Positions 1-64,000 of a stretch of DNA of 64,000 bases are shown in pieces. The stretch's first letter is position 1; the number at the start of each line of letters is the position of its first letter. The stretch is taken from NCBI RefSeq assembly GCF_010731895.1, contig NZ_AP022596.1, forward strand, positions 2,170,001 through 2,234,000, in the 5' to 3' direction. The stretch is from Mycolicibacterium helvum (GTDB lineage Bacteria > Actinomycetota > Actinomycetes > Mycobacteriales > Mycobacteriaceae). The position numbers and the translations under genes are program-made. The notes under the pieces were generated by a model, which was not told where the DNA came from, did no database searches, and worked only from the letters and a program-made list of their open reading frames with translations.

Positions 1-1121
1 AGCGCCAGCGGCTTGGGCCGGGCGTTGACGAACGCGACGGCAGCGTCTGGCGAATCCACCGCGACGATCGGCAGGATTGGGCCGAAGATCTCGTCGGACA
101 TCACCGGGTCGTCGGCGGCCGGGTTGACGATCACCGTCGGCTCGATCCGCAGCGCCGCGCGATCCGAGCCGCCGCCGGTGACAACGGTGCCGCTGGTCGC
201 GCTGATCAGTGACACCAGCCGGTCGAACTGCCGCTCGTTGACGATCCGCAGCGACGGATCCTTCTCTTCGGCGCGGAACGCGGCGATCGTCGCCACGATC
301 TTGTCGGCCAGTTCGGCGGCGATCGTGCGGTCGGCCAGCACGTAGTCCGGGGCGATGCAGGTCTGACCCGAGTTCAGCATCTTGATCCAGGCGATCCGGC
401 GGGCCGCCACGTCGAGGTCAGCGTCGGCGAGCACGACCACCGGGCTCTTGCCGCCCAACTCCAGGGTCACCGGCGTCAACGTCGGTGCGGCAGCGGCCAT
501 GATCTTGCGGCCGATCTCGGTACCCCCGGTGAACAGTGCATGGTCGAAGCCCTGCGCCATCAGGTCCTGAGTGACCGCAGCATCGCCCTGCACCACCCGG
601 ATGGCGTCGGCGTCCAGGTACTCCGGAACCAGCCGCGCGATCAGCGCTGATGTGGCCGGCGCCAACTCCGAGGGCTTGATCACCACGGCGTTTCCGGCGG
701 CGATCGCAGCCACCACCGGCGCCATGCACAGATAGAAGGGGTAGTTCCACGGCCCGATCACCAAGATCACGCCCAGCGGGTCGAACTGCACCCAGGCCTT
801 ACCGGGCAATTGCGCGAGCGGAAGCCCATACCGCTGCGGCTTCACCCACTTCTTCAGGTGCTTGCGGGCGAAAGCGGCTTCGGCCTTCGTCGAGCCGATG
901 TCGCCGAGCCATGCCTCGAACGAGGACCGGCCCAGGTCGCTGGCCAACGCCTCGGCGATTTCCGGCTCGCGCTCCTCGCACATCCGCTCCATGGCACGCA
1001 GCTGCTCGGATCGCCACATCAGCGAGCGGGTGCGGCCGCCGTTGAACACCCGGCGGACATCAGCCAGCACGCCAGCGGCACCCCCGTCGGTGGCTTGGTC
1101 ATTGGTGATCTGAACGGTCAT
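1..1121 (-). CDS. Aldehyde dehydrogenase family protein (3' end outside window)
   Basis: NAD(P)-dependent oxidation of an aldehyde to the acid. The frame opens at an ATG (MTVQITNDQ...) and stays open to the window edge, so about 374 residues are visible and the C-terminus is missing. Visible marks are the cofactor motif GPWNYPFYL, the ELGGKSP motif with its general-base Glu, and GQTCIAPDYV with catalytic Cys near residue 255. This is the short class-3-like form typical of mycobacterial ALDHs. It is divergent from the TetR gene at 1271 across about 150 bases, so that regulator may control it. The substrate cannot be read from sequence. The M. tuberculosis counterpart in this order is probably Rv0147 (recalled, not checked). 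Confidence 0.93.
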   Translation of the reverse strand, partial: MTVQITNDQATDGGAAGVLADVRRVFNGGRTRSLMWRSEQLRAMERMCEEREPEIAEALASDLGRSSFEAWLGDIGSTKAEAAFARKHLKKWVKPQRYGLPLAQLPGKAWVQFDPLGVILVIGPWNYPFYLCMAPVVAAIAAGNAVVIKPSELAPATSALIARLVPEYLDADAIRVVQGDAAVTQDLMAQGFDHALFTGGTEIGRKIMAAAAPTLTPVTLELGGKSPVVVLADADLDVAARRIAWIKMLNSGQTCIAPDYVLADRTIAAELADKIVATIAAFRAEEKDPSLRIVNERQFDRLVSLISATSGTVVTGGGSDRAALRIEPTVIVNPAADDPVMSDEIFGPILPIVAVDSPDAAVAFVNARPKPLA

Positions 1122-1270
1122 GCCAACTCCTCGAATAGCTTCGCGTGATTCCCAGCTTGCCCCATCACCGGGTGCGCGTCACAAGCGCTGGCGGCCGATC
1201 CTGTGAAACTTGGTCACGATCACGTACGTCACGGCCGGCTGGCCGGGGCCGCGCACTATCGTCTTCTGTC

Positions 1271-1831
1271 ATGGCCACCGTTGCCAACCGAGAGGCATAC
1301 TTCGAGACCGGCCTCGAAGTTCTCGCTGACGTGGGTTACGGCGGACTCAAACTTGCCGAAGTGTGCAACCGGCTCGGCGTGACGACCGGATCGTTCTACC
1401 ACTACTTCTCAAGTTGGCCGGCCTACACCCGAGACCTGGTGTCGTACTGGGTCCAGGACCGGACGATCCGGCTGATCGGCGCGATCCGCGAGGTGTCCGA
1501 CCCACGTCGCCGCATCGAGGCGATCATCCAGGTCGGTCTATCTCTGCCGCACGGCGCCGAGGCCGCCATCCGGTCGTGGAGCTCGGTTGACCCGCACGTG
1601 CTGGCGGTGCAATCCGAGGTGGACCGGCAGCGGTACAAGATCCTCTATGACTCGGCAATCGAAATCGTCGACGACACCCGCCAGGCGCAGGTCTACGCAT
1701 CCTGGGCGGTTTACGTCTTCATCGGCTACGAGCAGGCCACCCTGCCGCGCGAACCGGGGATGTTCGGCTGGATCGCCCGCTACATGCTCGACGCGCTGGA
1801 CTCGGGCAGTTTCGCCGGCGTGCCGCGGTGA
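1271..1831 (+). CDS. TetR/AcrR family transcriptional regulator
   Basis: A 186-residue repressor-type protein. The N-terminal helix-turn-helix is visible (LAEVCNRLGVTTGSFYHYF, residues about 28-48), followed by an all-helical ligand domain. The frame stays open further upstream, but the ATG at 1271 puts the HTH at the usual distance from the N-terminus, so I chose it. It is divergent from the aldehyde dehydrogenase and its stop overlaps the GTG of the FUSC gene (GTGA), so it is translationally coupled to that membrane protein. It likely regulates both neighbours. The ligand is unknown. Confidence 0.9.
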   Translation: MATVANREAYFETGLEVLADVGYGGLKLAEVCNRLGVTTGSFYHYFSSWPAYTRDLVSYWVQDRTIRLIGAIREVSDPRRRIEAIIQVGLSLPHGAEAAIRSWSSVDPHVLAVQSEVDRQRYKILYDSAIEIVDDTRQAQVYASWAVYVFIGYEQATLPREPGMFGWIARYMLDALDSGSFAGVPR

Positions 1832-3978
1832 GCCCGGCTGCCTTGTGGCGGCGGGCGGTTGAGCGGGTTCGGACACGCGACCCTGAGAACGACGGTGCGC
1901 GGCGTGCGCTGCGGGCTGCCATCGTCGTGCCGATCGCCGCGGCGGTCAGCTTCGCCCTCGGCGGAGGGTCCCAGACGCCGATGTTCACCATCTTCGGGTC
2001 GATCGCGCTGCTGATCGTCGTGGACTTTCCCGGCAATATGAACACCCGGGCGCTGGCCTACGGCGGGTTGGGCTTCAACGGTGCGGTGCTGATCAGCCTG
2101 GGCACCGTGGCAGCGCCGATCCCCTGGCTTGCGGTCACGCTGATGTTCATCATCGGGGTGGCAGTCGTGTTTTCCGGCGTGCTCAGCGAGATCGTCGCCG
2201 CCGGGCAGCGGGCGACCTTGCTGACCTTCGTGCTTCCGGTGTGCACGCCGGTGGGCCCGCTCGGCGAGCGGCTGTTCGGCTGGCTGATCGCTCTGGTGAT
2301 CTGCGTGCCGGCCGCGCTGTTCCTCTTTCCCCCGCGCCACCACGGCGAGCTGCGCCAGCATGCCGCCGCGGTCTGTGCGGTGCTTGCCGACCGGATCGAG
2401 GGCACCGCATCGGCAAACGACGTCACCACCGCGATGGACGCCTTGCGGGCCAATTTCCTCGGGGTGGCCCACCGCCCGGTGGCGCTGACCGCGGGCAGCC
2501 GCGCACTCGTCCGGGTCGTCGACGACCTGCAGTGGCTGTGCGACCGGGTCGGCGGTGACACCGGCGAGCTGCTCGGGCCGATGCGCGAACCGGTGGTTGC
2601 GGTGCTACGGGACTGCGCCCGGGTCCTGCGGATCACCCAGCCGGGTGCCCGGGCCACCGAACGCGCGCAGTTGGCCAGGGCATTGATCGACTCACGGACC
2701 GTCGCGATCGGCAGCTACCGGCAGGACATCGTGGACATCCTCGCCGAGCCCGATGACGACGAAGCCGTAGCGCTGGGGCGCACGCTGCTCAACCGGCGCA
2801 CCATCGGCGCCGCGATCGGGGTCACCGGGCGGCTGATCGCCAGCGCAGCGGCGGCTGACGCGCGACCCGTGTGGGCGCGGGTACTGGGGCGCCAGCTTCC
2901 GGAGACCGGGATCGCCGAGCGGGTCTACTCCGAGACCGAAGCGGTCACCACGCTCACCAGCGGGCATCTTGCGACCCGTTCGGTCACGGCCCGCAACAGC
3001 CTGCGCACCGGGCTGGGGCTGGCACTGGCGGTACTCGTCACGTTCGTGTTCCCGGTCCAGCACGGTTTCTGGGTGGTCCTGGGTGCGTTGTCGGTGCTGC
3101 GTAGCAGCGCCCTGACCACCGGTACTACCGTCGTGCGGGCGGTCACCGGCACGGTAATCGGTTTCATCCTCGGCGCGATCGTGATCGAGCTACTCGGCAC
3201 CGACCCGAAGGTGATGTGGATGCTGTTGCCGCTGGTGGCATTCGGCTCGGCCTATGTGCCCGAGATCGGTTCCTTCACGGCCAGCCAGGCCGCGTTCACC
3301 ATGATGGTGCTGATCGTGTTCAACGTGATCGTTCCGAGCGGCTGGGCCGTCGGCCTGATCCGGATCGAGGACGTCGTAGTGGGCGCTTCGGTGGGTGTTG
3401 TCGTATCGCTGCTGCTGTGGCCGCGCGGGGCCAAAACTGCGGTGCAGCAGGCGATCGACACGGCACGTGAAGTGGGCTCCCGCTATCTGCGGGTCGCGGT
3501 TCTGCGCGTCACCCGCGGAGCTTTCGAACACGCCGAGAACCGGGTGAACTCGCTGAGCCACGATGCGCTCACGGCGTCACGGACTCTGGATGACGCAGTG
3601 CGCCAATACCTTTCCGAAAGTGGCGGCCCGACAGACTCCCGAGCGCCCGTGGTGCGGTCGGCCAGCCGCGCGGTCCGACTGCGCGCCGCAGCCGACCTGA
3701 TCGCCGACATCGTGCCGCCGCCGCTGGGGGTATACCCGCGGGCGCGGGCAGTGCTCGAGGCCCATGCCGCCGCGCTCTGCGCCCGCTTCGACGGCAGCGG
3801 CGGAACCGGGCTGGCCGCCCCCATCAGTGACGATCTGGTGCCCGCGCTGCGAGCCGAGGCCGGCGAGGGCGAGCTGGCCGTGTCGGCGGCGCTGCCGCTG
3901 GTCACCGCGGCAGCCAACATCGGTGAGCTGGAGCTGACCTATCCGCCGGCGGTGGCGGCCGAGCCGGCAGCCGCCTGA
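1828..3978 (+). CDS. FUSC family membrane protein (fusaric acid resistance-like)
   Basis: A 716-residue inner-membrane protein of the FUSC/aromatic acid exporter type. It has two hydrophobic blocks of several transmembrane helices each (about residues 28-170 and 390-540), each followed by a soluble helical segment, which is the duplicated layout of the family. The second block includes the family-like stretch HGFWVVLGALSVLRSS. It starts at a GTG that overlaps the stop of the upstream TetR gene. Family members export aromatic acids or similar toxic weak acids; here the substrate is unknown. It converges on the pirin gene with only 6 bases between the stops. Confidence 0.85.
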   Translation: MSPAALWRRAVERVRTRDPENDGARRALRAAIVVPIAAAVSFALGGGSQTPMFTIFGSIALLIVVDFPGNMNTRALAYGGLGFNGAVLISLGTVAAPIPWLAVTLMFIIGVAVVFSGVLSEIVAAGQRATLLTFVLPVCTPVGPLGERLFGWLIALVICVPAALFLFPPRHHGELRQHAAAVCAVLADRIEGTASANDVTTAMDALRANFLGVAHRPVALTAGSRALVRVVDDLQWLCDRVGGDTGELLGPMREPVVAVLRDCARVLRITQPGARATERAQLARALIDSRTVAIGSYRQDIVDILAEPDDDEAVALGRTLLNRRTIGAAIGVTGRLIASAAAADARPVWARVLGRQLPETGIAERVYSETEAVTTLTSGHLATRSVTARNSLRTGLGLALAVLVTFVFPVQHGFWVVLGALSVLRSSALTTGTTVVRAVTGTVIGFILGAIVIELLGTDPKVMWMLLPLVAFGSAYVPEIGSFTASQAAFTMMVLIVFNVIVPSGWAVGLIRIEDVVVGASVGVVVSLLLWPRGAKTAVQQAIDTAREVGSRYLRVAVLRVTRGAFEHAENRVNSLSHDALTASRTLDDAVRQYLSESGGPTDSRAPVVRSASRAVRLRAAADLIADIVPPPLGVYPRARAVLEAHAAALCARFDGSGGTGLAAPISDDLVPALRAEAGEGELAVSAALPLVTAAANIGELELTYPPAVAAEPAAA

Positions 3979-3984
3979 ACCTGG

Positions 3985-4962
3985 CTACCCGCGGCCGGCC
4001 CGGTGCGGCATCAGCGCGCCGGGCGGGATAGCGCCGAACCGGCCGGCGTTGAAATCGTCCAGCGCTTGGATCACCTCGGACTTGGAATTCATCACGAACG
4101 GCCCGTAATGGAAGACCGGTTCACGAATGGGCCTGCCGCCCAACAGAAGAACCTCCATGGCTCCCCGGTTGGAGTCCTGGCCGGAATCGGCGGCCACCGT
4201 GATGCGGTCGCCCGGTCCGAGCACCGCAAGCTGTCCCTGCTGGATCGGATTCCTGACCGGACCGACCGTGCCGCGACCGGAAAGCACATAAACCAGTGCG
4301 TTGTAGTCGCGTGGCCATGCCAGGTTCAGCTGAGCGCCCGGCTCGATGCTGATGTGTGCCAACGTGATCGGGGTGTGCGTCACGCCCGGGCCGGCCCAGC
4401 CATCGACCTCACCCGCGATGACGCGCACCAGCGCCCCGCCGTCGGCCGACGACAAAAGGCGCACGGCGGGACCCTCGATCGACTGATAGCGCGGCTGCGT
4501 GAACTTGTCCTTGCGGGGCAGGTTGACCCACAACTGGATCCCGTGGAACAGCCCGCCGCTTTCCACGAGTTCAGCCGGAGGGGTCTCGATGTGCAAGATC
4601 CCGGCGCCCGCAGTCATCCACTGGGTGGCACCGTCGGCGATCAAACCGCCACCGCCATGCGAATCCTGATGGGCGAACCGGCCGTCGATCATGTACGTGA
4701 CGGTTTCGAAGCCGCGATGCGGGTGCCAATCGGTGCCCCGGGGCTCCCCGGGCGAGTATTCGACCTCGCCCATCTGGTCCATGTGGACGAAGGGGTCGAG
4801 GTCGGCGGCGCTGACGCCGGCGAACGCGCGCACGACGGGAAAGCCTTCGCCTTCGAACCCGCGCGGTCCGGTGGTGACGGACCTGACGGGCCGTTCGGTA
4901 TCGGTCGCGGCGGCTGCGCCTACCCGCGGCAAGGACAACGTGTCTGCGGTGACTGCTGGCAT
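3985..4962 (-). CDS. Pirin family protein
   Basis: A 325-residue bicupin. The N-terminal cupin carries the pirin signature HPHRGFETVTY (metal-binding His pair), then AGAGILHIE with further metal-ligand His and Glu. Pirins bind iron and have been described as quercetin dioxygenases or redox-dependent regulators, so the role is open. It lies 35 bases downstream of ptsI on the same strand and may be cotranscribed with it, which would tie it loosely to sugar metabolism. Confidence 0.88.
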   Translation of the reverse strand: MPAVTADTLSLPRVGAAAATDTERPVRSVTTGPRGFEGEGFPVVRAFAGVSAADLDPFVHMDQMGEVEYSPGEPRGTDWHPHRGFETVTYMIDGRFAHQDSHGGGGLIADGATQWMTAGAGILHIETPPAELVESGGLFHGIQLWVNLPRKDKFTQPRYQSIEGPAVRLLSSADGGALVRVIAGEVDGWAGPGVTHTPITLAHISIEPGAQLNLAWPRDYNALVYVLSGRGTVGPVRNPIQQGQLAVLGPGDRITVAADSGQDSNRGAMEVLLLGGRPIREPVFHYGPFVMNSKSEVIQALDDFNAGRFGAIPPGALMPHRAGRG

Positions 4963-4997
4963 GACACAGATAACCGGACCGCAGTCCGATTAATTCC

Positions 4998-6695
4998 TCA
5001 GTCCAGCACCGCGAGCGCCGCCGCGCGGGCCTCGGCGGCACTCGCCGTGGTCAGCACGGCCTCGGCGGCGTCGCGGCATTGTTGCAGCGTGACCGAGGCG
5101 AGCTTGGCGCCGACGCCGGTCACGGCGGCGGCGGCCGCGGACAGCGATGTGACGCCCAGCCCGACGAGGACACAGGCCAGCAGTGGGTCGGCGGCGGCCT
5201 CGCCGCAGACCCCGACGGGCTTGCCGCGGCTGGCCCCGGCGCGCGCGGTCTGCGCGACCAGTGTCAGCACACCGGGCTGCCAGGGGTCGGTCAGGGTGGC
5301 CAGTTCGGCGGACATCCGATCAGCGGCCATCGTGTATTGCGCCAGGTCGTTGGTGCCGATCGAGAGAAACTCGACATGGGCCAGGATGTGGTCGGCCAGC
5401 AACGCGGCGGCGGGCACCTCGATCATCACGCCAGGGACCAGGCCGCGTTGGCGGGCCCGATCGGCGAACCGCTTGGCCTCGTCGGGGGTGGCGATCATCG
5501 GCGCCATCACCCACGGCGCGCTGCCGGTCCGTTCAGCAGCGAGCGCGATCGCGTCCAGCTGACGCTCGAGCACCTCGGGATGAAGGGCCTCGATCCGGAT
5601 TCCTCGCACGCCGAGCGCGGGGTTGGCCTCGTCGGGATGCCCGACGAACTTCAGCGGCTTGTCCGATCCGGCGTCCAGGGTGCGGATGACGACCTTGCAC
5701 CCGGCGTAGGCGTCGAGCACCTCGGCGTAGATCGAGGCCTGTTCGTCGACGGTGGGTTCGGTGTCGCGGTTGAGGAAGCACAGTTCGGTGCGGAACAGCC
5801 CGATGCCCTCGGCCGGGGTTTCCCGCGCGGACCGGGCCGCCGACCCGTCCTGAACATTGGCCAGGATCGACACCGGGTGGCCGTCGGCGGTCGCGCCGGG
5901 GCCCGTCCAGCCGGCCATCGCCGCGGCTGCCGCATCAGCGGTCTCGACGGCCGCGGCGGCTTCGGCCGGGTCGGGCGAGACGCTGACGGTGCCGTGGGTT
6001 CCGTCGATCAGAACGTCGGCGCCGGCCGGGATGTCGTCGAGGCCATGGACGGCCACGACGCACGGGATACCCAGCTGACGGGCGATGATCGCGGTGTGGC
6101 TGGTCGGCCCGCCGAGCGTGGTGGCCAGGCCGACGACGAGCGTGGGGTCCAGCCCCGCGGTGTCGGCGGGTGCGAGGTCCTCGGCGCACAGGATCGCCGG
6201 TTGCGCCGGTACGGGCACGCCGGGCTCGGCCAGCCCGCTGAGTTCGGCGACCACCCGGTCGCGAATGTCACGCAGGTCGGTGACGCGCTCGGCCATCAGC
6301 CCACCCATCGTGGTGAACAGGTCGACGAACTGGTCCACCGCCGCGGCGGTGGCGCGCACCGCCGGCGCGCCCTCTTTGATACGTTTCTCCGCCGCCCCCA
6401 GCCAGGCGCGGTCCTGCGCCAACGTCGCGGTGGCGGCCAGCACCTCCGAGGCGGCGCCTGTCGCCCGGGCGGCGCGCTCCCGCAGCCGCCCGGCGACCGT
6501 GGCCGCCGCGGTGGTGAACCGGGCCGCCTCGCCGTCGCGCTCGTCGTCGGCAAGCTCACCGCCGGGGTCGAGGTCCTCGATGGCGGGGAGGCGACCGGGG
6601 CGGATGACCGGTGCGTAGCGGACACCGGGGACCACGGGGACGCCGGTGAGGACCTGTCCGGCACCGAGTGAGGTAGGTGTGGATGAGGTGGACAT
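4998..6695 (-). CDS. ptsI: Phosphoenolpyruvate-protein phosphotransferase (PTS enzyme I)
   Basis: Cytoplasmic enzyme I passes phosphate from PEP to HPr. The protein has 565 residues: a helical HPr-binding region, the phosphohistidine swivel with GGPTSHTAIIAR (His about 200), and the PEP-binding barrel with SIGTNDLAQYTMAADR and catalytic Cys in PVGVCGEAA. An in-frame ATG lies 27 codons further upstream but its extension runs through the intergenic region. The ATG at 6695 (MSTSSTPTS) fits the family. Divergent from fruR-fruK-fruA-ptsH; together these make a complete fructose PTS. Confidence 0.96.
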   Translation of the reverse strand: MSTSSTPTSLGAGQVLTGVPVVPGVRYAPVIRPGRLPAIEDLDPGGELADDERDGEAARFTTAAATVAGRLRERAARATGAASEVLAATATLAQDRAWLGAAEKRIKEGAPAVRATAAAVDQFVDLFTTMGGLMAERVTDLRDIRDRVVAELSGLAEPGVPVPAQPAILCAEDLAPADTAGLDPTLVVGLATTLGGPTSHTAIIARQLGIPCVVAVHGLDDIPAGADVLIDGTHGTVSVSPDPAEAAAAVETADAAAAAMAGWTGPGATADGHPVSILANVQDGSAARSARETPAEGIGLFRTELCFLNRDTEPTVDEQASIYAEVLDAYAGCKVVIRTLDAGSDKPLKFVGHPDEANPALGVRGIRIEALHPEVLERQLDAIALAAERTGSAPWVMAPMIATPDEAKRFADRARQRGLVPGVMIEVPAAALLADHILAHVEFLSIGTNDLAQYTMAADRMSAELATLTDPWQPGVLTLVAQTARAGASRGKPVGVCGEAAADPLLACVLVGLGVTSLSAAAAAVTGVGAKLASVTLQQCRDAAEAVLTTASAAEARAAALAVLD

Positions 6696-6717
6696 GTGAA
6701 CTAGGTTACAACGAATC

Positions 6718-6731
6718 GTTGACAAGTCAAC
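6718..6731. promoter_or_regulatory. Candidate FruR operator between ptsI and fruR
   Basis: Perfect inverted repeat GTTGAC-AA-GTCAAC in the 100-base divergent gap. TTG/CAA-rich half sites of this kind suit a DeoR-type regulator. Placed to control both ptsI and the fru operon. The assignment to FruR is inference. Confidence 0.45.
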
Positions 6732-6798
6732 ACGAACGGGGGTAAAACAACACATATCAACATTCAATGCCGGCATGACCCCACATAAACGGAGAATC

Positions 6799-7578
6799 GT
6801 GTACCCGGAAGAACGTCAGCAGGCGATCGCCGCCCGAGTGCTGTCCCAAGGACGCGCCTCGGTGGCCGAACTGGCCCAGGTCTACGACGTCACGACCGAG
6901 ACCGTCCGCCGCGACCTCGCGGTACTGGACCGGGCCGGAGTGCTGCGGCGGGTGCACGGCGGCGCGGTCCCGGTACGCGCGCTGCATGTGGTCGAGCCTG
7001 GCGTCGATGAGCGAGAGGCCACCCGTGCCGACTACAAGGAGGCCATCGCTCGGGCCGCCGCCGAATTCCTTCCGCTGTCCGGTGCGACCGTGCTTTTCGA
7101 CGCAGGCACCACCACCGCCCGCGTCGCGGGCATGCTGCCGGCCGACCGCGAACTGGTCGCGGTCACCAACTCGGTGCCGATCGCGGCCCGGCTGGCCGCC
7201 CTGCCAGCAATCAACCTGCAGCTGCTCGGCGGCCGGGTTCGCGGGCTCACCCAGGCAGCCGTCGGCGAACCGGTCCTGCGCGCGCTCGACACGATCCGGG
7301 TGGACATCGCGTTCATCGGGGCCAACGGCATCACCGTGCGCCACGGGCTCTCGACCCCCGACAGCGAGGAAGCAGCTGTCAAACGCGCGATGGTCCGCTG
7401 CGCCAACTATGTGGTCGTGCTGGCCGACTCATCGAAGGTCGGTCGCGAGGAGTTCGTCAGCTTCGCCCCCATCGATAGTGTCGACGCGCTGATCACCGAC
7501 CGCGAGATCAGCGCCGCCGACCGCGCCGAGCTGGCCGAGCAAGGCATCGAAGTCGTTGTGGCAAAAGGGGAATCATGA
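6799..7578 (+). CDS. fruR: DeoR/GlpR family regulator of the fructose PTS
   Basis: A 259-residue DeoR-family regulator. The N-terminal HTH reads VAELAQVYDVTTETVRRDL, followed by the sugar-phosphate sensor domain with DAGTTT, ITNSVPIA-like and IGANGIT motifs (ribose-5-phosphate isomerase-like fold). An ATG at 6775 is in frame, but the GTG at 6799 is preceded by GGAGAA and gives the usual YPEERQQAI start, so I chose it. Its stop overlaps the ATG of fruK (ATGA). It probably represses the fru genes and responds to fructose-1-phosphate. Confidence 0.9.
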   Translation: MYPEERQQAIAARVLSQGRASVAELAQVYDVTTETVRRDLAVLDRAGVLRRVHGGAVPVRALHVVEPGVDEREATRADYKEAIARAAAEFLPLSGATVLFDAGTTTARVAGMLPADRELVAVTNSVPIAARLAALPAINLQLLGGRVRGLTQAAVGEPVLRALDTIRVDIAFIGANGITVRHGLSTPDSEEAAVKRAMVRCANYVVVLADSSKVGREEFVSFAPIDSVDALITDREISAADRAELAEQGIEVVVAKGES

Positions 7579-8582
7579 TCGTCACCGTCACGCCCAACCC
7601 GAGTATCGACCGCACGGTGACGCTGCCCGCCCAGTTGGTGCGCGGCGCGGTGCACCGGGTGCAGTCGGTGACGACCGAACCAGGGGGCAAGGGCGTCAAC
7701 GTCGCGCGGGCGCTGACGCTGGCCGGGCTGGACACCGTCGCGGTGCTGCCCGCCGCCCGACACGACCCGATCGTCGCGGCGCTGGAGTCGTGTGGTGTGC
7801 CGTTCTATCTGGTGCCCATTGACGGCGCAGTGCGCACGAACCTCGCGATCACCGAATCTGACGGCACCACAACGAAGATCAACGAGCCAGGCGCGGTGAT
7901 CGATGTGCCCGCGCTGGCCGCGTTCACCCAGGCGATCCTCGATCGTGCGGCGGGTGCCCGCTGGGTGGTGTTGTCCGGGTCCCTGCCGCCCGGAATTCCC
8001 GACGGCTGGTACGCCGATGTGGTGGCCCAGTTGGGCTCCTATGACTGCAAAGTCGCGGTCGACACCTCCGATGCCCCACTGACAGCGCTGGCGGCGGGCT
8101 TCGCCACCGCCGCCCCCGACCTGATCAAGCCGAACTCCGAGGAGCTGGCCAGCCTGGTCGGTGTCGATGCGCAGGAGCTGGAAGACGCTCTGGCCCAGGG
8201 CAATCCCGATCCCGTCGTTGACGCTGCCCGACAACTGCTCGACCGTGGCGCCAAAACAGTGCTGGCCACACTCGGCGCCGCCGGCGCCCTACTGGTCAAC
8301 GACACCGGCAGCTGGCTGGCCACGCCACCGCCGATCAAGCCAAGGAGCACCGTCGGCGCCGGCGACTCCTCTCTCGCGGGCTACGTACGCGCCGACGTCG
8401 GTGGTGCGCAGGCGCCGCAACGACTGCAAATGGCTGTCGCCTACGGCAGTGCCGCTGCGGCACTTCCCGGTTCGGCGCTTCCGTCGCCGGCCCAGATCGA
8501 CCTCGATGATGTGGCGGTCACGCCGATATCGCCCTACCCCGCCGGATCCACGCGCACCGCAACTCCGCCAGCCCTTCCCTGA
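7575..8582 (+). CDS. fruK: 1-phosphofructokinase
   Basis: PfkB-family kinase of 335 residues converting fructose-1-phosphate, the product of the PTS, to fructose-1,6-bisphosphate. Visible are the N-terminal TPNPSIDRT, the GGKGVNVARAL substrate motif and the C-terminal ATP/anion-hole motif TVGAGDSSLAGYV with the catalytic Asp. Starts inside the stop of fruR (4-base overlap), 14 bases before fruA, so it belongs to one operon. Confidence 0.95.
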   Translation: MIVTVTPNPSIDRTVTLPAQLVRGAVHRVQSVTTEPGGKGVNVARALTLAGLDTVAVLPAARHDPIVAALESCGVPFYLVPIDGAVRTNLAITESDGTTTKINEPGAVIDVPALAAFTQAILDRAAGARWVVLSGSLPPGIPDGWYADVVAQLGSYDCKVAVDTSDAPLTALAAGFATAAPDLIKPNSEELASLVGVDAQELEDALAQGNPDPVVDAARQLLDRGAKTVLATLGAAGALLVNDTGSWLATPPPIKPRSTVGAGDSSLAGYVRADVGGAQAPQRLQMAVAYGSAAAALPGSALPSPAQIDLDDVAVTPISPYPAGSTRTATPPALP

Positions 8583-8596
8583 GTAAAGGCATTCCC

Positions 8597-10600
8597 ATGA
8601 CGAACTCCGCCAGTTCCATCATCAGCACCGACCTGGTGCTCCTCGACGTCGACGCCGGGTCGGACAAGGAGTCGGTGATCGGCCGTCTCGCGACCCGGCT
8701 CGCCGACAGCGGACGGGTCAGCGACGGCGCCGCGTTGAAGGCCGCAGCCATGGCGCGCGAAGCGCAATCGGCCACCGGGCTTCCCGGTGGTATCGCGATC
8801 CCGCACTGCCGGTCGGCGGCGGTGGCCAGTCCGTCGATCGGGTTCGCCCGGCTGTCACCGAAGGTCGACTTCGGTGCGCCCGACGGCCCAGCGGATCTGG
8901 TGTTCCTGATCGCCGCACCGGACGGCGCCGGCGCCGAGCACATGAAGCTGCTGTCCAGCCTGGCGCGCGCGTTGGTGCGGCCGGACTTCGTGCAGTCGTT
9001 GCGCGACGCCAAGTCGGCTTCAGACGTGGTGGGTCTCGTCGACGGGGTGGTGAATCCGGCAGCCCCCAAGCCGGCCGCTGCCGCGGCCACACCCGCAGCG
9101 GTGCAGGCCAAGTCGATCGTTGCGATCACCGCGTGTCCCACCGGCATCGCCCACACCTATATGGCCGCCGACGCGCTGAAGCTGGCCGCCGAGCGCGCGG
9201 GCGTGAACCTGACGGTCGAAACCCAAGGCTCCTCGGGCAGCACACCGGTGAGCGCGGAGACGATCACCGGCGCCGATGCCGTCATCTTCGCCACCGACGT
9301 CGGCGTCAAGGACCGTCAGCGATTCGCCGGCAAGCCGGTGATCGCCTCCGGGGTGAAACGGGCAATCAACGAACCGGACACCATGATCGCCGAAGCCGTT
9401 GCCGCTTCGAGTAATCCGAAGGCCGCCCGGGTCGAGGGCACGGCAGCGGCCGCCGACGCCGGCGCGCCCTCCGGTGGGATTGGCTGGGGTACCCGGATTC
9501 GGCAGATCCTGCTGACCGGTGTCAGCTACATGATCCCATTCGTGGCCGCCGGTGGTCTGCTGATCGCGTTGGGCTTCCTGTTCGCCGGCTATGACATCGC
9601 GAATACCCCCGACGGCGCGACCAAGTCGCTGGGCAATCTGATCGCCACCACCAACTCGCTGACCAATCTGCCCAGCGGCGGCTTCACCCAGTATCTCGGT
9701 GCGGTCTTGTTCACCCTCGGCGGTTTGGCATTCAGCTTCCTTGTTCCAGCACTGGCCGGCTACATCTCGTTCGCCATCGCCGACCGACCAGGTATCGCAC
9801 CGGGTTTCACCGCCGGCGCGGTCGCGGTGTATGTCGGCGGCGGGTTCATCGGCGGTATCGTCGGCGGCTTGATCGCTGGCTTCGCCGCGCTCTGGATCAG
9901 CCGGGTCAGCGTGCCGCAATGGCTGCGCGGCCTGATGCCGGTGGTGATCATTCCGCTGTTCGCCTCGCTGATCGTCGGCCTGCTGATGTTCTTGCTACTG
10001 GGCCGCCCGCTGGCCGCGATCACGTCCGGGCTGACCAACTGGCTCAACGGGCTCACCGGCGCGTCGGTCATTCTGCTCGGCGTGATCCTGGGCCTGATGA
10101 TGTGCTTCGACCTCGGCGGACCGGTCAACAAGGCGGCCTACGCCTTCGCCACGGCTGGACTCAACGTCGCCGACCCCGCCTCACTGCGCATCATGGCCGC
10201 GGTGATGGCCGCCGGCATGGTGCCTCCGCTGGCGATGGCGCTGGCCACCACGATCCGGCCCGGACTGTTCAGCGAGCCGGAACGCGAAAATGGCAGGGCC
10301 GCATGGTTGCTGGGCGCCTCGTTCATCTCCGAAGGGGCGATCCCGTTCGCGGCCGCCGACCCGCTGCGGGTGATCCCCTCCATGATGGCCGGCGGTGCAC
10401 TCACCGGCGCGCTGATCATGGCCTTCGACGTCACGCTCAAGGCGCCGCACGGTGGGATCTTCGTGTTCTTCGCGATCGGCAACCTGGCATGGTTCCTGGT
10501 GGCGCTGGCCGCAGGCACCGTCGTCGGCGCGTTCGCGGTGATCGGCGCCAAGCAGTTCACCCGCAGTACCCCCGCTGTCGCCACTGCGCCAGTTTCCTAA
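8597..10600 (+). CDS. fruA: PTS fructose transporter subunit IIABC
   Basis: A single 667-residue polypeptide holding all three sugar-specific domains in the order A-B-C. IIA (about 10-150) has phospho-His 70 in GIAIPHCR. After an Ala/Pro linker, IIB (about 172-270) has phospho-Cys 180 in ITACPTGIAHTYMAA. IIC (about 295-655) is the membrane channel with many helices. It imports fructose and releases it as fructose-1-phosphate for FruK. The ATG is preceded by AAAGG. Confidence 0.96.
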   Translation: MTNSASSIISTDLVLLDVDAGSDKESVIGRLATRLADSGRVSDGAALKAAAMAREAQSATGLPGGIAIPHCRSAAVASPSIGFARLSPKVDFGAPDGPADLVFLIAAPDGAGAEHMKLLSSLARALVRPDFVQSLRDAKSASDVVGLVDGVVNPAAPKPAAAAATPAAVQAKSIVAITACPTGIAHTYMAADALKLAAERAGVNLTVETQGSSGSTPVSAETITGADAVIFATDVGVKDRQRFAGKPVIASGVKRAINEPDTMIAEAVAASSNPKAARVEGTAAAADAGAPSGGIGWGTRIRQILLTGVSYMIPFVAAGGLLIALGFLFAGYDIANTPDGATKSLGNLIATTNSLTNLPSGGFTQYLGAVLFTLGGLAFSFLVPALAGYISFAIADRPGIAPGFTAGAVAVYVGGGFIGGIVGGLIAGFAALWISRVSVPQWLRGLMPVVIIPLFASLIVGLLMFLLLGRPLAAITSGLTNWLNGLTGASVILLGVILGLMMCFDLGGPVNKAAYAFATAGLNVADPASLRIMAAVMAAGMVPPLAMALATTIRPGLFSEPERENGRAAWLLGASFISEGAIPFAAADPLRVIPSMMAGGALTGALIMAFDVTLKAPHGGIFVFFAIGNLAWFLVALAAGTVVGAFAVIGAKQFTRSTPAVATAPVS

Positions 10601-10673
10601 ACCGCCGTTTGACCGCAGAAGTTCGAGTAAACATCTCCATAACGTCGAATTCGACACCAACAGAGGGAGTCTC

Positions 10674-10931
10674 ATGCACACCAAGACCGTCATCGTCGGC
10701 TCGGCGATCGGGCTGCACGCCCGCCCCGCCGCAATCATCTCCGAAGCTGTTGTCAACGCGGGTGTTCCGGTGACGTTGTCACTGGACGGCGGCGAGCCAG
10801 TGGACGGCGGTTCGGCACTGATGATCATGACCCTGGGCGCCGGCAATGGCGCGCAGGTCACCGTCGCCTCCGAGGACGAGGCGGCGTGCGCGAGCATCGC
10901 CGAGCTGATCCAGCAGGACCTCGACGCGTAA
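10674..10931 (+). CDS. ptsH: HPr phosphocarrier protein
   Basis: An 85-residue HPr that shuttles phosphate from enzyme I to FruA. The active-site motif GLHARPA gives phospho-His 15. A Ser (about 47) sits where low-GC Gram-positive HPr has its regulatory Ser46; nothing shows that it is used here. GAGGGAG lies just before the ATG. Last gene of the fructose PTS block. Confidence 0.95.
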   Translation: MHTKTVIVGSAIGLHARPAAIISEAVVNAGVPVTLSLDGGEPVDGGSALMIMTLGAGNGAQVTVASEDEAACASIAELIQQDLDA

Positions 10932-10949
10932 CGCGCTTCGCGCTGTTAG
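10929..10949. terminator. Possible weak hairpin after ptsH
   Basis: An imperfect hairpin (TAACGCGC...GCGCTGTTA with one bulged base) starts at the ptsH stop and ends 10 bases before the next ATG. There is no T-run, so termination is uncertain. Confidence 0.25.
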
Positions 10950-10958
10950 CATCCCCCC

Positions 10959-12404
10959 ATGGCCGATGCGCCGATCGGCAGCAAGGCGGGCGGGCGGTTG
11001 GGCGAGTTCCTGAGGGAATCTCCCTACCTACGTAAATGGCTGATACTCGGGGTGGCCATCGGCATCATCGCCGGACTCGGTGCCGTTGTCTTCTACCTGG
11101 CCTTGGATTACACCGGCCAGTTCCTGCTCGGATACCTCGGCGGCTATCACCCGCCGGGGGCCTACGCCGACGGCGGCGGGACCGGAACGGCCGGTTTCAT
11201 CCGCCCGTGGGCCATCCCGTTGATCGTGTTCGGCGGCGCGCTGACGTCAGCGATCCTGGTGGCCAAGCTGGCACCGGAGGCTGCGGGGCACGGCACCGAC
11301 AGCGCCATCGAAGCCGTCCACACCGATCCCCGCTCGATCCGCGTCCGCGCGGTGTTGGTGAAGCTGGTCTCCAGCGCACTGACCATCGGTTCGGGCGGCT
11401 CCGCCGGGCGCGAGGGACCCACGGCCCAGATCTCGGCGGGTTTCGGGTCGCTGCTGACGCGGATGTTCGATCTGTCCGACGCCGACGGTCGAGTCGCGGT
11501 CTCGCTGGGTATCGGGTCGGGTATCGGCGCGATCTTCGGGGCACCGCTGGGCGGGGCGGTGTTGGCCGCGTCGATCGTCTACCGCGAGGATTTCGACTAC
11601 AAGGCGCTGATCCCCGGTTTCGTCACTTCCGGGACGGCGTACGCGATTTACGGCTCGATTCTCGGTTTCGAGCCGATGTTCGGATTCGTGGAACACGACT
11701 ACGTCTTCGATCCGGCACAACTGGGCTGGTTCGCCGTCATCGGAATCGCCTCGGCGGCAGTCGGATACCTGTATGCACGAGTGTTCTACGGCACCGTTGC
11801 ACTGACCCACCGGCTACCCGGGAACAAGATCATCAAGCCCGCGATCGGCGGGCTGCTGGTCGGTCTGCTGGCCCTGGCCATTCCGCAGATCCTGTCCAGT
11901 GGCTACGGCTGGGTGCAGATTGCCATGACGAGAGAGGGGCTGCTGTCGATCCCGCTGTGGATCGTGCTCGTGCTCCCGATCGCCAAGATCATTGCAACCT
12001 CGCTGTCTATCGGAAGTGGCGGCTCCGGAGGCATTTTCGGTCCCGGCATCGTGATCGGCGCGTTCGTGGGCGCAGCACTGTGGCGGCTGGCCGATGTGGC
12101 CGGTATGCCGGCAGTGCCTTCCGGACCGGGCGTTTTCGTGATCGCCGGGATGATGGCCTGCTTCGGCAGCGTGGCACACGCGCCGTTGGCGGTGATGCTC
12201 ATGGTCGCCGAGATGACCGGATCGTTCTCGGTGGTTCCGGGCGCGATGGTCGCTGTCGGCATCGCCTATCTGATCATCATCCGGACCCCGGTGTCTATCT
12301 ATCGGGCCCAACGGCTCAACCGCGAAACCGCCGCTGCCGAGCGGATTACCGCCTCGGCACCGGAATTCACCACGATCGCCGAGGATGACGCGCCCGAAAA
12401 GTGA
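10959..12404 (+). CDS. ClC family chloride channel/transporter
   Basis: A 481-residue polytopic protein of the ClC family. Visible are GSGGSAGREGPT, which carries the gating Glu, and GSGGSGGIFGPGIVIG, both typical selectivity-filter regions. No cytoplasmic CBS pair follows the last helix. The protein moves chloride, probably in exchange for protons. It follows ptsH by 27 bases but has no functional link to the PTS. M. tuberculosis Rv0143c is the likely counterpart by position (recalled). Confidence 0.92.
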   Translation: MADAPIGSKAGGRLGEFLRESPYLRKWLILGVAIGIIAGLGAVVFYLALDYTGQFLLGYLGGYHPPGAYADGGGTGTAGFIRPWAIPLIVFGGALTSAILVAKLAPEAAGHGTDSAIEAVHTDPRSIRVRAVLVKLVSSALTIGSGGSAGREGPTAQISAGFGSLLTRMFDLSDADGRVAVSLGIGSGIGAIFGAPLGGAVLAASIVYREDFDYKALIPGFVTSGTAYAIYGSILGFEPMFGFVEHDYVFDPAQLGWFAVIGIASAAVGYLYARVFYGTVALTHRLPGNKIIKPAIGGLLVGLLALAIPQILSSGYGWVQIAMTREGLLSIPLWIVLVLPIAKIIATSLSIGSGGSGGIFGPGIVIGAFVGAALWRLADVAGMPAVPSGPGVFVIAGMMACFGSVAHAPLAVMLMVAEMTGSFSVVPGAMVAVGIAYLIIIRTPVSIYRAQRLNRETAAAERITASAPEFTTIAEDDAPEK

Positions 12405-12516
12405 CCGCCCACAGGTCACTGTCTCAATACGATTCAGCAAAGGCCGGTGCGTTCGAGACCCCGCCGTGCGATCCTTGCGCCAGACAGACCCGATTCAACG
12501 ACGAAGGGTTTAACCC

Positions 12517-13278
12517 GTGAACGCTCCCACGATGGCGCACCGACTGGCCGCAGAATTCGTCGGTACATTCTTGTTGGTTCTCGGGGGTTGCGGCGCAGCT
12601 GTTTTCGCAGCCGACCCCGCCGAGGACAGCTCGGTGGGTATCGGATTCCTCGGTGTCTCACTGGCTTTTGGCCTGACTGTGCTGGCCGGCGTATACGCAT
12701 TCGGCACGATCTCCGGCGGGCACTTCAACCCGGCAGTCACCCTCGGTGCCGCGCTGGCCAAGCGCGTGGAATGGAAGGCGCTGCCAGCATATTGGGTCGT
12801 CCAGGTGATCGGTGGCCTGGCCGCCGGCGCCGTGATTTATTGGGTCGCCAAGGGTAAGCCAGGCTTCACCGCGACCGGCCACCTGGCCGCCAACGGGTAC
12901 GGTGAGCACTCCCCGTTCCACTACTCACTGGCCGCGGTGGCGATCACCGAGGTGCTGATGACGTTCCTGTTCCTGCTCGTCATCCTCGGCGCCACAGATA
13001 ATCGTGCGCCAAAAGGGTTCGCTGGCCTGGCAATCGGTCTGATGCTCACGCTGATCCACCTGATCTCGATCCCGATCTCGAACACGTCGGTCAACCCGGC
13101 CCGCTCGACCGGTGTCGCATTCTTCAATGCCGACGGCGCACCGGCCCAGCTGTGGGTGTTCTGGCTGGCGCCGCTGGTCGGCGCGGCCCTGGCCGGTGTC
13201 CTCTACCCGCTGCTGTTCGGCCGCAACGAAGAGCTGGCTGACCGGCCGGTGCGCGACGACGCCCTGGAGACGTCCTAG
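12517..13278 (+). CDS. aqpZ: Aquaporin (AqpZ-type water channel)
   Basis: A 253-residue MIP-family channel with six membrane helices and both NPA loops ([11 protein letters not shown] and [11 protein letters not shown]). The His in [11 protein letters not shown] and the Arg after the second NPA match the narrow aromatic/Arg filter of AqpZ, which favours water over glycerol. Much of the sequence resembles E. coli AqpZ, for example NGYGEHSP. The GTG start has AAGGG 8 bases upstream. Confidence 0.93.
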
Positions 13279-13286
13279 CAAGGCGC

Positions 13287-13829
13287 TCAGCGCGCCGCGC
13301 CGGCGGCGCCCTTCTCGGTCGATTTACCAGCATGCGTCAAAGTGCCAGCGGCACTTTCGAGATGGGCCCGCACGAACCATTGGAACTTCTCCAGCGCGGC
13401 GGCGTGGCCGATGAGCAGATCCTGGGTGACCGGATCCAGATCCTCGGTGGTGTCGATCGCCTTGCGAAGATCCTCGATGACGCCGTCGTAGACCAGATCC
13501 AGAGCAGCCAGATGCGCCGGCACGGTGTCGCGGCCGACGGAGTAGTCATCCCACGTGCGGTCCTTGAGAATGGCGCCCGGCGTGCCCTGCGGTGACCGTC
13601 CGAGTGTCGCAATCCGCTCGGCGACCTCGTCGGCATAGCCGCGGACGAGTTCAACCTGCGGGTCGATCATCTCGTGCACGCCAATGAAGCTGGGGCCCAC
13701 GACATTCCAGTGCACGTGCTTGAGGGTCAGGTGTAGGTCGTTGTAGGTACTGAGCTGCTTCTGCAACAGATCGGCGACCTTGCGGCTCTTCGCGTCCGAC
13801 AAACCGGGGACGGTGAATTTCGAACCCAT
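13287..13829 (-). CDS. dps: DNA-binding ferritin-like protein Dps
   Basis: A 180-residue Dps that stores iron in 12-mers and shields DNA from oxidative damage. It contains the ferroxidase-site stretch NDLHLTLKHVHWNVVG with its His ligands and the downstream MIDPQVELVRGYADEVAER, as recalled for M. smegmatis Dps1. The Ala/Lys-rich C-terminal tail (STEKGAAGAAR) is shorter than in that protein. The start is the ATG at 13829, preceded by AAGGAG; the frame continues upstream without a ribosome site. Converges with aqpZ. Confidence 0.95.
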   Translation of the reverse strand: MGSKFTVPGLSDAKSRKVADLLQKQLSTYNDLHLTLKHVHWNVVGPSFIGVHEMIDPQVELVRGYADEVAERIATLGRSPQGTPGAILKDRTWDDYSVGRDTVPAHLAALDLVYDGVIEDLRKAIDTTEDLDPVTQDLLIGHAAALEKFQWFVRAHLESAAGTLTHAGKSTEKGAAGAAR

Positions 13830-13901
13830 GTATCGCTCCTTCGTGCTTTCGCTGTAGACACCCCGCATACCCGGCCTGCCCTGCAGGAAACCCGAAGCGC
13901 G

Positions 13902-14816
13902 CTACAACTTGCTGATCTGCTGAACCGGGAGCCGGGCGCCGCGACGCGGTTCCTGGGCGAGTCCGCTGGCCTGGAGCATGCGCACCACGCGATAGCGGTG
14001 CGGGCGCATCGGTTCGAGAAGCTCCACCATCCCGGCGTCGTCCACCGGACGGCCGATCAGTGTCCAGCCGATCATCTTCGAGACGTGGTAGTCACCGATC
14101 GACAGTGCGTCGGCGTCGCCGAAGGCCCGCTGGGCGACCTCGGCCGCCGTCCATACGCCGACACCGGGAAGCGTGGTCAGCGCTTCCCTCGCCTCGAGCA
14201 CGGGACGGCCCGACAACCGCTCGAGCGTGGCCGCCCGCTGCGCGCAGCCGACGACCGTGCGGGCCCGGCCAGGGTCCACGTTGGCGCGATGGAACTCCCA
14301 GGACGGGACGCGCCGCCATGCCTCGGCCGATGGTGGCACCCGCATCAGGGCGGGCGCGGGGCCCGGGGCCGGGGTACCGAACTTGGTGACCAGCAGCCGC
14401 CAGGCTCGAAACGCGTCTGCACCGGGCACCCGCTGCTCGATCACCGCGGGAATCAGTGCCTCCAACACCCGAGCGGTGCGGCCCAGTCGGAGATGGGGGA
14501 CCCGCGCGGCGGCGGCCGCCACGACCGGGTGCTGCGGACGGAAGTCACTCGCGTCGTCGTCGAAGCCCAGCAGCGCTGGCAGCGCATCGACGTACTCCTG
14601 CGCCCCCTCGCCCCAGGCCTGGCAGGCCACAGTGTCGGGGGCGGTGCGGTGGATCCGAGCGGTGACGGGACCGCTGGCCTGCAGGCTGGTCCGCCAGATC
14701 GCCCGCTGCGCGTCGAGCTGGTAGCACGGGTCGCCCGGCCCGCGCCGCTGCGGCGCCAAAGTGAGCCCGGGGCTGACCGGACCGGGGAAGACCAGCGTGC
14801 GCTCTTTCGCGTCCAA
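13902..14816 (-). CDS. AlkA-like DNA-3-methyladenine glycosylase (HhH-GPD)
   Basis: A 304-residue base-excision repair glycosylase. The helix-hairpin-helix LPGVGVWTAAEVAQRAFG (about 217-234) is followed by SIGDYH, whose Asp is the expected catalytic residue. The N-terminal half is the AlkA-like region. It starts 2 bases after the DUF427 stop, so the two form an operon. The likely M. tuberculosis counterpart by position is Rv0142 (recalled). Confidence 0.85.
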   Translation of the reverse strand: MDAKERTLVFPGPVSPGLTLAPQRRGPGDPCYQLDAQRAIWRTSLQASGPVTARIHRTAPDTVACQAWGEGAQEYVDALPALLGFDDDASDFRPQHPVVAAAAARVPHLRLGRTARVLEALIPAVIEQRVPGADAFRAWRLLVTKFGTPAPGPAPALMRVPPSAEAWRRVPSWEFHRANVDPGRARTVVGCAQRAATLERLSGRPVLEAREALTTLPGVGVWTAAEVAQRAFGDADALSIGDYHVSKMIGWTLIGRPVDDAGMVELLEPMRPHRYRVVRMLQASGLAQEPRRGARLPVQQISKL

Positions 14817-14818
14817 CG

Positions 14819-15196
14819 TCAGTCCGGGTCGACGCTGATGTCAGCCTTGTTCGGGTAGAACGCAACGTGTCCGGCAATGGCGGCGACCGCTGGATACGGC
14901 TCTTCGTAGGTCCAGATCGCGTCGTCCACGGTCGTCCCCGCCGCGGTGACGCTGTAGTAGGTCGCATCACCTTTGTACGGGCAGTACGTCTGGGTGTCGG
15001 TGCGGGTCAGCACGGCGGGGTCCACGTCACCGATCGGAATGTATTGCACTACCGCGTAAGTGGATTCGGCAAGGCCGAGCGCGGCGCGGGTGTCGGCGAC
15101 CAGTTCACCGTTGACCCGGACCTGTACGCGCCCGCCGGTCGGGGTGATCGTGATCGGATGCTCGGCAGTGGGCTGCTTGATCTCTCGTGTGCTCAT
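14819..15196 (-). CDS. DUF427 domain protein
   Basis: A 125-residue DUF427 protein, a small beta-rich family of unknown biochemical function. Typical stretches are visible: YCPYKGDATYYSV and AIWTYEEPYP. The ATG at 15196 is preceded by GGGAG; the upstream in-frame ATG gives a tail with no family match. Cotranscribed with the AlkA-like gene. Confidence 0.85.
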   Translation of the reverse strand: MSTREIKQPTAEHPITITPTGGRVQVRVNGELVADTRAALGLAESTYAVVQYIPIGDVDPAVLTRTDTQTYCPYKGDATYYSVTAAGTTVDDAIWTYEEPYPAVAAIAGHVAFYPNKADISVDPD

Positions 15197-15259
15197 CGGA
15201 GGTTCTCCCTGCTCTCGGCGTAGTTCATGCAACACCGCAGCACATCGATGATTCCCACG

Positions 15260-16630
15260 CTACGGCCGACGGGCGATGGCGTCTGCGACAACGGCAATCG
15301 GCGACGTCGTCGACCGGCCCCCTGCCTCGTGCCGGTCGGCCACTTTGTAGGCGGTGTACATCCCGCGCACGCCGAGCCAGCGGAACGGTTCCGGTTCCCA
15401 AGTGCGCGAGTGGTGACCGACCCAGGGCAGGGCGGTCAACGGCGTGGACCGCTTGAGCACCAGGTCGGTCAGGGTCCGGCCGGCCAGGTTGGTCGCCGTG
15501 ACGCCGTGGCCGACGTAACCGCCGGCCTCACCCAGTCCGGTGACCGGGTCCAGGCTGACGCCTGCCGACCAGTCGCGGGGCACGCCCAGCACGCCGCACC
15601 AGCCGTGCGCGATCGACACCCCCCGGGTCTGCGGCAGGACAGTGTTGAGCACCCGGGTCAGGTATGTGATGGTGTCGGCGCCGACGGCCCCGTCGTGATC
15701 GATGCGGGAGGCGTAGCGATACGGCACCGCCCGGCCACCGATCGCGATGCGGTTGTCGGCGGTGCGCTGTGCGTAGAAGAATCCGTGCGCCAGATCGCCC
15801 ACCGTTTCGCGGCCTTCCCAGCCGATGCGTGCCCAAACATCGTCCGGTATCGGTTCGGTGGCGATCATCGCGCTGTTCATCGGCAGCCAGCGCCGCCGCA
15901 ACCCGCGCATCCGGGGCGTGAAGCCCTCGGTGGCGCGCAGCACGATCGGTGCCCGCACCGCGCCCATCGGCGTCTGGGCCCGTCCCGGGCCGATCGCCGT
16001 CACGGGAGTCTGCTCGTAGATGGTCACGCCGAGACGTTGGACGACGTCGGCCAGACCGCGGGCCAGCTTGGCCGGCTGGATCCGCGCGCAGTGCGGGTTG
16101 AACGAGCCGAGCACCAGGCTGTCCACCCGTACCCGCGACGCCGCTTCGGCGGCGGTCAGCATCTCGATGCCATCGGTCCCCCACTCCCGGTCCTCGTCGG
16201 CCTCGGCGCGCAACCGCCGGGCCTGGGCCGCGTTGCGGGCGACCTCGAGGTTGCCGCCCTTGACGATGTCGGCGTTGATGTTCTCCCTGGCAGCCACCGC
16301 GATGACTTCGTCGACGGCTGCGTTGAGGGTCTGCTGCCAGGCCACCACATTGTCTCGGCCGTACTGCTTGGCCAGCAGCCCGCGGTGGCCGGGCGCCAGC
16401 CCGGACAGCCAGCCGCCGTTGCGCCCGGAGGCGCCGAACCCGGCAAAACGGGCCTCCAGCACCGTGATCCGCAGCGACGGGTCGGCCTGCTTCAGGTAGT
16501 AGGCGGTCCACAGCCCGGTGTACCCGGCACCGACGATGCAGACGTCGGCGTCGCGGTCACCGGGCAGGGCGGGGCGAGGTTGGGGAAGTTCGGTGAACCA
16601 GTGCGAGACGGCGCCGTTGATCGTGGGCAT
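15260..16630 (-). CDS. FAD-dependent oxidoreductase (DAO family)
   Basis: A 456-residue flavoprotein of the D-amino-acid oxidase/glycine oxidase fold. The FAD-binding Rossmann motif VGAGYTGLWTAYYL sits near residue 33, followed by GASGRNGGWLSG, typical of the PuuB/gamma-glutamylputrescine oxidase-like branch. C-terminal YVGHGVTATNLAGR is the second FAD contact. It probably oxidises an amine or amino acid. The substrate is not readable and no amine-catabolism genes are nearby. Confidence 0.85.
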   Translation of the reverse strand: MPTINGAVSHWFTELPQPRPALPGDRDADVCIVGAGYTGLWTAYYLKQADPSLRITVLEARFAGFGASGRNGGWLSGLAPGHRGLLAKQYGRDNVVAWQQTLNAAVDEVIAVAARENINADIVKGGNLEVARNAAQARRLRAEADEDREWGTDGIEMLTAAEAASRVRVDSLVLGSFNPHCARIQPAKLARGLADVVQRLGVTIYEQTPVTAIGPGRAQTPMGAVRAPIVLRATEGFTPRMRGLRRRWLPMNSAMIATEPIPDDVWARIGWEGRETVGDLAHGFFYAQRTADNRIAIGGRAVPYRYASRIDHDGAVGADTITYLTRVLNTVLPQTRGVSIAHGWCGVLGVPRDWSAGVSLDPVTGLGEAGGYVGHGVTATNLAGRTLTDLVLKRSTPLTALPWVGHHSRTWEPEPFRWLGVRGMYTAYKVADRHEAGGRSTTSPIAVVADAIARRP

Positions 16631-16711
16631 CCTACGAATCTAGAGCGCGCGGCGGTGATACCGCGCCATCGCCTCGAGCGCCGGCACCCAGGACATCCTC
16701 GGGGCCCGATG

Positions 16712-17095
16712 TCAGGCAACGATCAGCTGCCCGTGCATCGTCGGGTGGTAGGTGCAGTGGTAGGCGTATGTTCCCGGCTGCGTCGGGGCGGTGAAGGTGG
16801 CGGTGCCCTTCTCGCCGATCTCGACGTTGAACGCATTGCCGGAGTCGGCGGTGACGGTGTGCTCGACCCCGTCGGAATTGGTCACAGTCACCGTGGCGCC
16901 GGGCGGCACCGGGGCCGGTGAGGTGAATTTCATGGCGGCGATGGCAATCGTCGGGCCCGCGGCCTGCACTGCGGTCGGCGACGCGGACGACGGTGCGGAC
17001 GACGGTGCCGACGTGGGCCCCGCCGAACACGCCGCCACCAGCAGGACAGCGGCGATCAGAATAGCGACCGACAGCACAAGGATGCGTGGCGTCAT
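16712..17095 (-). CDS. Cupredoxin-domain lipoprotein
   Basis: A 127-residue exported blue-copper-type protein. A hydrophobic signal ends in the lipobox VAAC, then a Ser/Ala/Pro linker, then a plastocyanin/azurin-like domain. The type-1 copper ligands are visible: His in GVEHTV, then Cys, His and Met in HCTYHPTMHG. It is probably lipid-anchored outside the membrane and carries electrons or binds copper. The ATG at 17095 is chosen because it directly starts the signal peptide. Confidence 0.87.
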   Translation of the reverse strand: MTPRILVLSVAILIAAVLLVAACSAGPTSAPSSAPSSASPTAVQAAGPTIAIAAMKFTSPAPVPPGATVTVTNSDGVEHTVTADSGNAFNVEIGEKGTATFTAPTQPGTYAYHCTYHPTMHGQLIVA

Positions 17096-17126
17096 ACGCG
17101 GGACACGTAATCGGCTGGCCTCCGGT

Positions 17127-18146
17127 TCAGTCCGGCTTGGCCGCCTTCGCCTGTCGTTTGGCCTCACGCAGCCCGACCCAGAAACGTGCGGCCTCTCGGA
17201 CGGACTCTTCCACCGGCCGCGGCTCCCAGCCCAATTCACCGACGGCCTTGCTGTGGTCGAGCGGGCCCTCGGCGCGCATCAGCCGCAGCGAACCCAGGGA
17301 CAGCTTCTCGTCGGTCTTCTGCAACCGGGCCTTGGCGGTGCCCATCGCGGCCAGCGCGTAGGCGAGCGACAGCGGAATCGTCCTGGCGGGCGGCGGAACT
17401 CCGGCCTCGACGGCGGCAATCCGGGCCACTTCGGCATTGCTGATCATCTTCTCCGAGATCAGGTAGCGCTCCCCCACCCGGCCTCGCTGCGCGGCCAGGA
17501 TCATCGCCCGGGCGGCATCCTCGACTCCGACGGCTTCCAGCTCGATACCTCCCATCACGAACGGCAGCTTGCCGAACGCCGCGCCGGCGATGATGGCGCC
17601 GTGCGGGGTGCGGCCCCAGTCGCCGGTGCCATAGGTGGTCGACACACACATCGCGATCGCGGGCAGGCCGTACTCGCGCGCATAGCGCAACACCAGTTCC
17701 TCGGCCTGGACCCGGGAGCGGACGTAGGGCGTCAGGCCGCGGTCGTCGATGACGTCGTCCTCGCTGGCGGTCCTGCCGCGGCGACGCCCGACGGTGACGT
17801 AACTACTGGTGAAGATAAACCGGTGCAGGCCTAGATCTTTGGCGATTTCGAGGACATTGCGGGTGCCCTCGACGTTGGTGTGGAACAGCGGCGCGGGATC
17901 GCTCAGCCAGCCGCGGGTGTCGACGACGCAGTAATAGACGTCGTCGCATCCGGCCATCGCCTCGCGCAACACCGCGTTGTCCCAGATATCGCCGACGAAC
18001 CGCTGCACGTCGAGATCGTCGATCGAGATGGTGGAAGCATTGGCCCGCACCATGACCCGGACCTGATGCCCGGCGGCGACCAGTTGGCGGGTGACGTGCG
18101 AGCCGAGGAATCCGTTGGCCCCGATGACGAGCTTGGGCGCGCTCAC
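17127..18146 (-). CDS. NAD-dependent epimerase/dehydratase (extended SDR)
   Basis: A 339-residue Rossmann protein with GANGFLGSHV as the nucleotide motif and a catalytic-type Ser in FTSSYVTVG. The expected YxxxK reads TPYVRSRVQ, so Arg stands where the catalytic Lys should be. The GTG start overlaps the stop of the NTF2-like gene (GTGA), so the two are coupled. A KstR-type box precedes the pair, which suggests a role in steroid or lipid metabolism. The likely counterpart is Rv0139 (recalled). The substrate is unknown. Confidence 0.85.
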   Translation of the reverse strand: MSAPKLVIGANGFLGSHVTRQLVAAGHQVRVMVRANASTISIDDLDVQRFVGDIWDNAVLREAMAGCDDVYYCVVDTRGWLSDPAPLFHTNVEGTRNVLEIAKDLGLHRFIFTSSYVTVGRRRGRTASEDDVIDDRGLTPYVRSRVQAEELVLRYAREYGLPAIAMCVSTTYGTGDWGRTPHGAIIAGAAFGKLPFVMGGIELEAVGVEDAARAMILAAQRGRVGERYLISEKMISNAEVARIAAVEAGVPPPARTIPLSLAYALAAMGTAKARLQKTDEKLSLGSLRLMRAEGPLDHSKAVGELGWEPRPVEESVREAARFWVGLREAKRQAKAAKPD

Positions 18147-18643
18147 TTGAATCCCCCGTTGGCGCGCATCCAGGCGGCCGCCTCGTCGTCGAGGGTGCCC
18201 AGCTTTTCGGCTTTCTTGCACCACTTCATCCCGGCTTGCAGGAAGCGCAGCGGGTTGTAGATGTCCTCTTGGCGCGACCACAGCCCGTCACCGGCGTAGG
18301 TGACGATCGAGATGTTGGTGGCGCTGATGATCGTGCCGTCACCGGGATCGCGCATGGGGTTGTCCAGCTCGCAGATGACCCGGCCGGTGTCCTCATCGAA
18401 CACCGCCCACAGCGACGGGAACTCCGTCATATAGCTGCCGGGGAAGCTGCCCATCGTCGTGGTGATCCAGGTCCGCACCTCGTCGCGGCCCTTCATCGTG
18501 CCCATCGCGTGCTCGATGTAGTCGACGTCGGGGGTGTAGTGACTCACCCAGGCGTCCCAGTCTTGGCTGCGAGCGGCGGCGTCGACCGTCTGCTCGAAAA
18601 TTGCGAATGCTTCGGTCAGTTCTTCACGGGAGAATCGCGCCAC
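18143..18643 (-). CDS. NTF2/SnoaL-like protein
   Basis: A 166-residue protein with the cone-shaped NTF2 fold pattern: N-terminal helices, then WDAWVSHYTPDVDYIEH, then a beta-sheet with internal ATNISIVTYAGDGLW. Such proteins act as small ketosteroid-isomerase or dehydratase-like enzymes, or as binding proteins. GTG start. First gene of a two-gene operon with the epimerase, 9 bases after a KstR-type palindrome. Confidence 0.8.
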   Translation of the reverse strand: MARFSREELTEAFAIFEQTVDAAARSQDWDAWVSHYTPDVDYIEHAMGTMKGRDEVRTWITTTMGSFPGSYMTEFPSLWAVFDEDTGRVICELDNPMRDPGDGTIISATNISIVTYAGDGLWSRQEDIYNPLRFLQAGMKWCKKAEKLGTLDDEAAAWMRANGGFK

Positions 18644-18651
18644 AGCATCAA

Positions 18652-18669
18652 ACTAGAACAAGTTCTAGT
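18652..18669. promoter_or_regulatory. KstR-type operator
   Basis: Perfect 18-base palindrome ACTAGAAC-AA-GTTCTAGT. It fits the published KstR consensus TnnAACnnGTTnnA at every fixed position. It lies just in front of the NTF2-like start. KstR represses cholesterol-catabolism genes in mycobacteria; membership of this pair in the regulon is inferred from the site. Confidence 0.6.
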
Positions 18670-18700
18670 ACGCATGTCGCGAATCCGTCCCGATTCGGGC

Positions 18701-19735
18701 TCAGCGGTCGGTCTCGCGGCGATTCCGGCCCTTGGCGGCATACAACTGGGCGTCGGCGTGCGCGTACAGCGCCGCGATGTTGGCGGTGTCGCCGGGCTGC
18801 GACGCCATCCCGAAGCTCGTGTCGGGAGTGTGGTGCCTGACATCGCCGACGAACCGCTGTGCAGACGACGTGCCGCGGTCGGTGCGGTCGGCGACGCATG
18901 CGGCGAACTCGTCGCCGCCGAGTCTGGCCAGCACCGCGCCTTCTGGCACCAGGCCGCGCCATCGGCGCGCATGACCCGCGAGGTGCTCGTCCCCTGCCTG
19001 ATGCCCGAGGGTGTCGTTGATCTGTTTGAAGCCGTCGAGATCCATCACGATCACTGTGATGGTCGTCATTGGTGATCGCCTACGAGCCAAGAGGTCTCGC
19101 GTGGCGATCTCCCATCCGGCCCGATTCAGCAGGCCAGTCAGCGGGTCGGTGCACGCGCTGGTGACCAGGGCGCGCATCACGAGCCCGAACGATTCCGCCG
19201 CCCCGACGATCGCGACGGCCCAGATCAGGTAGTCGATGTAAAGCTTGGGCAGCGGCGCGACGGCCAGCGCCACAACCGAGGCCAGTGTGAGAAGGCCGAT
19301 GAGCACGACGGCCCGCCGCGGTGGATAGAACGCCCGCAAGTACATCGCGAGGAACATCGGCGCGATCAGGCAGGCAAACTCGGCGCTCATCGCGATGTGG
19401 AAGGCCATCACCAACGGGGTCGCGACGATGGCCGCCAGCGTCGCGGGTCCTGGTTTATCCGGTTTGGCGGCCAGCCAGAGCAACGCCGCGACGCCCAGGC
19501 AGATGGCCAGCATGCCGCCGGTCGGGTTCGCGTACGTCAGATCCTTGCGGATCGGCCAGATGGTGAACACGACACCGTAGGCGTACAGGAAGGTCGTAAG
19601 GCCCAAATAAATTCGCAGCAAGCGGATCTGCTGGGCGCCGTAGAAATCGCTGCCGGTGTAGGCAAGCAGCTTCACCCGATACATGCGGTCCCGCTTAGTG
19701 GTGGGCGCCGGACCGCCGCTCCGGCGAAGCCGCAT
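18701..19735 (-). CDS. Membrane diguanylate cyclase (GGDEF)
   Basis: A 344-residue protein with an N-terminal membrane part of about six helices (residues 35-190) and a C-terminal GGDEF domain. DPLTGLLNRAGW opens the domain, MDLDGFKQINDTLGH follows, and the active-site loop is an intact GGDEF at 273-277, so it should make c-di-GMP. No RxxD inhibitory site precedes GGDEF. A second Met at residue 18 is an alternative start. No PDE or c-di-GMP receptor gene is nearby. Confidence 0.9.
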   Translation of the reverse strand: MRLRRSGGPAPTTKRDRMYRVKLLAYTGSDFYGAQQIRLLRIYLGLTTFLYAYGVVFTIWPIRKDLTYANPTGGMLAICLGVAALLWLAAKPDKPGPATLAAIVATPLVMAFHIAMSAEFACLIAPMFLAMYLRAFYPPRRAVVLIGLLTLASVVALAVAPLPKLYIDYLIWAVAIVGAAESFGLVMRALVTSACTDPLTGLLNRAGWEIATRDLLARRRSPMTTITVIVMDLDGFKQINDTLGHQAGDEHLAGHARRWRGLVPEGAVLARLGGDEFAACVADRTDRGTSSAQRFVGDVRHHTPDTSFGMASQPGDTANIAALYAHADAQLYAAKGRNRRETDR

Positions 19736-19838
19736 TACGTCAAACTTTCCTGGTCAGGACCGGCCACGTTGCCGGCTAGCCAATTGTGACACCGACGTAG
19801 ATTAACCGCAGCAGACATGCGCACCCGGGATTATCTGA

Positions 19839-20324
19839 ATGACAGTTGAGGTTGAATCGGGCATGTCGCACGACTATCACCGCAATCCGGCGGCCGTTTC
19901 CGCGTTGTCTCCCGAGCAGTACCGGGTAACCCAGGACAACGGCACCGAGCGTCCCTTCACCGGTGCGTACTGGGACAACCACGAGCCGGGCATCTACGTC
20001 GACGTCGTCTCGGGCGAGCCGTTGTTCGCCTCGATCGACAAGTTCGACAGCGGCTCCGGGTGGCCCAGTTTCACCAAACCGATTGACACCTCCAACGTCG
20101 TGACCAAACGGGACTTCAGTCACCTGATGGTCCGTACCGAGGTTCGCTCGGCCAATGGCGATAGCCATCTGGGGCACGTGTTCAAAGACGGGCCGCGCGC
20201 GCAGGGAGGGTTGCGCTACTGCATCAACTCCGCTTCGCTGAAGTTCATCCACCTCGACGATCTCGAGGCGCAGGGCTATGGCAACTACACGAGTTTGTTC
20301 GAGACTTCCAAGGAGGACGTGTGA
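19839..20324 (+). CDS. msrB: Peptide-methionine (R)-S-oxide reductase
   Basis: MsrB reduces methionine-R-sulfoxide in damaged proteins. Family stretches are [20 protein letters not shown] and [11 protein letters not shown] with the catalytic Cys. The zinc-binding CxxC pairs found in many MsrBs are absent (SGEPLF where CGxxLF is common), so this is the zinc-free type. ATG 19863 (MSHDYHRNP) is an alternative start. The stop overlaps the msrA start. Confidence 0.93.
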
Positions 20325-20830
20325 GCGACACCAAGACGGCGATATTGGCCGGCGGTTGCTTCTGGGGCATGCAGGACCTGATCCGCAAGCAGCCCGGCGT
20401 GGTATCCACCCGGGTCGGCTACACCGGCGGCCAGAACGACCACCCGACCTACCGCAACCATCCCGGTCATGCCGAGGCGATCGAGATCGTCTACGACCCG
20501 GCCCAGACCGATTTCCGCGCACTGCTGGAGTTCTTCTTCCAGATTCATGATCCGAGCACGAAGAACCGGCAAGGCAATGATGTCGGCACCAGCTACCGGT
20601 CGGCGATCTTCTACCTCGACGACGAGCAGAAGCAGGTCGCCCTGGACACCATCGCCGACGTCGACGCCTCCGGGCTGTGGCCGGGCAAGGTGGTCACCGA
20701 AGTGACGCCGGCCGGTGACTTCTGGGATGCCGAGCCAGAGCACCAGGACTATCTGGTGCATTACCCGAACGGGTACACCTGCCACTTCCCGCGGGCGGGC
20801 TGGAAGCTACCGAAGCGAGCGCAGGTCTAG
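20321..20830 (+). CDS. msrA: Peptide-methionine (S)-S-oxide reductase
   Basis: MsrA reduces methionine-S-sulfoxide, so msrB-msrA together cover both stereoisomers. The catalytic motif GGCFWG (Cys 13) lies near the N-terminus and RVGYTGG follows. 169 residues. The GTG start overlaps the msrB stop by 4 bases. The order msrA next to a CYP138-like gene and a TetR gene matches M. tuberculosis Rv0137c-Rv0136-Rv0135c as I recall it. Confidence 0.94.
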
Positions 20831-20915
20831 GGTCACCCCTCCGGCCCGGGTGTGCGGTTTCGTACGCAACTCGCCGCAGCTACCGTATGAGAGCGCACAC
20901 TCGGCGCGTCGCGCG

Positions 20916-22274
20916 TCAGTTTCGTCGATGCACGACGACGCGCCCACCCTTTTTCGGCGTGAACGCCACCCCGCGCGAATGCCATTTCTCACCCGGCGCG
21001 GTTGTTGTCGCAATGGTGAAGTGACGCAACACCGTTCGTAGGACGACGTCCATCTCCATATTGGCGAAGGCGGCGCCGATACAGCGACGGGTACCACCAC
21101 CGAACGGTACCCAGGCGAAGGTGTTGGGCCTGGCGTCGAGGAAGCGCTGCGGGTCGAACCGCTGCGGATCGGGGAACATCTCGGGGTTCTCGTGCAGCTG
21201 ATTGAGGCTGACCATTACCGAATAGCCCTGCGGAACCCGCCATTCGCCAAGTTCGTAGATCGGCGCCATGACGTGCCGGCCGGAGAAGTCGATCACCGTC
21301 CGGTTGCGCTGGATCTCGAAAATCGTCGCTTGACGGTAGGTGTTGTCGTCGGTCTCGGCCTCGGCAACCAGGCGGCGCAACACTTCCGGATGCCGGGAGA
21401 TCCGTTCGAACGCCCACGCCAGGGTCGACGCGGTGGTCTCGTGACCGGCGGCCAGCAGCGTCAGCAGCTCGTCGCCGATCTCCACGCGCGTCATCTTCGA
21501 GCCGTCCTCGTAACTGCTGCGCAGGAACAGCGACAGCACATCGGTCCGGTCCTCGAAGTTGGGGTCGCGTTGCACCCGATCGATCAGTGTGTCCACCAGA
21601 CCCTCGTATTCACGACGGTATTCGGCGAGTTTCCCCCAAGGGGTCCAGGGCAATTCGCGTTTCGGCGCGGGCAGCACCGCCAGCCGTGAGCCCAGGGTCA
21701 CCCACCTCGGGATGAGGTCACGCAGGCGTTCCAGCTCGTACCCGTCGGCGCCGAAGATCGCTCGCAGGATGATGTTGAGGGTGATGTGCATCATCGGCTC
21801 GAGTGTGGCGAACTCGGTTCCCTGCGGCCATGATTCGACCTCGCGCAGCGTCTCCTCGATCACGATCTGCTCGTAGGCCTTGATGCTCTTGCCGTGAAAG
21901 GGCGGAGTGAGCAGCTTGCGCCGTGCGCGGTGCTCGACACCATCGAGAGCGAACACCGACCCCTTGCCCAGAAGCCGGCTCAGGTTGGGCTGGATGTTGT
22001 AGAGAACGTCGGGACTGGTAGTGAAGATCTGTTTGGTCAGCGCGGGGTCGGACACCAAGACGGCATTGCCGAACACCGGCACCTGCAGTGTGATGCTGCG
22101 CCCGTAGCGGCGAGTCAGCCAGTCTGACGTCGACCGGCGCGCGGCCACAAACGCCACCTTGATCAGGGCGCTCGGCAGCCCTGGAGTCGGTGGCAGCTTC
22201 GGTTCGACTACAACCGGACGATCCCTGGCCGATGTCGCCGGCCCGGCGGCTCCGACGGTTGGCGCTTCGCTCAT
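20916..22274 (-). CDS. Cytochrome P450 (CYP138-like)
   Basis: A 452-residue P450. The I-helix oxygen motif AAGHETTAS and the haem loop FGGGTRRCIG (Cys about 398) are intact. It is CYP138-like by neighbourhood (msrA on one side, divergent TetR on the other), but naming by identity needs an alignment. I use the ATG at 22274 (MSEAPTVG). The frame's upstream ATG would extend it through the operator region. The substrate is unknown. Confidence 0.92.
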   Translation of the reverse strand: MSEAPTVGAAGPATSARDRPVVVEPKLPPTPGLPSALIKVAFVAARRSTSDWLTRRYGRSITLQVPVFGNAVLVSDPALTKQIFTTSPDVLYNIQPNLSRLLGKGSVFALDGVEHRARRKLLTPPFHGKSIKAYEQIVIEETLREVESWPQGTEFATLEPMMHITLNIILRAIFGADGYELERLRDLIPRWVTLGSRLAVLPAPKRELPWTPWGKLAEYRREYEGLVDTLIDRVQRDPNFEDRTDVLSLFLRSSYEDGSKMTRVEIGDELLTLLAAGHETTASTLAWAFERISRHPEVLRRLVAEAETDDNTYRQATIFEIQRNRTVIDFSGRHVMAPIYELGEWRVPQGYSVMVSLNQLHENPEMFPDPQRFDPQRFLDARPNTFAWVPFGGGTRRCIGAAFANMEMDVVLRTVLRHFTIATTTAPGEKWHSRGVAFTPKKGGRVVVHRRN

Positions 22275-22297
22275 CGGTGAGGCCTTCCAGTACTGGC

Positions 22298-22348
22298 GTG
22301 GTACCGCGTTGTACCACGGGGTTGCGGGGTACGGTACCCTTCGGTACC
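22298..22348. promoter_or_regulatory. GGTACC palindromes in the P450/TetR gap
   Basis: The 123-base divergent gap holds a perfect inverted repeat GTGGTAC-N6-GTACCAC (22298-22317), then GGGTAC-G-GTACCC (22328-22340) and another GGTACC (22343-22348). The spacing and symmetry are those of TetR operators. The divergent TetR probably binds here and controls both genes. Confidence 0.6.
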
Positions 22349-22397
22349 AGGCCCTGACAAGGGGCTGGCGCAATCGGACGGCAACGGAAGGAGTCGG

Positions 22398-23015
22398 ATG
22401 AGCACCACGGCTGTTGACGAAGCCGCCGCCGTCGGGCGCAACGACGACTTCCGCCAGCGGCTACTCGACGGGCTCGCGGTCTCGATCGACGAACGCGGCT
22501 ACCGCGACACCACCGTCGCCGACATCGTCCGGTACGCCCGCACCTCGAAGCGCACGTTCTACAGCCAGTTCGCCACCAAGGAGGAGTGCTTCGCCGAGCT
22601 GCTGACGGCCAACAACGATGAGCTCGTCGCCACCATTCGCGATGCCGTCGACCCGCGCGCACCCTGGGACGAGCAGGTTCGCCAGGCCGTGGTCGCCTAC
22701 GTGCACACCATCGAAGAACGACCGGCCATCACGCTGAGCTGGATCCGTGAGCTTCCGGCACTGGGTGAATATGCCAGGCCCACACTGCGCCGCGGGTTCG
22801 GTCGGCTCGCGACGATGATCGTCGAGTTGACTACCAACGAGGGTTTTCGCACCGCCGGCCTGGCACCGATATCGCATGCGGCGGCGGTGATCCTGGTCGG
22901 TGGTCTGCGCGAGCTCACCGCACAGACCGTCGAGGACGGCAAGCCCACCACCGACATGATCGAGCCCATAATCGCGGTCTCCCTGGCCCTGCTGGGCCCG
23001 AAGTCTTCTGCGTGA
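22398..23015 (+). CDS. TetR/AcrR family regulator
   Basis: A 205-residue repressor. The HTH reads VADIVRYARTSKRTFYSQFATKEE (residues about 40-60, quoted in part) and a C-terminal ligand domain follows. It is divergent from the P450 and probably controls it through the GGTACC palindromes. Counterpart Rv0135c by position (recalled). Confidence 0.9.
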   Translation: MSTTAVDEAAAVGRNDDFRQRLLDGLAVSIDERGYRDTTVADIVRYARTSKRTFYSQFATKEECFAELLTANNDELVATIRDAVDPRAPWDEQVRQAVVAYVHTIEERPAITLSWIRELPALGEYARPTLRRGFGRLATMIVELTTNEGFRTAGLAPISHAAAVILVGGLRELTAQTVEDGKPTTDMIEPIIAVSLALLGPKSSA

Positions 23016-23024
23016 GAACGACTC

Positions 23025-23537
23025 TCACTCGGTGAGGCGCGGGACGACGAATGCGAATGCCCGCGGGAACCCCAAACGCGACAATCGGCCGCGCCGAATG
23101 TCGTCGATCGGAACAACCAGCACCTCACCGGACGACGGCTCGTAGCAGTGGGTGGCGACGCCGTCGATCTCGGTCAGCAGCACCCAGTGCCGGGGCAGCA
23201 CCGCACCGATCAGCATCGCCACCGGCCAGCCTGCGGCAACCGCATCGCACACGTCGGCCAGCCGGTCACCACAGCACGCCGACCGCCACCGATAGCGCAC
23301 GCCGCGGGACGCACTGTGCACGGTCAGCGCCCGGGCCACCCCCGCCGGCGTCGCGCCCAGCGCAAGTGGCCACACCACGTTGATCGCCCGGTGTACGCGT
23401 GCCTGCTCGGCCTCGAACCACGACTGCGCGTCATCGGATCGCAGCGGGGCTCCGTAGTGGGCATCCAGCAGTGCGCCGGCCAGCACCGCGACGCTGGGAC
23501 CACAGCTGAACCCGTCGCGCTGGTGCAGCCCGCTCAC
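23025..23537 (-). CDS. Uncharacterised protein with papain/C39-like features
   Basis: A 170-residue soluble protein I do not recognise by name. It has a possible cysteine-peptidase layout: Cys in GFSCGPSVAVL near the N-terminus, then His in PRHWVLLTEIDG, then an acidic/polar position in YEPSSGEV. Bacteriocin-type C39-like and transglutaminase-like domains share this order, but here the third residue is not clearly Asp or Asn. The GTG start overlaps the stop of a 32-residue upstream frame. Confidence 0.6.
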   Translation of the reverse strand: MSGLHQRDGFSCGPSVAVLAGALLDAHYGAPLRSDDAQSWFEAEQARVHRAINVVWPLALGATPAGVARALTVHSASRGVRYRWRSACCGDRLADVCDAVAAGWPVAMLIGAVLPRHWVLLTEIDGVATHCYEPSSGEVLVVPIDDIRRGRLSRLGFPRAFAFVVPRLTE

Positions 23538-23632
23538 GACGGCGGGAAACCCCGGGTGGCCGCCACCGGGCCCCAGGTCTGAGGCAGCTCGGCATGGTCC
23601 ACAGTGTCGGCTTTGACGATCCTGGGCGACAT
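23534..23632 (-). CDS. Possible 32-residue leader ORF
   Basis: ATG-initiated frame (MSPRIVKADTVDH...) ending in TGA that overlaps the GTG of the papain-like gene (GTGA), so it could couple translation. No clear ribosome site precedes it. It could also be the true N-terminus of the next gene if a frameshift is present. Confidence 0.3.
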   Translation of the reverse strand: MSPRIVKADTVDHAELPQTWGPVAATRGFPPS

Positions 23633-23706
23633 ACGACCAACTCTAGGCTCGCGGGTCTGGCTTCTGCGTAGGCTCAAAGCGCCGCTTCGAACCGACGGAG
23701 GATCTC

Positions 23707-23919
23707 ATGCGTTTGTCGACCCGCAATCAGCTCAAAGGCACCATTGTCGAGGTTCACCTTGGCGCGGTGATGGCCACGGTGAAGGTCCGCCTCGACGGTG
23801 GCGATCAGGTCGTGACGGCGTCGATCACCAAGGACGCCGCAGAGGAACTGGGTCTGACCGAAGGCCAGCCCGCCACGGTGCTGGTCAAATCGACCGAGGT
23901 GATGATCGGGGTTCAGTGA
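23707..23919 (+). CDS. TOBE-domain molybdopterin-binding (Mop) protein
   Basis: A 70-residue single TOBE/Mop domain (MRLSTRNQLKGTIVEVHLGAV...), the fold that binds molybdate or related oxyanions. Usually a storage or sensor protein. The next gene starts 1 base after its stop, which puts it in one transcript with an alcohol dehydrogenase. That pairing is unexpected since the dehydrogenase uses zinc. Confidence 0.87.
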   Translation: MRLSTRNQLKGTIVEVHLGAVMATVKVRLDGGDQVVTASITKDAAEELGLTEGQPATVLVKSTEVMIGVQ

Positions 23920-23920
23920 T

Positions 23921-24961
23921 ATGACCACCATGCGCGCCCAACGCTTTTACGCCGATACCAAAACCGTTGCACTGGAGGATGTTCCCATCCCCGAGCCCGG
24001 CGACGGCGAAGTCCTGGTCAAGGTGGCGTTCTGCGGCATCTGCCATTCCGACCTCAGCCTGATCAATGGCACTTTCCCGGCCCAGCGTCCGGTGGTCACC
24101 CAGGGGCACGAAGCCTCGGGGACCATCGCCAAGCTCGGCCCTGGTGTCACCGGCTGGTCCGAGGGTGATCGGGTCGTCGTCGCTGCGGGCCGCCCATGCG
24201 GGAAGTGCGCCAACTGCCGCCGCGGCGACCTGGCCAACTGCATGCGAATTCAGCTGATGGCCTTCGCCTATGACGGCGCATGGGCCGAATACACCGTCGC
24301 GCAGGCCTCAGGACTGACCCGGGTGCCTGACAACGTCCCGCTGGAGCAGGCCGCGATCCTTGCCGACGCGGTGTCGACGCCCTTCGGCGCGGTGGTGCAC
24401 ACCGGCAAGGTGGCGGTCGGGGAGTCGGTCGGGGTGTGGGGTGTCGGCGGCGTCGGTACCCACATCGTGCAGCTGGCCCGTCTCGTCGGGGCAGTTCCGG
24501 TGATCGCCGTCGACATCAATCCGGAGGTACGCGAGCGCGCGCTGGAACTCGGCGCCGACTACGCATTCGATTCGCGTGACCCCGATTTCGCCGACAAGCT
24601 GGCGCAAGCCACCGGCGGGCGCAATCTCGATGTGGCGTTCGACGCGGTCGGATTGAAGGTCACCTTCGAGCAGGCGCTGAATTCGCTCACGATCGGCGGC
24701 CGACTGATCGGGGTGGGCATGAGCGCCGAGGCACCGACAGTGGGACCGACGTCGATGTTCAATCTGGTGCAACGCCAGGTGCTCGGCCATCTCGGTTACC
24801 ACAACACCGATATCGAGACGCTGGCGCAGCTGGTGTCCCGCGGCCGGCTCGATCTGTCCCGATCGATCAGCCAGATCATTCCGCTCGAGGACATCGCGGA
24901 CGGGATCCGCATTCTCGAGCACGCCGAAGGCAATCCGATCAGGGTGCTCGTTCAGCCTTAA
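23921..24961 (+). CDS. Zinc-dependent alcohol dehydrogenase
   Basis: A 346-residue medium-chain dehydrogenase. Catalytic zinc ligands are in CGICHSD and QGHEASG. The structural zinc loop has four Cys in CGKCANCRRGDLANC. The NAD(P) motif is VWGVGGVGTHIVQLAR. It oxidises an alcohol or reduces an aldehyde. It lies just upstream of the URC uracil-catabolism genes; a reductase of a semialdehyde is needed late in that route in yeast, so a link is possible but not shown. Confidence 0.9.
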   Translation: MTTMRAQRFYADTKTVALEDVPIPEPGDGEVLVKVAFCGICHSDLSLINGTFPAQRPVVTQGHEASGTIAKLGPGVTGWSEGDRVVVAAGRPCGKCANCRRGDLANCMRIQLMAFAYDGAWAEYTVAQASGLTRVPDNVPLEQAAILADAVSTPFGAVVHTGKVAVGESVGVWGVGGVGTHIVQLARLVGAVPVIAVDINPEVRERALELGADYAFDSRDPDFADKLAQATGGRNLDVAFDAVGLKVTFEQALNSLTIGGRLIGVGMSAEAPTVGPTSMFNLVQRQVLGHLGYHNTDIETLAQLVSRGRLDLSRSISQIIPLEDIADGIRILEHAEGNPIRVLVQP

Positions 24962-24970
24962 GCCTTTTGG

Positions 24971-25032
24971 CGCCGAGCGTCACTCCGGCGTCACGGTGGG
25001 CGCCGAACGCGGCTCCGGCGCGACGCTCGGCG
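24971..25032. repeat. Hairpin and tandem repeat between ADH and URC genes
   Basis: Outer inverted arms CGCCGAGCGTC (24971-24981) and GACGCTCGGCG (25022-25032) enclose a near copy of the same block, so the region has both direct (CGCCGA.CG...CTCCGGCG) and inverted symmetry. A terminator for the ADH transcript is the simplest role. Confidence 0.5.
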
Positions 25033-25079
25033 GGAATGCCGGCCGGTGACTAAGCTGGCGTGCCTCAGAAGGAGCGCAC

Positions 25080-26336
25080 ATGTCCGCCGAACCGAAAAGC
25101 CAGCCTGGCCATATCCGGCTGACATCGCACCGCGGCGCCGACGACGCGCTGCCGATCAGCTGGGGTGCGGCCACCGCCGGCGAGCGCGGACCACTGATCG
25201 GAACCACCAGCACCCGAAGCCACCGCAATGTGATCGGCACTCACAGCGGCTCCTACAGCGTCTACCGCGCACTGGCCGTCGCGGCCGGCGCGCTGTCCCG
25301 CGAGCATCGGGCGGACCTGACCAACACCTCCCCCACCGATAGCATCGGCCCGTACCCGCAGTGGAGTCGTCCCGAGGCGATCGTCAGCCTGGACCCGTGG
25401 GGCGCCATGGTCGCCGACGCGTTCGCCGCCGAGCTGGCCGCCGGCCAGGACATCCGCCCGACCATCGCGGTCACCAAGGCGCACGTGATCTTGCCGGAGA
25501 TCGCCGACGCGATCGACAGGGGCCGGCTGGTTCCCGACGGCCGGGTGCTGCTGCCGGGCGGGGCAGCACTGGTGACCAAGGCCGCGATCGAGCCGGTCTG
25601 GTATCTGCCCGGTGTCGCACAACGTTTCGGTTGCAGCGAGGCACACCTGCGCCGGGTGTTGTTCGAGGAGACCGGCGGTATGTATCCCGAACTGGTCACC
25701 CGCTCCGATCTCGAAGTGTTCCTGCCTCCGATCGGCGGGCAGACTCTCTACATCTTCGGCGCCCCAGGCGATCTCGCCGATCCCACGGTCGAGCTGACCG
25801 CCCGCGTGCATGACGAGTGCAACGGCTCGGACGTGTTCGGTTCCGATATCTGCACGTGCCGGCCCTATCTGACGCATGCGATCGAGGAGTGCATCCTCGG
25901 CGCGCAGCGCGGCGGGGTCGGGCTGGTCGCGTACTCCCGCAAGGAAGGCCGAGCGCTGGGCGAGGTGACCAAGTTCCTGGTGTACAACGCCCGCAAGCGC
26001 CAAGAGGGCGGCGATACCGCAGAGGCGTACTTCGCCCGCACCGAATGCGTAGCCGGAGTTCAGGACATGCGGTTCCAGGAGCTGATGCCAGATGTGTTGC
26101 ACTGGTTAGGGATCCGTAAAATCCACCGGCTGGTCTCGATGAGTAACATGAAATACGACGCCATCGTCGGCTCGGGAATCGACGTGGGCGAACGAGTCAA
26201 CATTCCCGACGAGCTGATCCCGGCCGATGCCAGGGTGGAGATCGACGCCAAGATGGCCGCCGGCTACTTCACTCCCGGCCCAGTGCCCGATGCCGACGAA
26301 CTGAAGAAGGCCAAGGGCCGCGGGCTGGAGGGCTGA
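25080..26336 (+). CDS. GTP cyclohydrolase II-like protein, URC1 type
   Basis: A 418-residue protein whose C-terminal half resembles RibA: zinc-type Cys in RVHDECNGSD and DICTCRPYL, and SRKEGRALGEVTKF in place of the usual RQEGRGIGL. The N-terminal half of about 180 residues is not part of RibA. This long form next to DUF1688 and uracil phosphoribosyltransferase is the Urc1 protein of the URC pyrimidine-degradation pathway, where it acts on a uridine nucleotide rather than GTP (established in yeast). Strong AAGGAG site. First gene of a three-gene operon. Confidence 0.85.
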   Translation: MSAEPKSQPGHIRLTSHRGADDALPISWGAATAGERGPLIGTTSTRSHRNVIGTHSGSYSVYRALAVAAGALSREHRADLTNTSPTDSIGPYPQWSRPEAIVSLDPWGAMVADAFAAELAAGQDIRPTIAVTKAHVILPEIADAIDRGRLVPDGRVLLPGGAALVTKAAIEPVWYLPGVAQRFGCSEAHLRRVLFEETGGMYPELVTRSDLEVFLPPIGGQTLYIFGAPGDLADPTVELTARVHDECNGSDVFGSDICTCRPYLTHAIEECILGAQRGGVGLVAYSRKEGRALGEVTKFLVYNARKRQEGGDTAEAYFARTECVAGVQDMRFQELMPDVLHWLGIRKIHRLVSMSNMKYDAIVGSGIDVGERVNIPDELIPADARVEIDAKMAAGYFTPGPVPDADELKKAKGRGLEG

Positions 26337-27562
26337 TGGGTTCGGCCATCGAGGTCGACGTCGACAGCCCGGCGGGCGCCGCGGCGGCATTGCGCAGCAC
26401 CCATACCGTCCGGGAGCGGGCCGCGGTGCTGACTCAGCGAGCCCGGGCCGGCGGGTCACCGTGGTTCACCGTGCACGACGACGCGCTGACGTCGGCGGCG
26501 ACGCTGGTCGCCGACGTCACCCGGGACAGCTATCCGGATCTGCAGATCCCGTTCCACAGTCGATGGCGCCACTTCGAGGCGGGCGGCGTGGACCGTAAGA
26601 CCGACCTCCTTGGCGCCGCCGATGCCCGGGCGCTGGTCGATCTCACGGTGGTCAGCGTGCTGCTCGACGCCGGCGCGGGGCCATCGTGGTCCTACCTCGA
26701 GCCAGGAACGGGTCTTCGGCTGAGCCGCTCAGAAGGCTTGGGTGTAGCCAGCTTTCACGCCTTCACCGCGGGCCTGTTCTCGTCGGACCCCGACGACCCG
26801 CTGCGCGTCGACGCCGCCGGGCTGGCAGGCCTGACCGCGCAGCAGCTGGGCGCGGCGTTTCAGGCCGACGCCGCCAATCCGCTGGTCGGGCTCGATGGCC
26901 GGGTGGCGATCCTGCGCCGGCTCGGGGCCGCACTGTCCGCCACGCCGGAGGTGTTCGGTCCAGACGGCCGCCCCGGCGGACTACTCGACGCCGTGCGTAC
27001 GCCGGGCCAAGGCTCGGTGCGCGCCCACGACATTCTCACCGCGATCCTGACCGCGCTGTCGCCAATCTGGCCGGGCGGCAGCATGATCGGCGATCAGCCG
27101 GTCGGCGACTGCTGGCGCCACCCCGCGCTGGGTGGGCCCGGCCTGACCGCGGGATGGATGCCGTTTCACAAGCTGTCCCAGTGGCTCACCTACTCCCTGC
27201 TCGAGCCGTTCGGCTGGGCCGGGGTGGCAGTGACCGATCTCGACGAGTTGACCGGACTGCCCGAGTACCGCAACGGTGGTCTGCTGCTGGACACCGGGGT
27301 GCTGGGTCTCCGAGAAGCCGAGTTTGCTTCCCAAAACTTCACGGCGGCAGATGAACTGGTGGTCGAGTGGCGAGCGCTGACGGTGGCTCTGCTCGATGAG
27401 CTGGCACCGTTGGTGCGTCAGCAGCTCGGGGTGGACGCCGAGCAGATGCCGCTGGCGCGGGTCCTGGAGGGCGGTACATGGGGCGCCGGCCGGCGACTGG
27501 CTCAGCAGCTACGTGGGGGCCTGCCGCCACTGTCCATCCTCAGTGATGGCACGGTGTTCTGA
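26336..27562 (+). CDS. DUF1688 protein, URC4 type
   Basis: A 408-residue DUF1688 protein, the family of yeast Urc4, which is required for uracil breakdown but has no assigned reaction. Typical features are [18 protein letters not shown] [17 protein letters not shown] near residue 62 and [18 protein letters not shown] near 280. It shares one base with each neighbour (TGATG at both ends), which shows strict coupling in the URC operon. Confidence 0.85.
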
Positions 27563-28191
27563 TGCGCGACGTCCACGTCATCGACCACCCGCTGGTGCAG
27601 CACAAGCTGACCTTGATGCGCCGGGAGGAAACGTCGACCAACACTTTCCGCCGGCTCGCCAACGAGATGGCCACGCTGCTCGCTTATGAGGTGCTGCGCG
27701 ACACCCCAACGCACAAGATCGAGGTGCGCACCCCATTGGAGACGACGACCGGCACCGTCATCGACGGCAAGAAGCTGGTGTTCGTCTCCATCCTGCGAGC
27801 CGGCACCGGCATCCTGGACGGAATGCTGACCGTCGTGCCCGGCGCCCGCGTCGGCCACATCGGGCTGTATCGCGATCCGAAAACTCTTGTTGCCGTTGAG
27901 TACTACTTCAAGATGCCCAACGACCTGCACGAGCGCGAGGTCGTGGTCGTCGACCCGATGCTGGCCACCGGCAATTCGGCGGTGGCTGCGGTCGACCGGC
28001 TCAAGGAGTTCCGGCCCCGCTCCATCAAGTTCGTCTGCCTGCTCACTTGCCCGGAAGGCATCGCCGCGCTGCACGACGCCCATCCCGAGGTGCCGATCTA
28101 CACCGCGGCGGTGGACCGCGGTCTCGACGAGCACAGCTACATCGTGCCGGGTCTCGGCGATGCCGGGGACCGGCTGTTCGGCACCAAGTAG
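27562..28191 (+). CDS. upp: Uracil phosphoribosyltransferase
   Basis: A 209-residue type-I PRTase converting uracil and PRPP to UMP. The PRPP loop is [14 protein letters not shown] and the C-terminal uracil site [16 protein letters not shown] is present. In most genomes this is salvage. Here its place as third gene of the URC operon means it probably supplies the nucleotide that Urc1 opens. Confidence 0.94.
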
Positions 28192-28204
28192 GGCGACAGG
28201 TTTG

Positions 28205-28471
28205 TCAGCCGGCGGCCGCACGCAAAACGGCCAGGCGCTGTTGGTATTCGGTTTCGTTGATCTCTCCGCGGGCGAACCGCGCAGCAAGGAGCTGCTCGGG
28301 TGACTCGCCATAGGGCAGGAGCGCAGGGACCGATCTCGCCTGGGGTGCGCCGGAGGTGAACCGGACCAACGCGACGATCCCGACGATGATGAGGATCCAG
28401 AACAACACCATACCGATCGCCATGCCTGTGTATCCCCATCCGCTCATGTCGTGGTCGTACCAGAACATCAT
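28205..28471 (-). CDS. SHOCT domain membrane protein
   Basis: An 88-residue protein with one membrane helix (about 15-37) and a C-terminal SHOCT domain (EQLLAARFARGEINETEYQQ). SHOCT is a short oligomerisation module common on actinobacterial membrane proteins. It follows the multicopper oxidase by 22 bases on the same strand, so it is probably cotranscribed and may help copper stress handling. Converges with upp. Confidence 0.8.
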   Translation of the reverse strand: MMFWYDHDMSGWGYTGMAIGMVLFWILIIVGIVALVRFTSGAPQARSVPALLPYGESPEQLLAARFARGEINETEYQQRLAVLRAAAG

Positions 28472-28493
28472 GGGAACTCTCCTTTCTCTACTG

Positions 28494-29987
28494 TCAGCCG
28501 GTGTAGTTGAGGGTCGTCATCATTCCGGCGTCCATGTGATATCCGTTGTGACAGTGCAGCATCCAGATCCCTGGGTTGTCAGCGACGAGCTTGACTGCCA
28601 CAGTCTGCATCGGTTTCACGATGACGGTGTCCTTGCGTGGGCCCGGGCTACCGTCGGCTTTGATCACCTGGAAGGTATGTCCGTGCAGGTGCATCGGATG
28701 CCACATCATGCTTGCGTTGGTGAAGGTCAGGGTGGCGTGCTGCCCTCGACCGACGGTCAGCGGGACGGTTTGATCGTAGGGGCGGCCGTTGATCATCCAG
28801 TCGTAGTGCATCATCGAGCCGGAGAGTCGGGCCTGCAGGTCGAGTTCGCTGCCGGTCGGAAGTTGGACTTCCGTTGTCGCGGTGAAGGTGTCGACGGCGC
28901 CGACTCGGCGGGACAGTTCCGGCGGCCGGTAGTCGGCGCCCGGGCCGGCTCCCGCGCCGGTGGACAACAGGGCGCGGGCCACAGCGTTCTTTCCTTCGGC
29001 CGAGGCCACCAACGGGAACACCCCGTCCCCGGCGGTGATGACCACGTCGTAGCGCTCCCCCATCCCGAGCAGGACCGCATCGACCTCAGTGGGCACGACC
29101 GGGAAACCGTCGGTATGGGTGACGGTCATGCGGTGCCCGGCCAGGGCGACCCGGAACGCAGTGTCGGCGGCGGCGTTGATGATCCGGATTCTGATACGTT
29201 GTCCCGGCTTTGCGGTGAATGTGCTCGCCGCAGCGGGAATCCGCCCGTTGATGAGGTAGTAGGGGTAATTGACGTCGCCGGCGTCGCCACCGAGCAAATC
29301 ACTCGTCCCCACACCGCCCATGCCAGGCATTGAGCCCATGCCGCCCATGGCCATCGACCGCAGCCCGTCGAAGATCTCCTGGGGGCTGCGGCCGACTCCG
29401 GAGGTCCAATCGTCGAGCATCACGATCCACTCGGCGTCATAGCGTCCGGGCTCGGCTGGGTCGTCGATGATGACCGGTAAATACAGGCCGTAGTCGGTGC
29501 CCAGCCCGGTGTGCGGATGGGCCCAGTACGTCCCCGGATACGGCGAGCTGAAACGGTAGGTAAAGCTCTCCCCAGGCGCGATGTCGGGGGTGGCAGGGGC
29601 GGCGCCGTCCATATCGTTGCGCAGTGCGATTCCGTGCCAGTGCACCGACGACGGCTGGTCCAGGTTGTTGTCCACGGTGACAGCGATCTCGTCGCCGACA
29701 TTGGCCCGGATCAGCGGACCGGGAACTTGCTGGTTGTAGGCCAGGGTGGCGGCCCTGGTCCCGCCGAGGTCGATGTCGGCCGAGCCCGGGGTGAGCCGGG
29801 CGGTGACCGTCGTCCCGGTGTGGGGTCGGGCGGCTTCTGCCGCATCGATCGCAGCGGTTGCGGTGGGGCCACTGGGAGTGGTGTCGGGGGTGGAACGGCT
29901 ACACGCCACCACGGCGGCGCCGAGAGCGCCGGCGGCGAGAAAGCCGCGCCGAGTCAAGGGTGTCGCGGCTAGGTGGTGTGGACTCAT
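28494..29987 (-). CDS. mmcO: Multicopper oxidase (MmcO-type)
   Basis: A 497-residue laccase-like enzyme. The Tat signal TRRGFLAAG is followed by a lipobox-like VVAC, so it is exported folded and probably lipid-anchored. All copper motifs are intact: HWHGIAL, WAHPHTG, HPMHLHGHTF and HCHNGYHMDAGM, the last giving the type-1 Cys, His and Met. In M. tuberculosis MmcO (Rv0846c) protects against copper by oxidising Cu(I). A Met-rich loop (MGGMGSMPGMGG) near residue 212 would bind Cu(I). Confidence 0.93.
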   Translation of the reverse strand: MSPHHLAATPLTRRGFLAAGALGAAVVACSRSTPDTTPSGPTATAAIDAAEAARPHTGTTVTARLTPGSADIDLGGTRAATLAYNQQVPGPLIRANVGDEIAVTVDNNLDQPSSVHWHGIALRNDMDGAAPATPDIAPGESFTYRFSSPYPGTYWAHPHTGLGTDYGLYLPVIIDDPAEPGRYDAEWIVMLDDWTSGVGRSPQEIFDGLRSMAMGGMGSMPGMGGVGTSDLLGGDAGDVNYPYYLINGRIPAAASTFTAKPGQRIRIRIINAAADTAFRVALAGHRMTVTHTDGFPVVPTEVDAVLLGMGERYDVVITAGDGVFPLVASAEGKNAVARALLSTGAGAGPGADYRPPELSRRVGAVDTFTATTEVQLPTGSELDLQARLSGSMMHYDWMINGRPYDQTVPLTVGRGQHATLTFTNASMMWHPMHLHGHTFQVIKADGSPGPRKDTVIVKPMQTVAVKLVADNPGIWMLHCHNGYHMDAGMMTTLNYTG

Positions 29988-30188
29988 CGCCGATCCTGCT
30001 GTCTACGCTTCCTTGGCCTGTTCACGTCAACATCCCCTCGCTCGGTCGGACGCTTCGATCCTCCGGCCCCAACCCTGATCCGCCTCGTTAGTGCTTGCCC
30101 TAGGCGTTCAGTGAAGATTCGATAAAGAACGTCGACCCACGCACCATTGGCGCTGTCGCAGTGCCAGATTCAGAAAGTGCTCGGGATC

Positions 30189-30911
30189 TCAGTGGGTGTG
30201 GTCGTGATGACCGTCAGTATCCAGACTCGACTCGGAGATCGGCAGGCCAGGATTAGTGGGCGCCGGCGCGGTGGCAGGCCCGCTCATCGCCTCCTCGCGC
30301 GGCGGACCCACGGGCTCCGTAGGGTGCTGATGGCCTGGCACCGGAGCATCGTGGGCCACCTGATGGTCATCCCGTGCTTCGGCCGGGCCGTGGTGATCGG
30401 CGTTATGCCCATAGAGCCCAGAGGCCAGGCCCGCCGTCACCGCGGCAACCATAACCGCGTTGGCGCCAAGCAGTACCAACGCCCTGCCAAGGGTCGACAC
30501 CTGTTCTGCGCGAGAGCGGCGAACCCACGCCCATGTCGCGCCCATGATGACGTAACACTGCAGCAGAAGCACGCAGATGCCCGCGGCGTCTACCGCTTCG
30601 GGCTGGCCGGCGGCGGGCCCAAATGCGGCACCTCCGGTCCGGGAATGGGCCCACAGGGCGACTGCTCCTGCGTTGGCCGCGATGCCGATCGCCAGTACCA
30701 ACGCGGTCGGGCGCGACCAAATGAGGAACACCCACATCAGTTGCAGTGAACCGATCGAGACGAAGAACACCCCCGATGGCACCCAGTGCGCCCAGTGCAT
30801 CGGCGCGACCGCGAAGTGAATCGCCGCCGCGCCCGCGGAAGCGATCGCTGCGCAGCGCGCAGCCAACCGGCTGTCACTACGTCTCCCTGCCCTGGTAATC
30901 ACGGCCGTCAT
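30189..30911 (-). CDS. Multi-pass membrane protein with His-rich tail
   Basis: A 240-residue protein with about five membrane helices in the first 160 residues and a polar tail rich in His (NADHHG, GHQHP, DGHHDHTH). I do not recognise the family. It lies 201 bases upstream of mmcO on the same strand. The metal-binding tail and context suggest a role in copper handling, but that is inference. Confidence 0.7.
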   Translation of the reverse strand: MTAVITRAGRRSDSRLAARCAAIASAGAAAIHFAVAPMHWAHWVPSGVFFVSIGSLQLMWVFLIWSRPTALVLAIGIAANAGAVALWAHSRTGGAAFGPAAGQPEAVDAAGICVLLLQCYVIMGATWAWVRRSRAEQVSTLGRALVLLGANAVMVAAVTAGLASGLYGHNADHHGPAEARDDHQVAHDAPVPGHQHPTEPVGPPREEAMSGPATAPAPTNPGLPISESSLDTDGHHDHTH

Positions 30912-31102
30912 GGTTGCACCGCAGCACCGCCCGCGACGAGCAGCACTGCATAACGTTCCGGTGCCGGATCGGCTACGGCGCTCGCAGTGTTCTCCCAGGC
31001 AACGGTCAGGCCGGGATGGGTCAATGGCGAATGTGACAACGACGTTTCAAGCATCGCTGCCGCAGGACTCCGAAGAGGGTGCCACACCACCGACGCGCCC
31101 AA
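30908..31102 (-). other. Short reading frame, possible gene remnant
   Basis: A 64-codon frame whose stop overlaps the ATG of the His-rich membrane gene by 4 bases. Its last 38 codons have the GC-rich third positions of real genes here (LTVAWENTASAVADP... ). It overlaps the 5' end of the GT39 gene on the other strand. It may be the C-terminus of a lost upstream gene. No function is assigned. Confidence 0.25.
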
Positions 31103-32925
31103 CGCGCTGGGAGCGGGCCGGGCTGGTGCTCCTGCTCGTCGGAACCGCGGTCATGTACCTGTGGAACATCACCGTCAACGGGATGGGCAACCAGTTCTAC
31201 GCCGGCGCCGCCCAGGCCGGCTCGAAGAACTGGGAGGCGCTGCTGTTCGGTTCGCTCGACTCGGCCAACTTCATTACCGTCGACAAGCCGCCGGTGTCCC
31301 AGTGGGTGATGGGATTGTCGGGTCAGCTGTTCGGCTTCAGTAGCGCCAGCATGCTGATTCCCGAGGCACTGATGGCGGTGGCCACCGTCGCATTGCTCTA
31401 CGCCGCGGTGACCCGCATCTGCGGCCCCCGCGCCGGTCTGCTGGCGGGCGCCGCGTTGGCGCTGACCCCGGTGGCGGCCCTGATGTTCCGGTTCAACAAC
31501 CCTGACGCCGCGATGGTGCTGCTGATGATGGCGGCGGCGTACTGCACGGTGCGAGCGCTCGAGCGGGCCAGCGGCAGGTGGCTGGCCTGGGCTGGTGTCG
31601 CACTGGGTTTCGCGTTCCTGGCCAAGATGCTCGAAGGGCTGCTGGTGGTCCCGGCCGTGGGGCTGGTGTATCTGCTCGCGGCCCCGACGACGTTGCGGCA
31701 GCGAATCCTGCACCTGCTCGGTGCCATGGCGGCATTCCTGGTGTCTGCGGGCTGGTTCGTCGTGCTCACCGTGGTCTGGCCGGCGACGTCGCGTCCCTAC
31801 ATCGCCGGCTCGACCGACAACAGCTTCATGGACTTGGTGATGGGCTACAACGGTTTTGCCCGGGTAGCCGGCCGCAATCACATGAACTTCGGTCCGAGTG
31901 ATCCGATCGGTAACTCGGTGGGCACCCAGCTCCGTCACCTCGGCTTCGGCGGTATGGACCAGCACGAAGGGTTGAGTCGACTGTTCTCCGGCGAGTTCGG
32001 CTTCGAGATCGGCTGGCTGATTCCGGCGGCGCTGGTCGCACTGATCCTCGTGCTGATTTCGCGGGGACGCGCCCCCCGCACCGACGCGGTACGGGCCGGC
32101 GCACTGTTATTCGGTGCATGGTTGGTCATCGACGGGCTGGTGCTGAGCTACATGAAGGGCATGGTGCACCCGTACTACTGTCTGTCGTTGGCGCCCGCGG
32201 TGGCCGGCACGGTCGCGATCGGCGCCCACGAGATGTGGGTGCGCCGCCAGTCCCGGTTCGGCCGGATCGGCCTGACCGCGCTCGTTGCGGTGACCGGCAT
32301 CTGGAGTTGGTGGGTAATGGGCCGCAACGGCGATTGGCTGCCGGCTCTGCGGTGGACCATCCTGGTCGGCACCGTGCTCGCCGCGGTCGCACTCGCGCTG
32401 TCGGCGCCGCGCCGGCGTCGTGTCACGGCCGTCGCCGCCGCACTCGGCGTGATCGCGGTGCTGGCCGGCCCGACGGCGTATGCGGTCGCCACGCTCAACT
32501 CCCGCCATAGCGGAGGCGGGCCGACCGTCGGGCCCGCGACGTCCAAATCTGGCTCCGGGCGGGCTTTCGGCGAGTCGGACGACAACCCGCAGCTGGACGA
32601 CCTGTTGCGAGCGACCAAGACCAAGTGGTCAGCGGCAGTAGTCGGCTCGGCGACGGCGGCCGGTCTCGAATTGTCCTCCAGCACCGCGGTTATGGCGATC
32701 GGTGGGTTCACCGGCGCGGACCCGGTGCCGAGCCTGGGGCAATTCAAAGCCGACGTTTCCGCCGGCCAGGTGACGTACTACGTCGTTCAGCGAGACTGGC
32801 GAGGCAAGCCCGGCGGGTGGCCTGATAATCGCAACCACAGCGGCATCACCGACTGGGTGACCGCCACATTCGCGGGCACCCAGGTCGGCGACACCGACGT
32901 CTACGACCTGACCAAACCCAAGTAG
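31024..32925 (+). CDS. GT39-type membrane glycosyltransferase
   Basis: A 633-residue polyprenyl-phosphate-sugar-dependent transferase of the PMT/ArnT group. Many membrane helices; the first periplasmic loop holds the acidic site FITVDKPPVSQW. FNNPDAAMVLLMMAAAYC lies in a later helix. A soluble C-terminal domain of about 130 residues faces outside. It glycosylates a lipid or protein at the outer face of the membrane. The frame is open upstream, but ATG 31024 (MANVTTTF) is preferred because the extension is Arg-rich and non-family. Confidence 0.88.
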   Translation: MANVTTTFQASLPQDSEEGATPPTRPTRWERAGLVLLLVGTAVMYLWNITVNGMGNQFYAGAAQAGSKNWEALLFGSLDSANFITVDKPPVSQWVMGLSGQLFGFSSASMLIPEALMAVATVALLYAAVTRICGPRAGLLAGAALALTPVAALMFRFNNPDAAMVLLMMAAAYCTVRALERASGRWLAWAGVALGFAFLAKMLEGLLVVPAVGLVYLLAAPTTLRQRILHLLGAMAAFLVSAGWFVVLTVVWPATSRPYIAGSTDNSFMDLVMGYNGFARVAGRNHMNFGPSDPIGNSVGTQLRHLGFGGMDQHEGLSRLFSGEFGFEIGWLIPAALVALILVLISRGRAPRTDAVRAGALLFGAWLVIDGLVLSYMKGMVHPYYCLSLAPAVAGTVAIGAHEMWVRRQSRFGRIGLTALVAVTGIWSWWVMGRNGDWLPALRWTILVGTVLAAVALALSAPRRRRVTAVAAALGVIAVLAGPTAYAVATLNSRHSGGGPTVGPATSKSGSGRAFGESDDNPQLDDLLRATKTKWSAAVVGSATAAGLELSSSTAVMAIGGFTGADPVPSLGQFKADVSAGQVTYYVVQRDWRGKPGGWPDNRNHSGITDWVTATFAGTQVGDTDVYDLTKPK

Positions 32926-33945
32926 TCAGGCGGCCGAGACCAGTTCGCCGGCCTCACGGCGCTGCCTGGTCGGCAATGCCAGCCTGACGATCTTGCGGAC
33001 CACCGTGCCGAACTGCTTGGGCAGCGGCCCCGCGTTGTACGGGATGCCGTAGCGCTCGCACACCTCGCGAACGTGCGGAGCCATCTCTGCGTACCGGCGG
33101 GCCGGAACGTCGGGGAAAAGGTGGTGCTCGATCTGGTGCGAGAGGTTGCCCGACAACAGGTGGAACAGCTTGCCGCCGGTCAGGTTGGCCGAGCCGAGGA
33201 CCTGCCGGAAGTACCACTGGCCACGGGACTCGTTGCGGGTCTCCTCGACAGTGAATTCCTGTGTGCCGTCTGGGAAATGACCACAGAAGATGATCGCGTA
33301 AGACCACACGTTGCGGATCAGGTTGGCCGTCAGGTTTCCGGTGAACACGAACGGCGCGAACGGTCCGGCCAGCAGCGGGAAGGCGACATAATCCTTGAGC
33401 AGCTGGCGGCGGGTCTTACGCCAGATCGCTTGCAGAACATCGCGTTTGTCAGCCAGCGAGATCTCGCCGGACCGGATGCGTTCGGCTTCCAGTTCATGCA
33501 ATGCGACACCGTACTGGAACAGCACCATGAGCAGGAATGCGTACACCGGGTTGCCAAGGTAATACGGCCGCCAGCGTTGATCGGGGCTCATCCGCAGGAT
33601 GCCGTAGCCGATATCGCGGTCCATGCCGACGATGTTGGTGTAGGTGTGGTGGGAGAAGTTGTGCGAATGCCGCCACTGGTCGGCCGGGCAGGCGGTGTCC
33701 CACTCGAAGGTGCGCCCGGCCAGCGCCGGGTCACCGGTCCACTCGTACTGGCCGTGCATGACGTTGTGGCCGATCTCCATGTTGTCGAGGATCTTCGAGA
33801 CGGCCAGCAGTGCGGTGCCGGCCAGCCAGGCCGGCGGGAAGATGCCCGCGAACAGCAGCGCGCGCCCGCCGATTTCCATGGCGCGCTGTGCCTTGATGAC
33901 GCGGCGGATGTAGTCGACGTCGGTCTGGCCGAGGTCGGCGATCAC
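32926..33945 (-). CDS. Membrane fatty acid desaturase (DesA3-like)
   Basis: A di-iron acyl-CoA/acyl desaturase with the three His boxes GHNVMH, HSHNFSHH and HQIEHH and hydrophobic pairs between them. The GTG at 33945 is the first canonical start, giving 339 residues. However, the 20 codons before it (LTPEQADAFGRELDAIKEK) resemble the DesA3 N-terminus, and no ATG, GTG or TTG lies between them and the reductase stop. A CTG at 34002 may be the true start. The electron donor is the reductase encoded just upstream. Confidence 0.9.
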   Translation of the reverse strand: MIADLGQTDVDYIRRVIKAQRAMEIGGRALLFAGIFPPAWLAGTALLAVSKILDNMEIGHNVMHGQYEWTGDPALAGRTFEWDTACPADQWRHSHNFSHHTYTNIVGMDRDIGYGILRMSPDQRWRPYYLGNPVYAFLLMVLFQYGVALHELEAERIRSGEISLADKRDVLQAIWRKTRRQLLKDYVAFPLLAGPFAPFVFTGNLTANLIRNVWSYAIIFCGHFPDGTQEFTVEETRNESRGQWYFRQVLGSANLTGGKLFHLLSGNLSHQIEHHLFPDVPARRYAEMAPHVREVCERYGIPYNAGPLPKQFGTVVRKIVRLALPTRQRREAGELVSAA

Positions 33946-34029
33946 CTTTTCCTTGATGGCGTCGAGCTCTCTGCCGAACGCGTCGGCCTGCTCGGGTGTC
34001 AGCCTGGTGGGTTGGGATTCCCTTTCGTT

Positions 34030-35076
34030 TCACAGCGCAATGTCGACGTCACCGACGGGAACGGACACGCAGATCTGCACGTCCTCCTCGTCGGCGGTCG
34101 ACACCGCGCCGGTGGTCACGTTGCGCACGGCACCGCGATGCTTGCGGCGGGTGCAGGTGTGGCAGATGCCCATCCGGCATCCGCTGGCGGGTTTCAGTCC
34201 GGCGTCTTCAGCCTGGTCCAGGAGTGGACGCCCATCGTCTTCTGTGTCGATACCGCTGTCCCTGAAGCTGATTCGACCACCCGACGGGGCGTCGGGGACG
34301 ACGAACGGCATCGGGACGAAGCTCTCCGAGGAGACTCTCGCGCAGTGCGTGCGCACCGCCTCGACCAGTGCCGGCGGTCCGCACACGTACACCGCGTCCG
34401 GATCGGCCATGGCGGTCTGCAGGTGTTCCGGCCCGAATCGGCCGGTGAGCTCGCCGCCGGGCGAGCGGGTATAGCCGTGCAGGACCCGGATCGGCAATGT
34501 CGCGAGTTCGGCCCGGTAGCAGGCTTCGTCCGGGGTCCGCGCGTAGTGGATGAAGGCGATCTCGCCATCGAAGTTGTCCGCGTGCAGGGTGCGCAGCATG
34601 GACATCACCGGCGTGATCCCACTGCCGCCGGACACGAACAGGATGCGCCGGGGCGTGCGCTCGGGCAGCACGAAGTCACCGGCTGGTTCCGAGAGCCCGA
34701 CCACCATGCCGGGGCGGGCATGCCGGTACAGGTGGTTGGACACCAGGCCGCCGTCGTGGCAGCCGATCGTGAGCTCGATGAGCGGTGCCCCTTGCGCACT
34801 GGCCGGCGAGTAGCAGCGGGTGTGGCGGCGGCCGGCGATCTCCACCGTGAGGTTCAGGTGCTGGCCGGCGCGGTGGCCCGCGACGGCCGCATTCGGGGCG
34901 AGAAGCAAGGTGACACTGCGCGGGGTTGTCCGTCGGACGTCGACCACCTTGGCCCGTGCGTCGGTGGTCCAGGTGGGGTCCACCAGCTCGGTGTAGCGGT
35001 CGACGCCGTGCGGACCGGTGAGCAGATCGACCAGCGGCGAGCGGAGCACCTTCTTGGTCAAAGTTTCAGTGAACAT
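34030..35076 (-). CDS. Ferredoxin-NADP reductase-type desaturase partner (Rv3230c-like)
   Basis: A 348-residue oxidoreductase with three parts: FAD domain (RCYSPASA), NAD(P) domain (FVSGGSGITPVMSML, YVCGPPALVEAV) and a C-terminal plant-type [2Fe-2S] domain with CRMGICHTC and a fourth Cys in QICVSV. It passes electrons from NAD(P)H to the desaturase downstream, as Rv3230c does for DesA3. The ATG at 35076 is chosen; the longer frame runs back through the divergent TetR gene. Confidence 0.92.
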   Translation of the reverse strand: MFTETLTKKVLRSPLVDLLTGPHGVDRYTELVDPTWTTDARAKVVDVRRTTPRSVTLLLAPNAAVAGHRAGQHLNLTVEIAGRRHTRCYSPASAQGAPLIELTIGCHDGGLVSNHLYRHARPGMVVGLSEPAGDFVLPERTPRRILFVSGGSGITPVMSMLRTLHADNFDGEIAFIHYARTPDEACYRAELATLPIRVLHGYTRSPGGELTGRFGPEHLQTAMADPDAVYVCGPPALVEAVRTHCARVSSESFVPMPFVVPDAPSGGRISFRDSGIDTEDDGRPLLDQAEDAGLKPASGCRMGICHTCTRRKHRGAVRNVTTGAVSTADEEDVQICVSVPVGDVDIAL

Positions 35077-35136
35077 ATGTACACAGTCGTCGTTGAAACT
35101 GCACGTCGTCAAGGAATTGGACCAGAGTGTGGTAGC

Positions 35137-35152
35137 GTTCACAACAGTGAAC
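35137..35152. promoter_or_regulatory. Candidate TetR operator upstream of reductase/desaturase
   Basis: Perfect inverted repeat GTTCAC-AACA-GTGAAC whose right arm includes the GTG start of the TetR gene. A weaker palindrome TGAACATATGTACA (35070-35083) covers the reductase start. Both suit control of the desaturase system by the divergent regulator. Confidence 0.5.
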
Positions 35153-35842
35153 AGTCGTACGCCGAGCTCACGGCGCGAACGGTCAGGGAGGTCCCGTTCG
35201 CGGGATACGCCGTCGCGCGAGGAGCGTAAAGAGGTCACTCGCCGGGCGATCATCGCGGCCGCGCTCAAGCTGCTCGACGAGCGTAGTTTCAGCGGCTTGA
35301 GCCTGCGGGAGGTCACCCGCGAGGCCGGGATCGTGCCCGCGGCGTTCTACCGACATTTCGAATCGATGGAAGCCCTCGGTTTGGTCCTCATCGACGAGTC
35401 GTTCCGCACGCTACGAGAGATGCTGCGCAGCGCCCGCGCCGGCAAACTCGACCCAAACCGCGTGATCGAGTCGACGGTGGAGATCCTCGTCGCAGGGGTG
35501 GCCGAGCAACGCGAGCACTGGCGGTTCATCGGACGCGAGCGTTCCAGCGGCGTGACAGTACTGCGGTACGCGATCCGCACCGAGATCCGGCTGATCACCT
35601 CGGAGTTGGCCACCGACCTGGCCCGCTTTCCCGCCCTGAACACCTGGAGCACCGAAGACCTCAACATCTTGGCCAGCCTGTTCGTGAACTCGATGATCAT
35701 CATCGCCGAAGCGATCGAGGACGCCCACGATGCGGCCGCGCTCGACGAGATCAAGCGCACTGCGGTCAAGCAGCTGCGGATGATCACCGTCGGCGTCAAC
35801 GCCTGGCAGCCCGAGCAAGGCGGGGACGCAGCCGAGCTTTAA
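35147..35842 (+). CDS. TetR family regulator of the desaturase system
   Basis: A 231-residue regulator with an Arg/Ser-rich N-terminal tail and HTH SLREVTREAGIVPAAFYRHF. It is of the group that controls unsaturated fatty acid genes in actinobacteria, by context. The GTG at 35147 is chosen; it lies in a palindrome, so self-repression is likely. The longer frame overlaps the reductase start on the other strand. Confidence 0.88.
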   Translation: MNSRTPSSRRERSGRSRSRDTPSREERKEVTRRAIIAAALKLLDERSFSGLSLREVTREAGIVPAAFYRHFESMEALGLVLIDESFRTLREMLRSARAGKLDPNRVIESTVEILVAGVAEQREHWRFIGRERSSGVTVLRYAIRTEIRLITSELATDLARFPALNTWSTEDLNILASLFVNSMIIIAEAIEDAHDAAALDEIKRTAVKQLRMITVGVNAWQPEQGGDAAEL

Positions 35843-35887
35843 CCGGCGAACACGTGCAGTCTGGGCGCATCCGGGTATACCGCCGCC

Positions 35888-36568
35888 ATGGAAAAGGCCC
35901 AGCCGGCGGTGCTCTTCGACATCGACGGCACCCTGATCGATTCGAACTACCTACACGTCCACGCCTGGCTGCGCGCGTTTCACGAAGCGGTCCTGCCTGT
36001 CCAGGCCTGGCACATCCACCGCTCGATCGGGATGGACGGCGCCACGCTGGTCGACGAACTCTCCGAGGGCGCCGACGACGATGTGCAGAAGCGGCTCAAG
36101 GACTTACACACCCGGTACTACGAGGCTGGCGGTGAGCTGCTGACCGCGTTGCCCGGCGCACGCCAGCTGCTGCACCGGGTGGCCGAACTCGACCTGCAGG
36201 TCGTGCTGGCGACCTCGGCGCCGGAGAACGAACTGGCCATGCTGCGTTCGACCTTGGCTTGTGATGATCTCGTATCGGCGATCTCCTCCTCAGAAGATGT
36301 GGAGCAGGCCAAGCCCAGTCCCGACATCGTCAACGTCGCTCTGGAGAAAGCCGGCGTGACAGCGCGCGACGCTGTGTTCGTCGGCGACACCGTCTGGGAC
36401 GTCGAGGCCAGTGCCCGCGCCGGGGTGCCGTGTATCGGCGTGCTCTCCGGCGGAGTGTCGCGCGGTGAGCTCGAAGATGCCGGCGCCGCCGCGGTTTTCA
36501 ACGATGTCCAGCACCTGTGCGAGCACCTCGAGGATTCGCCGATTGCCGTGCTGATCGGTCGCCGATGA
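35888..36568 (+). CDS. HAD superfamily hydrolase
   Basis: A 226-residue phosphatase-type HAD protein. Motif I DIDGTLID carries the nucleophile Asp, ATSAPENE provides motif II, the Lys of EQAKPSPD motif III, and FVGDTVWDVEAS motif IV. The cap is the small helical type near residues 20-85. The substrate is unknown (phosphoglycolate or sugar phosphates are common). The stop overlaps the next ATG (ATGA). Confidence 0.9.
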   Translation: MEKAQPAVLFDIDGTLIDSNYLHVHAWLRAFHEAVLPVQAWHIHRSIGMDGATLVDELSEGADDDVQKRLKDLHTRYYEAGGELLTALPGARQLLHRVAELDLQVVLATSAPENELAMLRSTLACDDLVSAISSSEDVEQAKPSPDIVNVALEKAGVTARDAVFVGDTVWDVEASARAGVPCIGVLSGGVSRGELEDAGAAAVFNDVQHLCEHLEDSPIAVLIGRR

Positions 36569-37272
36569 CCCTCGACGAGCTGGTGACGCTCTATCGCGAC
36601 CCGCCCGACGGGGTGCGGGTCAACATGATCATGTCGCTGGACGGCGCGGCCGAGTTCGGCGGCCAAGCCGGGCCGCTGTCGGATGCGACCGACCAGGGGC
36701 TGTTGCGTGCCCTGCGCGGCTATGCCGACGTGGTGCTGGTCGGCGCGGGCACGGTGCGTGCCGAGGGCTACGGCCCGGTGCGATTGACCGCCGACCAGTG
36801 TGCCGAGCGGTGGGAACGCTCGGGCGTCGCTTCCGCCCCGCCGATCGCGGTGGTGACGCGTACCGGCCACGTGCCCGCATCGTTGTTCGCCGCCCCCGCG
36901 CAGCGTCCCATCCTGGTCACCACCGCGCACTTGGCGCACGCCCACCCGGAACTGCGTGAACACGCCGATCTACTCATCGCCGGCGACACCGCGGTCGACC
37001 TCGCGGCAGCAGTGACGGCCCTGCGGGCGGGCGGCATGCACCGGATTCTCTGCGAAGGTGGTCCCACCCTGCTCGATGAGCTGGTGGCCAACGACCTGGT
37101 CGACGAGATGTGCCTGACCATTTCCCCCACCCTGGCCGCAGGACCCGCGACGGACCGCCCCGGAGCGCCGGCTTTGACCGCGCCCACCCGCTTGGCGCTG
37201 GGCCACGTCGTGACCGTGAAGGACTACGTCTATCTGCGCTACGTCCGCCCCGGTCACGACGCAACTCCGTGA
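36565..37272 (+). CDS. RibD C-terminal/dihydrofolate reductase-like pyrimidine reductase
   Basis: A 235-residue RibD reductase-domain protein without the deaminase half. Family marks are VNMIMSLDGAAEFGG near the start, GAGTVRAEGYGPV, and RILCEGGPTLLDELV. It is related to M. tuberculosis Rv2671, a stand-alone RibD-like reductase. It may act in riboflavin or folate-type reductions using NADPH. It starts within the HAD stop, and an HAD phosphatase next to it would fit the riboflavin pathway's dephosphorylation step, though this is inference. Confidence 0.85.
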   Translation: MTLDELVTLYRDPPDGVRVNMIMSLDGAAEFGGQAGPLSDATDQGLLRALRGYADVVLVGAGTVRAEGYGPVRLTADQCAERWERSGVASAPPIAVVTRTGHVPASLFAAPAQRPILVTTAHLAHAHPELREHADLLIAGDTAVDLAAAVTALRAGGMHRILCEGGPTLLDELVANDLVDEMCLTISPTLAAGPATDRPGAPALTAPTRLALGHVVTVKDYVYLRYVRPGHDATP

Positions 37273-37374
37273 GCCGAATTGTCACGACAGTCACAAACCG
37301 CTCTGCACTGATTTGGCGCCGTCGGTTCCTGGGTATTCCGGACAGTCCAGCCCGCCAATTCAAGGGAGCTCTCC

Positions 37375-39507
37375 GTGACCAACGCCGCCGCATATGAGGT
37401 ATGGCCAGGCAAGGCCTACCCATTGGGCGCCTCCTACGACGGCTACGGCACCAACTTCGGGGTGTTCTCCGAAGTGGCCGAGCGGGTCGAACTGTGCTTG
37501 TTCGACGAGGACGGAACGGAGACTCGAATCGTTCTGCCCGAGGTGGACGGGTTCGTCTGGCACGGCTACCTGCCAGGCATCGAACCTGGCCAGCGCTACG
37601 GATACCGGGTGCACGGCCCCTACGACCCCGCCGAGGGGCAGCGCTGCAATCCGAACAAACTGCTGCTGGACCCGTACGCCAAGGCCATCGACGGTCACTT
37701 CGACTGGAATCAGTCGCTGTTCGGCTACACCTTCGGCGACCCGAACAGCCGTAACGACGACGACTCGGCGGCGAGCATGCCCAAATCGGTGGTCATCAAT
37801 CCGTACTTCGACTGGGGTGTGGACCGCCCGCCGCAACGCGAATACGCCGACAGCATCATCTACGAGGCACACGTCAAAGGGTTGACCCAGACCCACCCCG
37901 ACATCCCCGACGCCATCCGGGGAACATACTCAGCGATCGCGCATCCCGCGATCATCGAACACCTGAAGTCGATGGGCGCCACGGCTATTGAACTGATGCC
38001 GGTGCACCACTTCGCCAACGATTCCACCCTGATCGACAAGGGCCTGTCAAATTATTGGGGCTACAACACAATTGGGTTCTTCGCCCCCGACAGCAAGTAC
38101 TCGGCCAGCAGCACGCCCGGCGGCCAGGTGCAGGAATTCAAGGCAATGGTGCGTTCGCTGCACGAGGCCGGTATCGAGGTGATCCTCGACGTCGTCTACA
38201 ACCACACCGCCGAAGGCAACCACCTGGGGCCGACGGTGTCGTTCCGCGGCATCGACAACAGCGCCTACTACCGGCTCGTCGAGGACGACAAGCAGTACTA
38301 CATGGACTACACCGGAACCGGCAACAGCCTCAACGTCGGTCACCCGCATTCACTGCAACTGATCATGGATTCACTGCGCTACTGGGTACTCGAGATGCAC
38401 GTGGACGGCTTCCGCTTCGACCTCGCCGCGACGCTGGCCCGCGAGTTCTACGACGTCGACCGGCTGAGCACCTTTTTCGAACTGGTGCAACAGGATCCGA
38501 CAGTCAGCCAGGTGAAGCTCATCGCCGAGCCGTGGGATGTCGGTCCCGGCGGCTACCAGGTCGGCAACTTCCCTCCGCAGTGGACGGAGTGGAACGGCAA
38601 GTTCCGCGACACCGTCCGCGACTTCTGGCGCGGAGAAGACGCCAGTCTCGGCGAGTTCGCCTACCGGCTGACCGGTTCACCTGACCTTTACGAGCACACC
38701 GCACGCCGACCGGTCGCCTCGATCAACTTCGTCACTGCGCACGACGGCTTCACGTTGCGAGACCTGGTGTCCTACAACGAGAAACACAACGAAGCCAACG
38801 GTGAGGGCAACAACGACGGCGAGAGCAACAACAGCTCGTGGAACTGCGGCGTGGAGGGGCCCACCGACGATCCCGAGATCAACGCACTCCGGGACCGCCA
38901 GCAGCGCAACCTGATTGCCACAACGATTTTGTCGCAGGGCGTCCCGATGATCTGTCACGGTGACGAACTGGGTCGTACCCAGGGCGGCAACAACAACGGA
39001 TACTGCCAGGACAACGAGATCACCTGGATCGACTGGGCCGGCGCCGACACCGAGCTGCTGGAATTCGTCGCGTCGGTGTCAGCGGTGCGTGCAGCCCATC
39101 CCGTATTCCGCCGACGGCGGTACTTCACCGGCCGGCCAGTTCGGCAGCGCGGAAGCGAAGGCCTGCCGGACATCTCCTGGTTCCGCCCGGACGGGTCGGA
39201 GATGAACGACGAGGACTGGGATTCTGGCTTCGGTAAGTCGGTGGCGGTCTACCTCAACGGGCACGGCATCCCCGATCTGGACGCCCGAGGTCAGCGGGTC
39301 ACCGACGACTCGTTCGTCTTGTGCTTCAACGCTCACCACGAACCCATCGAGTTCACCCTGCCGCCGCCCGAGTTCGGTAAGGCTTGGCAACCAGTCGTCG
39401 ATACCGCGACCGGGCTCGGGGAGATCGACGATGCTGCGGCGGTAAAGGCGGCGGGGCCGTTACGGCTCGAGTCTCGGTCGATGCTGGTGCTACGCGCGTC
39501 GGAGTAG
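37375..39507 (+). CDS. glgX: Glycogen debranching enzyme
   Basis: A 710-residue GH13 enzyme that removes alpha-1,6 branches from trimmed glycogen. It has an N-terminal CBM48 (about 10-110), then the barrel with DVVYNHTAEG, nucleophile Asp in GFRFDLA, acid Glu in IAEPWD and the transition-state pair in FVTAHDGF. The GTG start has GGGAG upstream. It stands alone here, without the treY/treZ genes that accompany glgX in M. tuberculosis, so it may be a second copy. Confidence 0.94.
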   Translation: MTNAAAYEVWPGKAYPLGASYDGYGTNFGVFSEVAERVELCLFDEDGTETRIVLPEVDGFVWHGYLPGIEPGQRYGYRVHGPYDPAEGQRCNPNKLLLDPYAKAIDGHFDWNQSLFGYTFGDPNSRNDDDSAASMPKSVVINPYFDWGVDRPPQREYADSIIYEAHVKGLTQTHPDIPDAIRGTYSAIAHPAIIEHLKSMGATAIELMPVHHFANDSTLIDKGLSNYWGYNTIGFFAPDSKYSASSTPGGQVQEFKAMVRSLHEAGIEVILDVVYNHTAEGNHLGPTVSFRGIDNSAYYRLVEDDKQYYMDYTGTGNSLNVGHPHSLQLIMDSLRYWVLEMHVDGFRFDLAATLAREFYDVDRLSTFFELVQQDPTVSQVKLIAEPWDVGPGGYQVGNFPPQWTEWNGKFRDTVRDFWRGEDASLGEFAYRLTGSPDLYEHTARRPVASINFVTAHDGFTLRDLVSYNEKHNEANGEGNNDGESNNSSWNCGVEGPTDDPEINALRDRQQRNLIATTILSQGVPMICHGDELGRTQGGNNNGYCQDNEITWIDWAGADTELLEFVASVSAVRAAHPVFRRRRYFTGRPVRQRGSEGLPDISWFRPDGSEMNDEDWDSGFGKSVAVYLNGHGIPDLDARGQRVTDDSFVLCFNAHHEPIEFTLPPPEFGKAWQPVVDTATGLGEIDDAAAVKAAGPLRLESRSMLVLRASE

Positions 39508-39690
39508 GGCGCCCAATCGCTCGAAATGCGCTTCGGGCAACGAGATTTGGGAACACGGCCGATCCCCTCCCCTCCGGGGGACCCGCCATGACCCGTCTGG
39601 CGCTAGGCCCAATTATCACAATGGGGAACGCGCGAAGCGCACTTTTCGCAAACCTGAATTCAAGTATTTCCAGTCACGCAGCAACCGTTC

Positions 39691-39719
39691 AGGAAGCAGC
39701 GCCATTGGCGCTGCTTCCT
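39691..39719. terminator. Strong convergent hairpin between glgX and GNAT genes
   Basis: Perfect 13-base arms AGGAAGCAGCGCC and GGCGCTGCTTCCT with a 3-base loop, between two converging genes. No T-run on either side. The remaining sequence 39508-39690 holds no gene I can support. Confidence 0.65.
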
Positions 39720-39790
39720 ATCGCGGTGCCCGCCACATCCGCCCTATCGCGGTGCCCGCCACATCCGCCCTATCGCGGTGCCCGCCACAT
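39719..39790. repeat. Tandem 26-base repeat at the 3' end of the GNAT gene
   Basis: Units at 39719-39744, 39745-39770 and a partial 39771-39790 are identical (core TATCGCGGTGCCCGCCACAT). The last unit encodes the final residues MWRAPR and stop of the acetyltransferase; the others lie beyond its stop. It looks like slippage or duplication of the gene's own tail. Confidence 0.85.
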
Positions 39791-40378
39791 AGGCCACAAC
39801 GACGGCCCGCCCTCGGGCAGCTCGATCTCCCCGGTCACCTCGAAGCCGAACCGCTCGTAGTAGGGGACGTTGTCGGGGTTACTCGACTCCAGATAGGCCG
39901 GCGCGTATTCGGCGTCGCACCGATCCAGCCTGGACTGCATGAGCGCGTGGCCGAAGCCGCCGCCCCGCACGATGGGGTCGCTGCCGATGACGGCCAGATA
40001 CCAGTGCGGTTCCTCCGGATGGTTGGCCTTCATCAGGTCGGTGACCGCCCGTCCGGCGGCCAGCCGACCTCGAAAGGCGCGCACGACGCCGGGCAGCATG
40101 GCGAGTTGCTCGCGCGGTGACTGCAGCCAGCCCCCGGGGGGATCCCACAGCGCGGCGGCCGCCACCCCGTCCTCGGCCAGGGCGACCTCGCAGCCGCGGC
40201 CGGCCAGGAAGTGGTGGCGAGTCAGGGCACCGAACAGTCCCGGCAGTGCCGCCGTGCGGCGGTCGGTGTCCGGTTGCACCCAGGCCATTACCGGGTCGTC
40301 GTGAAATGCCCGGGCCAGCACCCGCGCCAGCGCGGGTATGTCGCCCTTGCGGGCTGGGCGGACGTCGATGGGCACCAC
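39770..40378 (-). CDS. GNAT family N-acetyltransferase
   Basis: A 202-residue acetyltransferase. The acetyl-CoA loop region reads VRGGGFGHALMQSRL (about 138-152), preceded by WYLAVIGSDP and followed by the typical NVPYYERFGFEVTGE. The substrate is unknown. GTG start. The stop lies in the tandem repeat. It follows the SDR gene by 6 bases on the same strand, so they are probably cotranscribed. Confidence 0.87.
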   Translation of the reverse strand: MVPIDVRPARKGDIPALARVLARAFHDDPVMAWVQPDTDRRTAALPGLFGALTRHHFLAGRGCEVALAEDGVAAAALWDPPGGWLQSPREQLAMLPGVVRAFRGRLAAGRAVTDLMKANHPEEPHWYLAVIGSDPIVRGGGFGHALMQSRLDRCDAEYAPAYLESSNPDNVPYYERFGFEVTGEIELPEGGPSLWPMWRAPR

Positions 40379-40384
40379 TGCAGG

Positions 40385-41284
40385 TTAGCCACCCAAATTA
40401 AGTTCGGCCTGTCGCTGAGACCACTCCCACAACCGGGTTGCCTGCTCGGGGTCAACGGCCCAGGCCGCGTAGCCACCCTCCGTGCCTTCCACGAATGGTT
40501 CGGCCAGCCGACAGTCCTCCAGATACCGCCCGCCGAGCCCCCCGAGTTCGGGGCTGGTGGCCGCCCACACCGTGGTGGCCGCACCGTGCACGACGTCGGT
40601 CACCTCGAGGTTGGCCAGCGTGCCGCCCTCGCTGAAATCATCACGGGTCATGTGCCGGGCCAGGTCGGTGTGGACCACCCCGGGATGCACGGCGAACGAG
40701 TGCACGCCGCGGGGGCCCCAGCGTCGCTCGGCCTCGACGGTGAACAACACGTTGGCCGTCTTGCTCTGCCCGTAGGCCTGCCACTTGTCGTAGGCGCTTT
40801 CGTCGTCGTAGTTGGGATCCGCCCAGCGGATCCCGCTCAGTTGGTGCCCTCGGCTGCTGAGGTTGACGATGCGGGTGCCGTCCCCGAACACCTCGGCCAG
40901 GCCGGTGGTGAGCACGAAGTGACCGAGATGGTTGGTGCCGAGCTGCATTTCGTAGCCCTGCGCGGTGCGGGTCAGCGGCGGCGCCATCACCCCGGCGTTG
41001 TTGATCAGAACATCGATGCGGTCGTGGCGCCCGGCGATGGCTTCGGCGGCGGCGCGGGCTGAGCGGAGGTCGCCGAGTTCGAGTGGGACCGTCTCGCAGT
41101 CGATGGCCGCGCGGGTCTTCTCCACATCACGTACCGCGGCGATGACCCGCGCCCCGGCCGACTGCATGGCACGGGCGGTGTGCAACCCCAGGCCTGTCGA
41201 GGCACCGGTGATTACGACGGTGCGCCCGGTCAGATCGACGCCGTCGAGAACGTCGGCGGTGGTCATGGTGCTCGTCGTGGTCAT
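40385..41284 (-). CDS. Short-chain dehydrogenase/reductase
   Basis: A 299-residue classical SDR of the retinol-dehydrogenase/WW-oxidoreductase-like group. Visible: TGASTGLGLHTA, NNAGVMAPP, Ser in NLSSRGH and YGQSKTANVLF with catalytic Tyr and Lys. ATG 41284 follows GGGAGATCC; the longer frame upstream is non-coding. The 5' flank (41281-41317 and 41326-41336) resembles the 3' end of the enoyl-CoA hydratase gene 4 kb away. Confidence 0.9.
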   Translation of the reverse strand: MTTTSTMTTADVLDGVDLTGRTVVITGASTGLGLHTARAMQSAGARVIAAVRDVEKTRAAIDCETVPLELGDLRSARAAAEAIAGRHDRIDVLINNAGVMAPPLTRTAQGYEMQLGTNHLGHFVLTTGLAEVFGDGTRIVNLSSRGHQLSGIRWADPNYDDESAYDKWQAYGQSKTANVLFTVEAERRWGPRGVHSFAVHPGVVHTDLARHMTRDDFSEGGTLANLEVTDVVHGAATTVWAATSPELGGLGGRYLEDCRLAEPFVEGTEGGYAAWAVDPEQATRLWEWSQRQAELNLGG

Positions 41285-41429
41285 GCCGGATCTCCCGTCT
41301 GGCCGGTGGCGGACCGCCGCCCGTTTCAGGTGCACCGTAGCCTCCCCGACCACCCCGTCGGCGTTCAGGTTGTCGGCGACGGTCGTTGCGTGCCGGCCAG
41401 GTCCGTGGCGTCCGGAATCTGGCAGTTCC

Positions 41430-42212
41430 TCAGCGATCTGAGCCCCGACGGTCCGGATCGACGGATTCGCGCCAGCGTGACGCCAGGTGCGTCGCCCCGG
41501 CTGCCGTCGCGGCACACATTGCCAACAACGCCGCCGAGGCCACCCAGTCCACACCCGAAGGGAGGTCGGTGTGCAGCGCAAAGTAAGCCGGCCACGATGT
41601 CGCCGCGTAGCCGATGGGAAGGATCATCACAGTGATGGTGAAACCGGTCAGCAAGCGGCGCCAGCCGCTGAGTGGGCTGGCCAACGCGTAGAGAAGGAAC
41701 CCACCGACCATCGGGTAGGTGACGGCTTGGGGTGCAACACCGAGGTATTTCATCGGCGGCTCACCGTAGTAAGTCCACAGTTGCAACGAATTCCCGAAGA
41801 TCTCCACACACGCCACCGAGACGAACAGTATGGCGGCCGCGATGTGCAGTGTGCGGCGAGGTACCCCCGCTTGCATGGCCTTGAACACCAGATACGGCGC
41901 CAGTCCTACCCACGGTAGATAACCCAGCACCAGGAACCACGGTATCGACCTCCCGAATGCGTGATATGCCATCGGGTTGTTCTCCGCGTACACGATCTTG
42001 CCCAGGATGTCGTAGATGGGTTCGTTCAGCGCCGCGAGAAGCGCTGCCCCGCAACACACAACCGGCAGCGCGTCGCGGTGCGTCAGCGCCAGTCGGAGGG
42101 CCGTGGCCAGTGCCGCGGCGACGAGAATTACGAAGATTCCCAAGAGGATTCGCGGGTCGATGACCGCGATCAAAGGCGGCGGTCCGGGCAGTCCCGAGTC
42201 GGCAAGGTACAT
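41430..42212 (-). CDS. Seven-helix membrane protein, paralogue A
   Basis: A 260-residue protein with about seven membrane helices. I do not recognise a named family. Conserved polar positions are RDALPV, LNEPIYDILGK and YAENNP, shared with the next gene, as is GWRR...WPAYFALH later. Acidic and Asn residues inside helices suggest an enzyme or carrier. GGGAG precedes the ATG. Second gene after the paralogue at 42259. Confidence 0.7.
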   Translation of the reverse strand: MYLADSGLPGPPPLIAVIDPRILLGIFVILVAAALATALRLALTHRDALPVVCCGAALLAALNEPIYDILGKIVYAENNPMAYHAFGRSIPWFLVLGYLPWVGLAPYLVFKAMQAGVPRRTLHIAAAILFVSVACVEIFGNSLQLWTYYGEPPMKYLGVAPQAVTYPMVGGFLLYALASPLSGWRRLLTGFTITVMILPIGYAATSWPAYFALHTDLPSGVDWVASAALLAMCAATAAGATHLASRWRESVDPDRRGSDR

Positions 42213-42258
42213 GATCAGGCTCCCGCGCGCTGATGAGAGTTCTGGCTGCCAGCCCCGG

Positions 42259-43089
42259 CTAACGATCCGCTCGCTGTCCTTCGGCGACGACGATGCCGTC
42301 CGGTCTTGCCGCCTGTCGGGTGCGCAACTCGGAAGCGACGAAGGCAGTCAGCCCGAACGACATCGCGATGGCATAGGCCGCCGCAACATATCCGGCCCAC
42401 TGCGGTGCATCAGAATGCAGCGCCAACCACACCGGCCACGCACACGCAGCGTGGGTCGTTCCGAATGCGGTCGCCGGCGTCACCAGGAACGCCGCGCGGC
42501 GCCAGCCCGTCAGACGGTCCTCCAAGGTGAGTACCAACCACACTCCCACCACTGCGGCCGCAGCATTGACGAAAGCCCACCACAGCGGAAAACCCAAGAG
42601 CTTCAAGGGCGAGAAGTCGTAGTAGAGGCCAACACCGAGCACGCTGACGCCCAGATACTCCACGATCAGATCCATGACGAACACCGCGGCGAACACCTTG
42701 TAGATCGACAACCCGTTGCCGACCAATCGAGATGCGATGTATACCGCGCCACCCCAAAACAAGGAGTAGCCCATCAAGAGGAACGCCGGCTGCGGCACGC
42801 CCATCCCGACGTAGACCACCCATGGGTTGTCGTGGGCGTACCAGACCTTGCCCAGGGTATCGACGGCTGGTTCCAAACCCATGGAGATGAGACCGCCGGC
42901 CAGCATCACCAACGGCAACGCATCGCGCTGACGGACTGCGTAGACGGCGCACCAGATCACCGAGACCACAAATGCCGCACCGACGACCAGGGTGTACGCC
43001 CACGCCGACGGTGACGCGGTGACCCACTCCGGACGTCCGCCCAATGCCACCACCGACATAACCATCGGGCTACCCACGTCCACTCCCAT
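42259..43089 (-). CDS. Seven-helix membrane protein, paralogue B
   Basis: A 276-residue paralogue of the gene at 41430: RDALPLV, LEPAVDTLGK, YAHDNP and GWRR...WPVWLALHSD line up. It is divergent from the TetR gene at 43164 and probably repressed by it. The EP.(Y/V)D..GK pattern recalls the third-helix region of AveC-type membrane proteins, but the match is weak. Confidence 0.7.
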   Translation of the reverse strand: MGVDVGSPMVMSVVALGGRPEWVTASPSAWAYTLVVGAAFVVSVIWCAVYAVRQRDALPLVMLAGGLISMGLEPAVDTLGKVWYAHDNPWVVYVGMGVPQPAFLLMGYSLFWGGAVYIASRLVGNGLSIYKVFAAVFVMDLIVEYLGVSVLGVGLYYDFSPLKLLGFPLWWAFVNAAAAVVGVWLVLTLEDRLTGWRRAAFLVTPATAFGTTHAACAWPVWLALHSDAPQWAGYVAAAYAIAMSFGLTAFVASELRTRQAARPDGIVVAEGQRADR

Positions 43090-43138
43090 ACCCCTCGGGA
43101 GCCGATTTGCCCAGTTGAGAGCCGATAGTTGTCATCGC

Positions 43139-43184
43139 CTCACGATAATGTGAGCATTAACTCATGTCTACTCACGTTCGTGAG
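43139..43184. promoter_or_regulatory. Two CTCAC/GTGAG palindromes at a TetR start
   Basis: CTCAC-N6-GTGAG (43139-43154) lies upstream of the ATG and CTCACG-TT-CGTGAG (43171-43184) lies in codons 3-7. Both share half-sites, so a dimeric regulator, probably the TetR itself, binds on both sides of its start. Confidence 0.55.
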
Positions 43185-43808
43185 GACGGTCCCGATGCTT
43201 CGAAACCCGGGATTCGGCGTCCTGTCCAGGCGAGATCGCGGGCCAAGGTCGATTCGATCCTCGGCGGAGCCGCTCGCGTACTCGCATCCCGCGGTTACTC
43301 AGCGACGACGACGAATCACATCGCCGACGCCGCGGGCGTCAGCATCGGGTCCTTCTACCAGTACTTCACCGACAAGGACGACGTAATTCGAGCTGTCGCG
43401 ACCATGTTCGCCCGTGAGGCGCTGACATTCTCCGGAGAGCACATCCACGACGGTGACGACGAGGCGACGCAGGTCCGGGCGTGGCTTGACGCGGTCTTGT
43501 CGCGCGCGACCCAGGACGAAGCCTTGATTCGCGTGCTCTTTCGGGAAGTGCCCTACACCTGGACCATTCCGGGTGTGCGTGAGGTCATGGACGAGTCACT
43601 GGCGGTGATCGAACGCCTTGGGCCGCTGAACCGCGTCGACGCTGCCCGCAAGCGAGATCAAGCTTTCGTGATCTTCAGGTCCATGCTGGCAGTCATCATT
43701 GACGTCGCTGCCGACCCGGTTCTTCAATCGCGACGGGAGAACATCGTGGACGAGCTGGCCCGCATGATCGAGTGCTATCTCATGTCCACTCGAGATCAGT
43801 CCGATTGA
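43164..43808 (+). CDS. TetR family regulator
   Basis: A 214-residue repressor with HTH TNHIADAAGVSIGSFYQYF (about 50-68) and a helical C-terminal ligand domain. It is the only rightward gene in the membrane-protein module and sits between the paralogue pair and the AveC-like operon. Likely controls the divergent pair and itself. Confidence 0.9.
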   Translation: MSTHVREDGPDASKPGIRRPVQARSRAKVDSILGGAARVLASRGYSATTTNHIADAAGVSIGSFYQYFTDKDDVIRAVATMFAREALTFSGEHIHDGDDEATQVRAWLDAVLSRATQDEALIRVLFREVPYTWTIPGVREVMDESLAVIERLGPLNRVDAARKRDQAFVIFRSMLAVIIDVAADPVLQSRRENIVDELARMIECYLMSTRDQSD

Positions 43809-43831
43809 ATCAACAACGCCCGGTACCGATG

Positions 43832-44401
43832 TCACCCGTCGAGAGAACTGCGCACGTTCGCACCCTCGGTGAACATCTCGAAGATCAGTCGGGGTCGGTC
43901 GCCCGGTTCCACGTCCATCGACAGCGGTCCCGAATGGTCTTCGAGCGCGATCGCCAGTGCGGTGAACGCCACCGCAAGCCATTGGGCCGGAAGGTCCTTG
44001 CGCACAATCCCGGCCTTCTGCCACTGACGCATCAGCGGTATGAGTCCGATCGGGTCGGCACCACTGTGCAGGACCGGTGCCGTCCCGACAAGAAAGCGGT
44101 ACCGGTCGCCGAAGTCGGTGATCGCGGCAGCGAGCCGCCTCACCGCATCTCGACTCGGGTCAAGTTCAGCGATCTCGTCGACGAGCCGCCGACCTTCTGT
44201 GGTGGCACGTTCCGTGAGGCGTGCGATCAAGGCCTCCCGCGTCGGAAAGTGCCGATACAACGTGGCCCGGTGAATACCCACGCCCGCCGCCAGGGTCGTC
44301 ATTGACGCATCGGCGTCGGTGCGCAGCACGTCGATTGCGTACCGCATTATTTGATCTTCGACGCGGCGGGCATCCGCTCGGCGCCGCGGAGTCTCGACCA
44401 C
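43832..44401 (-). CDS. TetR family regulator
   Basis: A 189-residue regulator. The HTH reads MTTLAAGVGIHRATLYRHF (about 33-52). GTG start, 24 bases after the AveC-like gene on the same strand, so it is cotranscribed with it. A second TetR in a 4-kb module suggests two separate inducers. Confidence 0.88.
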   Translation of the reverse strand: MVETPRRRADARRVEDQIMRYAIDVLRTDADASMTTLAAGVGIHRATLYRHFPTREALIARLTERATTEGRRLVDEIAELDPSRDAVRRLAAAITDFGDRYRFLVGTAPVLHSGADPIGLIPLMRQWQKAGIVRKDLPAQWLAVAFTALAIALEDHSGPLSMDVEPGDRPRLIFEMFTEGANVRSSLDG

Positions 44402-44425
44402 CGAAGAATTATCTCAGAGCGCCAT

Positions 44426-45388
44426 TCACGGCAGCGGAAAGTAGGAGGGCAGCACGATCGGCGGAGTCGTTCGCATGATGGAGAACAGGTTCCATGGCAG
44501 GAAGTAGCCCACCAGATAGATCACCTCAAGGAAGGCGAAGATGGCCAGCAGGCGAAGGACGGCGGCCGGTCGCTGACCTTGGCTGATCCCAGGGAGTGCC
44601 CGCTCGACGAACGAGTATCCGTTCTCGTCGCGATACCACCTTAACGCCGTCAGCACGGTCCACACCAGCGCGAAGAGAAACGGGTTGTACAGCGGCCAGG
44701 CGTATTGCGTTCCCTCCCAAAGGGTTAGCGGCTCGAAGGGTCGGACGTTGACCATGGCGCCGATGCGGAGGTAGACGTTCTCCGCGATGGCTTCCAGAGC
44801 CATGTTGGACAGGAAGACCAGTCCGAAGGCGCGCACTGGCCCCCAGGTCGGATGCCGACGCTGAACGTAGGCCAGCAGGCGACATCCCGACCGGACGGCC
44901 AGAAAGAACGCCCATGTGTAGGCGCCGAAGACGAATCCGATGGGCACCGCCCACAGATGCGGATCGGGGCTGTTCCAACCTGGAATGAAGCCGCCCCACG
45001 ACCCGACGTTGAGATGGTGCGCGTTGTACTGGAAGGAAAACACCCAGTAGTTGTCCATGACGTCCCAAAAGTTCAGCATGAACGCCGCGATCACGAACAG
45101 CCCGTCGAATCCCAAGGGCCGCCGCGCAATCAGCGGCCGAACCACCACCCATCCGACGATTCCGACAAATGCGGCGAACTGAATCCACTCGAGCGCATGC
45201 ATGAGCAACAGCTGCAACGGCGGCATCGGATCGTCACCCGGGGACACCGAGCTCACTCCCCCGGCTACCCACCGCCCGAGCGAGTAGCAGGCAAAGACGA
45301 CGGACGCCGCACCGAGGATCGGCCAGAAGTTCCCGATCCAGCGGCGACTGGACGGCCGGGGGCTGATTTCTGGCAGCACTGCGGACAT
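44426..45388 (-). CDS. AveC-like (spirocyclase family) membrane protein
   Basis: A 320-residue multi-pass protein of the AveC-like family, named after the avermectin spiroketal cyclase/dehydratase and common in mycobacteria with unknown substrates. Typical stretch: FWDVMDNYWVFSFQYNAHHL, then GGFIPGWNSPDPH. AGGAGG precedes ATG 45388; the upstream ATG in frame lacks a site. First gene of an operon with the TetR at 43832. It likely acts on a lipid-like polyketide or terpenoid, which is inference. Confidence 0.7.
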   Translation of the reverse strand: MSAVLPEISPRPSSRRWIGNFWPILGAASVVFACYSLGRWVAGGVSSVSPGDDPMPPLQLLLMHALEWIQFAAFVGIVGWVVVRPLIARRPLGFDGLFVIAAFMLNFWDVMDNYWVFSFQYNAHHLNVGSWGGFIPGWNSPDPHLWAVPIGFVFGAYTWAFFLAVRSGCRLLAYVQRRHPTWGPVRAFGLVFLSNMALEAIAENVYLRIGAMVNVRPFEPLTLWEGTQYAWPLYNPFLFALVWTVLTALRWYRDENGYSFVERALPGISQGQRPAAVLRLLAIFAFLEVIYLVGYFLPWNLFSIMRTTPPIVLPSYFPLP

Positions 45389-45491
45389 GAAGACCTCCTG
45401 GAGACCACTAAATGCGACAGCAATGTCGCACATAGGCCTCGGGGTGGTCAAGACTCGTCGGCGTCGCGAACCGCGGCGCTACTCGCCCCGG

Positions 45492-46286
45492 TCATGCCGG
45501 ATCGCCCGTCTCGCTGGCAGTGGATCGCCATACCGGCGGCCGGCTCTCCCGCCAGGCGGCCGGCCCTTCCGCCGCATCCGGGCCGCCCATCAATGTCAGG
45601 TGCACCCTGGTCTCCTGCGCCGCCACCGCGTCGATGGTCTCCTCGGCCCACAACAGCCGCTTGCTGTAGGCCACCGATGCAGGGTTGGCGTTGACGGCAA
45701 CGTCGCGAGCCAATTCCATTGCCGCGGAGAGCACGTCGCCAGCCGGCAGGGCGCGGCTGGCGATCCCCAACGCGGCGGCCTCACTGCCGGAGAACGTGCG
45801 CCCGGTGAGCAGGACGTCAGCGGCCACGGCCAGGCCGACGGCGCGTTTGAGGGTGTAGTGCACCGCGCAGTCGCCGACCATGCCCCGACGCACCTGCGGA
45901 ATGGCCAGCTTGGCGTCTTCGGCCACCAGCCGGACGTCGCACTGCAGCGCCAAAGTCAGGCCGATGCCGATCGCAGGCCCGTTGACCGCGGCGATCACCA
46001 GCTTGCGCACCCGCCAGGCCGGTGGCTGCACGGGTGACGCGCTGAACCCCTCCGCAGGACTGTCGAACACCGCGGCCTGCGCGGTCATGTCGGCGCCGGC
46101 GCAGAACGCCCGGCCTGCACCGGTGACCACGACGGCGTGAACGGTGTCGTCGGCGTCGCAGCGACGGTAGGCCTCGCCGAGCTGGCGAGCGGTGTCACCG
46201 GAGAATGCGTTGAGCCGCTCCGGGCCGTCCAGGGTGATCAGGGCGACGCCAGAAGAGTCGACGTCGACGCGGACGGTGGTTGCCAT
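45492..46286 (-). CDS. Enoyl-CoA hydratase/isomerase family protein
   Basis: A 264-residue crotonase. The oxyanion hole is formed by GRAFCAGADM and NGPAIGIGLTLAL. At the first catalytic position the usual Glu lies in a changed context (QVRRGMVGDCAVHYTL), so hydratase activity is not certain. It starts 17 bases after the Nramp gene. Its last 37 bases are nearly repeated in front of the SDR gene at 41284, which hints at an old ECH-SDR junction. Confidence 0.88.
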   Translation of the reverse strand: MATTVRVDVDSSGVALITLDGPERLNAFSGDTARQLGEAYRRCDADDTVHAVVVTGAGRAFCAGADMTAQAAVFDSPAEGFSASPVQPPAWRVRKLVIAAVNGPAIGIGLTLALQCDVRLVAEDAKLAIPQVRRGMVGDCAVHYTLKRAVGLAVAADVLLTGRTFSGSEAAALGIASRALPAGDVLSAAMELARDVAVNANPASVAYSKRLLWAEETIDAVAAQETRVHLTLMGGPDAAEGPAAWRESRPPVWRSTASETGDPA

Positions 46287-46303
46287 GCTGCGACCCTCTC
46301 TGC

Positions 46304-47542
46304 TCAACTCAGTGCCGTGGTGATGCCCAGCGCCAGCACGCATAGCACCACCACGGCGGTCGTGACGACGTAGCCGATCAACGCGGTGCGCCCGATCACA
46401 AACCGGCCCATGATGTTTCGGTCACGGCCCAGCCCTATCATCGCGACCATCAGTGGCACCAGCAGCACAGCGTTGAGCACCTGGGTACCGACCAGGATCG
46501 CCACCAACGGCGCGTTGGGAACCAGCACGATGCCCGCGCCGATGACGGTGACGATCCCGTACGTCAGATAGAACGTCCGCGCATCGCGGTAGGAATCGTC
46601 CATCGCGGCTTCGACGCCGGCGTATTCGCAGACCGAGTAGGCGGTGGACAACGGCAGGATCGAGGCGGCCAGGAAGGCGGCACCGATCAACCCGACGCCG
46701 AACAACGTGGCGGCAGCGTTACCGGCGAGCGGCTGCAGCGCGATCGCGGCGTCAGCGGCGTCGGTGATGCTGCGCCCGTTGCGATGCAGGGTCGCCGCGC
46801 AGGCCACCACGACGAAGAATCCGATCACCCCAGTCAGCACCGCGCCGGTGATCACATCCACCCGTTCCAGCGGCAGGTCGTCGGTGCGCAGTTTCTTGTC
46901 CACGGCGTAGGACTGCATGAATGCCAGACCCCACGGTGCCAAGGTGGTGCCGAGCGTCGCGGTGACGATCGCGATCGCGGAACCGGTCATCGGCATGGTC
47001 GGCACGAAGGTCCCGTGCAGTGCCGCACCCCAGTCGGGCTTGGCCAGGAATCCGGAGGCGATGTACGCCAGGAAGACGGTGGACAGCAGTAACAGCAGAT
47101 GCTCGACGCGATGGAAGCTGCCGCGCAAGACGAGCAGTGAGACCGCCACCGCCGCGACCGGCACGCTGACGTAGCGGCTGATCCCGAACACCTCGAAGCC
47201 CGCTGCAATACCGGCGAATTCGGCGCAGGTGGTGCCGACATTGGCGACAACGAGAGCGGCCAGCACGCCGCCACCCACGCGGACGCCGTAGCGCTGGCGC
47301 ACCAATCCGATGAGCCCCTGGCCGGTCACCACTCCCATCCGGGCCGCCAGGCTGTGGAAGACGATCAGCGCGACGGTGGACAACAACAGGACCCAGAGCA
47401 GCTGATAGCCGTGGTCGGCGCCCAGCACCGAGTAGGTGGTGATGCCGGCCGGGTCGTCGTCGGACAAGCCGGCCAGCAACCCGGGCCCCAGGACAGCCAG
47501 CAGCGCGCCGAATCTCGTCGCAGTGCGGCTCGGGGTCCTCAT
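46304..47542 (-). CDS. Nramp-family transporter with altered metal site (NRMT-like)
   Basis: A 412-residue protein with about 11 helices of the Nramp fold. The TM1 motif DPGN reads DPAG (residues 30-33) and the TM6 Met-Pro-His reads APW (202-204). Loss of the Asn and Met that bind Mn(II) or Fe(II) is the pattern described for Nramp-related magnesium transporters. The ATG overlaps the stop of an upstream gene with an MgtE-N domain, which supports Mg(II) as substrate. Proton coupling is uncertain. Confidence 0.85.
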   Translation of the reverse strand: MRTPSRTATRFGALLAVLGPGLLAGLSDDDPAGITTYSVLGADHGYQLLWVLLLSTVALIVFHSLAARMGVVTGQGLIGLVRQRYGVRVGGGVLAALVVANVGTTCAEFAGIAAGFEVFGISRYVSVPVAAVAVSLLVLRGSFHRVEHLLLLLSTVFLAYIASGFLAKPDWGAALHGTFVPTMPMTGSAIAIVTATLGTTLAPWGLAFMQSYAVDKKLRTDDLPLERVDVITGAVLTGVIGFFVVVACAATLHRNGRSITDAADAAIALQPLAGNAAATLFGVGLIGAAFLAASILPLSTAYSVCEYAGVEAAMDDSYRDARTFYLTYGIVTVIGAGIVLVPNAPLVAILVGTQVLNAVLLVPLMVAMIGLGRDRNIMGRFVIGRTALIGYVVTTAVVVLCVLALGITTALS

Positions 47543-48381
47543 GGCTTCGGCTCGTTGACGTGGTGGCGTCGCGGCCACACCCGAGAGCGCAGGAATCGGC
47601 GGCCGCGCAGCACTGGCGCATGTGCCAGGCGTTCCCGCCACCGCCGGGCGCGGTCGGCCGGCATGGCCGCGACAATCCGGGCCGCTTCGGTGCGGGGCAA
47701 GGCGCGCAGGATCCGCTCGCCGACCACCGGGTGGGCGACACCAACGACCTCGGCAGCGATATCCGGGCCCCTCGCCACGAGGATCTCGGAGGCCGACTCG
47801 GTGTCCATGCGGCCGACGAGGGCGGCCAGTCCGCGTGCGTCGAGATGGTGTACCGCGGCGAGCGGACTGGCCAGTTGAACGGCGTGGCCCCGCTCAGAGG
47901 TCAAGTGCAGGTCCGACCAGGCGATGGCGTCGCGCGCGGCAGGGCCCGCGATCCGGCCCAGCTTCAGCCGCCGCAACACTGCGCCGAACCCGACTTCGAC
48001 TCCGGCCAGTTCGAATCGACCGGCCGGGGTGCGCGCCAGCACCACGTCGGCGACCCGGGCCAGACGCTGCCCGACGACGTCGACCACTTGGGTGTCCAGG
48101 ACGTCGCGCACCAGCAGGATCTCGCGCTCATCGAGGGTGGCGGCCGCGAACCGTTCGGCACCCGCGGCATCGGCGCTCAGCACCACTTGGCTGGGCCCGA
48201 AGTCGGTCACCTGGTCCCATGGCACCAATAGCGAAGAGCCGTTCCGGCGCGTAATCAGCAGACGTGCCACCAGCTGGGGACCGGATTCACCCAGGCTCGC
48301 GGTCAGGTCGGCGAGCCGGCCGAGCACCCGCCCGTCGGATCCAAGGACGGCGCCACCGGTGACGCCGCTGAGTAACAGCAC
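47539..48381 (-). CDS. PRC-barrel plus MgtE N-terminal domain protein
   Basis: A 280-residue soluble protein. The N-terminal two thirds have PRC-barrel-like strands (VLGSDGRVLGRLADL, QVVDVVGQRLARVADV). From about residue 180 it has MgtE-N superhelix repeats (LAALVGRMDTESASEILV, RILRALPRTEAARIVAAM). In MgtE this domain senses cytoplasmic Mg(II) and gates the channel. Here it is free of a channel but coupled (ATGA overlap) to the Nramp-like gene, so it probably regulates that transporter. GTG start. Confidence 0.82.
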   Translation of the reverse strand: MLLLSGVTGGAVLGSDGRVLGRLADLTASLGESGPQLVARLLITRRNGSSLLVPWDQVTDFGPSQVVLSADAAGAERFAAATLDEREILLVRDVLDTQVVDVVGQRLARVADVVLARTPAGRFELAGVEVGFGAVLRRLKLGRIAGPAARDAIAWSDLHLTSERGHAVQLASPLAAVHHLDARGLAALVGRMDTESASEILVARGPDIAAEVVGVAHPVVGERILRALPRTEAARIVAAMPADRARRWRERLAHAPVLRGRRFLRSRVWPRRHHVNEPKP

Positions 48382-48431
48382 GCTGGAAGCATGCCTGATG
48401 GCCGGAGTGGTTCAGCGCAGGTCGTTGATTA

Positions 48432-48443
48432 ATGCAAATGCAT
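48432..48443. promoter_or_regulatory. Small palindrome upstream of acyl-CoA dehydrogenase
   Basis: ATGCA-AA-TGCAT in the 110-base divergent gap. Possible operator for the TetR encoded after the dehydrogenase. Short arms, so only a candidate. Confidence 0.3.
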
Positions 48444-48491
48444 CACGTTATGCTCCCTGCGCCTTAACGCTGCGAGCCCGAGGACGGCATC

Positions 48492-49787
48492 ATGTGGGAC
48501 TTCGAAACCGACCCCGAATACCAGAAGAAGCTCGACTGGGTCGAGGAGTTCATGCGTGAGCAGCTTGAGCCGCTGGACTTCGCACCGCTGGACCCCTACG
48601 AGAAAACCAACCCCGAGGTGCTGCGGGTGCTGCGCCCGCTGCAGCAGCAGGTCAGGGACCAGGGGCTGTGGGCCGCGCACCTGGGCCCGGAGTTGGGCGG
48701 GCAGGGCTACGGGCAGGTGAAGCTGGCGCTGCTGAACGAGATCGTCGGCCGGTCTCGCTGGGCGCCTTCGGTTTTCGGATCACAAGCGCCGGACTCCGGA
48801 AACGCCGAGATCCTCGCCATGTTCGGCACCGACGAGCAGAAGAAGCGCTACCTGCAACCACTGCTCGACGGTGAGATCTCGTCGTGCTATTCAATGACCG
48901 AACCGCACGGCGGTTCCGATCCCGGCCTGTTCACCACCCACGCCGAACGCGACGGTGACGATTGGGTGATCAACGGCGAGAAGTGGTTCTCCTCCAACGC
49001 CCGCAACGCCTCGTTCTTCATCGTCATGGTGGTGACGAGCCCGGAAGCCCGCACGCACCAAAAGATGTCCCTGTTCATCGTGCCGGCCGAGACACCCGGC
49101 ATCGAGATCATCCGCAACGTCGGCGTCGGCGGCGAGTCCGACGATCGCGCCGGGCACGGCTACATCCGCTACAACGACGTCCGGGTGCCGGCCGACCACG
49201 TGCTCGGCGGCGAGGGGCAGGCCTTCGCGATCGCGCAGACCCGGCTCGGCGGTGGCCGGGTGCACCACGCCATGCGGACAATAGCGCTGGCCCGCAAGGC
49301 TTTCGACATGATGTGTGAGCGAGCGGTATCCCGGCAGACCCGCCAGGGGCCGCTGGGCAATTTCCAGATGACGCAGGAGAAGATCGCCGACAGCTGGATT
49401 CAGATCGAACAGTTCCGGCTGCTGGTGTTGCGCACCGCCTGGAAGATCGACAAGTACCACGACTACCAGTTGGTGCGCCGGGACATCGCAGCGGTCAAGG
49501 TGGCCATGCCGCAGGTCCTGCATGACGTCGTGCAGCGCGCCATGCATCTACATGGCGCGCTGGGGGTTTCCGATGAGATGCCGTTCGTGAAGATGTTGGT
49601 GGGTGCCGAGTCACTGGCCATCGCCGATGGGCCTACCGAGGTGCACAAGCTGACGGTGGCCCGGCGCACCCTCAAGGAGTACGAACCTGTCGACACGTTG
49701 TTCCCGTCCCAGCACATCCCGACCCGGCGCGCGGCCGTCCAGGCCCGGTTGGCGCAGCTGCTCGAACACGAGGTCGCCGAACTCTGA
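48492..49787 (+). CDS. Acyl-CoA dehydrogenase
   Basis: A 431-residue FAD enzyme introducing a 2,3 double bond in an acyl-CoA. Flavin and substrate motifs are CYSMTEPHGGSDP and WVINGEKWFSSNA; the C-terminal RAMHLHGALGVSDEMPF is the usual terminal motif. The longer N-terminal region fits the ACAD10/11-like or FadE branch found in mycobacteria. It shares one base with the following TetR gene (TGATG). Confidence 0.92.
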   Translation: MWDFETDPEYQKKLDWVEEFMREQLEPLDFAPLDPYEKTNPEVLRVLRPLQQQVRDQGLWAAHLGPELGGQGYGQVKLALLNEIVGRSRWAPSVFGSQAPDSGNAEILAMFGTDEQKKRYLQPLLDGEISSCYSMTEPHGGSDPGLFTTHAERDGDDWVINGEKWFSSNARNASFFIVMVVTSPEARTHQKMSLFIVPAETPGIEIIRNVGVGGESDDRAGHGYIRYNDVRVPADHVLGGEGQAFAIAQTRLGGGRVHHAMRTIALARKAFDMMCERAVSRQTRQGPLGNFQMTQEKIADSWIQIEQFRLLVLRTAWKIDKYHDYQLVRRDIAAVKVAMPQVLHDVVQRAMHLHGALGVSDEMPFVKMLVGAESLAIADGPTEVHKLTVARRTLKEYEPVDTLFPSQHIPTRRAAVQARLAQLLEHEVAEL

Positions 49788-50467
49788 TGGCGGCCGACAC
49801 GTCGGCCAACCTGGTGGCCGCCGCCGAGCGGTTGTTCGCCGAGCGTGGGGTGGACGCGGTGAGCCTGCGGGAGATCGCTCGCGAGGCCGGGGCCCGCAAC
49901 GTGATGGCGGTGCAGTATCACCTCACCGACCGCGCGGGGGTGTTGGCCGCGATCGCCAACAAACACCTGCCGATGGTCGATGCTCGTCGCGGTGCGCTGC
50001 TCGATGCGATCGAGGCCGAGGCGGCGCCGTCCATGCGGTCAATGGCCTCGGCCCTGGTCCGGCCGCTGGCCGCCAAGCTCGCCGACCCCGACGGCGGCCC
50101 GGCGTTTCTGCGCATTCACGCCGATCTGCTGAACCGGCCGGTGCCCACCTTCGATTTCACCGGCCACTCCAGCAGCCTGCAACGCTGGCGCCGGCTGCTT
50201 GAGCCGTTGTTCGATCCGGTGGCCGTCACGCTGCATCCCCGGCTGGGAGCGCTGGTGTACACCGCGGTCGAGTTGGGCCGCCGCGCAGCCACCGCGCCGC
50301 ACGCCGACGACCGGCTGTTCATCAGCCACCTGGTCGACACGGTCGCCGCGATGCTCGCCGCAATGCCCTCGGAGGAGACCCGATCCTTGGCGAAGGAGCG
50401 CCAGGCGCGCCGGCCCAGGCGAGCATCGGCCGCACCGGACCCGGCGAATTCCGGTCGCCGTCAATAG
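49787..50467 (+). CDS. TetR family regulator
   Basis: A 226-residue regulator with HTH LREIAREAGARNVMAVQYHL and a Pro/Arg-rich tail (residues 200-226). Coupled to the acyl-CoA dehydrogenase, so it probably senses an acyl-CoA and controls that gene. Its stop overlaps the end of a short leftward frame. Confidence 0.88.
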   Translation: MAADTSANLVAAAERLFAERGVDAVSLREIAREAGARNVMAVQYHLTDRAGVLAAIANKHLPMVDARRGALLDAIEAEAAPSMRSMASALVRPLAAKLADPDGGPAFLRIHADLLNRPVPTFDFTGHSSSLQRWRRLLEPLFDPVAVTLHPRLGALVYTAVELGRRAATAPHADDRLFISHLVDTVAAMLAAMPSEETRSLAKERQARRPRRASAAPDPANSGRRQ

Positions 50468-50568
50468 ACCGACTTGCCCGTCAGCACCCACGCCCACCAG
50501 CGCAGGAACCGGCGTGACATGCCCCAGGGGGTCCTGGTGGGCGCCGATGACACCATCCCAGCGGCCAT
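50461..50568 (-). CDS. Possible 35-residue small protein next to the PKS
   Basis: An ATG frame ending in TGA, rich in Trp and Arg (GMSRRFLRWWAWVLTGKSVY at the C-terminus). It reads like real coding sequence rather than a shadow; the codons before the ATG (YETWSHNV) also look coding back to a stop at the IdeR-like box. No ribosome site is seen. It may be a small membrane-associated peptide or the tail of a lost gene. Confidence 0.35.
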   Translation of the reverse strand: MAAGMVSSAPTRTPWGMSRRFLRWWAWVLTGKSVY

Positions 50569-50599
50569 GACGTTGTGCGACCATGTCTCGTATGAGGTA

Positions 50600-50623
50600 C
50601 GAGGTTAGGCAAGGCTATGCTTC
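50600..50623. promoter_or_regulatory. IdeR/DtxR-like iron box upstream of the PKS
   Basis: TTAGGCAAGGCTATGCTTC at 50605-50623 matches 13 of 19 positions of the IdeR consensus TTAGGTTAGGCTAACCTAA; the register starting at 50600 also matches 13. It covers the ATG at 50617 and lies 24 bases before the GTG at 50647. Confidence 0.55.
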
Positions 50624-53600
50624 TATGGCGTTCGGGACGCTGTGCCGTGGCGCCTGAAGCGACGGTTGGCCAGGCCGAACAGGGCGACCCGATCGCCGTC
50701 GTCGGCATCGGCTGCCGGGTAGCGGGCAACGTCACCACCCCGGCCGCATTCTGGACGTACCTGATGGAAGGCCGCAGCGACGTCCGGGAGATTCCCGAAG
50801 AACGCTGGGAGCCGTACCTGCACCGAGACCCGCGCAACGCCGCCGTGTTGCGGGATGTGACGCGTCGGGGAACCTTCCTCGACGCCCTGGACGCCTTCGA
50901 CGCCGAGTTCTTCGGGGTGTCCCCGCGCGAGGCAGAGTTGATGGATCCTCAGCAGCGCCTTGCCCTTGAAGTGAGCTGGGAGGCGCTCGAGCACGCGGGT
51001 ATCTCTCCGCGCTCGCTGGCCGGCAGCGACACCGCCGTGCTGATGGGCGTGAACTCCGACGACTACGGCAAGCTCATCATGGAAGATCTGCCCGGTATCG
51101 AGGCGTGGACCGGAATCGGTACCTCGCTGTGCGGCATCGCCAACCGGGTCTCATATCTGCTCGACCTGCGAGGACCGAGCGTCGCCTTGGATGCCGCGTG
51201 CGCAGCGTCGCTGGTCGCAGTCCATCAGGCCTGCCAGATGCTGAGGGCGGGCGAGACCTCGCTCGCCCTGGCGGGCGGCGTCAGCGCGCTGATCGGGCCC
51301 GGGCTGATCCGAGTGCTCGACGAAGCAGGCGCCACCGCGCCCGATGGCCGGTGCAAGACGTTCGACGAGTCCGCCGACGGGTACGGCCGCGGCGAAGGCG
51401 CCGGTGTTGTTGTGCTCAAGCGGTTGGCCGACGCCACGCGTGACGGTGATCGGGTGCTCGCCGTCGTGCTCGGCGGCGCCGTCGCTCAAGACGGCCGAAC
51501 CGTGGGGATCATGTCGCCCAATGGCGACGCCCAGGCGGCGCTGTTCCGACGGGTGTGCGAAAGTTCGCGTGTCTCACCGCAATCCGTGGACTACGTCGAG
51601 GCGCACGGCACCGGTACGCCGACGGGCGACCCGGTCGAGGTCAACGCGCTGGCGGCTGTCTACGGAGCCGGTCGCGACAATGACGCACGGTGCCGGATCG
51701 GATCCGTCAAGCCAAACGTCGGCCACCTCGAGGGCGGAGCCGGCGTGATCGGGCTCATCAAGGCGGTGCTGGCCCTGCACCACAAGGCGATTCCGCCGAC
51801 TGCCGGCGTACGCCAGCTCACCTCGGCGGTGGACTGGGCAGCGAGCGGACTTCGTGTTCCCACCACAGTCGAACGGTGGGAATCCGTTGACCGCCCACGC
51901 CGCGCAGCCGTGTGCAGCTACGGATACGGCGGCACCATCGCTCACGTTCTGCTGCAGGAGGCTCCCGAGTCTCACGTCGAGGCGGTCGACGCACCGCAGG
52001 CCGACACGCCCCTAATCGTGCCGTTGTCGGCCCGATCACACGAGCGTCTGAAGCACCACGCCGATGCGCTGGCCGATCACCTCAGGACGGTATCGTCGCC
52101 GGTCGCCGAGATCGCCGCCACGATGTGGCGACGCCGAGCACACGATCCGATCCGAGCGGCAGTCATCGCGGCGGCACCTCATGAACTCACGTCGGGCCTG
52201 GACTGCATCGCGCGCGGGGAAACCACCGCAGACGTGACCACCGGGCCGGCGCTGCCCGGTGAGACCCGTGCGCCGGTATGGGTGTTCTCCGGTCACGGTT
52301 CGCACTGGGTCGGGATGGGCCGCGAGCTGCTCGATACCGAACCGACCTTCGCGCGGGTCATCGATGAGGTTGACGAGGTGTTCGCCGCCGAACTCGGATT
52401 CTCCGCCCGCGACGCGTTCACCACCGGTGAACTCGGTAGTACCGACCGCATTCAGGCGTTGACCTTCGCGGTGCAGGTCGGCCTGGCCGCGGTGCTCGGC
52501 GACCGTGGGGTCACGCCGGCCGCCGTGATCGGACACTCGGTCGGCGAGGTGGCAGCCTGCGTGGCAGCCGGTGTGTTCGATCTGCGTCAGGGCGCAGCGC
52601 TCGCGTGCTACCGAGCCCGGGGGTTTCGGTCCGTGCTGGGCCAGGGTGCGATGGCACTCGTCCGACTGCCGTTCGCCGAAGCCGAAGCCAGGTTGACGGG
52701 GCACACCGACGTGGTCGCCGCCATCAGCGCGTCACCCGAAACGACGGTGATCTCCGGTGACACCGACGCCGTGTTGGCCATCACTCACGCGTGGAAGGCC
52801 CAGGGCATCGAGACACGCCAGGTCAACACCGATGTGGCATTCCACAGCCCCGCGATGGACGCTCTCACCGGCGAGCTGGCGCGGCTGGTCGCAGGTCTGC
52901 ACCCGTCGCGCCCGCCAGCGGTGCCGTTGTATACGACCGCCCTCGACGATGCCCGCTCCCAGGCACCGCGCGGGCCGGAGTATTGGGTGGCGAACTTGCG
53001 CGGCCGGGTTCGATTCGCCGAGGCGATCACCGCAGCAGCCGAAGACGGCCACCAGCTGTTCCTGGAAGTATCCGCGCACCCCGTTGTCTCGCACTCGATC
53101 GTGGAGACGTTGCTGCATCTGGGCATCGATGAACACGCTGTTGTCCCGGTGCTGCGCCGTGACCAACCTGAGCGTCGCGCCGTTGCCGTCGCGGTCGCGT
53201 CGTTGTGGTGCCACGGCGCCGAGGTCGCGCCCGCTGTCGCACCGACAGATCCGTGGGCCACGGACCTACCCGGCACGCAGTGGCGGCACAACCGGTTCTG
53301 GCGGGTACCGACACAGCCTCCCGGAGTGCGCGGTGTTCACGACCCGCAGAGCCACACCCTGTTGGGTGGACGCATCGATCTCGCCGGCACCCCCGACACG
53401 TGTCTGTGGGAGACCCAGCTGGACATGTCCACTCGTCCCTACCCGGGCGACCATCCAGTGCACGGAACCGAAATTGTCCCTGCCGCAGTACTTTTGAACA
53501 CATTATTGACCGCCGCCCACGGCGGGGAGGACATCGGCGCGCACTGCATCGGGCTTGCCGACGTGCGACTGCGCACACCGGTACTACCGAGCCGTCCGCT

Positions 53601-55881
53601 CGATCTGCAGGTGGTGCGCAACGGCCGGGGGCTGACGCTGTCGACGCGGCGGACCGGCGCGGACACCGCAACCGACGGCTGGCTCACGCACACCAGCGCC
53701 GTCATCGCGGTCGGGGACGATATCGACGAACTTCTTGCCTCACGCCTCGATTTGGACGCCGCGCGGGTGCGCTGTGCTGAAGCATTGCCGCCGAATCACG
53801 TCATCGACACATTGGCCGATCTCGGCGTAGCCGCGATGGGTTTCGACTGGCAGATCACCGAATTGATGCGTGACCACGGGGAAATCTTGGCAGTCGTGAA
53901 GTCGAATCCGCACGGTGCGGGTGCGACATCGTGGGCCTCACTTGTCGATGCGGCCACCTCGACTGCGTCTACGGTCTTCGATACGCCCGGTGTTCGGCGC
54001 TGCCTGCGGATGCCCGCGCGTATCGAACGCGTGCACGTCCACGGCCCTGCCCCCGCTACTGCGACGATCCTCGTACGGCGACGGCCGGAGGGGATCTGCA
54101 CAGATGCAGCGATTGCCGATGACAACGGCACCGTGCTGCTGTCTATCGCCGGGATGGCGTTCGAAGAGCTTGAAAATGACGGAGTTTCGGCGAACAACAC
54201 CCAACGCATGGTGCATCACGTTGGATGGCGCCCGGTGGGCGTCCGCCCCGATGAACACCCCAGCGGAGTCGTGCTGGTCGGCGGTGACGGCGAGGGACTC
54301 AACCGCATGATCGACGATCTGGCGGCCGCCGGATTGCCCTATCGAGCCATTGAAGACCCCGCGGATATTGGTGTCGGCGAGACGATTCCGGACACCGACC
54401 GGTTCCCCGCCGAGCTTGGCGCCACACCCGTGGTCCTCGTGCTCCCGCGCACCGACGACACTCCCGAAGCCTCAGTCGATCTTGTGCTGAGAACGCTTGT
54501 GCGGCTGCAGAACTTCGGAATACAGACCCGAGTATGGGTCAGGACCACCGGCGTACATGAAGGTACGAACCTCAGCCAGGCACCGTTGTGGGGGCTGGCC
54601 AGGGTGGCCGCAGCAGAGCATCCCGCGCTGTGGGGCGGCGCTGTCGACGTACTCGACGGTCGGTTCCCGTTCGCCATGCTCCCCTCGCTGCACGGTCACG
54701 GTGTTGTCGTTGTCCGCGACGGTGTCGCCCAGATCGCGCGGCTGGCACCGACTGTTTCGCGTCCCGCGTCGGGCGCGCCTCTGCAGTGCTCACCGGGGGG
54801 CACATACCTGATCACCGGTGGCACCGGCGTTCTCGGGTTGCGCATGGCGCAGCGCCTCGCTGATTTGGGGGCACGCAGGCTGCTGCTGTTGTCGCGCTCA
54901 GGTGTGTCGCCGCGGTCCCAGTGGGCGGACGAGCCCCGCGGTGAAGCCGTCGCAGCCATCACAGCACTGGAAGCCCAAGGCGTGTCTGTCCATGTCGCTG
55001 CGGTCGACATTGCGGCCTCCGATGCCGCCGACACGCTGCGCGCCGTGATGGCCGATCTGCCACCTGTGCTCGGCGTGATCCACGCTGCGGGCGTGGAGGC
55101 TGGTGCACTGCTGATGAATACGAGCTCCGAGGACATCGCCGCCACGATGCGGCCCAAGGTGCACGGGGCACTCACGCTGCACCGGCTGTTCCCGCCCGAG
55201 CAACTCGAGTGGATGGTGCTGTTCTCCTCGTGCGGGTATCTCGCGGGCTTCCCGGGCCAGGGCGCCTACGCGTGTGCGAACTCGTTCCTCGACGTGATGG
55301 CGCGGCACCGCCGCCGCCTGGGCGACCGCACCACCGCGATCGCCTGGACAGCATGGCGCGGCCTCGGCATGGGGTCGACATCGGAGTACGTCGCGGCGCA
55401 ACTGGACGCATTCGGGATGGGAACCGTCACCGCAGACGATGCGATGCGCGCGCTCGATATCGCCATGCGCGACGATGACCCCAATATTGTTGTGCTGCCG
55501 TTGCTTCCGTCGGCCACAGCGCTACCCATCTTTGCCGACGCCGTGTCGGATCCAGAGGATGAAGCAGATTCCGACGGCCCGGCTCACCCCACCAAACCAG
55601 GCCGGGTACTCGACCCGGACTCACTGACGCAGGAAGTCCTCGGGGCGGTGTCCGTCCAGCTCGGAGTGCCCGGCACCGAGGTGGACCCGGAGGTGCCGTT
55701 GTTCGAACTTGGCGTCGACTCGATCATGGCCGTGCGATTGCGACGTGAGCTCGAGAAGCAAACCGGGCTCTCGTTGCCGCCAACACTGCTGTGGGAGCAT
55801 CCCACCACCGGCGCAGTCACCGAGAAGTTGGCGGAGCTGTTGGGTTTCTCGCGCGAACCGCAGGAGGTCGAGTCGGCGTGA
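50617..55881 (+). CDS. Iterative type I PKS, 6-methylsalicylic acid synthase-like (KS-AT-DH-KR-ACP)
   Basis: A 1754-residue single-module PKS. Residues from the ATG at 50617: KS with DAACAASLV (Cys 195), EAHGTGTPTGDP and NVGH; AT with GHSVGE (Ser 641) and VAFHSP, the malonyl-type pattern; DH/TH with HPVHGTEIVP (His 946); KR with TGGTGVLG (1400) and Ser/Tyr in FSSCGYL and GAYACAN; ACP with LGVDSI (Ser 1702). Order and length are those of bacterial and fungal 6-MSA synthases, which use malonyl units repeatedly. No TE or ER. GTG 50647 is an alternative start, since the iron box covers the ATG. It converges with the aryl-AMP ligase, 9 bases apart. Confidence 0.93.
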   Translation: MLLWRSGRCAVAPEATVGQAEQGDPIAVVGIGCRVAGNVTTPAAFWTYLMEGRSDVREIPEERWEPYLHRDPRNAAVLRDVTRRGTFLDALDAFDAEFFGVSPREAELMDPQQRLALEVSWEALEHAGISPRSLAGSDTAVLMGVNSDDYGKLIMEDLPGIEAWTGIGTSLCGIANRVSYLLDLRGPSVALDAACAASLVAVHQACQMLRAGETSLALAGGVSALIGPGLIRVLDEAGATAPDGRCKTFDESADGYGRGEGAGVVVLKRLADATRDGDRVLAVVLGGAVAQDGRTVGIMSPNGDAQAALFRRVCESSRVSPQSVDYVEAHGTGTPTGDPVEVNALAAVYGAGRDNDARCRIGSVKPNVGHLEGGAGVIGLIKAVLALHHKAIPPTAGVRQLTSAVDWAASGLRVPTTVERWESVDRPRRAAVCSYGYGGTIAHVLLQEAPESHVEAVDAPQADTPLIVPLSARSHERLKHHADALADHLRTVSSPVAEIAATMWRRRAHDPIRAAVIAAAPHELTSGLDCIARGETTADVTTGPALPGETRAPVWVFSGHGSHWVGMGRELLDTEPTFARVIDEVDEVFAAELGFSARDAFTTGELGSTDRIQALTFAVQVGLAAVLGDRGVTPAAVIGHSVGEVAACVAAGVFDLRQGAALACYRARGFRSVLGQGAMALVRLPFAEAEARLTGHTDVVAAISASPETTVISGDTDAVLAITHAWKAQGIETRQVNTDVAFHSPAMDALTGELARLVAGLHPSRPPAVPLYTTALDDARSQAPRGPEYWVANLRGRVRFAEAITAAAEDGHQLFLEVSAHPVVSHSIVETLLHLGIDEHAVVPVLRRDQPERRAVAVAVASLWCHGAEVAPAVAPTDPWATDLPGTQWRHNRFWRVPTQPPGVRGVHDPQSHTLLGGRIDLAGTPDTCLWETQLDMSTRPYPGDHPVHGTEIVPAAVLLNTLLTAAHGGEDIGAHCIGLADVRLRTPVLPSRPLDLQVVRNGRGLTLSTRRTGADTATDGWLTHTSAVIAVGDDIDELLASRLDLDAARVRCAEALPPNHVIDTLADLGVAAMGFDWQITELMRDHGEILAVVKSNPHGAGATSWASLVDAATSTASTVFDTPGVRRCLRMPARIERVHVHGPAPATATILVRRRPEGICTDAAIADDNGTVLLSIAGMAFEELENDGVSANNTQRMVHHVGWRPVGVRPDEHPSGVVLVGGDGEGLNRMIDDLAAAGLPYRAIEDPADIGVGETIPDTDRFPAELGATPVVLVLPRTDDTPEASVDLVLRTLVRLQNFGIQTRVWVRTTGVHEGTNLSQAPLWGLARVAAAEHPALWGGAVDVLDGRFPFAMLPSLHGHGVVVVRDGVAQIARLAPTVSRPASGAPLQCSPGGTYLITGGTGVLGLRMAQRLADLGARRLLLLSRSGVSPRSQWADEPRGEAVAAITALEAQGVSVHVAAVDIAASDAADTLRAVMADLPPVLGVIHAAGVEAGALLMNTSSEDIAATMRPKVHGALTLHRLFPPEQLEWMVLFSSCGYLAGFPGQGAYACANSFLDVMARHRRRLGDRTTAIAWTAWRGLGMGSTSEYVAAQLDAFGMGTVTADDAMRALDIAMRDDDPNIVVLPLLPSATALPIFADAVSDPEDEADSDGPAHPTKPGRVLDPDSLTQEVLGAVSVQLGVPGTEVDPEVPLFELGVDSIMAVRLRRELEKQTGLSLPPTLLWEHPTTGAVTEKLAELLGFSREPQEVESA

Positions 55882-55890
55882 TCGCGGCGG

Positions 55891-57540
55891 TCAGCTGAGA
55901 ATGCTCGCGACGAGCTTCTTCTTGTCGACCTTCCCCACCGCAGTCATCGGCAACGACGGCACCGGTACCACCATGTCCGGGCGAGCGTGCTTGGAGGCTC
56001 CGCGCTCGTCGAGAAAGGCGTTCAGCTCCACCAGACCGATCGGCGGTCCGCTGAAAACAACTGCCGCGCAGATTTTTTCACCTAGATAGTCGTCGGGCAA
56101 TGCGACTGCGGCAGCCGAGTACACGGCCGGATGAGTCACTAGGTGGTCTTCGAGGTCAGTGGCCGATACGGTCTCGCCGCCACGGTGGATCACATCCTTG
56201 ATCCGGCCCGTCACCTCCACATAGCCCGCTTGGACGCCGTCGGCACTGATACGCACACGGTCGCCTGTTCGGTAGAACCCGTCGGGACTGAAGGATCGTG
56301 CGTTGGCATCGTCGTCCCGGTAGTACCCGTTGAGTGTGTAGGGGCCGCGCACCAGAAGCTCACCTTCCTCGCCGGGAGCTACCGGCGCACCCGACTCATC
56401 GACGACCCGCATCTCGTCGTGCGGTGACATCGGTCGCCCCTGGGTGTTCATCACCACATCGACCGGATCTCCGGGTCGGGTGAAGTTCAACATCCCCTCA
56501 GCCATGCCGAAGATCTGCTGGAGCCCGGTGGTCAGCCCGTTGTAGATGTAGTTCGCCTCGTCGGGCGACATTCGCGAGCCACCCACCTGAACCAGGCGCA
56601 GCGATGTCGGAAGCACCGGCTCCCACTCGCAGGCCTGCGTCCAGACCTTCGCCAAAGCGTTGACGAGTCCGGTGACCGTAACCCCGTGACGGTCGATCAA
56701 GTCGAACGCCGATTCCGGGCTGGGGTCGTCGGTGAAAACGACGGTGGCGCCGACGCTCATCGCGCCGAGCAGGCCCGGGCAGGCGAACGGGAAATTGTGC
56801 GCGGCCGGAAGTGCGACCAGGTAGACGTCCTCGTGCACGAGCTCGCACGCTTGCGCACATGCCCTCGCGTTGTAGGTGTAGTCGTCGTGGGTGCGAGGAA
56901 TCAGCTTCGGTAATCCGGTTGTGCCGCCGGACACCAGGAGCACAGCGGGCATGTCGGTGTCGGCGGTCAAGGCCGGTGGGGCGCCGCCGTCCGATTCCGC
57001 CAGTGCAGACCAGGATTGGAACGTGCCGGGCTCGCCGTGCACGAGCACATGCTGCAACTGTGGACGATTCTCAACGAGAGCAGCGGCCATCTCGCGGTAA
57101 TCGAATCCGCCGGCGACGTCGGCGATCACCATGCCGACCGCCCCGCTGACGTCGGCGAAGTGTGCGAGCTCGGCGGTGCGATGCCCGGGTAGGCACATCA
57201 CCGGCACGGCCCCCGCGCGCAGCAGTGCGAATACGGCGACGGCGAACTCACGCGAGTTGGGTAGCTGCAGCAGCAGGCGATCGCCCTGTGCGATGCCCCG
57301 GGCCGCCAGGCCGGCCGCGAACCGGTCGGCGAGCGCATCGAGATCGGCGAAGGTGTACTCGCCCTGGGAGTCGATCACCGCGGTCTTCTGGGGCCAGTTA
57401 CCGGCGGCCTCGCGCAGTATTGTGTCGAGACGCCGACCCAGCCAATACCCGGTCCGCCGGTACTCGGCAGCACGGTCTTCAGGAAATGGCACGAAGCCGT
57501 TCCTGAAATCGGATTTCTCGTGGTCAGAATCGGTATTCAT
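55891..57540 (-). CDS. Aryl-acid adenylate-forming ligase (MbtA/DhbE type)
   Basis: A 549-residue ANL enzyme that activates an aryl acid as its AMP ester and loads it on an aryl carrier protein. The ATP loop is LLVSGGTTGLPKLIPRTHDD. The aryl-acid pocket begins with LPAAHNFPFACPG, whose Asn contacts the 2-hydroxyl in DhbE. FGMAEGMLNFTR and YRTGDRVR follow, and the C-terminal Lys is in AVGKVDKKKL. Most similar to MbtA/EntE-type ligases. Its partner is the ArCP of the divergent NRPS; its substrate is probably the PKS product. Confidence 0.92.
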   Translation of the reverse strand: MNTDSDHEKSDFRNGFVPFPEDRAAEYRRTGYWLGRRLDTILREAAGNWPQKTAVIDSQGEYTFADLDALADRFAAGLAARGIAQGDRLLLQLPNSREFAVAVFALLRAGAVPVMCLPGHRTAELAHFADVSGAVGMVIADVAGGFDYREMAAALVENRPQLQHVLVHGEPGTFQSWSALAESDGGAPPALTADTDMPAVLLVSGGTTGLPKLIPRTHDDYTYNARACAQACELVHEDVYLVALPAAHNFPFACPGLLGAMSVGATVVFTDDPSPESAFDLIDRHGVTVTGLVNALAKVWTQACEWEPVLPTSLRLVQVGGSRMSPDEANYIYNGLTTGLQQIFGMAEGMLNFTRPGDPVDVVMNTQGRPMSPHDEMRVVDESGAPVAPGEEGELLVRGPYTLNGYYRDDDANARSFSPDGFYRTGDRVRISADGVQAGYVEVTGRIKDVIHRGGETVSATDLEDHLVTHPAVYSAAAVALPDDYLGEKICAAVVFSGPPIGLVELNAFLDERGASKHARPDMVVPVPSLPMTAVGKVDKKKLVASILS

Positions 57541-57586
57541 CGGCGAAGATCAACCCCTCGACTGGGCCCTGTCAGCGTCATTTCCT

Positions 57587-57620
57587 ATAGGGTAGCCTCC
57601 ACTAAGTTAGGGCAGCCTTG
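57587..57620. promoter_or_regulatory. Paired IdeR/DtxR-like boxes between ligase and NRPS
   Basis: Two AGGGYAGCCT cores (57589-57598 and 57609-57618) lie exactly 20 bases apart. The surrounding 19-mers match the IdeR consensus at 13 (57587-57605) and 12 (57602-57620) of 19 positions. M. tuberculosis mbtA-mbtB also has IdeR boxes in the divergent gap. Confidence 0.55.
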
Positions 57621-57651
57621 GTAGCTGGAATCCGATGCGGGAGGTTCAACA

Positions 57652-60600
57652 GTGGGTATCCGCTCAACGACGCCGGAGAGCGTCCGAGACGAGGTTGCCG
57701 AACTGCTCGGAGTGGCCCCTTCCGCCGTGGACACCGAGGCTGACTTGATCGCGTCGGGGCTGGATTCGATTCGGATGATGTCGTTGTCGGGACGGTGGCG
57801 CAAGCAAGGCATCCGCATCGGCTTTGCCGAATTGGCGGCCGACCCCACCGTGGCCGCATGGACCGATCTCGTCGCACAACGCCAGCCCCCCGCCGAACCG
57901 ACACCGGGGGTCCCCCACGAGATCGAGGAGTACGCCGGGGATCCCGACGCACCGTTCCCGCTCGCTCCGATCCAGCATGCGATGTGGGTGGGTCGGCACG
58001 GCGAACAACAACTCGGCGGTGTCGCGGCGCACCTCTACGTCGAGTTCGACGGTATCGGTGTCAATCCCGAGCGGTTACGCACTGCTGCAACGAAACTCGC
58101 CGCTCGCCACCCGATGCTGCGTCAGGAGATCCTTCCCGACGGCACTCAGCGGATTAGCGACCGAGAGCTGCCGGTAAAGCTCCACGACCTCCGTGAACTC
58201 GACTCACACGCCGCCGCGGAGCGCCTGGAACAGATCCGCCACGAAAAGTCGCACCAGCTGCTCGAGGAGGAAGTGTTCGAGATTTCGCTGTCGCTGCTCG
58301 CCGGCGGCCGTACCCGCCTGCACGTCGATATGGACATGCAGGCTGCCGACGCGGTCAGCTATCGCAATCTGATGGCGGACCTTGCCGCCCTCTATCGCGG
58401 CGTCGAACTGCCCGAGCTGGGTTACACCTATCGCGAATACCGTGCGCGACTGACCGAAACGACTCCGCCACCCTCAGCGGAAGACATCCAGTGGTGGGCG
58501 CAGCGAGTTCCCGACCTCCCGGAACCACCTGCGCTGCCCGTGGTTCCCCGCTCCGACCAACGCGACCCGCGCCGCAGTGTCCGGCTCTGGCACATATTCG
58601 ACGTACCGACCCGTGACGCGCTGTTCGCAGCCGCGCACCGTCGCGGAATCACTCCGGCGATGGCAGTGTGCGCCTCCTACGCCAATGTCCTGGCGCATTG
58701 GTCGGCAAACCGGCGATTTCTGTTGAACCTGCCGATGTTCGGGCGGGAGCCCTACCACTCCGACGTCGAGAAGTTGGTCGGCGACTTCACCTCGTCGTTG
58801 ATGCTCGACATAGATTTGGCCGGCACCGACAACGCCGAGTCGCGGTCGAGAGCGGTGCAGGAGGTACTGCATGCGACGGCCTGCCATTCGGCGGTCTCGG
58901 GTCTGGACGTTCTGCGCGATGTCGGCCGCCACCGAGGCACTCAGACGCTGGCAACGATCGTCTACACCAGCGCCCTAGGGCTGGGTGACCTATTCGCGGG
59001 TGACGTCACCGATCAGTTCGGCGCGCCGGTGTGGACGATATCGCAAGGGCCGCAGGTGCTGCTCGACGCGCAGGCGACACCTCTCGCCAACGGCCTGATG
59101 ATCAACTGGGACGTCCGCGTGGAGGCATTTCCGCCGGGAGTTCCCGAAGCGATGTTCGCCTATCATATCGCTGAGCTGAAACGGCTGGCCGACGATGATT
59201 TCGCTTGGGATGCAACAGATCCGCCCGCACTGGCGGCTCAGAGTCGCGCCGTCCGAGACGCCGCCAACGCCGTCGTCGTCCCGGCGAGCGGAGACAGTCT
59301 GATCGACGGCTTCTTCCGTAACGCACGGAGTCGGCCCGACGCCACGGCCGTGATCAGCGGCGGTGCCACACTCACCTACGGCGAATTGGATCGCAGAGTG
59401 CGGGCGGTCGCCGCGGCGCTGCAAACGAGTGGTATCGGCCGCGGGGATATCGTCGCGCTACTGGGACCCAAGAACTTTGAACAGATCCCCGCACTACTGG
59501 CGATCCTGGCGACCGGCGCGGCATACCTCCCGGTGGGCATTGACCAGCCGGCAGATCGCGCAGCACGCATCCTTGAGACCGGCGGTGTGAAGTTCGTCCT
59601 CACAACGGGTTCCGATCTACCGGACACATCGTTACCCGCCCTCACGGTCGCCGGAGCCGAGAGGCTGGGTACGCCGGCTGATTTCAATCCTGTCCAGATC
59701 GCTGCCGACGACCTGGCCTACGTGCTGTTCACGTCCGGCTCGACTGGGGAGCCCAAGGGGGTGGAACTCACTCACGACGCGGTGATGAACACCCTCGAAT
59801 ACCTCTACCGGCACTTCGATATCGGCCCCAGCGACCGTGCGCTCGCGCTGTCGCACCTCGAGTCCGACATGTCCGTGCCCGATGTGTTCGGCACGCTTCG
59901 GGCCGGCGGCGCGCTCGTCGTGGTCGATGAGGAGGATCGGCGCGACCCGGACACGTGGGCACGGCTGATCCAGCAACATAGCGTCACGGTGGTCAACTTC
60001 CTGCCCGGCTGGCTGGAGATGCTCCTCGAGGTGGGCGGCGATCTCTCCGCGCTGCGGGTGGTGCTTGCCGGCGGGGACGTGATTCGGCCCGAACTGGTTC
60101 AGGCCCTGCGGCGACGGTCCCCGGGCGTCCGCTTCGCCGGCCTCGGGGGTGCCACCGAAACCGCGGTTCACGGAACCCTTTTCGAGGTCGTTGGGGACCC
60201 ACCATCGCAATGGCCGTCGATCCCCTACGGAGTGCCCTTTCCGAACAACATGTGCCGCGTGGTGGACCCCACCGGAGAGGACTGCCCGGACTGGGTGGCC
60301 GGCGAACTGTGGTTCGGCGGGCGCGGCCTCGCGAAAGGTTATCGCGGCCGGCCTGACCTGACCGCGCAGAGGTTCGTCGAGTACCAGGGCCACACCTGGT
60401 ACCGCACCGGCGATGCCGCGCGATACTGGCCGGACGGAACGATCGAGTTCCTCGGCCGCCTTGACCACAGAGTCAAGATCAGCGGGTACCGGATAGAGCT
60501 CGGCGAAGTCGAAGCCGCGCTCCTGCGCATCGAGGGTGTCAGCGCGGCCGTTGCCGCGGTCGTGCACGTGGATGGTCGCGAGCTACTCGGCGCGCTGGTG

Positions 60601-61125
60601 TGCACCACTGGCCCCGCGGCAGACCGCGGCGATATCTCCATACAGCTGGCCGAATTACTGCCCCCACATATGATTCCGGCGATACTCATGACCACTGAGC
60701 GCATCCCACTGACGATCGGCGGCAAGATCGACCGCCGAGCCGCAGCACAGCGTCTGGCTGCGGCGTGGCTGCCCGCATCGGACGAATACCGCTCGCCGTC
60801 AACTCATCTCGAGAAGGCGCTCGCCGGACTGATGGCCGAAGTGCTCGGCACCACCGAGGTCGGTGCCGACCAGGATTTCTTCTCACTTGGCGGTGATTCG
60901 GTGATGGCAACCACTCTCGTGGCCCGTATCAGGAATTGGCTTGATACCGACACGGTCATGGTGGCCGACGTCTTCGCGACGCGAACCGTGGAGCGGCTGG
61001 CCCAACAGTTGTCGGAGCGCGAAGCCGGCAGCGACCGCCTCGAGAGTGTCGCGGAGTTGTATCTGGAGATCGCCGGCATGGACAGCGCCGAGGTCATGTC
61101 CGAGCTGGAGCGCTCGTCCGGCTAA
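57652..61125 (+). CDS. NRPS with ArCP-Cy-A-PCP domains (MbtB-like, no thioesterase)
   Basis: A 1157-residue synthetase. ArCP at 5-75 with GLDSIRM (Ser 39); cyclization domain at about 95-520 with the DxxxxD motif DMQAAD (228-233) in place of HHxxxDG; adenylation domain at about 545-1020 with LFTSGSTGEPKG and GLGGATET, the GGATE form seen in Ser/Thr/Cys-activating Cy modules; PCP with LGGDSVM (Ser 1083). It should condense an aryl acid with Ser, Thr or Cys and close an oxazoline or thiazoline. M. tuberculosis MbtB is about 1400 residues and ends in a TE, which is missing here. The GTG start has GGGAGG 7 bases upstream. Confidence 0.93.
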   Translation: MGIRSTTPESVRDEVAELLGVAPSAVDTEADLIASGLDSIRMMSLSGRWRKQGIRIGFAELAADPTVAAWTDLVAQRQPPAEPTPGVPHEIEEYAGDPDAPFPLAPIQHAMWVGRHGEQQLGGVAAHLYVEFDGIGVNPERLRTAATKLAARHPMLRQEILPDGTQRISDRELPVKLHDLRELDSHAAAERLEQIRHEKSHQLLEEEVFEISLSLLAGGRTRLHVDMDMQAADAVSYRNLMADLAALYRGVELPELGYTYREYRARLTETTPPPSAEDIQWWAQRVPDLPEPPALPVVPRSDQRDPRRSVRLWHIFDVPTRDALFAAAHRRGITPAMAVCASYANVLAHWSANRRFLLNLPMFGREPYHSDVEKLVGDFTSSLMLDIDLAGTDNAESRSRAVQEVLHATACHSAVSGLDVLRDVGRHRGTQTLATIVYTSALGLGDLFAGDVTDQFGAPVWTISQGPQVLLDAQATPLANGLMINWDVRVEAFPPGVPEAMFAYHIAELKRLADDDFAWDATDPPALAAQSRAVRDAANAVVVPASGDSLIDGFFRNARSRPDATAVISGGATLTYGELDRRVRAVAAALQTSGIGRGDIVALLGPKNFEQIPALLAILATGAAYLPVGIDQPADRAARILETGGVKFVLTTGSDLPDTSLPALTVAGAERLGTPADFNPVQIAADDLAYVLFTSGSTGEPKGVELTHDAVMNTLEYLYRHFDIGPSDRALALSHLESDMSVPDVFGTLRAGGALVVVDEEDRRDPDTWARLIQQHSVTVVNFLPGWLEMLLEVGGDLSALRVVLAGGDVIRPELVQALRRRSPGVRFAGLGGATETAVHGTLFEVVGDPPSQWPSIPYGVPFPNNMCRVVDPTGEDCPDWVAGELWFGGRGLAKGYRGRPDLTAQRFVEYQGHTWYRTGDAARYWPDGTIEFLGRLDHRVKISGYRIELGEVEAALLRIEGVSAAVAAVVHVDGRELLGALVCTTGPAADRGDISIQLAELLPPHMIPAILMTTERIPLTIGGKIDRRAAAQRLAAAWLPASDEYRSPSTHLEKALAGLMAEVLGTTEVGADQDFFSLGGDSVMATTLVARIRNWLDTDTVMVADVFATRTVERLAQQLSEREAGSDRLESVAELYLEIAGMDSAEVMSELERSSG

Positions 61126-61934
61126 GGGCGTGGCACCGATCGTAGGATCGCCAAACCCTCCTGAACGAGCGTCGCGGTGCGGACCTTCTCGGCGTCGTAG
61201 AGGTTCAGGGTGACCAGGCCACGCCCGCGCGCGGCTGCCGGTGAGCGCGACTCCAGCAAGTTCCACTCCCCGGCCCGGATGGGGCGGTGAAACCAGATCG
61301 ACGAATCCGTGGTGGCGGTGCGGTGGCTGCGGTCGGTCATCGTGTGGCCGTGTACCTGCAGCACCGGGTCGATGCCGTAGATGTCGGTGATGTACACCGC
61401 AGCGCACTGCGCTAACCACGGCTTGCCGTCCAGCGGCACCGTGACCCGCCACCACAGCCGGCGGACGAATTCTCCTGTGCTCCAGTCGTCCTCGTAGCGG
61501 ATGTCGATCTCGTCGAGCGGTAGCGACGGGGCCGGGCCGATCGGGCCGGTGGCGGGCAGCTGTTCGGGATCGTGTGGTGTCGTTGCATGCACGGCGTGCT
61601 CGGGCCCGTCGGCCGCGGCCGAGAACGAGACGGTCGCCGTGGTGAGCAGCCGGCCCTCCTGGCGGGCCAGCACCCGGCGCGAGGCGGCGGTGCGCCCTTC
61701 GTAGACACGGTCGACCTCGTAGTGCACCGGCGCGCCCGCGTCACCGCCGCGCAGAAATTGCACGTGCAGGCTCGTCGGGGTCTTGTCGGCGTCCACGGTG
61801 TGACAGGCCGCGGCCATGGCCTGCGCGGCGAGATGTCCACCGTAGGCGCGCTTCTCGGCGGGTCCGCTTTCGGCGCCGACGAAGCTGTCGGCGCCCGATG
61901 CGGTGACGTCGAGCAGTCGGGCCAACACGCTCAC
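61122..61934 (-). CDS. Acyl-CoA thioesterase (TesB-like)
   Basis: A 270-residue double-hotdog thioesterase. N-terminal hotdog marks: RAYGGHLAAQAMAAA and SLHVQFLRGG; C-terminal hotdog with DSSIWFHRPIRAGEWNLLE. It hydrolyses acyl-CoAs. GTG 61934 overlaps the CoA-transferase stop (GTGA), so it belongs with that gene and lipid metabolism. Its stop overlaps the NRPS stop tail to tail. Release of the NRPS product by this enzyme is possible but not favoured. Confidence 0.88.
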   Translation of the reverse strand: MSVLARLLDVTASGADSFVGAESGPAEKRAYGGHLAAQAMAAACHTVDADKTPTSLHVQFLRGGDAGAPVHYEVDRVYEGRTAASRRVLARQEGRLLTTATVSFSAAADGPEHAVHATTPHDPEQLPATGPIGPAPSLPLDEIDIRYEDDWSTGEFVRRLWWRVTVPLDGKPWLAQCAAVYITDIYGIDPVLQVHGHTMTDRSHRTATTDSSIWFHRPIRAGEWNLLESRSPAAARGRGLVTLNLYDAEKVRTATLVQEGLAILRSVPRP

Positions 61935-63145
61935 GTCAGCTTGGTTCCCGTTGCCACGGTGCCGGATTCGACCAGACTGGCGATCTTCTCGGCGGTGAAT
62001 CCAGCCTCGGTCAACACTGCCGCGGTGTCGTCGCCGAGCGCGGGGGCGGGCTGCGCCGCGACGTGCGCGCCGTCGACGGACATCGGCAGACCCGGCGCCA
62101 GGTAGTTGCCGATCCTGGGTTGCGCCAGCATCGTGAACAACGGGTTGGCGGTCACCCGTGGGTCCTCGGCAACTTCGGCGAAGTCCAGGTAGCGGTCCCA
62201 CAGCACCGAGGTTTGCGATAGCGCGGCTGCCACCTGCTCGGCGGTGTGGCTGGTGAACCACGGCGCGAACAAGCCGCTGAGCACCGCACGATGCTCGTAG
62301 CGCTGGCCCTCGTCGTTGAAGTCCGCACCCAGCGCTTCGGCCACCGCGGCAACGGCTTTGGCGGTACCGGTCAGCTCGGCGAGATCGCGGAAGTGCCGGC
62401 TGGTGAGCGCCACCAGCATGAAGGTCACGCCGTCGCCGCTGGTGTAGTCCTGACCGTACTGCCCGTAGATCGCGTTGCCCAGGCGTGGACGCTGGGTGCC
62501 GTTGACCATCGGCTCGGTGAGGAATCCGAGGTTGGCCGCGGTAGCCAGCGCGACATCGTCCAGCGGCAGCCGGATGCGGCTGCCCGCCCCGGTGGCGTCG
62601 CGGCGGCGCAGCGCCGCCAGGATCGCCAGAGCCGCGTACAAACCGCAGCTGACGTCCCAGGCCGGCAGCACGTGGTTGACGGGGCCGCCCTGTGCGGGTG
62701 ATCCGGTAACCAACGGAAATCCGGTGGCCGCGTTGACCGTGTAGTCGACGCCGGTTGATCCGTCACCGCGGCCGACCACTTCCAGGTGGATCAGGTCTGG
62801 GCGCTGGGCACTCAACTCCTCATAGGAATGCCATTGCCGCCCAGCGACATTGGTGATCAGGATGCCGGCGTCGGCGATCAGTTGGGCAACCAGCCGCTGG
62901 CCTTCCTCGGAGCGCATATTGGCGGCCACCGAGCGTTTGCTCTTGTTGAGCCCAGCCCAGTAGATGCTGTCACCGGCCTCGGTCACCGGCCAGCGCTTGT
63001 AGTCGGCCGCCCCGCCGACCGGATCAACCCTGATGACCTCGGCACCCAGCTGCGCCAGAGTCATCCCGGCCAGCGGCACCGCCACGAAGCTGGAGATCTC
63101 GACAATGCGGACACCTGCCAACGGCAGGTCATCAGAAGCGCTCAC
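61931..63145 (-). CDS. CaiB/BaiF family CoA transferase
   Basis: A 404-residue family III CoA transferase. Typical N-terminus LAGVRIVEISSFVAVPLAGM and LNKSKRSVAANM; the catalytic Asp is probably that in LPAWDVSCGLYAAL (about 175). It moves CoA between carboxylic acids, often in fatty or aromatic acid catabolism. Coupled with the TesB-like gene. Substrate unknown. Confidence 0.9.
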   Translation of the reverse strand: MSASDDLPLAGVRIVEISSFVAVPLAGMTLAQLGAEVIRVDPVGGAADYKRWPVTEAGDSIYWAGLNKSKRSVAANMRSEEGQRLVAQLIADAGILITNVAGRQWHSYEELSAQRPDLIHLEVVGRGDGSTGVDYTVNAATGFPLVTGSPAQGGPVNHVLPAWDVSCGLYAALAILAALRRRDATGAGSRIRLPLDDVALATAANLGFLTEPMVNGTQRPRLGNAIYGQYGQDYTSGDGVTFMLVALTSRHFRDLAELTGTAKAVAAVAEALGADFNDEGQRYEHRAVLSGLFAPWFTSHTAEQVAAALSQTSVLWDRYLDFAEVAEDPRVTANPLFTMLAQPRIGNYLAPGLPMSVDGAHVAAQPAPALGDDTAAVLTEAGFTAEKIASLVESGTVATGTKLT

Positions 63146-63170
63146 CCGACGAGTATGGCGGGTGCCCCGC

Positions 63171-63470
63171 TCACCACACCGCGACGGGTACGCCCAGGCA
63201 GAGCAGGAACAGACCCAGCAGGACCCATCCGGCGCCCTGCCAGATCGGCCAGGTTCCCGCTATCCGCCAGACCCGATAGGTCTGCACGAACGCGCCGATC
63301 CCACCAGCGAACAAGCTCAGCGGCACCAGAATCCCGGCGATCCGCGAATGCCAGATCACCGCCGCCGCGAAGGCCAGCCCGGCCACCACCACGACGGATA
63401 CGACGTACATCACCGCCGCGCGAAAGGCCGCCGGATCGTGCCAGCTCTTCTCGACATCATTGCGGTCCAT
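63171..63470 (-). CDS. Small three-helix membrane protein
   Basis: A 99-residue protein with a short charged N-terminus and three membrane helices (about 18-40, 45-63, 75-98). No family recognised. It lies upstream of the CoA-transferase gene with a 25-base gap on the same strand, so it may be cotranscribed. Confidence 0.65.
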   Translation of the reverse strand: MDRNDVEKSWHDPAAFRAAVMYVVSVVVVAGLAFAAAVIWHSRIAGILVPLSLFAGGIGAFVQTYRVWRIAGTWPIWQGAGWVLLGLFLLCLGVPVAVW

Positions 63471-63512
63471 CAGTCACCTCATCTCCGTCCCCAGCGTAGG
63501 TCGTGGAACACA

Positions 63513-63571
63513 TTGATTGAGCGCCCACGTTCGACCATCGGGTGAAATATGCCGCGTGGGCTCTCAATCAA
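63513..63571. repeat. Long inverted repeat upstream of the phosphoesterase
   Basis: Arms 63513-63529 and 63555-63571 pair at 16 of 17 positions (TTGATTGAG.GCCCACG and its complement) around a 25-base loop. It is in the gap between two divergent genes, so it could be an operator, a 5' leader structure or a cruciform. Confidence 0.8.
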
Positions 63572-63592
63572 CGCGGTGGGGATAATCGGCCT

Positions 63593-64000
63593 ATGCGTCT
63601 GCTGCTGATGGCCGACACGCACGTTCCCAAGCGCGCCCGCGACCTGCCGGAACTCCTCTGGCGGGAAGTTGAGCGCGCTGACGTCGTCATCCATGCCGGC
63701 GACTGGATCGAGGCCGGCCTCGTCGATGAACTGTCGGAGCGCTCCAACCGTCTGGTCGGCTGCTGGGGCAATAACGACGGACCGGAACTGCGGTCCCGGC
63801 TGCCTGAATGCGCCGACGTGACGTTGGACGGCCTGCGCTTCACTGTCGTTCACGAAACCGGCGCCGCCTCCGGCCGGGAAGCCCGGATGGCGCAGCGCTT
63901 TCCGCACACCGACGTGCTGGTGTTCGGCCACAGCCACGTCCCATGGGACACCACCGCGCGGACCGGGCTGCGACTGCTCAATCCCGGCTCGCCAACCGAC
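63593..64000 (+). CDS. Metallophosphoesterase, YfcE/MJ0936 type (3' end outside window)
   Basis: 136 codons are visible. All metal motifs of a calcineurin-like phosphodiesterase are present: DTHVP, HAGDW, GNNDGPE and GHSHVPW. Family members of this size (about 160 residues) cleave phosphodiesters, sometimes cyclic nucleotides. ATG start 22 bases after a long inverted repeat. Confidence 0.88.
   Translation, partial: MRLLLMADTHVPKRARDLPELLWREVERADVVIHAGDWIEAGLVDELSERSNRLVGCWGNNDGPELRSRLPECADVTLDGLRFTVVHETGAASGREARMAQRFPHTDVLVFGHSHVPWDTTARTGLRLLNPGSPTD

What the first reader, a model, noticed from the sequence alone, without database searches (positions are those of the whole stretch)
50617..61125. 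PKS-NRPS cluster predicted to build an alkyl-salicyl oxazoline or thiazoline
Seen: a 1754-residue KS-AT-DH-KR-ACP enzyme, an MbtA/DhbE-type aryl ligase and an ArCP-Cy-A-PCP NRPS, all adjacent. Known: iterative PKSs of this exact layout and length make 6-methylsalicylate or related acids; aryl ligases load such acids on ArCPs; Cy domains close heterocycles on Ser, Thr or Cys. Inferred: the PKS replaces salicylate synthase (no MbtI-like gene is seen here) and the product is a methylsalicyl-capped azoline, perhaps a chelator. This differs from mycobactin, which uses chorismate-derived salicylate. The ligase and NRPS alone would be called mbtA/mbtB, hiding the novelty.
Basis: partly seen in the sequence, partly recalled or inferred. 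Interest (0 to 1): 0.88.

Follow-up and report, generated by a model that had tools for sequence, protein, structure and literature searches.

The report
Methylsalicylate starter cassette for mycobactin
A mycobacterium appears to have lost the usual salicylate-making start of its iron-scavenging pathway and gained a three-gene cassette predicted to start it with 6-methylsalicylate, which may be the genetic basis of methylated mycobactins known from old chemistry.

Summary
In detail: a KS-AT-DH-KR-ACP synthase, an MbtA-type aryl ligase and an ArCP-Cy-A-PCP NRPS lie side by side. The reading is largely supported and sharpened. The synthase groups with aromatic actinobacterial PKSs and its catalytic residues are intact; relatives occur in M. 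phlei, M. thermoresistibile and M. fortuitum, whose mycobactins I recall as 6-methylsalicyl. Of 148 genus genomes, 117 have MbtB: 66 with MbtI only, 45 with this PKS only, 6 both, none neither; no PKS genome lacks MbtB. MbtB phylogeny makes this largely one old association. In this genome, however, the trio is a 10.7-kb insertion at a site that is empty in 6 of 7 sisters, and about 300 kb away the native mbtI-mbtA-mbtB is deleted, leaving an in-frame scar before mbtE-F-G. Two other genomes (G031, G110) also have the trio far from mbtC-F and no native mbtA/mbtB there. Best reading: a starter cassette (6-methylsalicylate to methylsalicyl-oxazoline) feeding a mycobactin-type line. The product is inferred, not measured. 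Nine literature searches of an open-access library gave no paper assigning such a PKS to mycobactin. New variant of a known kind.

The parts
50617..55881 (+). Iterative type I PKS, KS-AT-DH(PT/TH-like)-KR-ACP, predicted 6-methylsalicylate synthase (likely start GTG 50647)
   Evidence: domains; KS tree; catalytic residues invariant in 39 of 39 mycobacterial rows; DH best PDB hit AviM PT
50605..50623 (+). IdeR (iron) box-like site before the PKS, degenerate here (6 mismatches to a recalled consensus)
   Evidence: 23 of 39 PKS upstream regions reach <=5 mismatches against 12 of 780 control windows and 0 of 390 shuffles; this genome has 6, a level that chance also gives (0-4 sites per shuffled 64 kb, 4 in the window)
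55891..57540 (-). MbtA-type aryl-AMP ligase, salicylate-class pocket with a PKS-type signature
57587..57605 (.). IdeR box-like site between mbtA and mbtB (5 mismatches)
   Evidence: <=5 mismatches in 33 of 40 PKS-type and 14 of 20 MbtI-type mbtB upstream regions
57652..61125 (+). MbtB-type NRPS ArCP-Cy-A-PCP, no thioesterase
50414..61137 (.). Inserted segment carrying the trio (ends approximate); site empty in 6 of 7 sister genomes
49787..50467 (+). tetR-type gene (named by eye), left flank of the insertion; match to sisters ends near 50413
61122..62261 (-). ORF holding an acyl-CoA thioesterase (TesB-like), right flank; next to the tetR-type gene in sisters

Best explanation
The trio is a starter-unit cassette for a mycobactin-type siderophore. 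The PKS condenses one acetyl and three malonyl units, reduces once, cyclises and releases 6-methylsalicylate (inferred from family and motifs). The ligase adenylates it and loads it on the ArCP of the NRPS (inferred from family, pocket and neighbourhood). The NRPS activates Ser or Thr and its Cy domain closes a 2-(6-methylsalicyl)-oxazoline (inferred). The PCP-bound cap is passed in trans to MbtE-MbtF, encoded about 300 kb away with MbtG (genes shown; hand-over inferred). In this lineage the native chorismate-based starter genes mbtI-mbtA-mbtB were removed by a deletion that left an in-frame mbtI'::mbtB' fusion before mbtE-F-G, and the trio was inserted elsewhere (both shown by comparison with sisters; order of events and horizontal origin inferred).
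For: Co-distribution: of 117 MbtB-bearing genomes out of 148, 66 have MbtI only, 45 the PKS only, 6 both, 0 neither; 0 of 51 PKS genomes lack MbtB. In 48 of 51 PKS genomes PKS and MbtB lie on one contig, gap 1.7-15 kb, 39 of 48 under 2.5 kb; in 45 of 51 MbtD is within 13 kb of MbtB, so the trio is usually part of the mbt locus. Insertion and scar in this genome. MbtB tree: this genome's MbtB sits inside the PKS-type clade of 40 rows (SH-aLRT 100), its sisters G043, G018, G004 on the MbtI side. A second lineage: G031 and G110 have the trio about 3 Mb from mbtC-D-E-F, with no mbtA or mbtB found at that locus. MbtA pocket: salicylate-class His, Asn, Cys, Leu kept in 55 of 55 rows; I343, M350, F353 nearly fixed in 40 PKS-type against V, L, Y in 15 MbtI-type. 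A predicted natural fusion of this PKS type to a DhbE/MbtA-type ligase, 43% identical to P0002. Iron-box-like sites before PKS and mbtB in relatives. Same PKS in M. phlei, M. thermoresistibile, M. fortuitum.
Against: No product was measured. DH/KR sequence does not prove chain length or a single reduction. PKS-type MbtB rows are one clade, so most of the co-distribution is one old event and the pocket differences may be inherited by descent. Six sampled genomes keep both MbtI and PKS, including G031 and G110, so the PKS need not replace MbtI. MbtD is absent from this genome, so the final molecule is not a textbook mycobactin. The iron box before this genome's own PKS is no better than chance by score. 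The Gly of the DH HxxxGxxxxP motif is kept in only 30 of 39 rows. The chemotypes of named species are recalled.
Confidence: 0.8

Rival explanations
1. Same cassette, but the PKS makes another aromatic acid (orsellinate-like, a longer naphthoate, or a differently alkylated salicylate).
For: The DH domain is closest in the PDB to AviM PT of an orsellinate synthase; the clade includes a KR-less Nonomuraea enzyme.
Against: KR Lys, Ser, Tyr and Asn intact in 39 of 39 rows, so an unreduced acid is unlikely; ligase keeps the salicylate-class Cys and Leu; the PKS occurs in species recalled to make 6-methylsalicyl mycobactins.
Confidence: 0.1
2. The trio makes its own small aryl-azoline and does not feed MbtE-F-G.
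For: It sits about 300 kb from mbtE-F-G; the fusion ORF keeps a second MbtB-type PCP.
Against: No TE in the NRPS; mbtE-F-G kept open would otherwise have no starter; the C-terminal tail of P0003 resembles those of MbtBs of mbt loci; in 45 of 51 PKS genomes MbtD is within 13 kb of MbtB; in G031 and G110 too the distant trio holds the only MbtB found.
Confidence: 0.08
3. The siderophore line is decaying in this genome: mbtI-mbtA-mbtB lost, trio kept only by chance.
For: mbtI is truncated and MbtD is absent.
Against: Trio and mbtE-F-G frames are open without stops; catalytic residues intact; MbtD is missing in the seven sisters too, so that is not a new decay.
Confidence: 0.07

Closest known systems
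Cahuitamycin pathway, Streptomyces gandocaensis (PMC4757757; matched passages seen)
   Same: A KS-AT-DH-KR-ACP 6-MSAS unlinked to the NRPS cluster is proposed to supply 6-methylsalicylate to a salicylate-AMP ligase and an oxazoline-forming NRPS.
   Different: There the MbtI homologue CahI is kept and both starters are used; here mbtI is deleted, and ligase and first NRPS sit with the PKS.
Mycobactin mbt locus (mbtI-mbtA-mbtB-...-mbtG)
   Same: MbtA, MbtB, MbtE, MbtF and MbtG homologues (the last three named by order and domains); iron-box-like sites; trio part of this locus in most PKS genomes.
   Different: Starter acid from a PKS, not chorismate; trio displaced from mbtE-F-G; no MbtD in this genome.
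6-Methylsalicyl mycobactins P, H, F (recalled from Snow's work, in no call)
   Same: Predicted head group; the PKS is present in M. phlei, M. thermoresistibile and M. fortuitum.
   Different: Known chemically; I found no gene assignment in the searched library.
AviM, bacterial orsellinate synthase (PMC9135731; matched passages seen)
   Same: Iterative type I PKS with a DH-fold domain acting as aldol cyclase; His-Asp pair.
   Different: AviM is KS-AT-PT-ACP without KR; P0001 has an intact KR.

Membership tests
Bacterial 6-MSAS-type (partially reducing iterative) PKS | Single-module KS-AT-DH-KR-ACP, about 1700 aa, no ER or TE | tested here: met
Bacterial 6-MSAS-type (partially reducing iterative) PKS | KS groups with aromatic iterative PKSs, not with the genome's other PKSs | tested here: met
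   98/93, 31 rows; the reference names are automatic annotations, none experimentally proven here
Bacterial 6-MSAS-type (partially reducing iterative) PKS | Intact KS, AT (malonyl-type AFH motif), DH/PT His-Asp, KR and ACP residues | tested here: met
   39 of 39 mycobacterial and 9 of 9 other actinobacterial rows; AFH as malonyl motif is recalled
Bacterial 6-MSAS-type (partially reducing iterative) PKS | Makes 6-methylsalicylate | not testable with these tools
   no enzyme assay
MbtA salicylate-AMP ligase | Homology to MbtA/DhbE and salicylate-class pocket (Cys and Leu at DhbE 240 and 337) | tested here: met
   the Cys/Leu rule is recalled
MbtA salicylate-AMP ligase | Uses salicylate rather than 6-methylsalicylate | tested here: inconclusive
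   pocket signature differs from MbtI-type MbtA, but no activity data
MbtB | ArCP-Cy-A-PCP with Ser/Thr-type A pocket | tested here: met
   same residue mix as 20 MbtI-type MbtBs; pocket code not assigned against a reference structure
Canonical mycobactin pathway | Chorismate-dependent salicylate synthase MbtI | tested here: not met
   only an N-terminal remnant fused to a PCP
Canonical mycobactin pathway | MbtC/MbtD PKS pair | tested here: not met
   no MbtD over the cut-off or at E<=1e-150 in this genome; MbtC not searched on its own

The most novel reading that the evidence does not exclude
A PKS-mbtA-mbtB starter cassette was inserted whole into a mycobacterium whose own chorismate-based starter genes were excised, retrofitting an existing MbtD-less line to make an undescribed 6-methylsalicyl-oxazoline siderophore: a natural starter-unit swap caught with both insertion site and scar, with a parallel displacement in a second lineage (G031, G110).
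Probability: 0.6. Interest if true: 0.75.

Novelty: new variant of a known kind. Interest (0 to 1): 0.66.

Why it matters
It offers a gene for the methylated head group of several classic mycobactins and makes that assignment directly testable. About a third of the sampled genomes (51 of 148) carry this PKS, 45 of them without MbtI, so MbtI is not universal to mycobactin-type synthesis, which bears on MbtI as a drug target in non-tuberculous species. And this genome looks like a natural experiment in swapping the starter unit of an NRPS line, with the cognate ligase and first NRPS moving together.

Tried and rejected
Modular, non-aromatic PKS: rejected by the KS tree. Dihydroxybenzoate ligase: the pocket has Cys at the DhbE Ser240 position and Leu at Val337. 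A second intact mbtI-mbtA-mbtB elsewhere in this genome: not found. mbtI or mbtD merely relocated: no model over the cut-off. The co-distribution p value (3e-26) is not used as proof of repeated coupling, since PKS-type MbtB is one clade. The second A domain of MbtE was first taken as special to this genome; it is widespread (43 of 148 at >=65% identity, three of them partial matches; 6 further matches at 41-43% in very long ORFs left out). Base composition as proof of transfer: the trio has GC3 0.77-0.78 against 0.80-0.90 for eight neighbouring genes, while PKSs of three relatives have 0.85-0.88; weak. Rows: 5 of 20 fetched MbtI genomes were dropped from the MbtA comparison because no MbtA over 500 bits lay beside MbtB; at least two species stand twice in the 40 PKS-type rows (L029 with G068, L033 with G142). 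In G043 the right flank of the insertion site was not found within the 17 kb fetched, so the empty site is 6 of 7. Three of 15 named loci (L027, L030, L036) show no mbtA/mbtB in the fetched flank. Iron box: no site with up to 3 mismatches in the window; 4 sites with up to 6 mismatches, as some shuffles give. Eleven of 39 PKS upstream regions scored 8 or worse: the nine whose PKS runs co-directionally with mbtA (G016, G026, G031, G034, G086, G096, G101, G110, G121), plus G039 and L034; L034 has a 4-mismatch site just past the aligned start.
Full report
What is there. The window is bases 2170001-2234000 of a single 6.40-Mb contig; named relatives of the PKS are Mycolicibacterium or Mycobacterium records. 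The PKS probably starts at GTG 50647: the closest stored copy is 1744 aa and an iron-box-like site covers 50605-50623.

The PKS. KS Cys-His-His, AT Ser, DH/PT His and Asp, KR Lys-Ser-Tyr-Asn and ACP Ser are invariant in 39 of 39 mycobacterial rows and 9 of 9 other actinobacterial rows; the residue four after the DH Asp is Ser in all 48; the Gly of HxxxGxxxxP varies (30 of 39) (the contrast of Ser with the Gln/His of ordinary dehydratases is recalled). The DH domain's best PDB match is 7vwk (E 1.5e-31; next 4.5e-6), which a paper search and matched passages identify with the product-template domain of orsellinate synthase AviM, an aldol cyclase with a DH-like fold (PMC9135731). In a KS tree of 31 rows it falls with 15 aromatic-type actinobacterial PKSs (98/93) and apart from the five other KS rows of its own genome and an MbtC. 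Several database sources name these relatives '6-methylsalicylic acid synthase'; these are the sources' names, not tested functions.

The ligase and NRPS. P0002 is 43% identical to the ligase part of P0188, a predicted 2368-aa protein in which a PKS of this type is fused to a DhbE/MbtA-type ligase, a hint that the PKS product is the ligase substrate. Across 40 PKS-associated and 15 MbtI-type MbtA rows the residues His248, Asn249, Cys254 and Leu351 are kept in 55 of 55, while I343 (39 of 40 against V in 15 of 15), M350 (39 of 40 against L in 15 of 15) and F353 (40 of 40 against Y in 14 of 15) separate the groups. Passages of PMC10745912 list V352, C263 and L360 among M. tuberculosis MbtA active-site residues; I map them to I343, C254 and L351 by a constant offset of 9. 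In MbtB the A-domain pocket segments show the same mix in both groups, but the Cy motif has V235 in 38 of 40 PKS-type against M in 20 of 20 MbtI-type, and the ArCP has A34 in 40 of 40 against 2 of 20. That fits a bulkier starter, but both groups are clades, so descent alone could give it.

Distribution. In one sample of 148 genus genomes, MbtI (TIGR03494 over cut-off) occurs in 74, the PKS at 63-100% identity in 51 (53 genomes have a match at the threshold, two of them, G019 and G070, only at 40-41%, left out; G020's match covers only residues 632-1748), and MbtB in 117. Of the 117: MbtI only 66, PKS only 45, both 6, neither 0. No PKS genome lacks MbtB; two MbtI genomes do. In the 48 genomes with both on one contig the PKS-MbtB gap is 1.7-15 kb, and in 45 of 51 MbtD lies within 13 kb of MbtB. 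In G077, G119 and G021 the order is (mbtI in G021)-PKS-mbtA-mbtB-mbtC-mbtD-mbtE-mbtF-mbtG; G033, G039 and G016 differ in part (MbtC called by its KS). In nine genomes the PKS runs co-directionally with mbtA. Among 15 named loci, mbtA and mbtB lie within 10 kb of the PKS in 12 and mbtI in 3 (septicum, porcinum, URHD0025). Named database entries, from lists capped at the best 120, include M. fortuitum, M. septicum and M. goodii, M. phlei and M. thermoresistibile; 12 named copies compared are 62-71% identical to P0001. From recall, mycobactins P (phlei), H (thermoresistibile) and F (fortuitum) carry 6-methylsalicylate; no call confirms this.

The swap in this genome. About 300 kb away lie genes that I name mbtG, mbtF and mbtE (2143 aa) by order and domains. 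In front of them is a 210-aa ORF that joins the N-terminus of MbtI in frame to the last PCP of an MbtB. In sisters G043 and G018 the same two ends lie 5.9 kb apart, one in mbtI and one near the end of mbtB, with the rest of mbtI, mbtA and most of mbtB between; the matches to the two ends overlap by 6-7 bases. This genome's MbtE second A domain is 87-92% identical to those of seven sisters, all of them MbtI-only. Conversely, in 6 of 7 sisters the matches that end at window 50412-50413 and begin again at 61138-61146 are neighbours (12-111 bases between), so the trio is a clean insertion here; in G043 the right flank was not found. In the MbtB tree (62 rows) this genome's MbtB is deep in the PKS-type clade, while those of the three sisters included are outside it. 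So the starter genes of this line were exchanged as a set.

A second case. G031 and G110 have MbtI, mbtC-D and mbtE-F at one locus but no mbtA or mbtB there, while PKS-mbtA-mbtB, holding the only MbtB match of each genome, is about 3 Mb away. Their MbtBs pair together in another part of the PKS-type clade. So the trio stands in for a lost mbtA-mbtB in two lineages; in these two mbtI is kept, so the ligase may use either acid there. I have not looked for a scar in them.

Regulation. With a recalled IdeR consensus, 23 of 39 PKS upstream regions have a site with at most 5 mismatches, against 12 of 780 control windows and 0 of 390 shuffles; upstream of mbtB it is 33 of 40 (PKS-type) and 14 of 20 (MbtI-type). 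This genome has 6 mismatches before the PKS, no better than chance by score, and 5 before mbtB; the fusion ORF has a 4-mismatch site directly upstream. Passages of PMC9505556 report iron boxes before mbt genes of M. abscessus.

How it works. Shown: gene content, insertion, scar, co-distribution, intact motifs. Inferred: 6-methylsalicylate as product, its loading by the ligase, oxazoline formation on Ser/Thr, and transfer to MbtE. The final product here cannot be classic mycobactin if MbtD is truly missing, as it is in this genome and its seven sisters (11 of 117 MbtB genomes lack a match at E<=1e-150). The second A domain of MbtE may supply the replacing unit, but 34 genomes have both, so this is open.

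Known or new. The chemistry of 6-methylsalicyl mycobactins is old (recalled). The closest worked-out pathway seen is cahuitamycin C (PMC4757757, passages), where an unlinked 6-MSAS is proposed to supply the starter beside a kept salicylate synthase. Nine full-text searches of the open-access library on this question (listings, with passages of PMC6262359 and PMC10296737 checked) gave no paper that assigns such a PKS to mycobactin; subscription papers were not searched. I therefore rate it a new variant of a known kind.

Noticed in passing
G000:C1:1922971-1923600 (L022), minus strand: In-frame mbtI'::mbtB' fusion ORF of 210 aa behind an iron-box-like site; it may still be expressed as an orphan PCP in front of mbtE.
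   Followed up: partly
G000:C1:1916499-1922930 (L021/L022): MbtE has a complete second A domain that by eye lacks the usual Asp in its A4 motif; present in 43 of 148 genomes. This genome and seven sisters have it but no MbtD, so it may activate a non-amino acid in place of the MbtC/MbtD unit.
   Followed up: partly
P0188 (unnamed jgi protein, 2368 aa): Predicted fusion of a 6-MSAS-type PKS with a DhbE/MbtA-type aryl ligase.
   Followed up: partly
G021, G128, G135, G141 and L025, L026, L037: mbtI kept directly beside the PKS; these species might make both salicyl and 6-methylsalicyl mycobactins.
   Followed up: no
L157/L158 (G031) and L159/L160 (G110): mbt loci with mbtI, mbtC-D, mbtE and mbtF but no mbtA/mbtB; the only MbtB lies with the PKS about 3 Mb away.
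   Followed up: partly
L097:9019-14265 (Pseudonocardia plasmid pLS1-1): Related aromatic PKS on a plasmid of a Pseudonocardia whose source is given as Apterostigma, with an adenylate-forming enzyme, acyl-CoA reductase and P450 nearby.
   Followed up: no
window 46304-48381: NRAMP-like metal transporter ORF with an MgtE-N/PRC-like ORF beside it, a few kb left of the insertion; named by eye, not searched.
   Followed up: no
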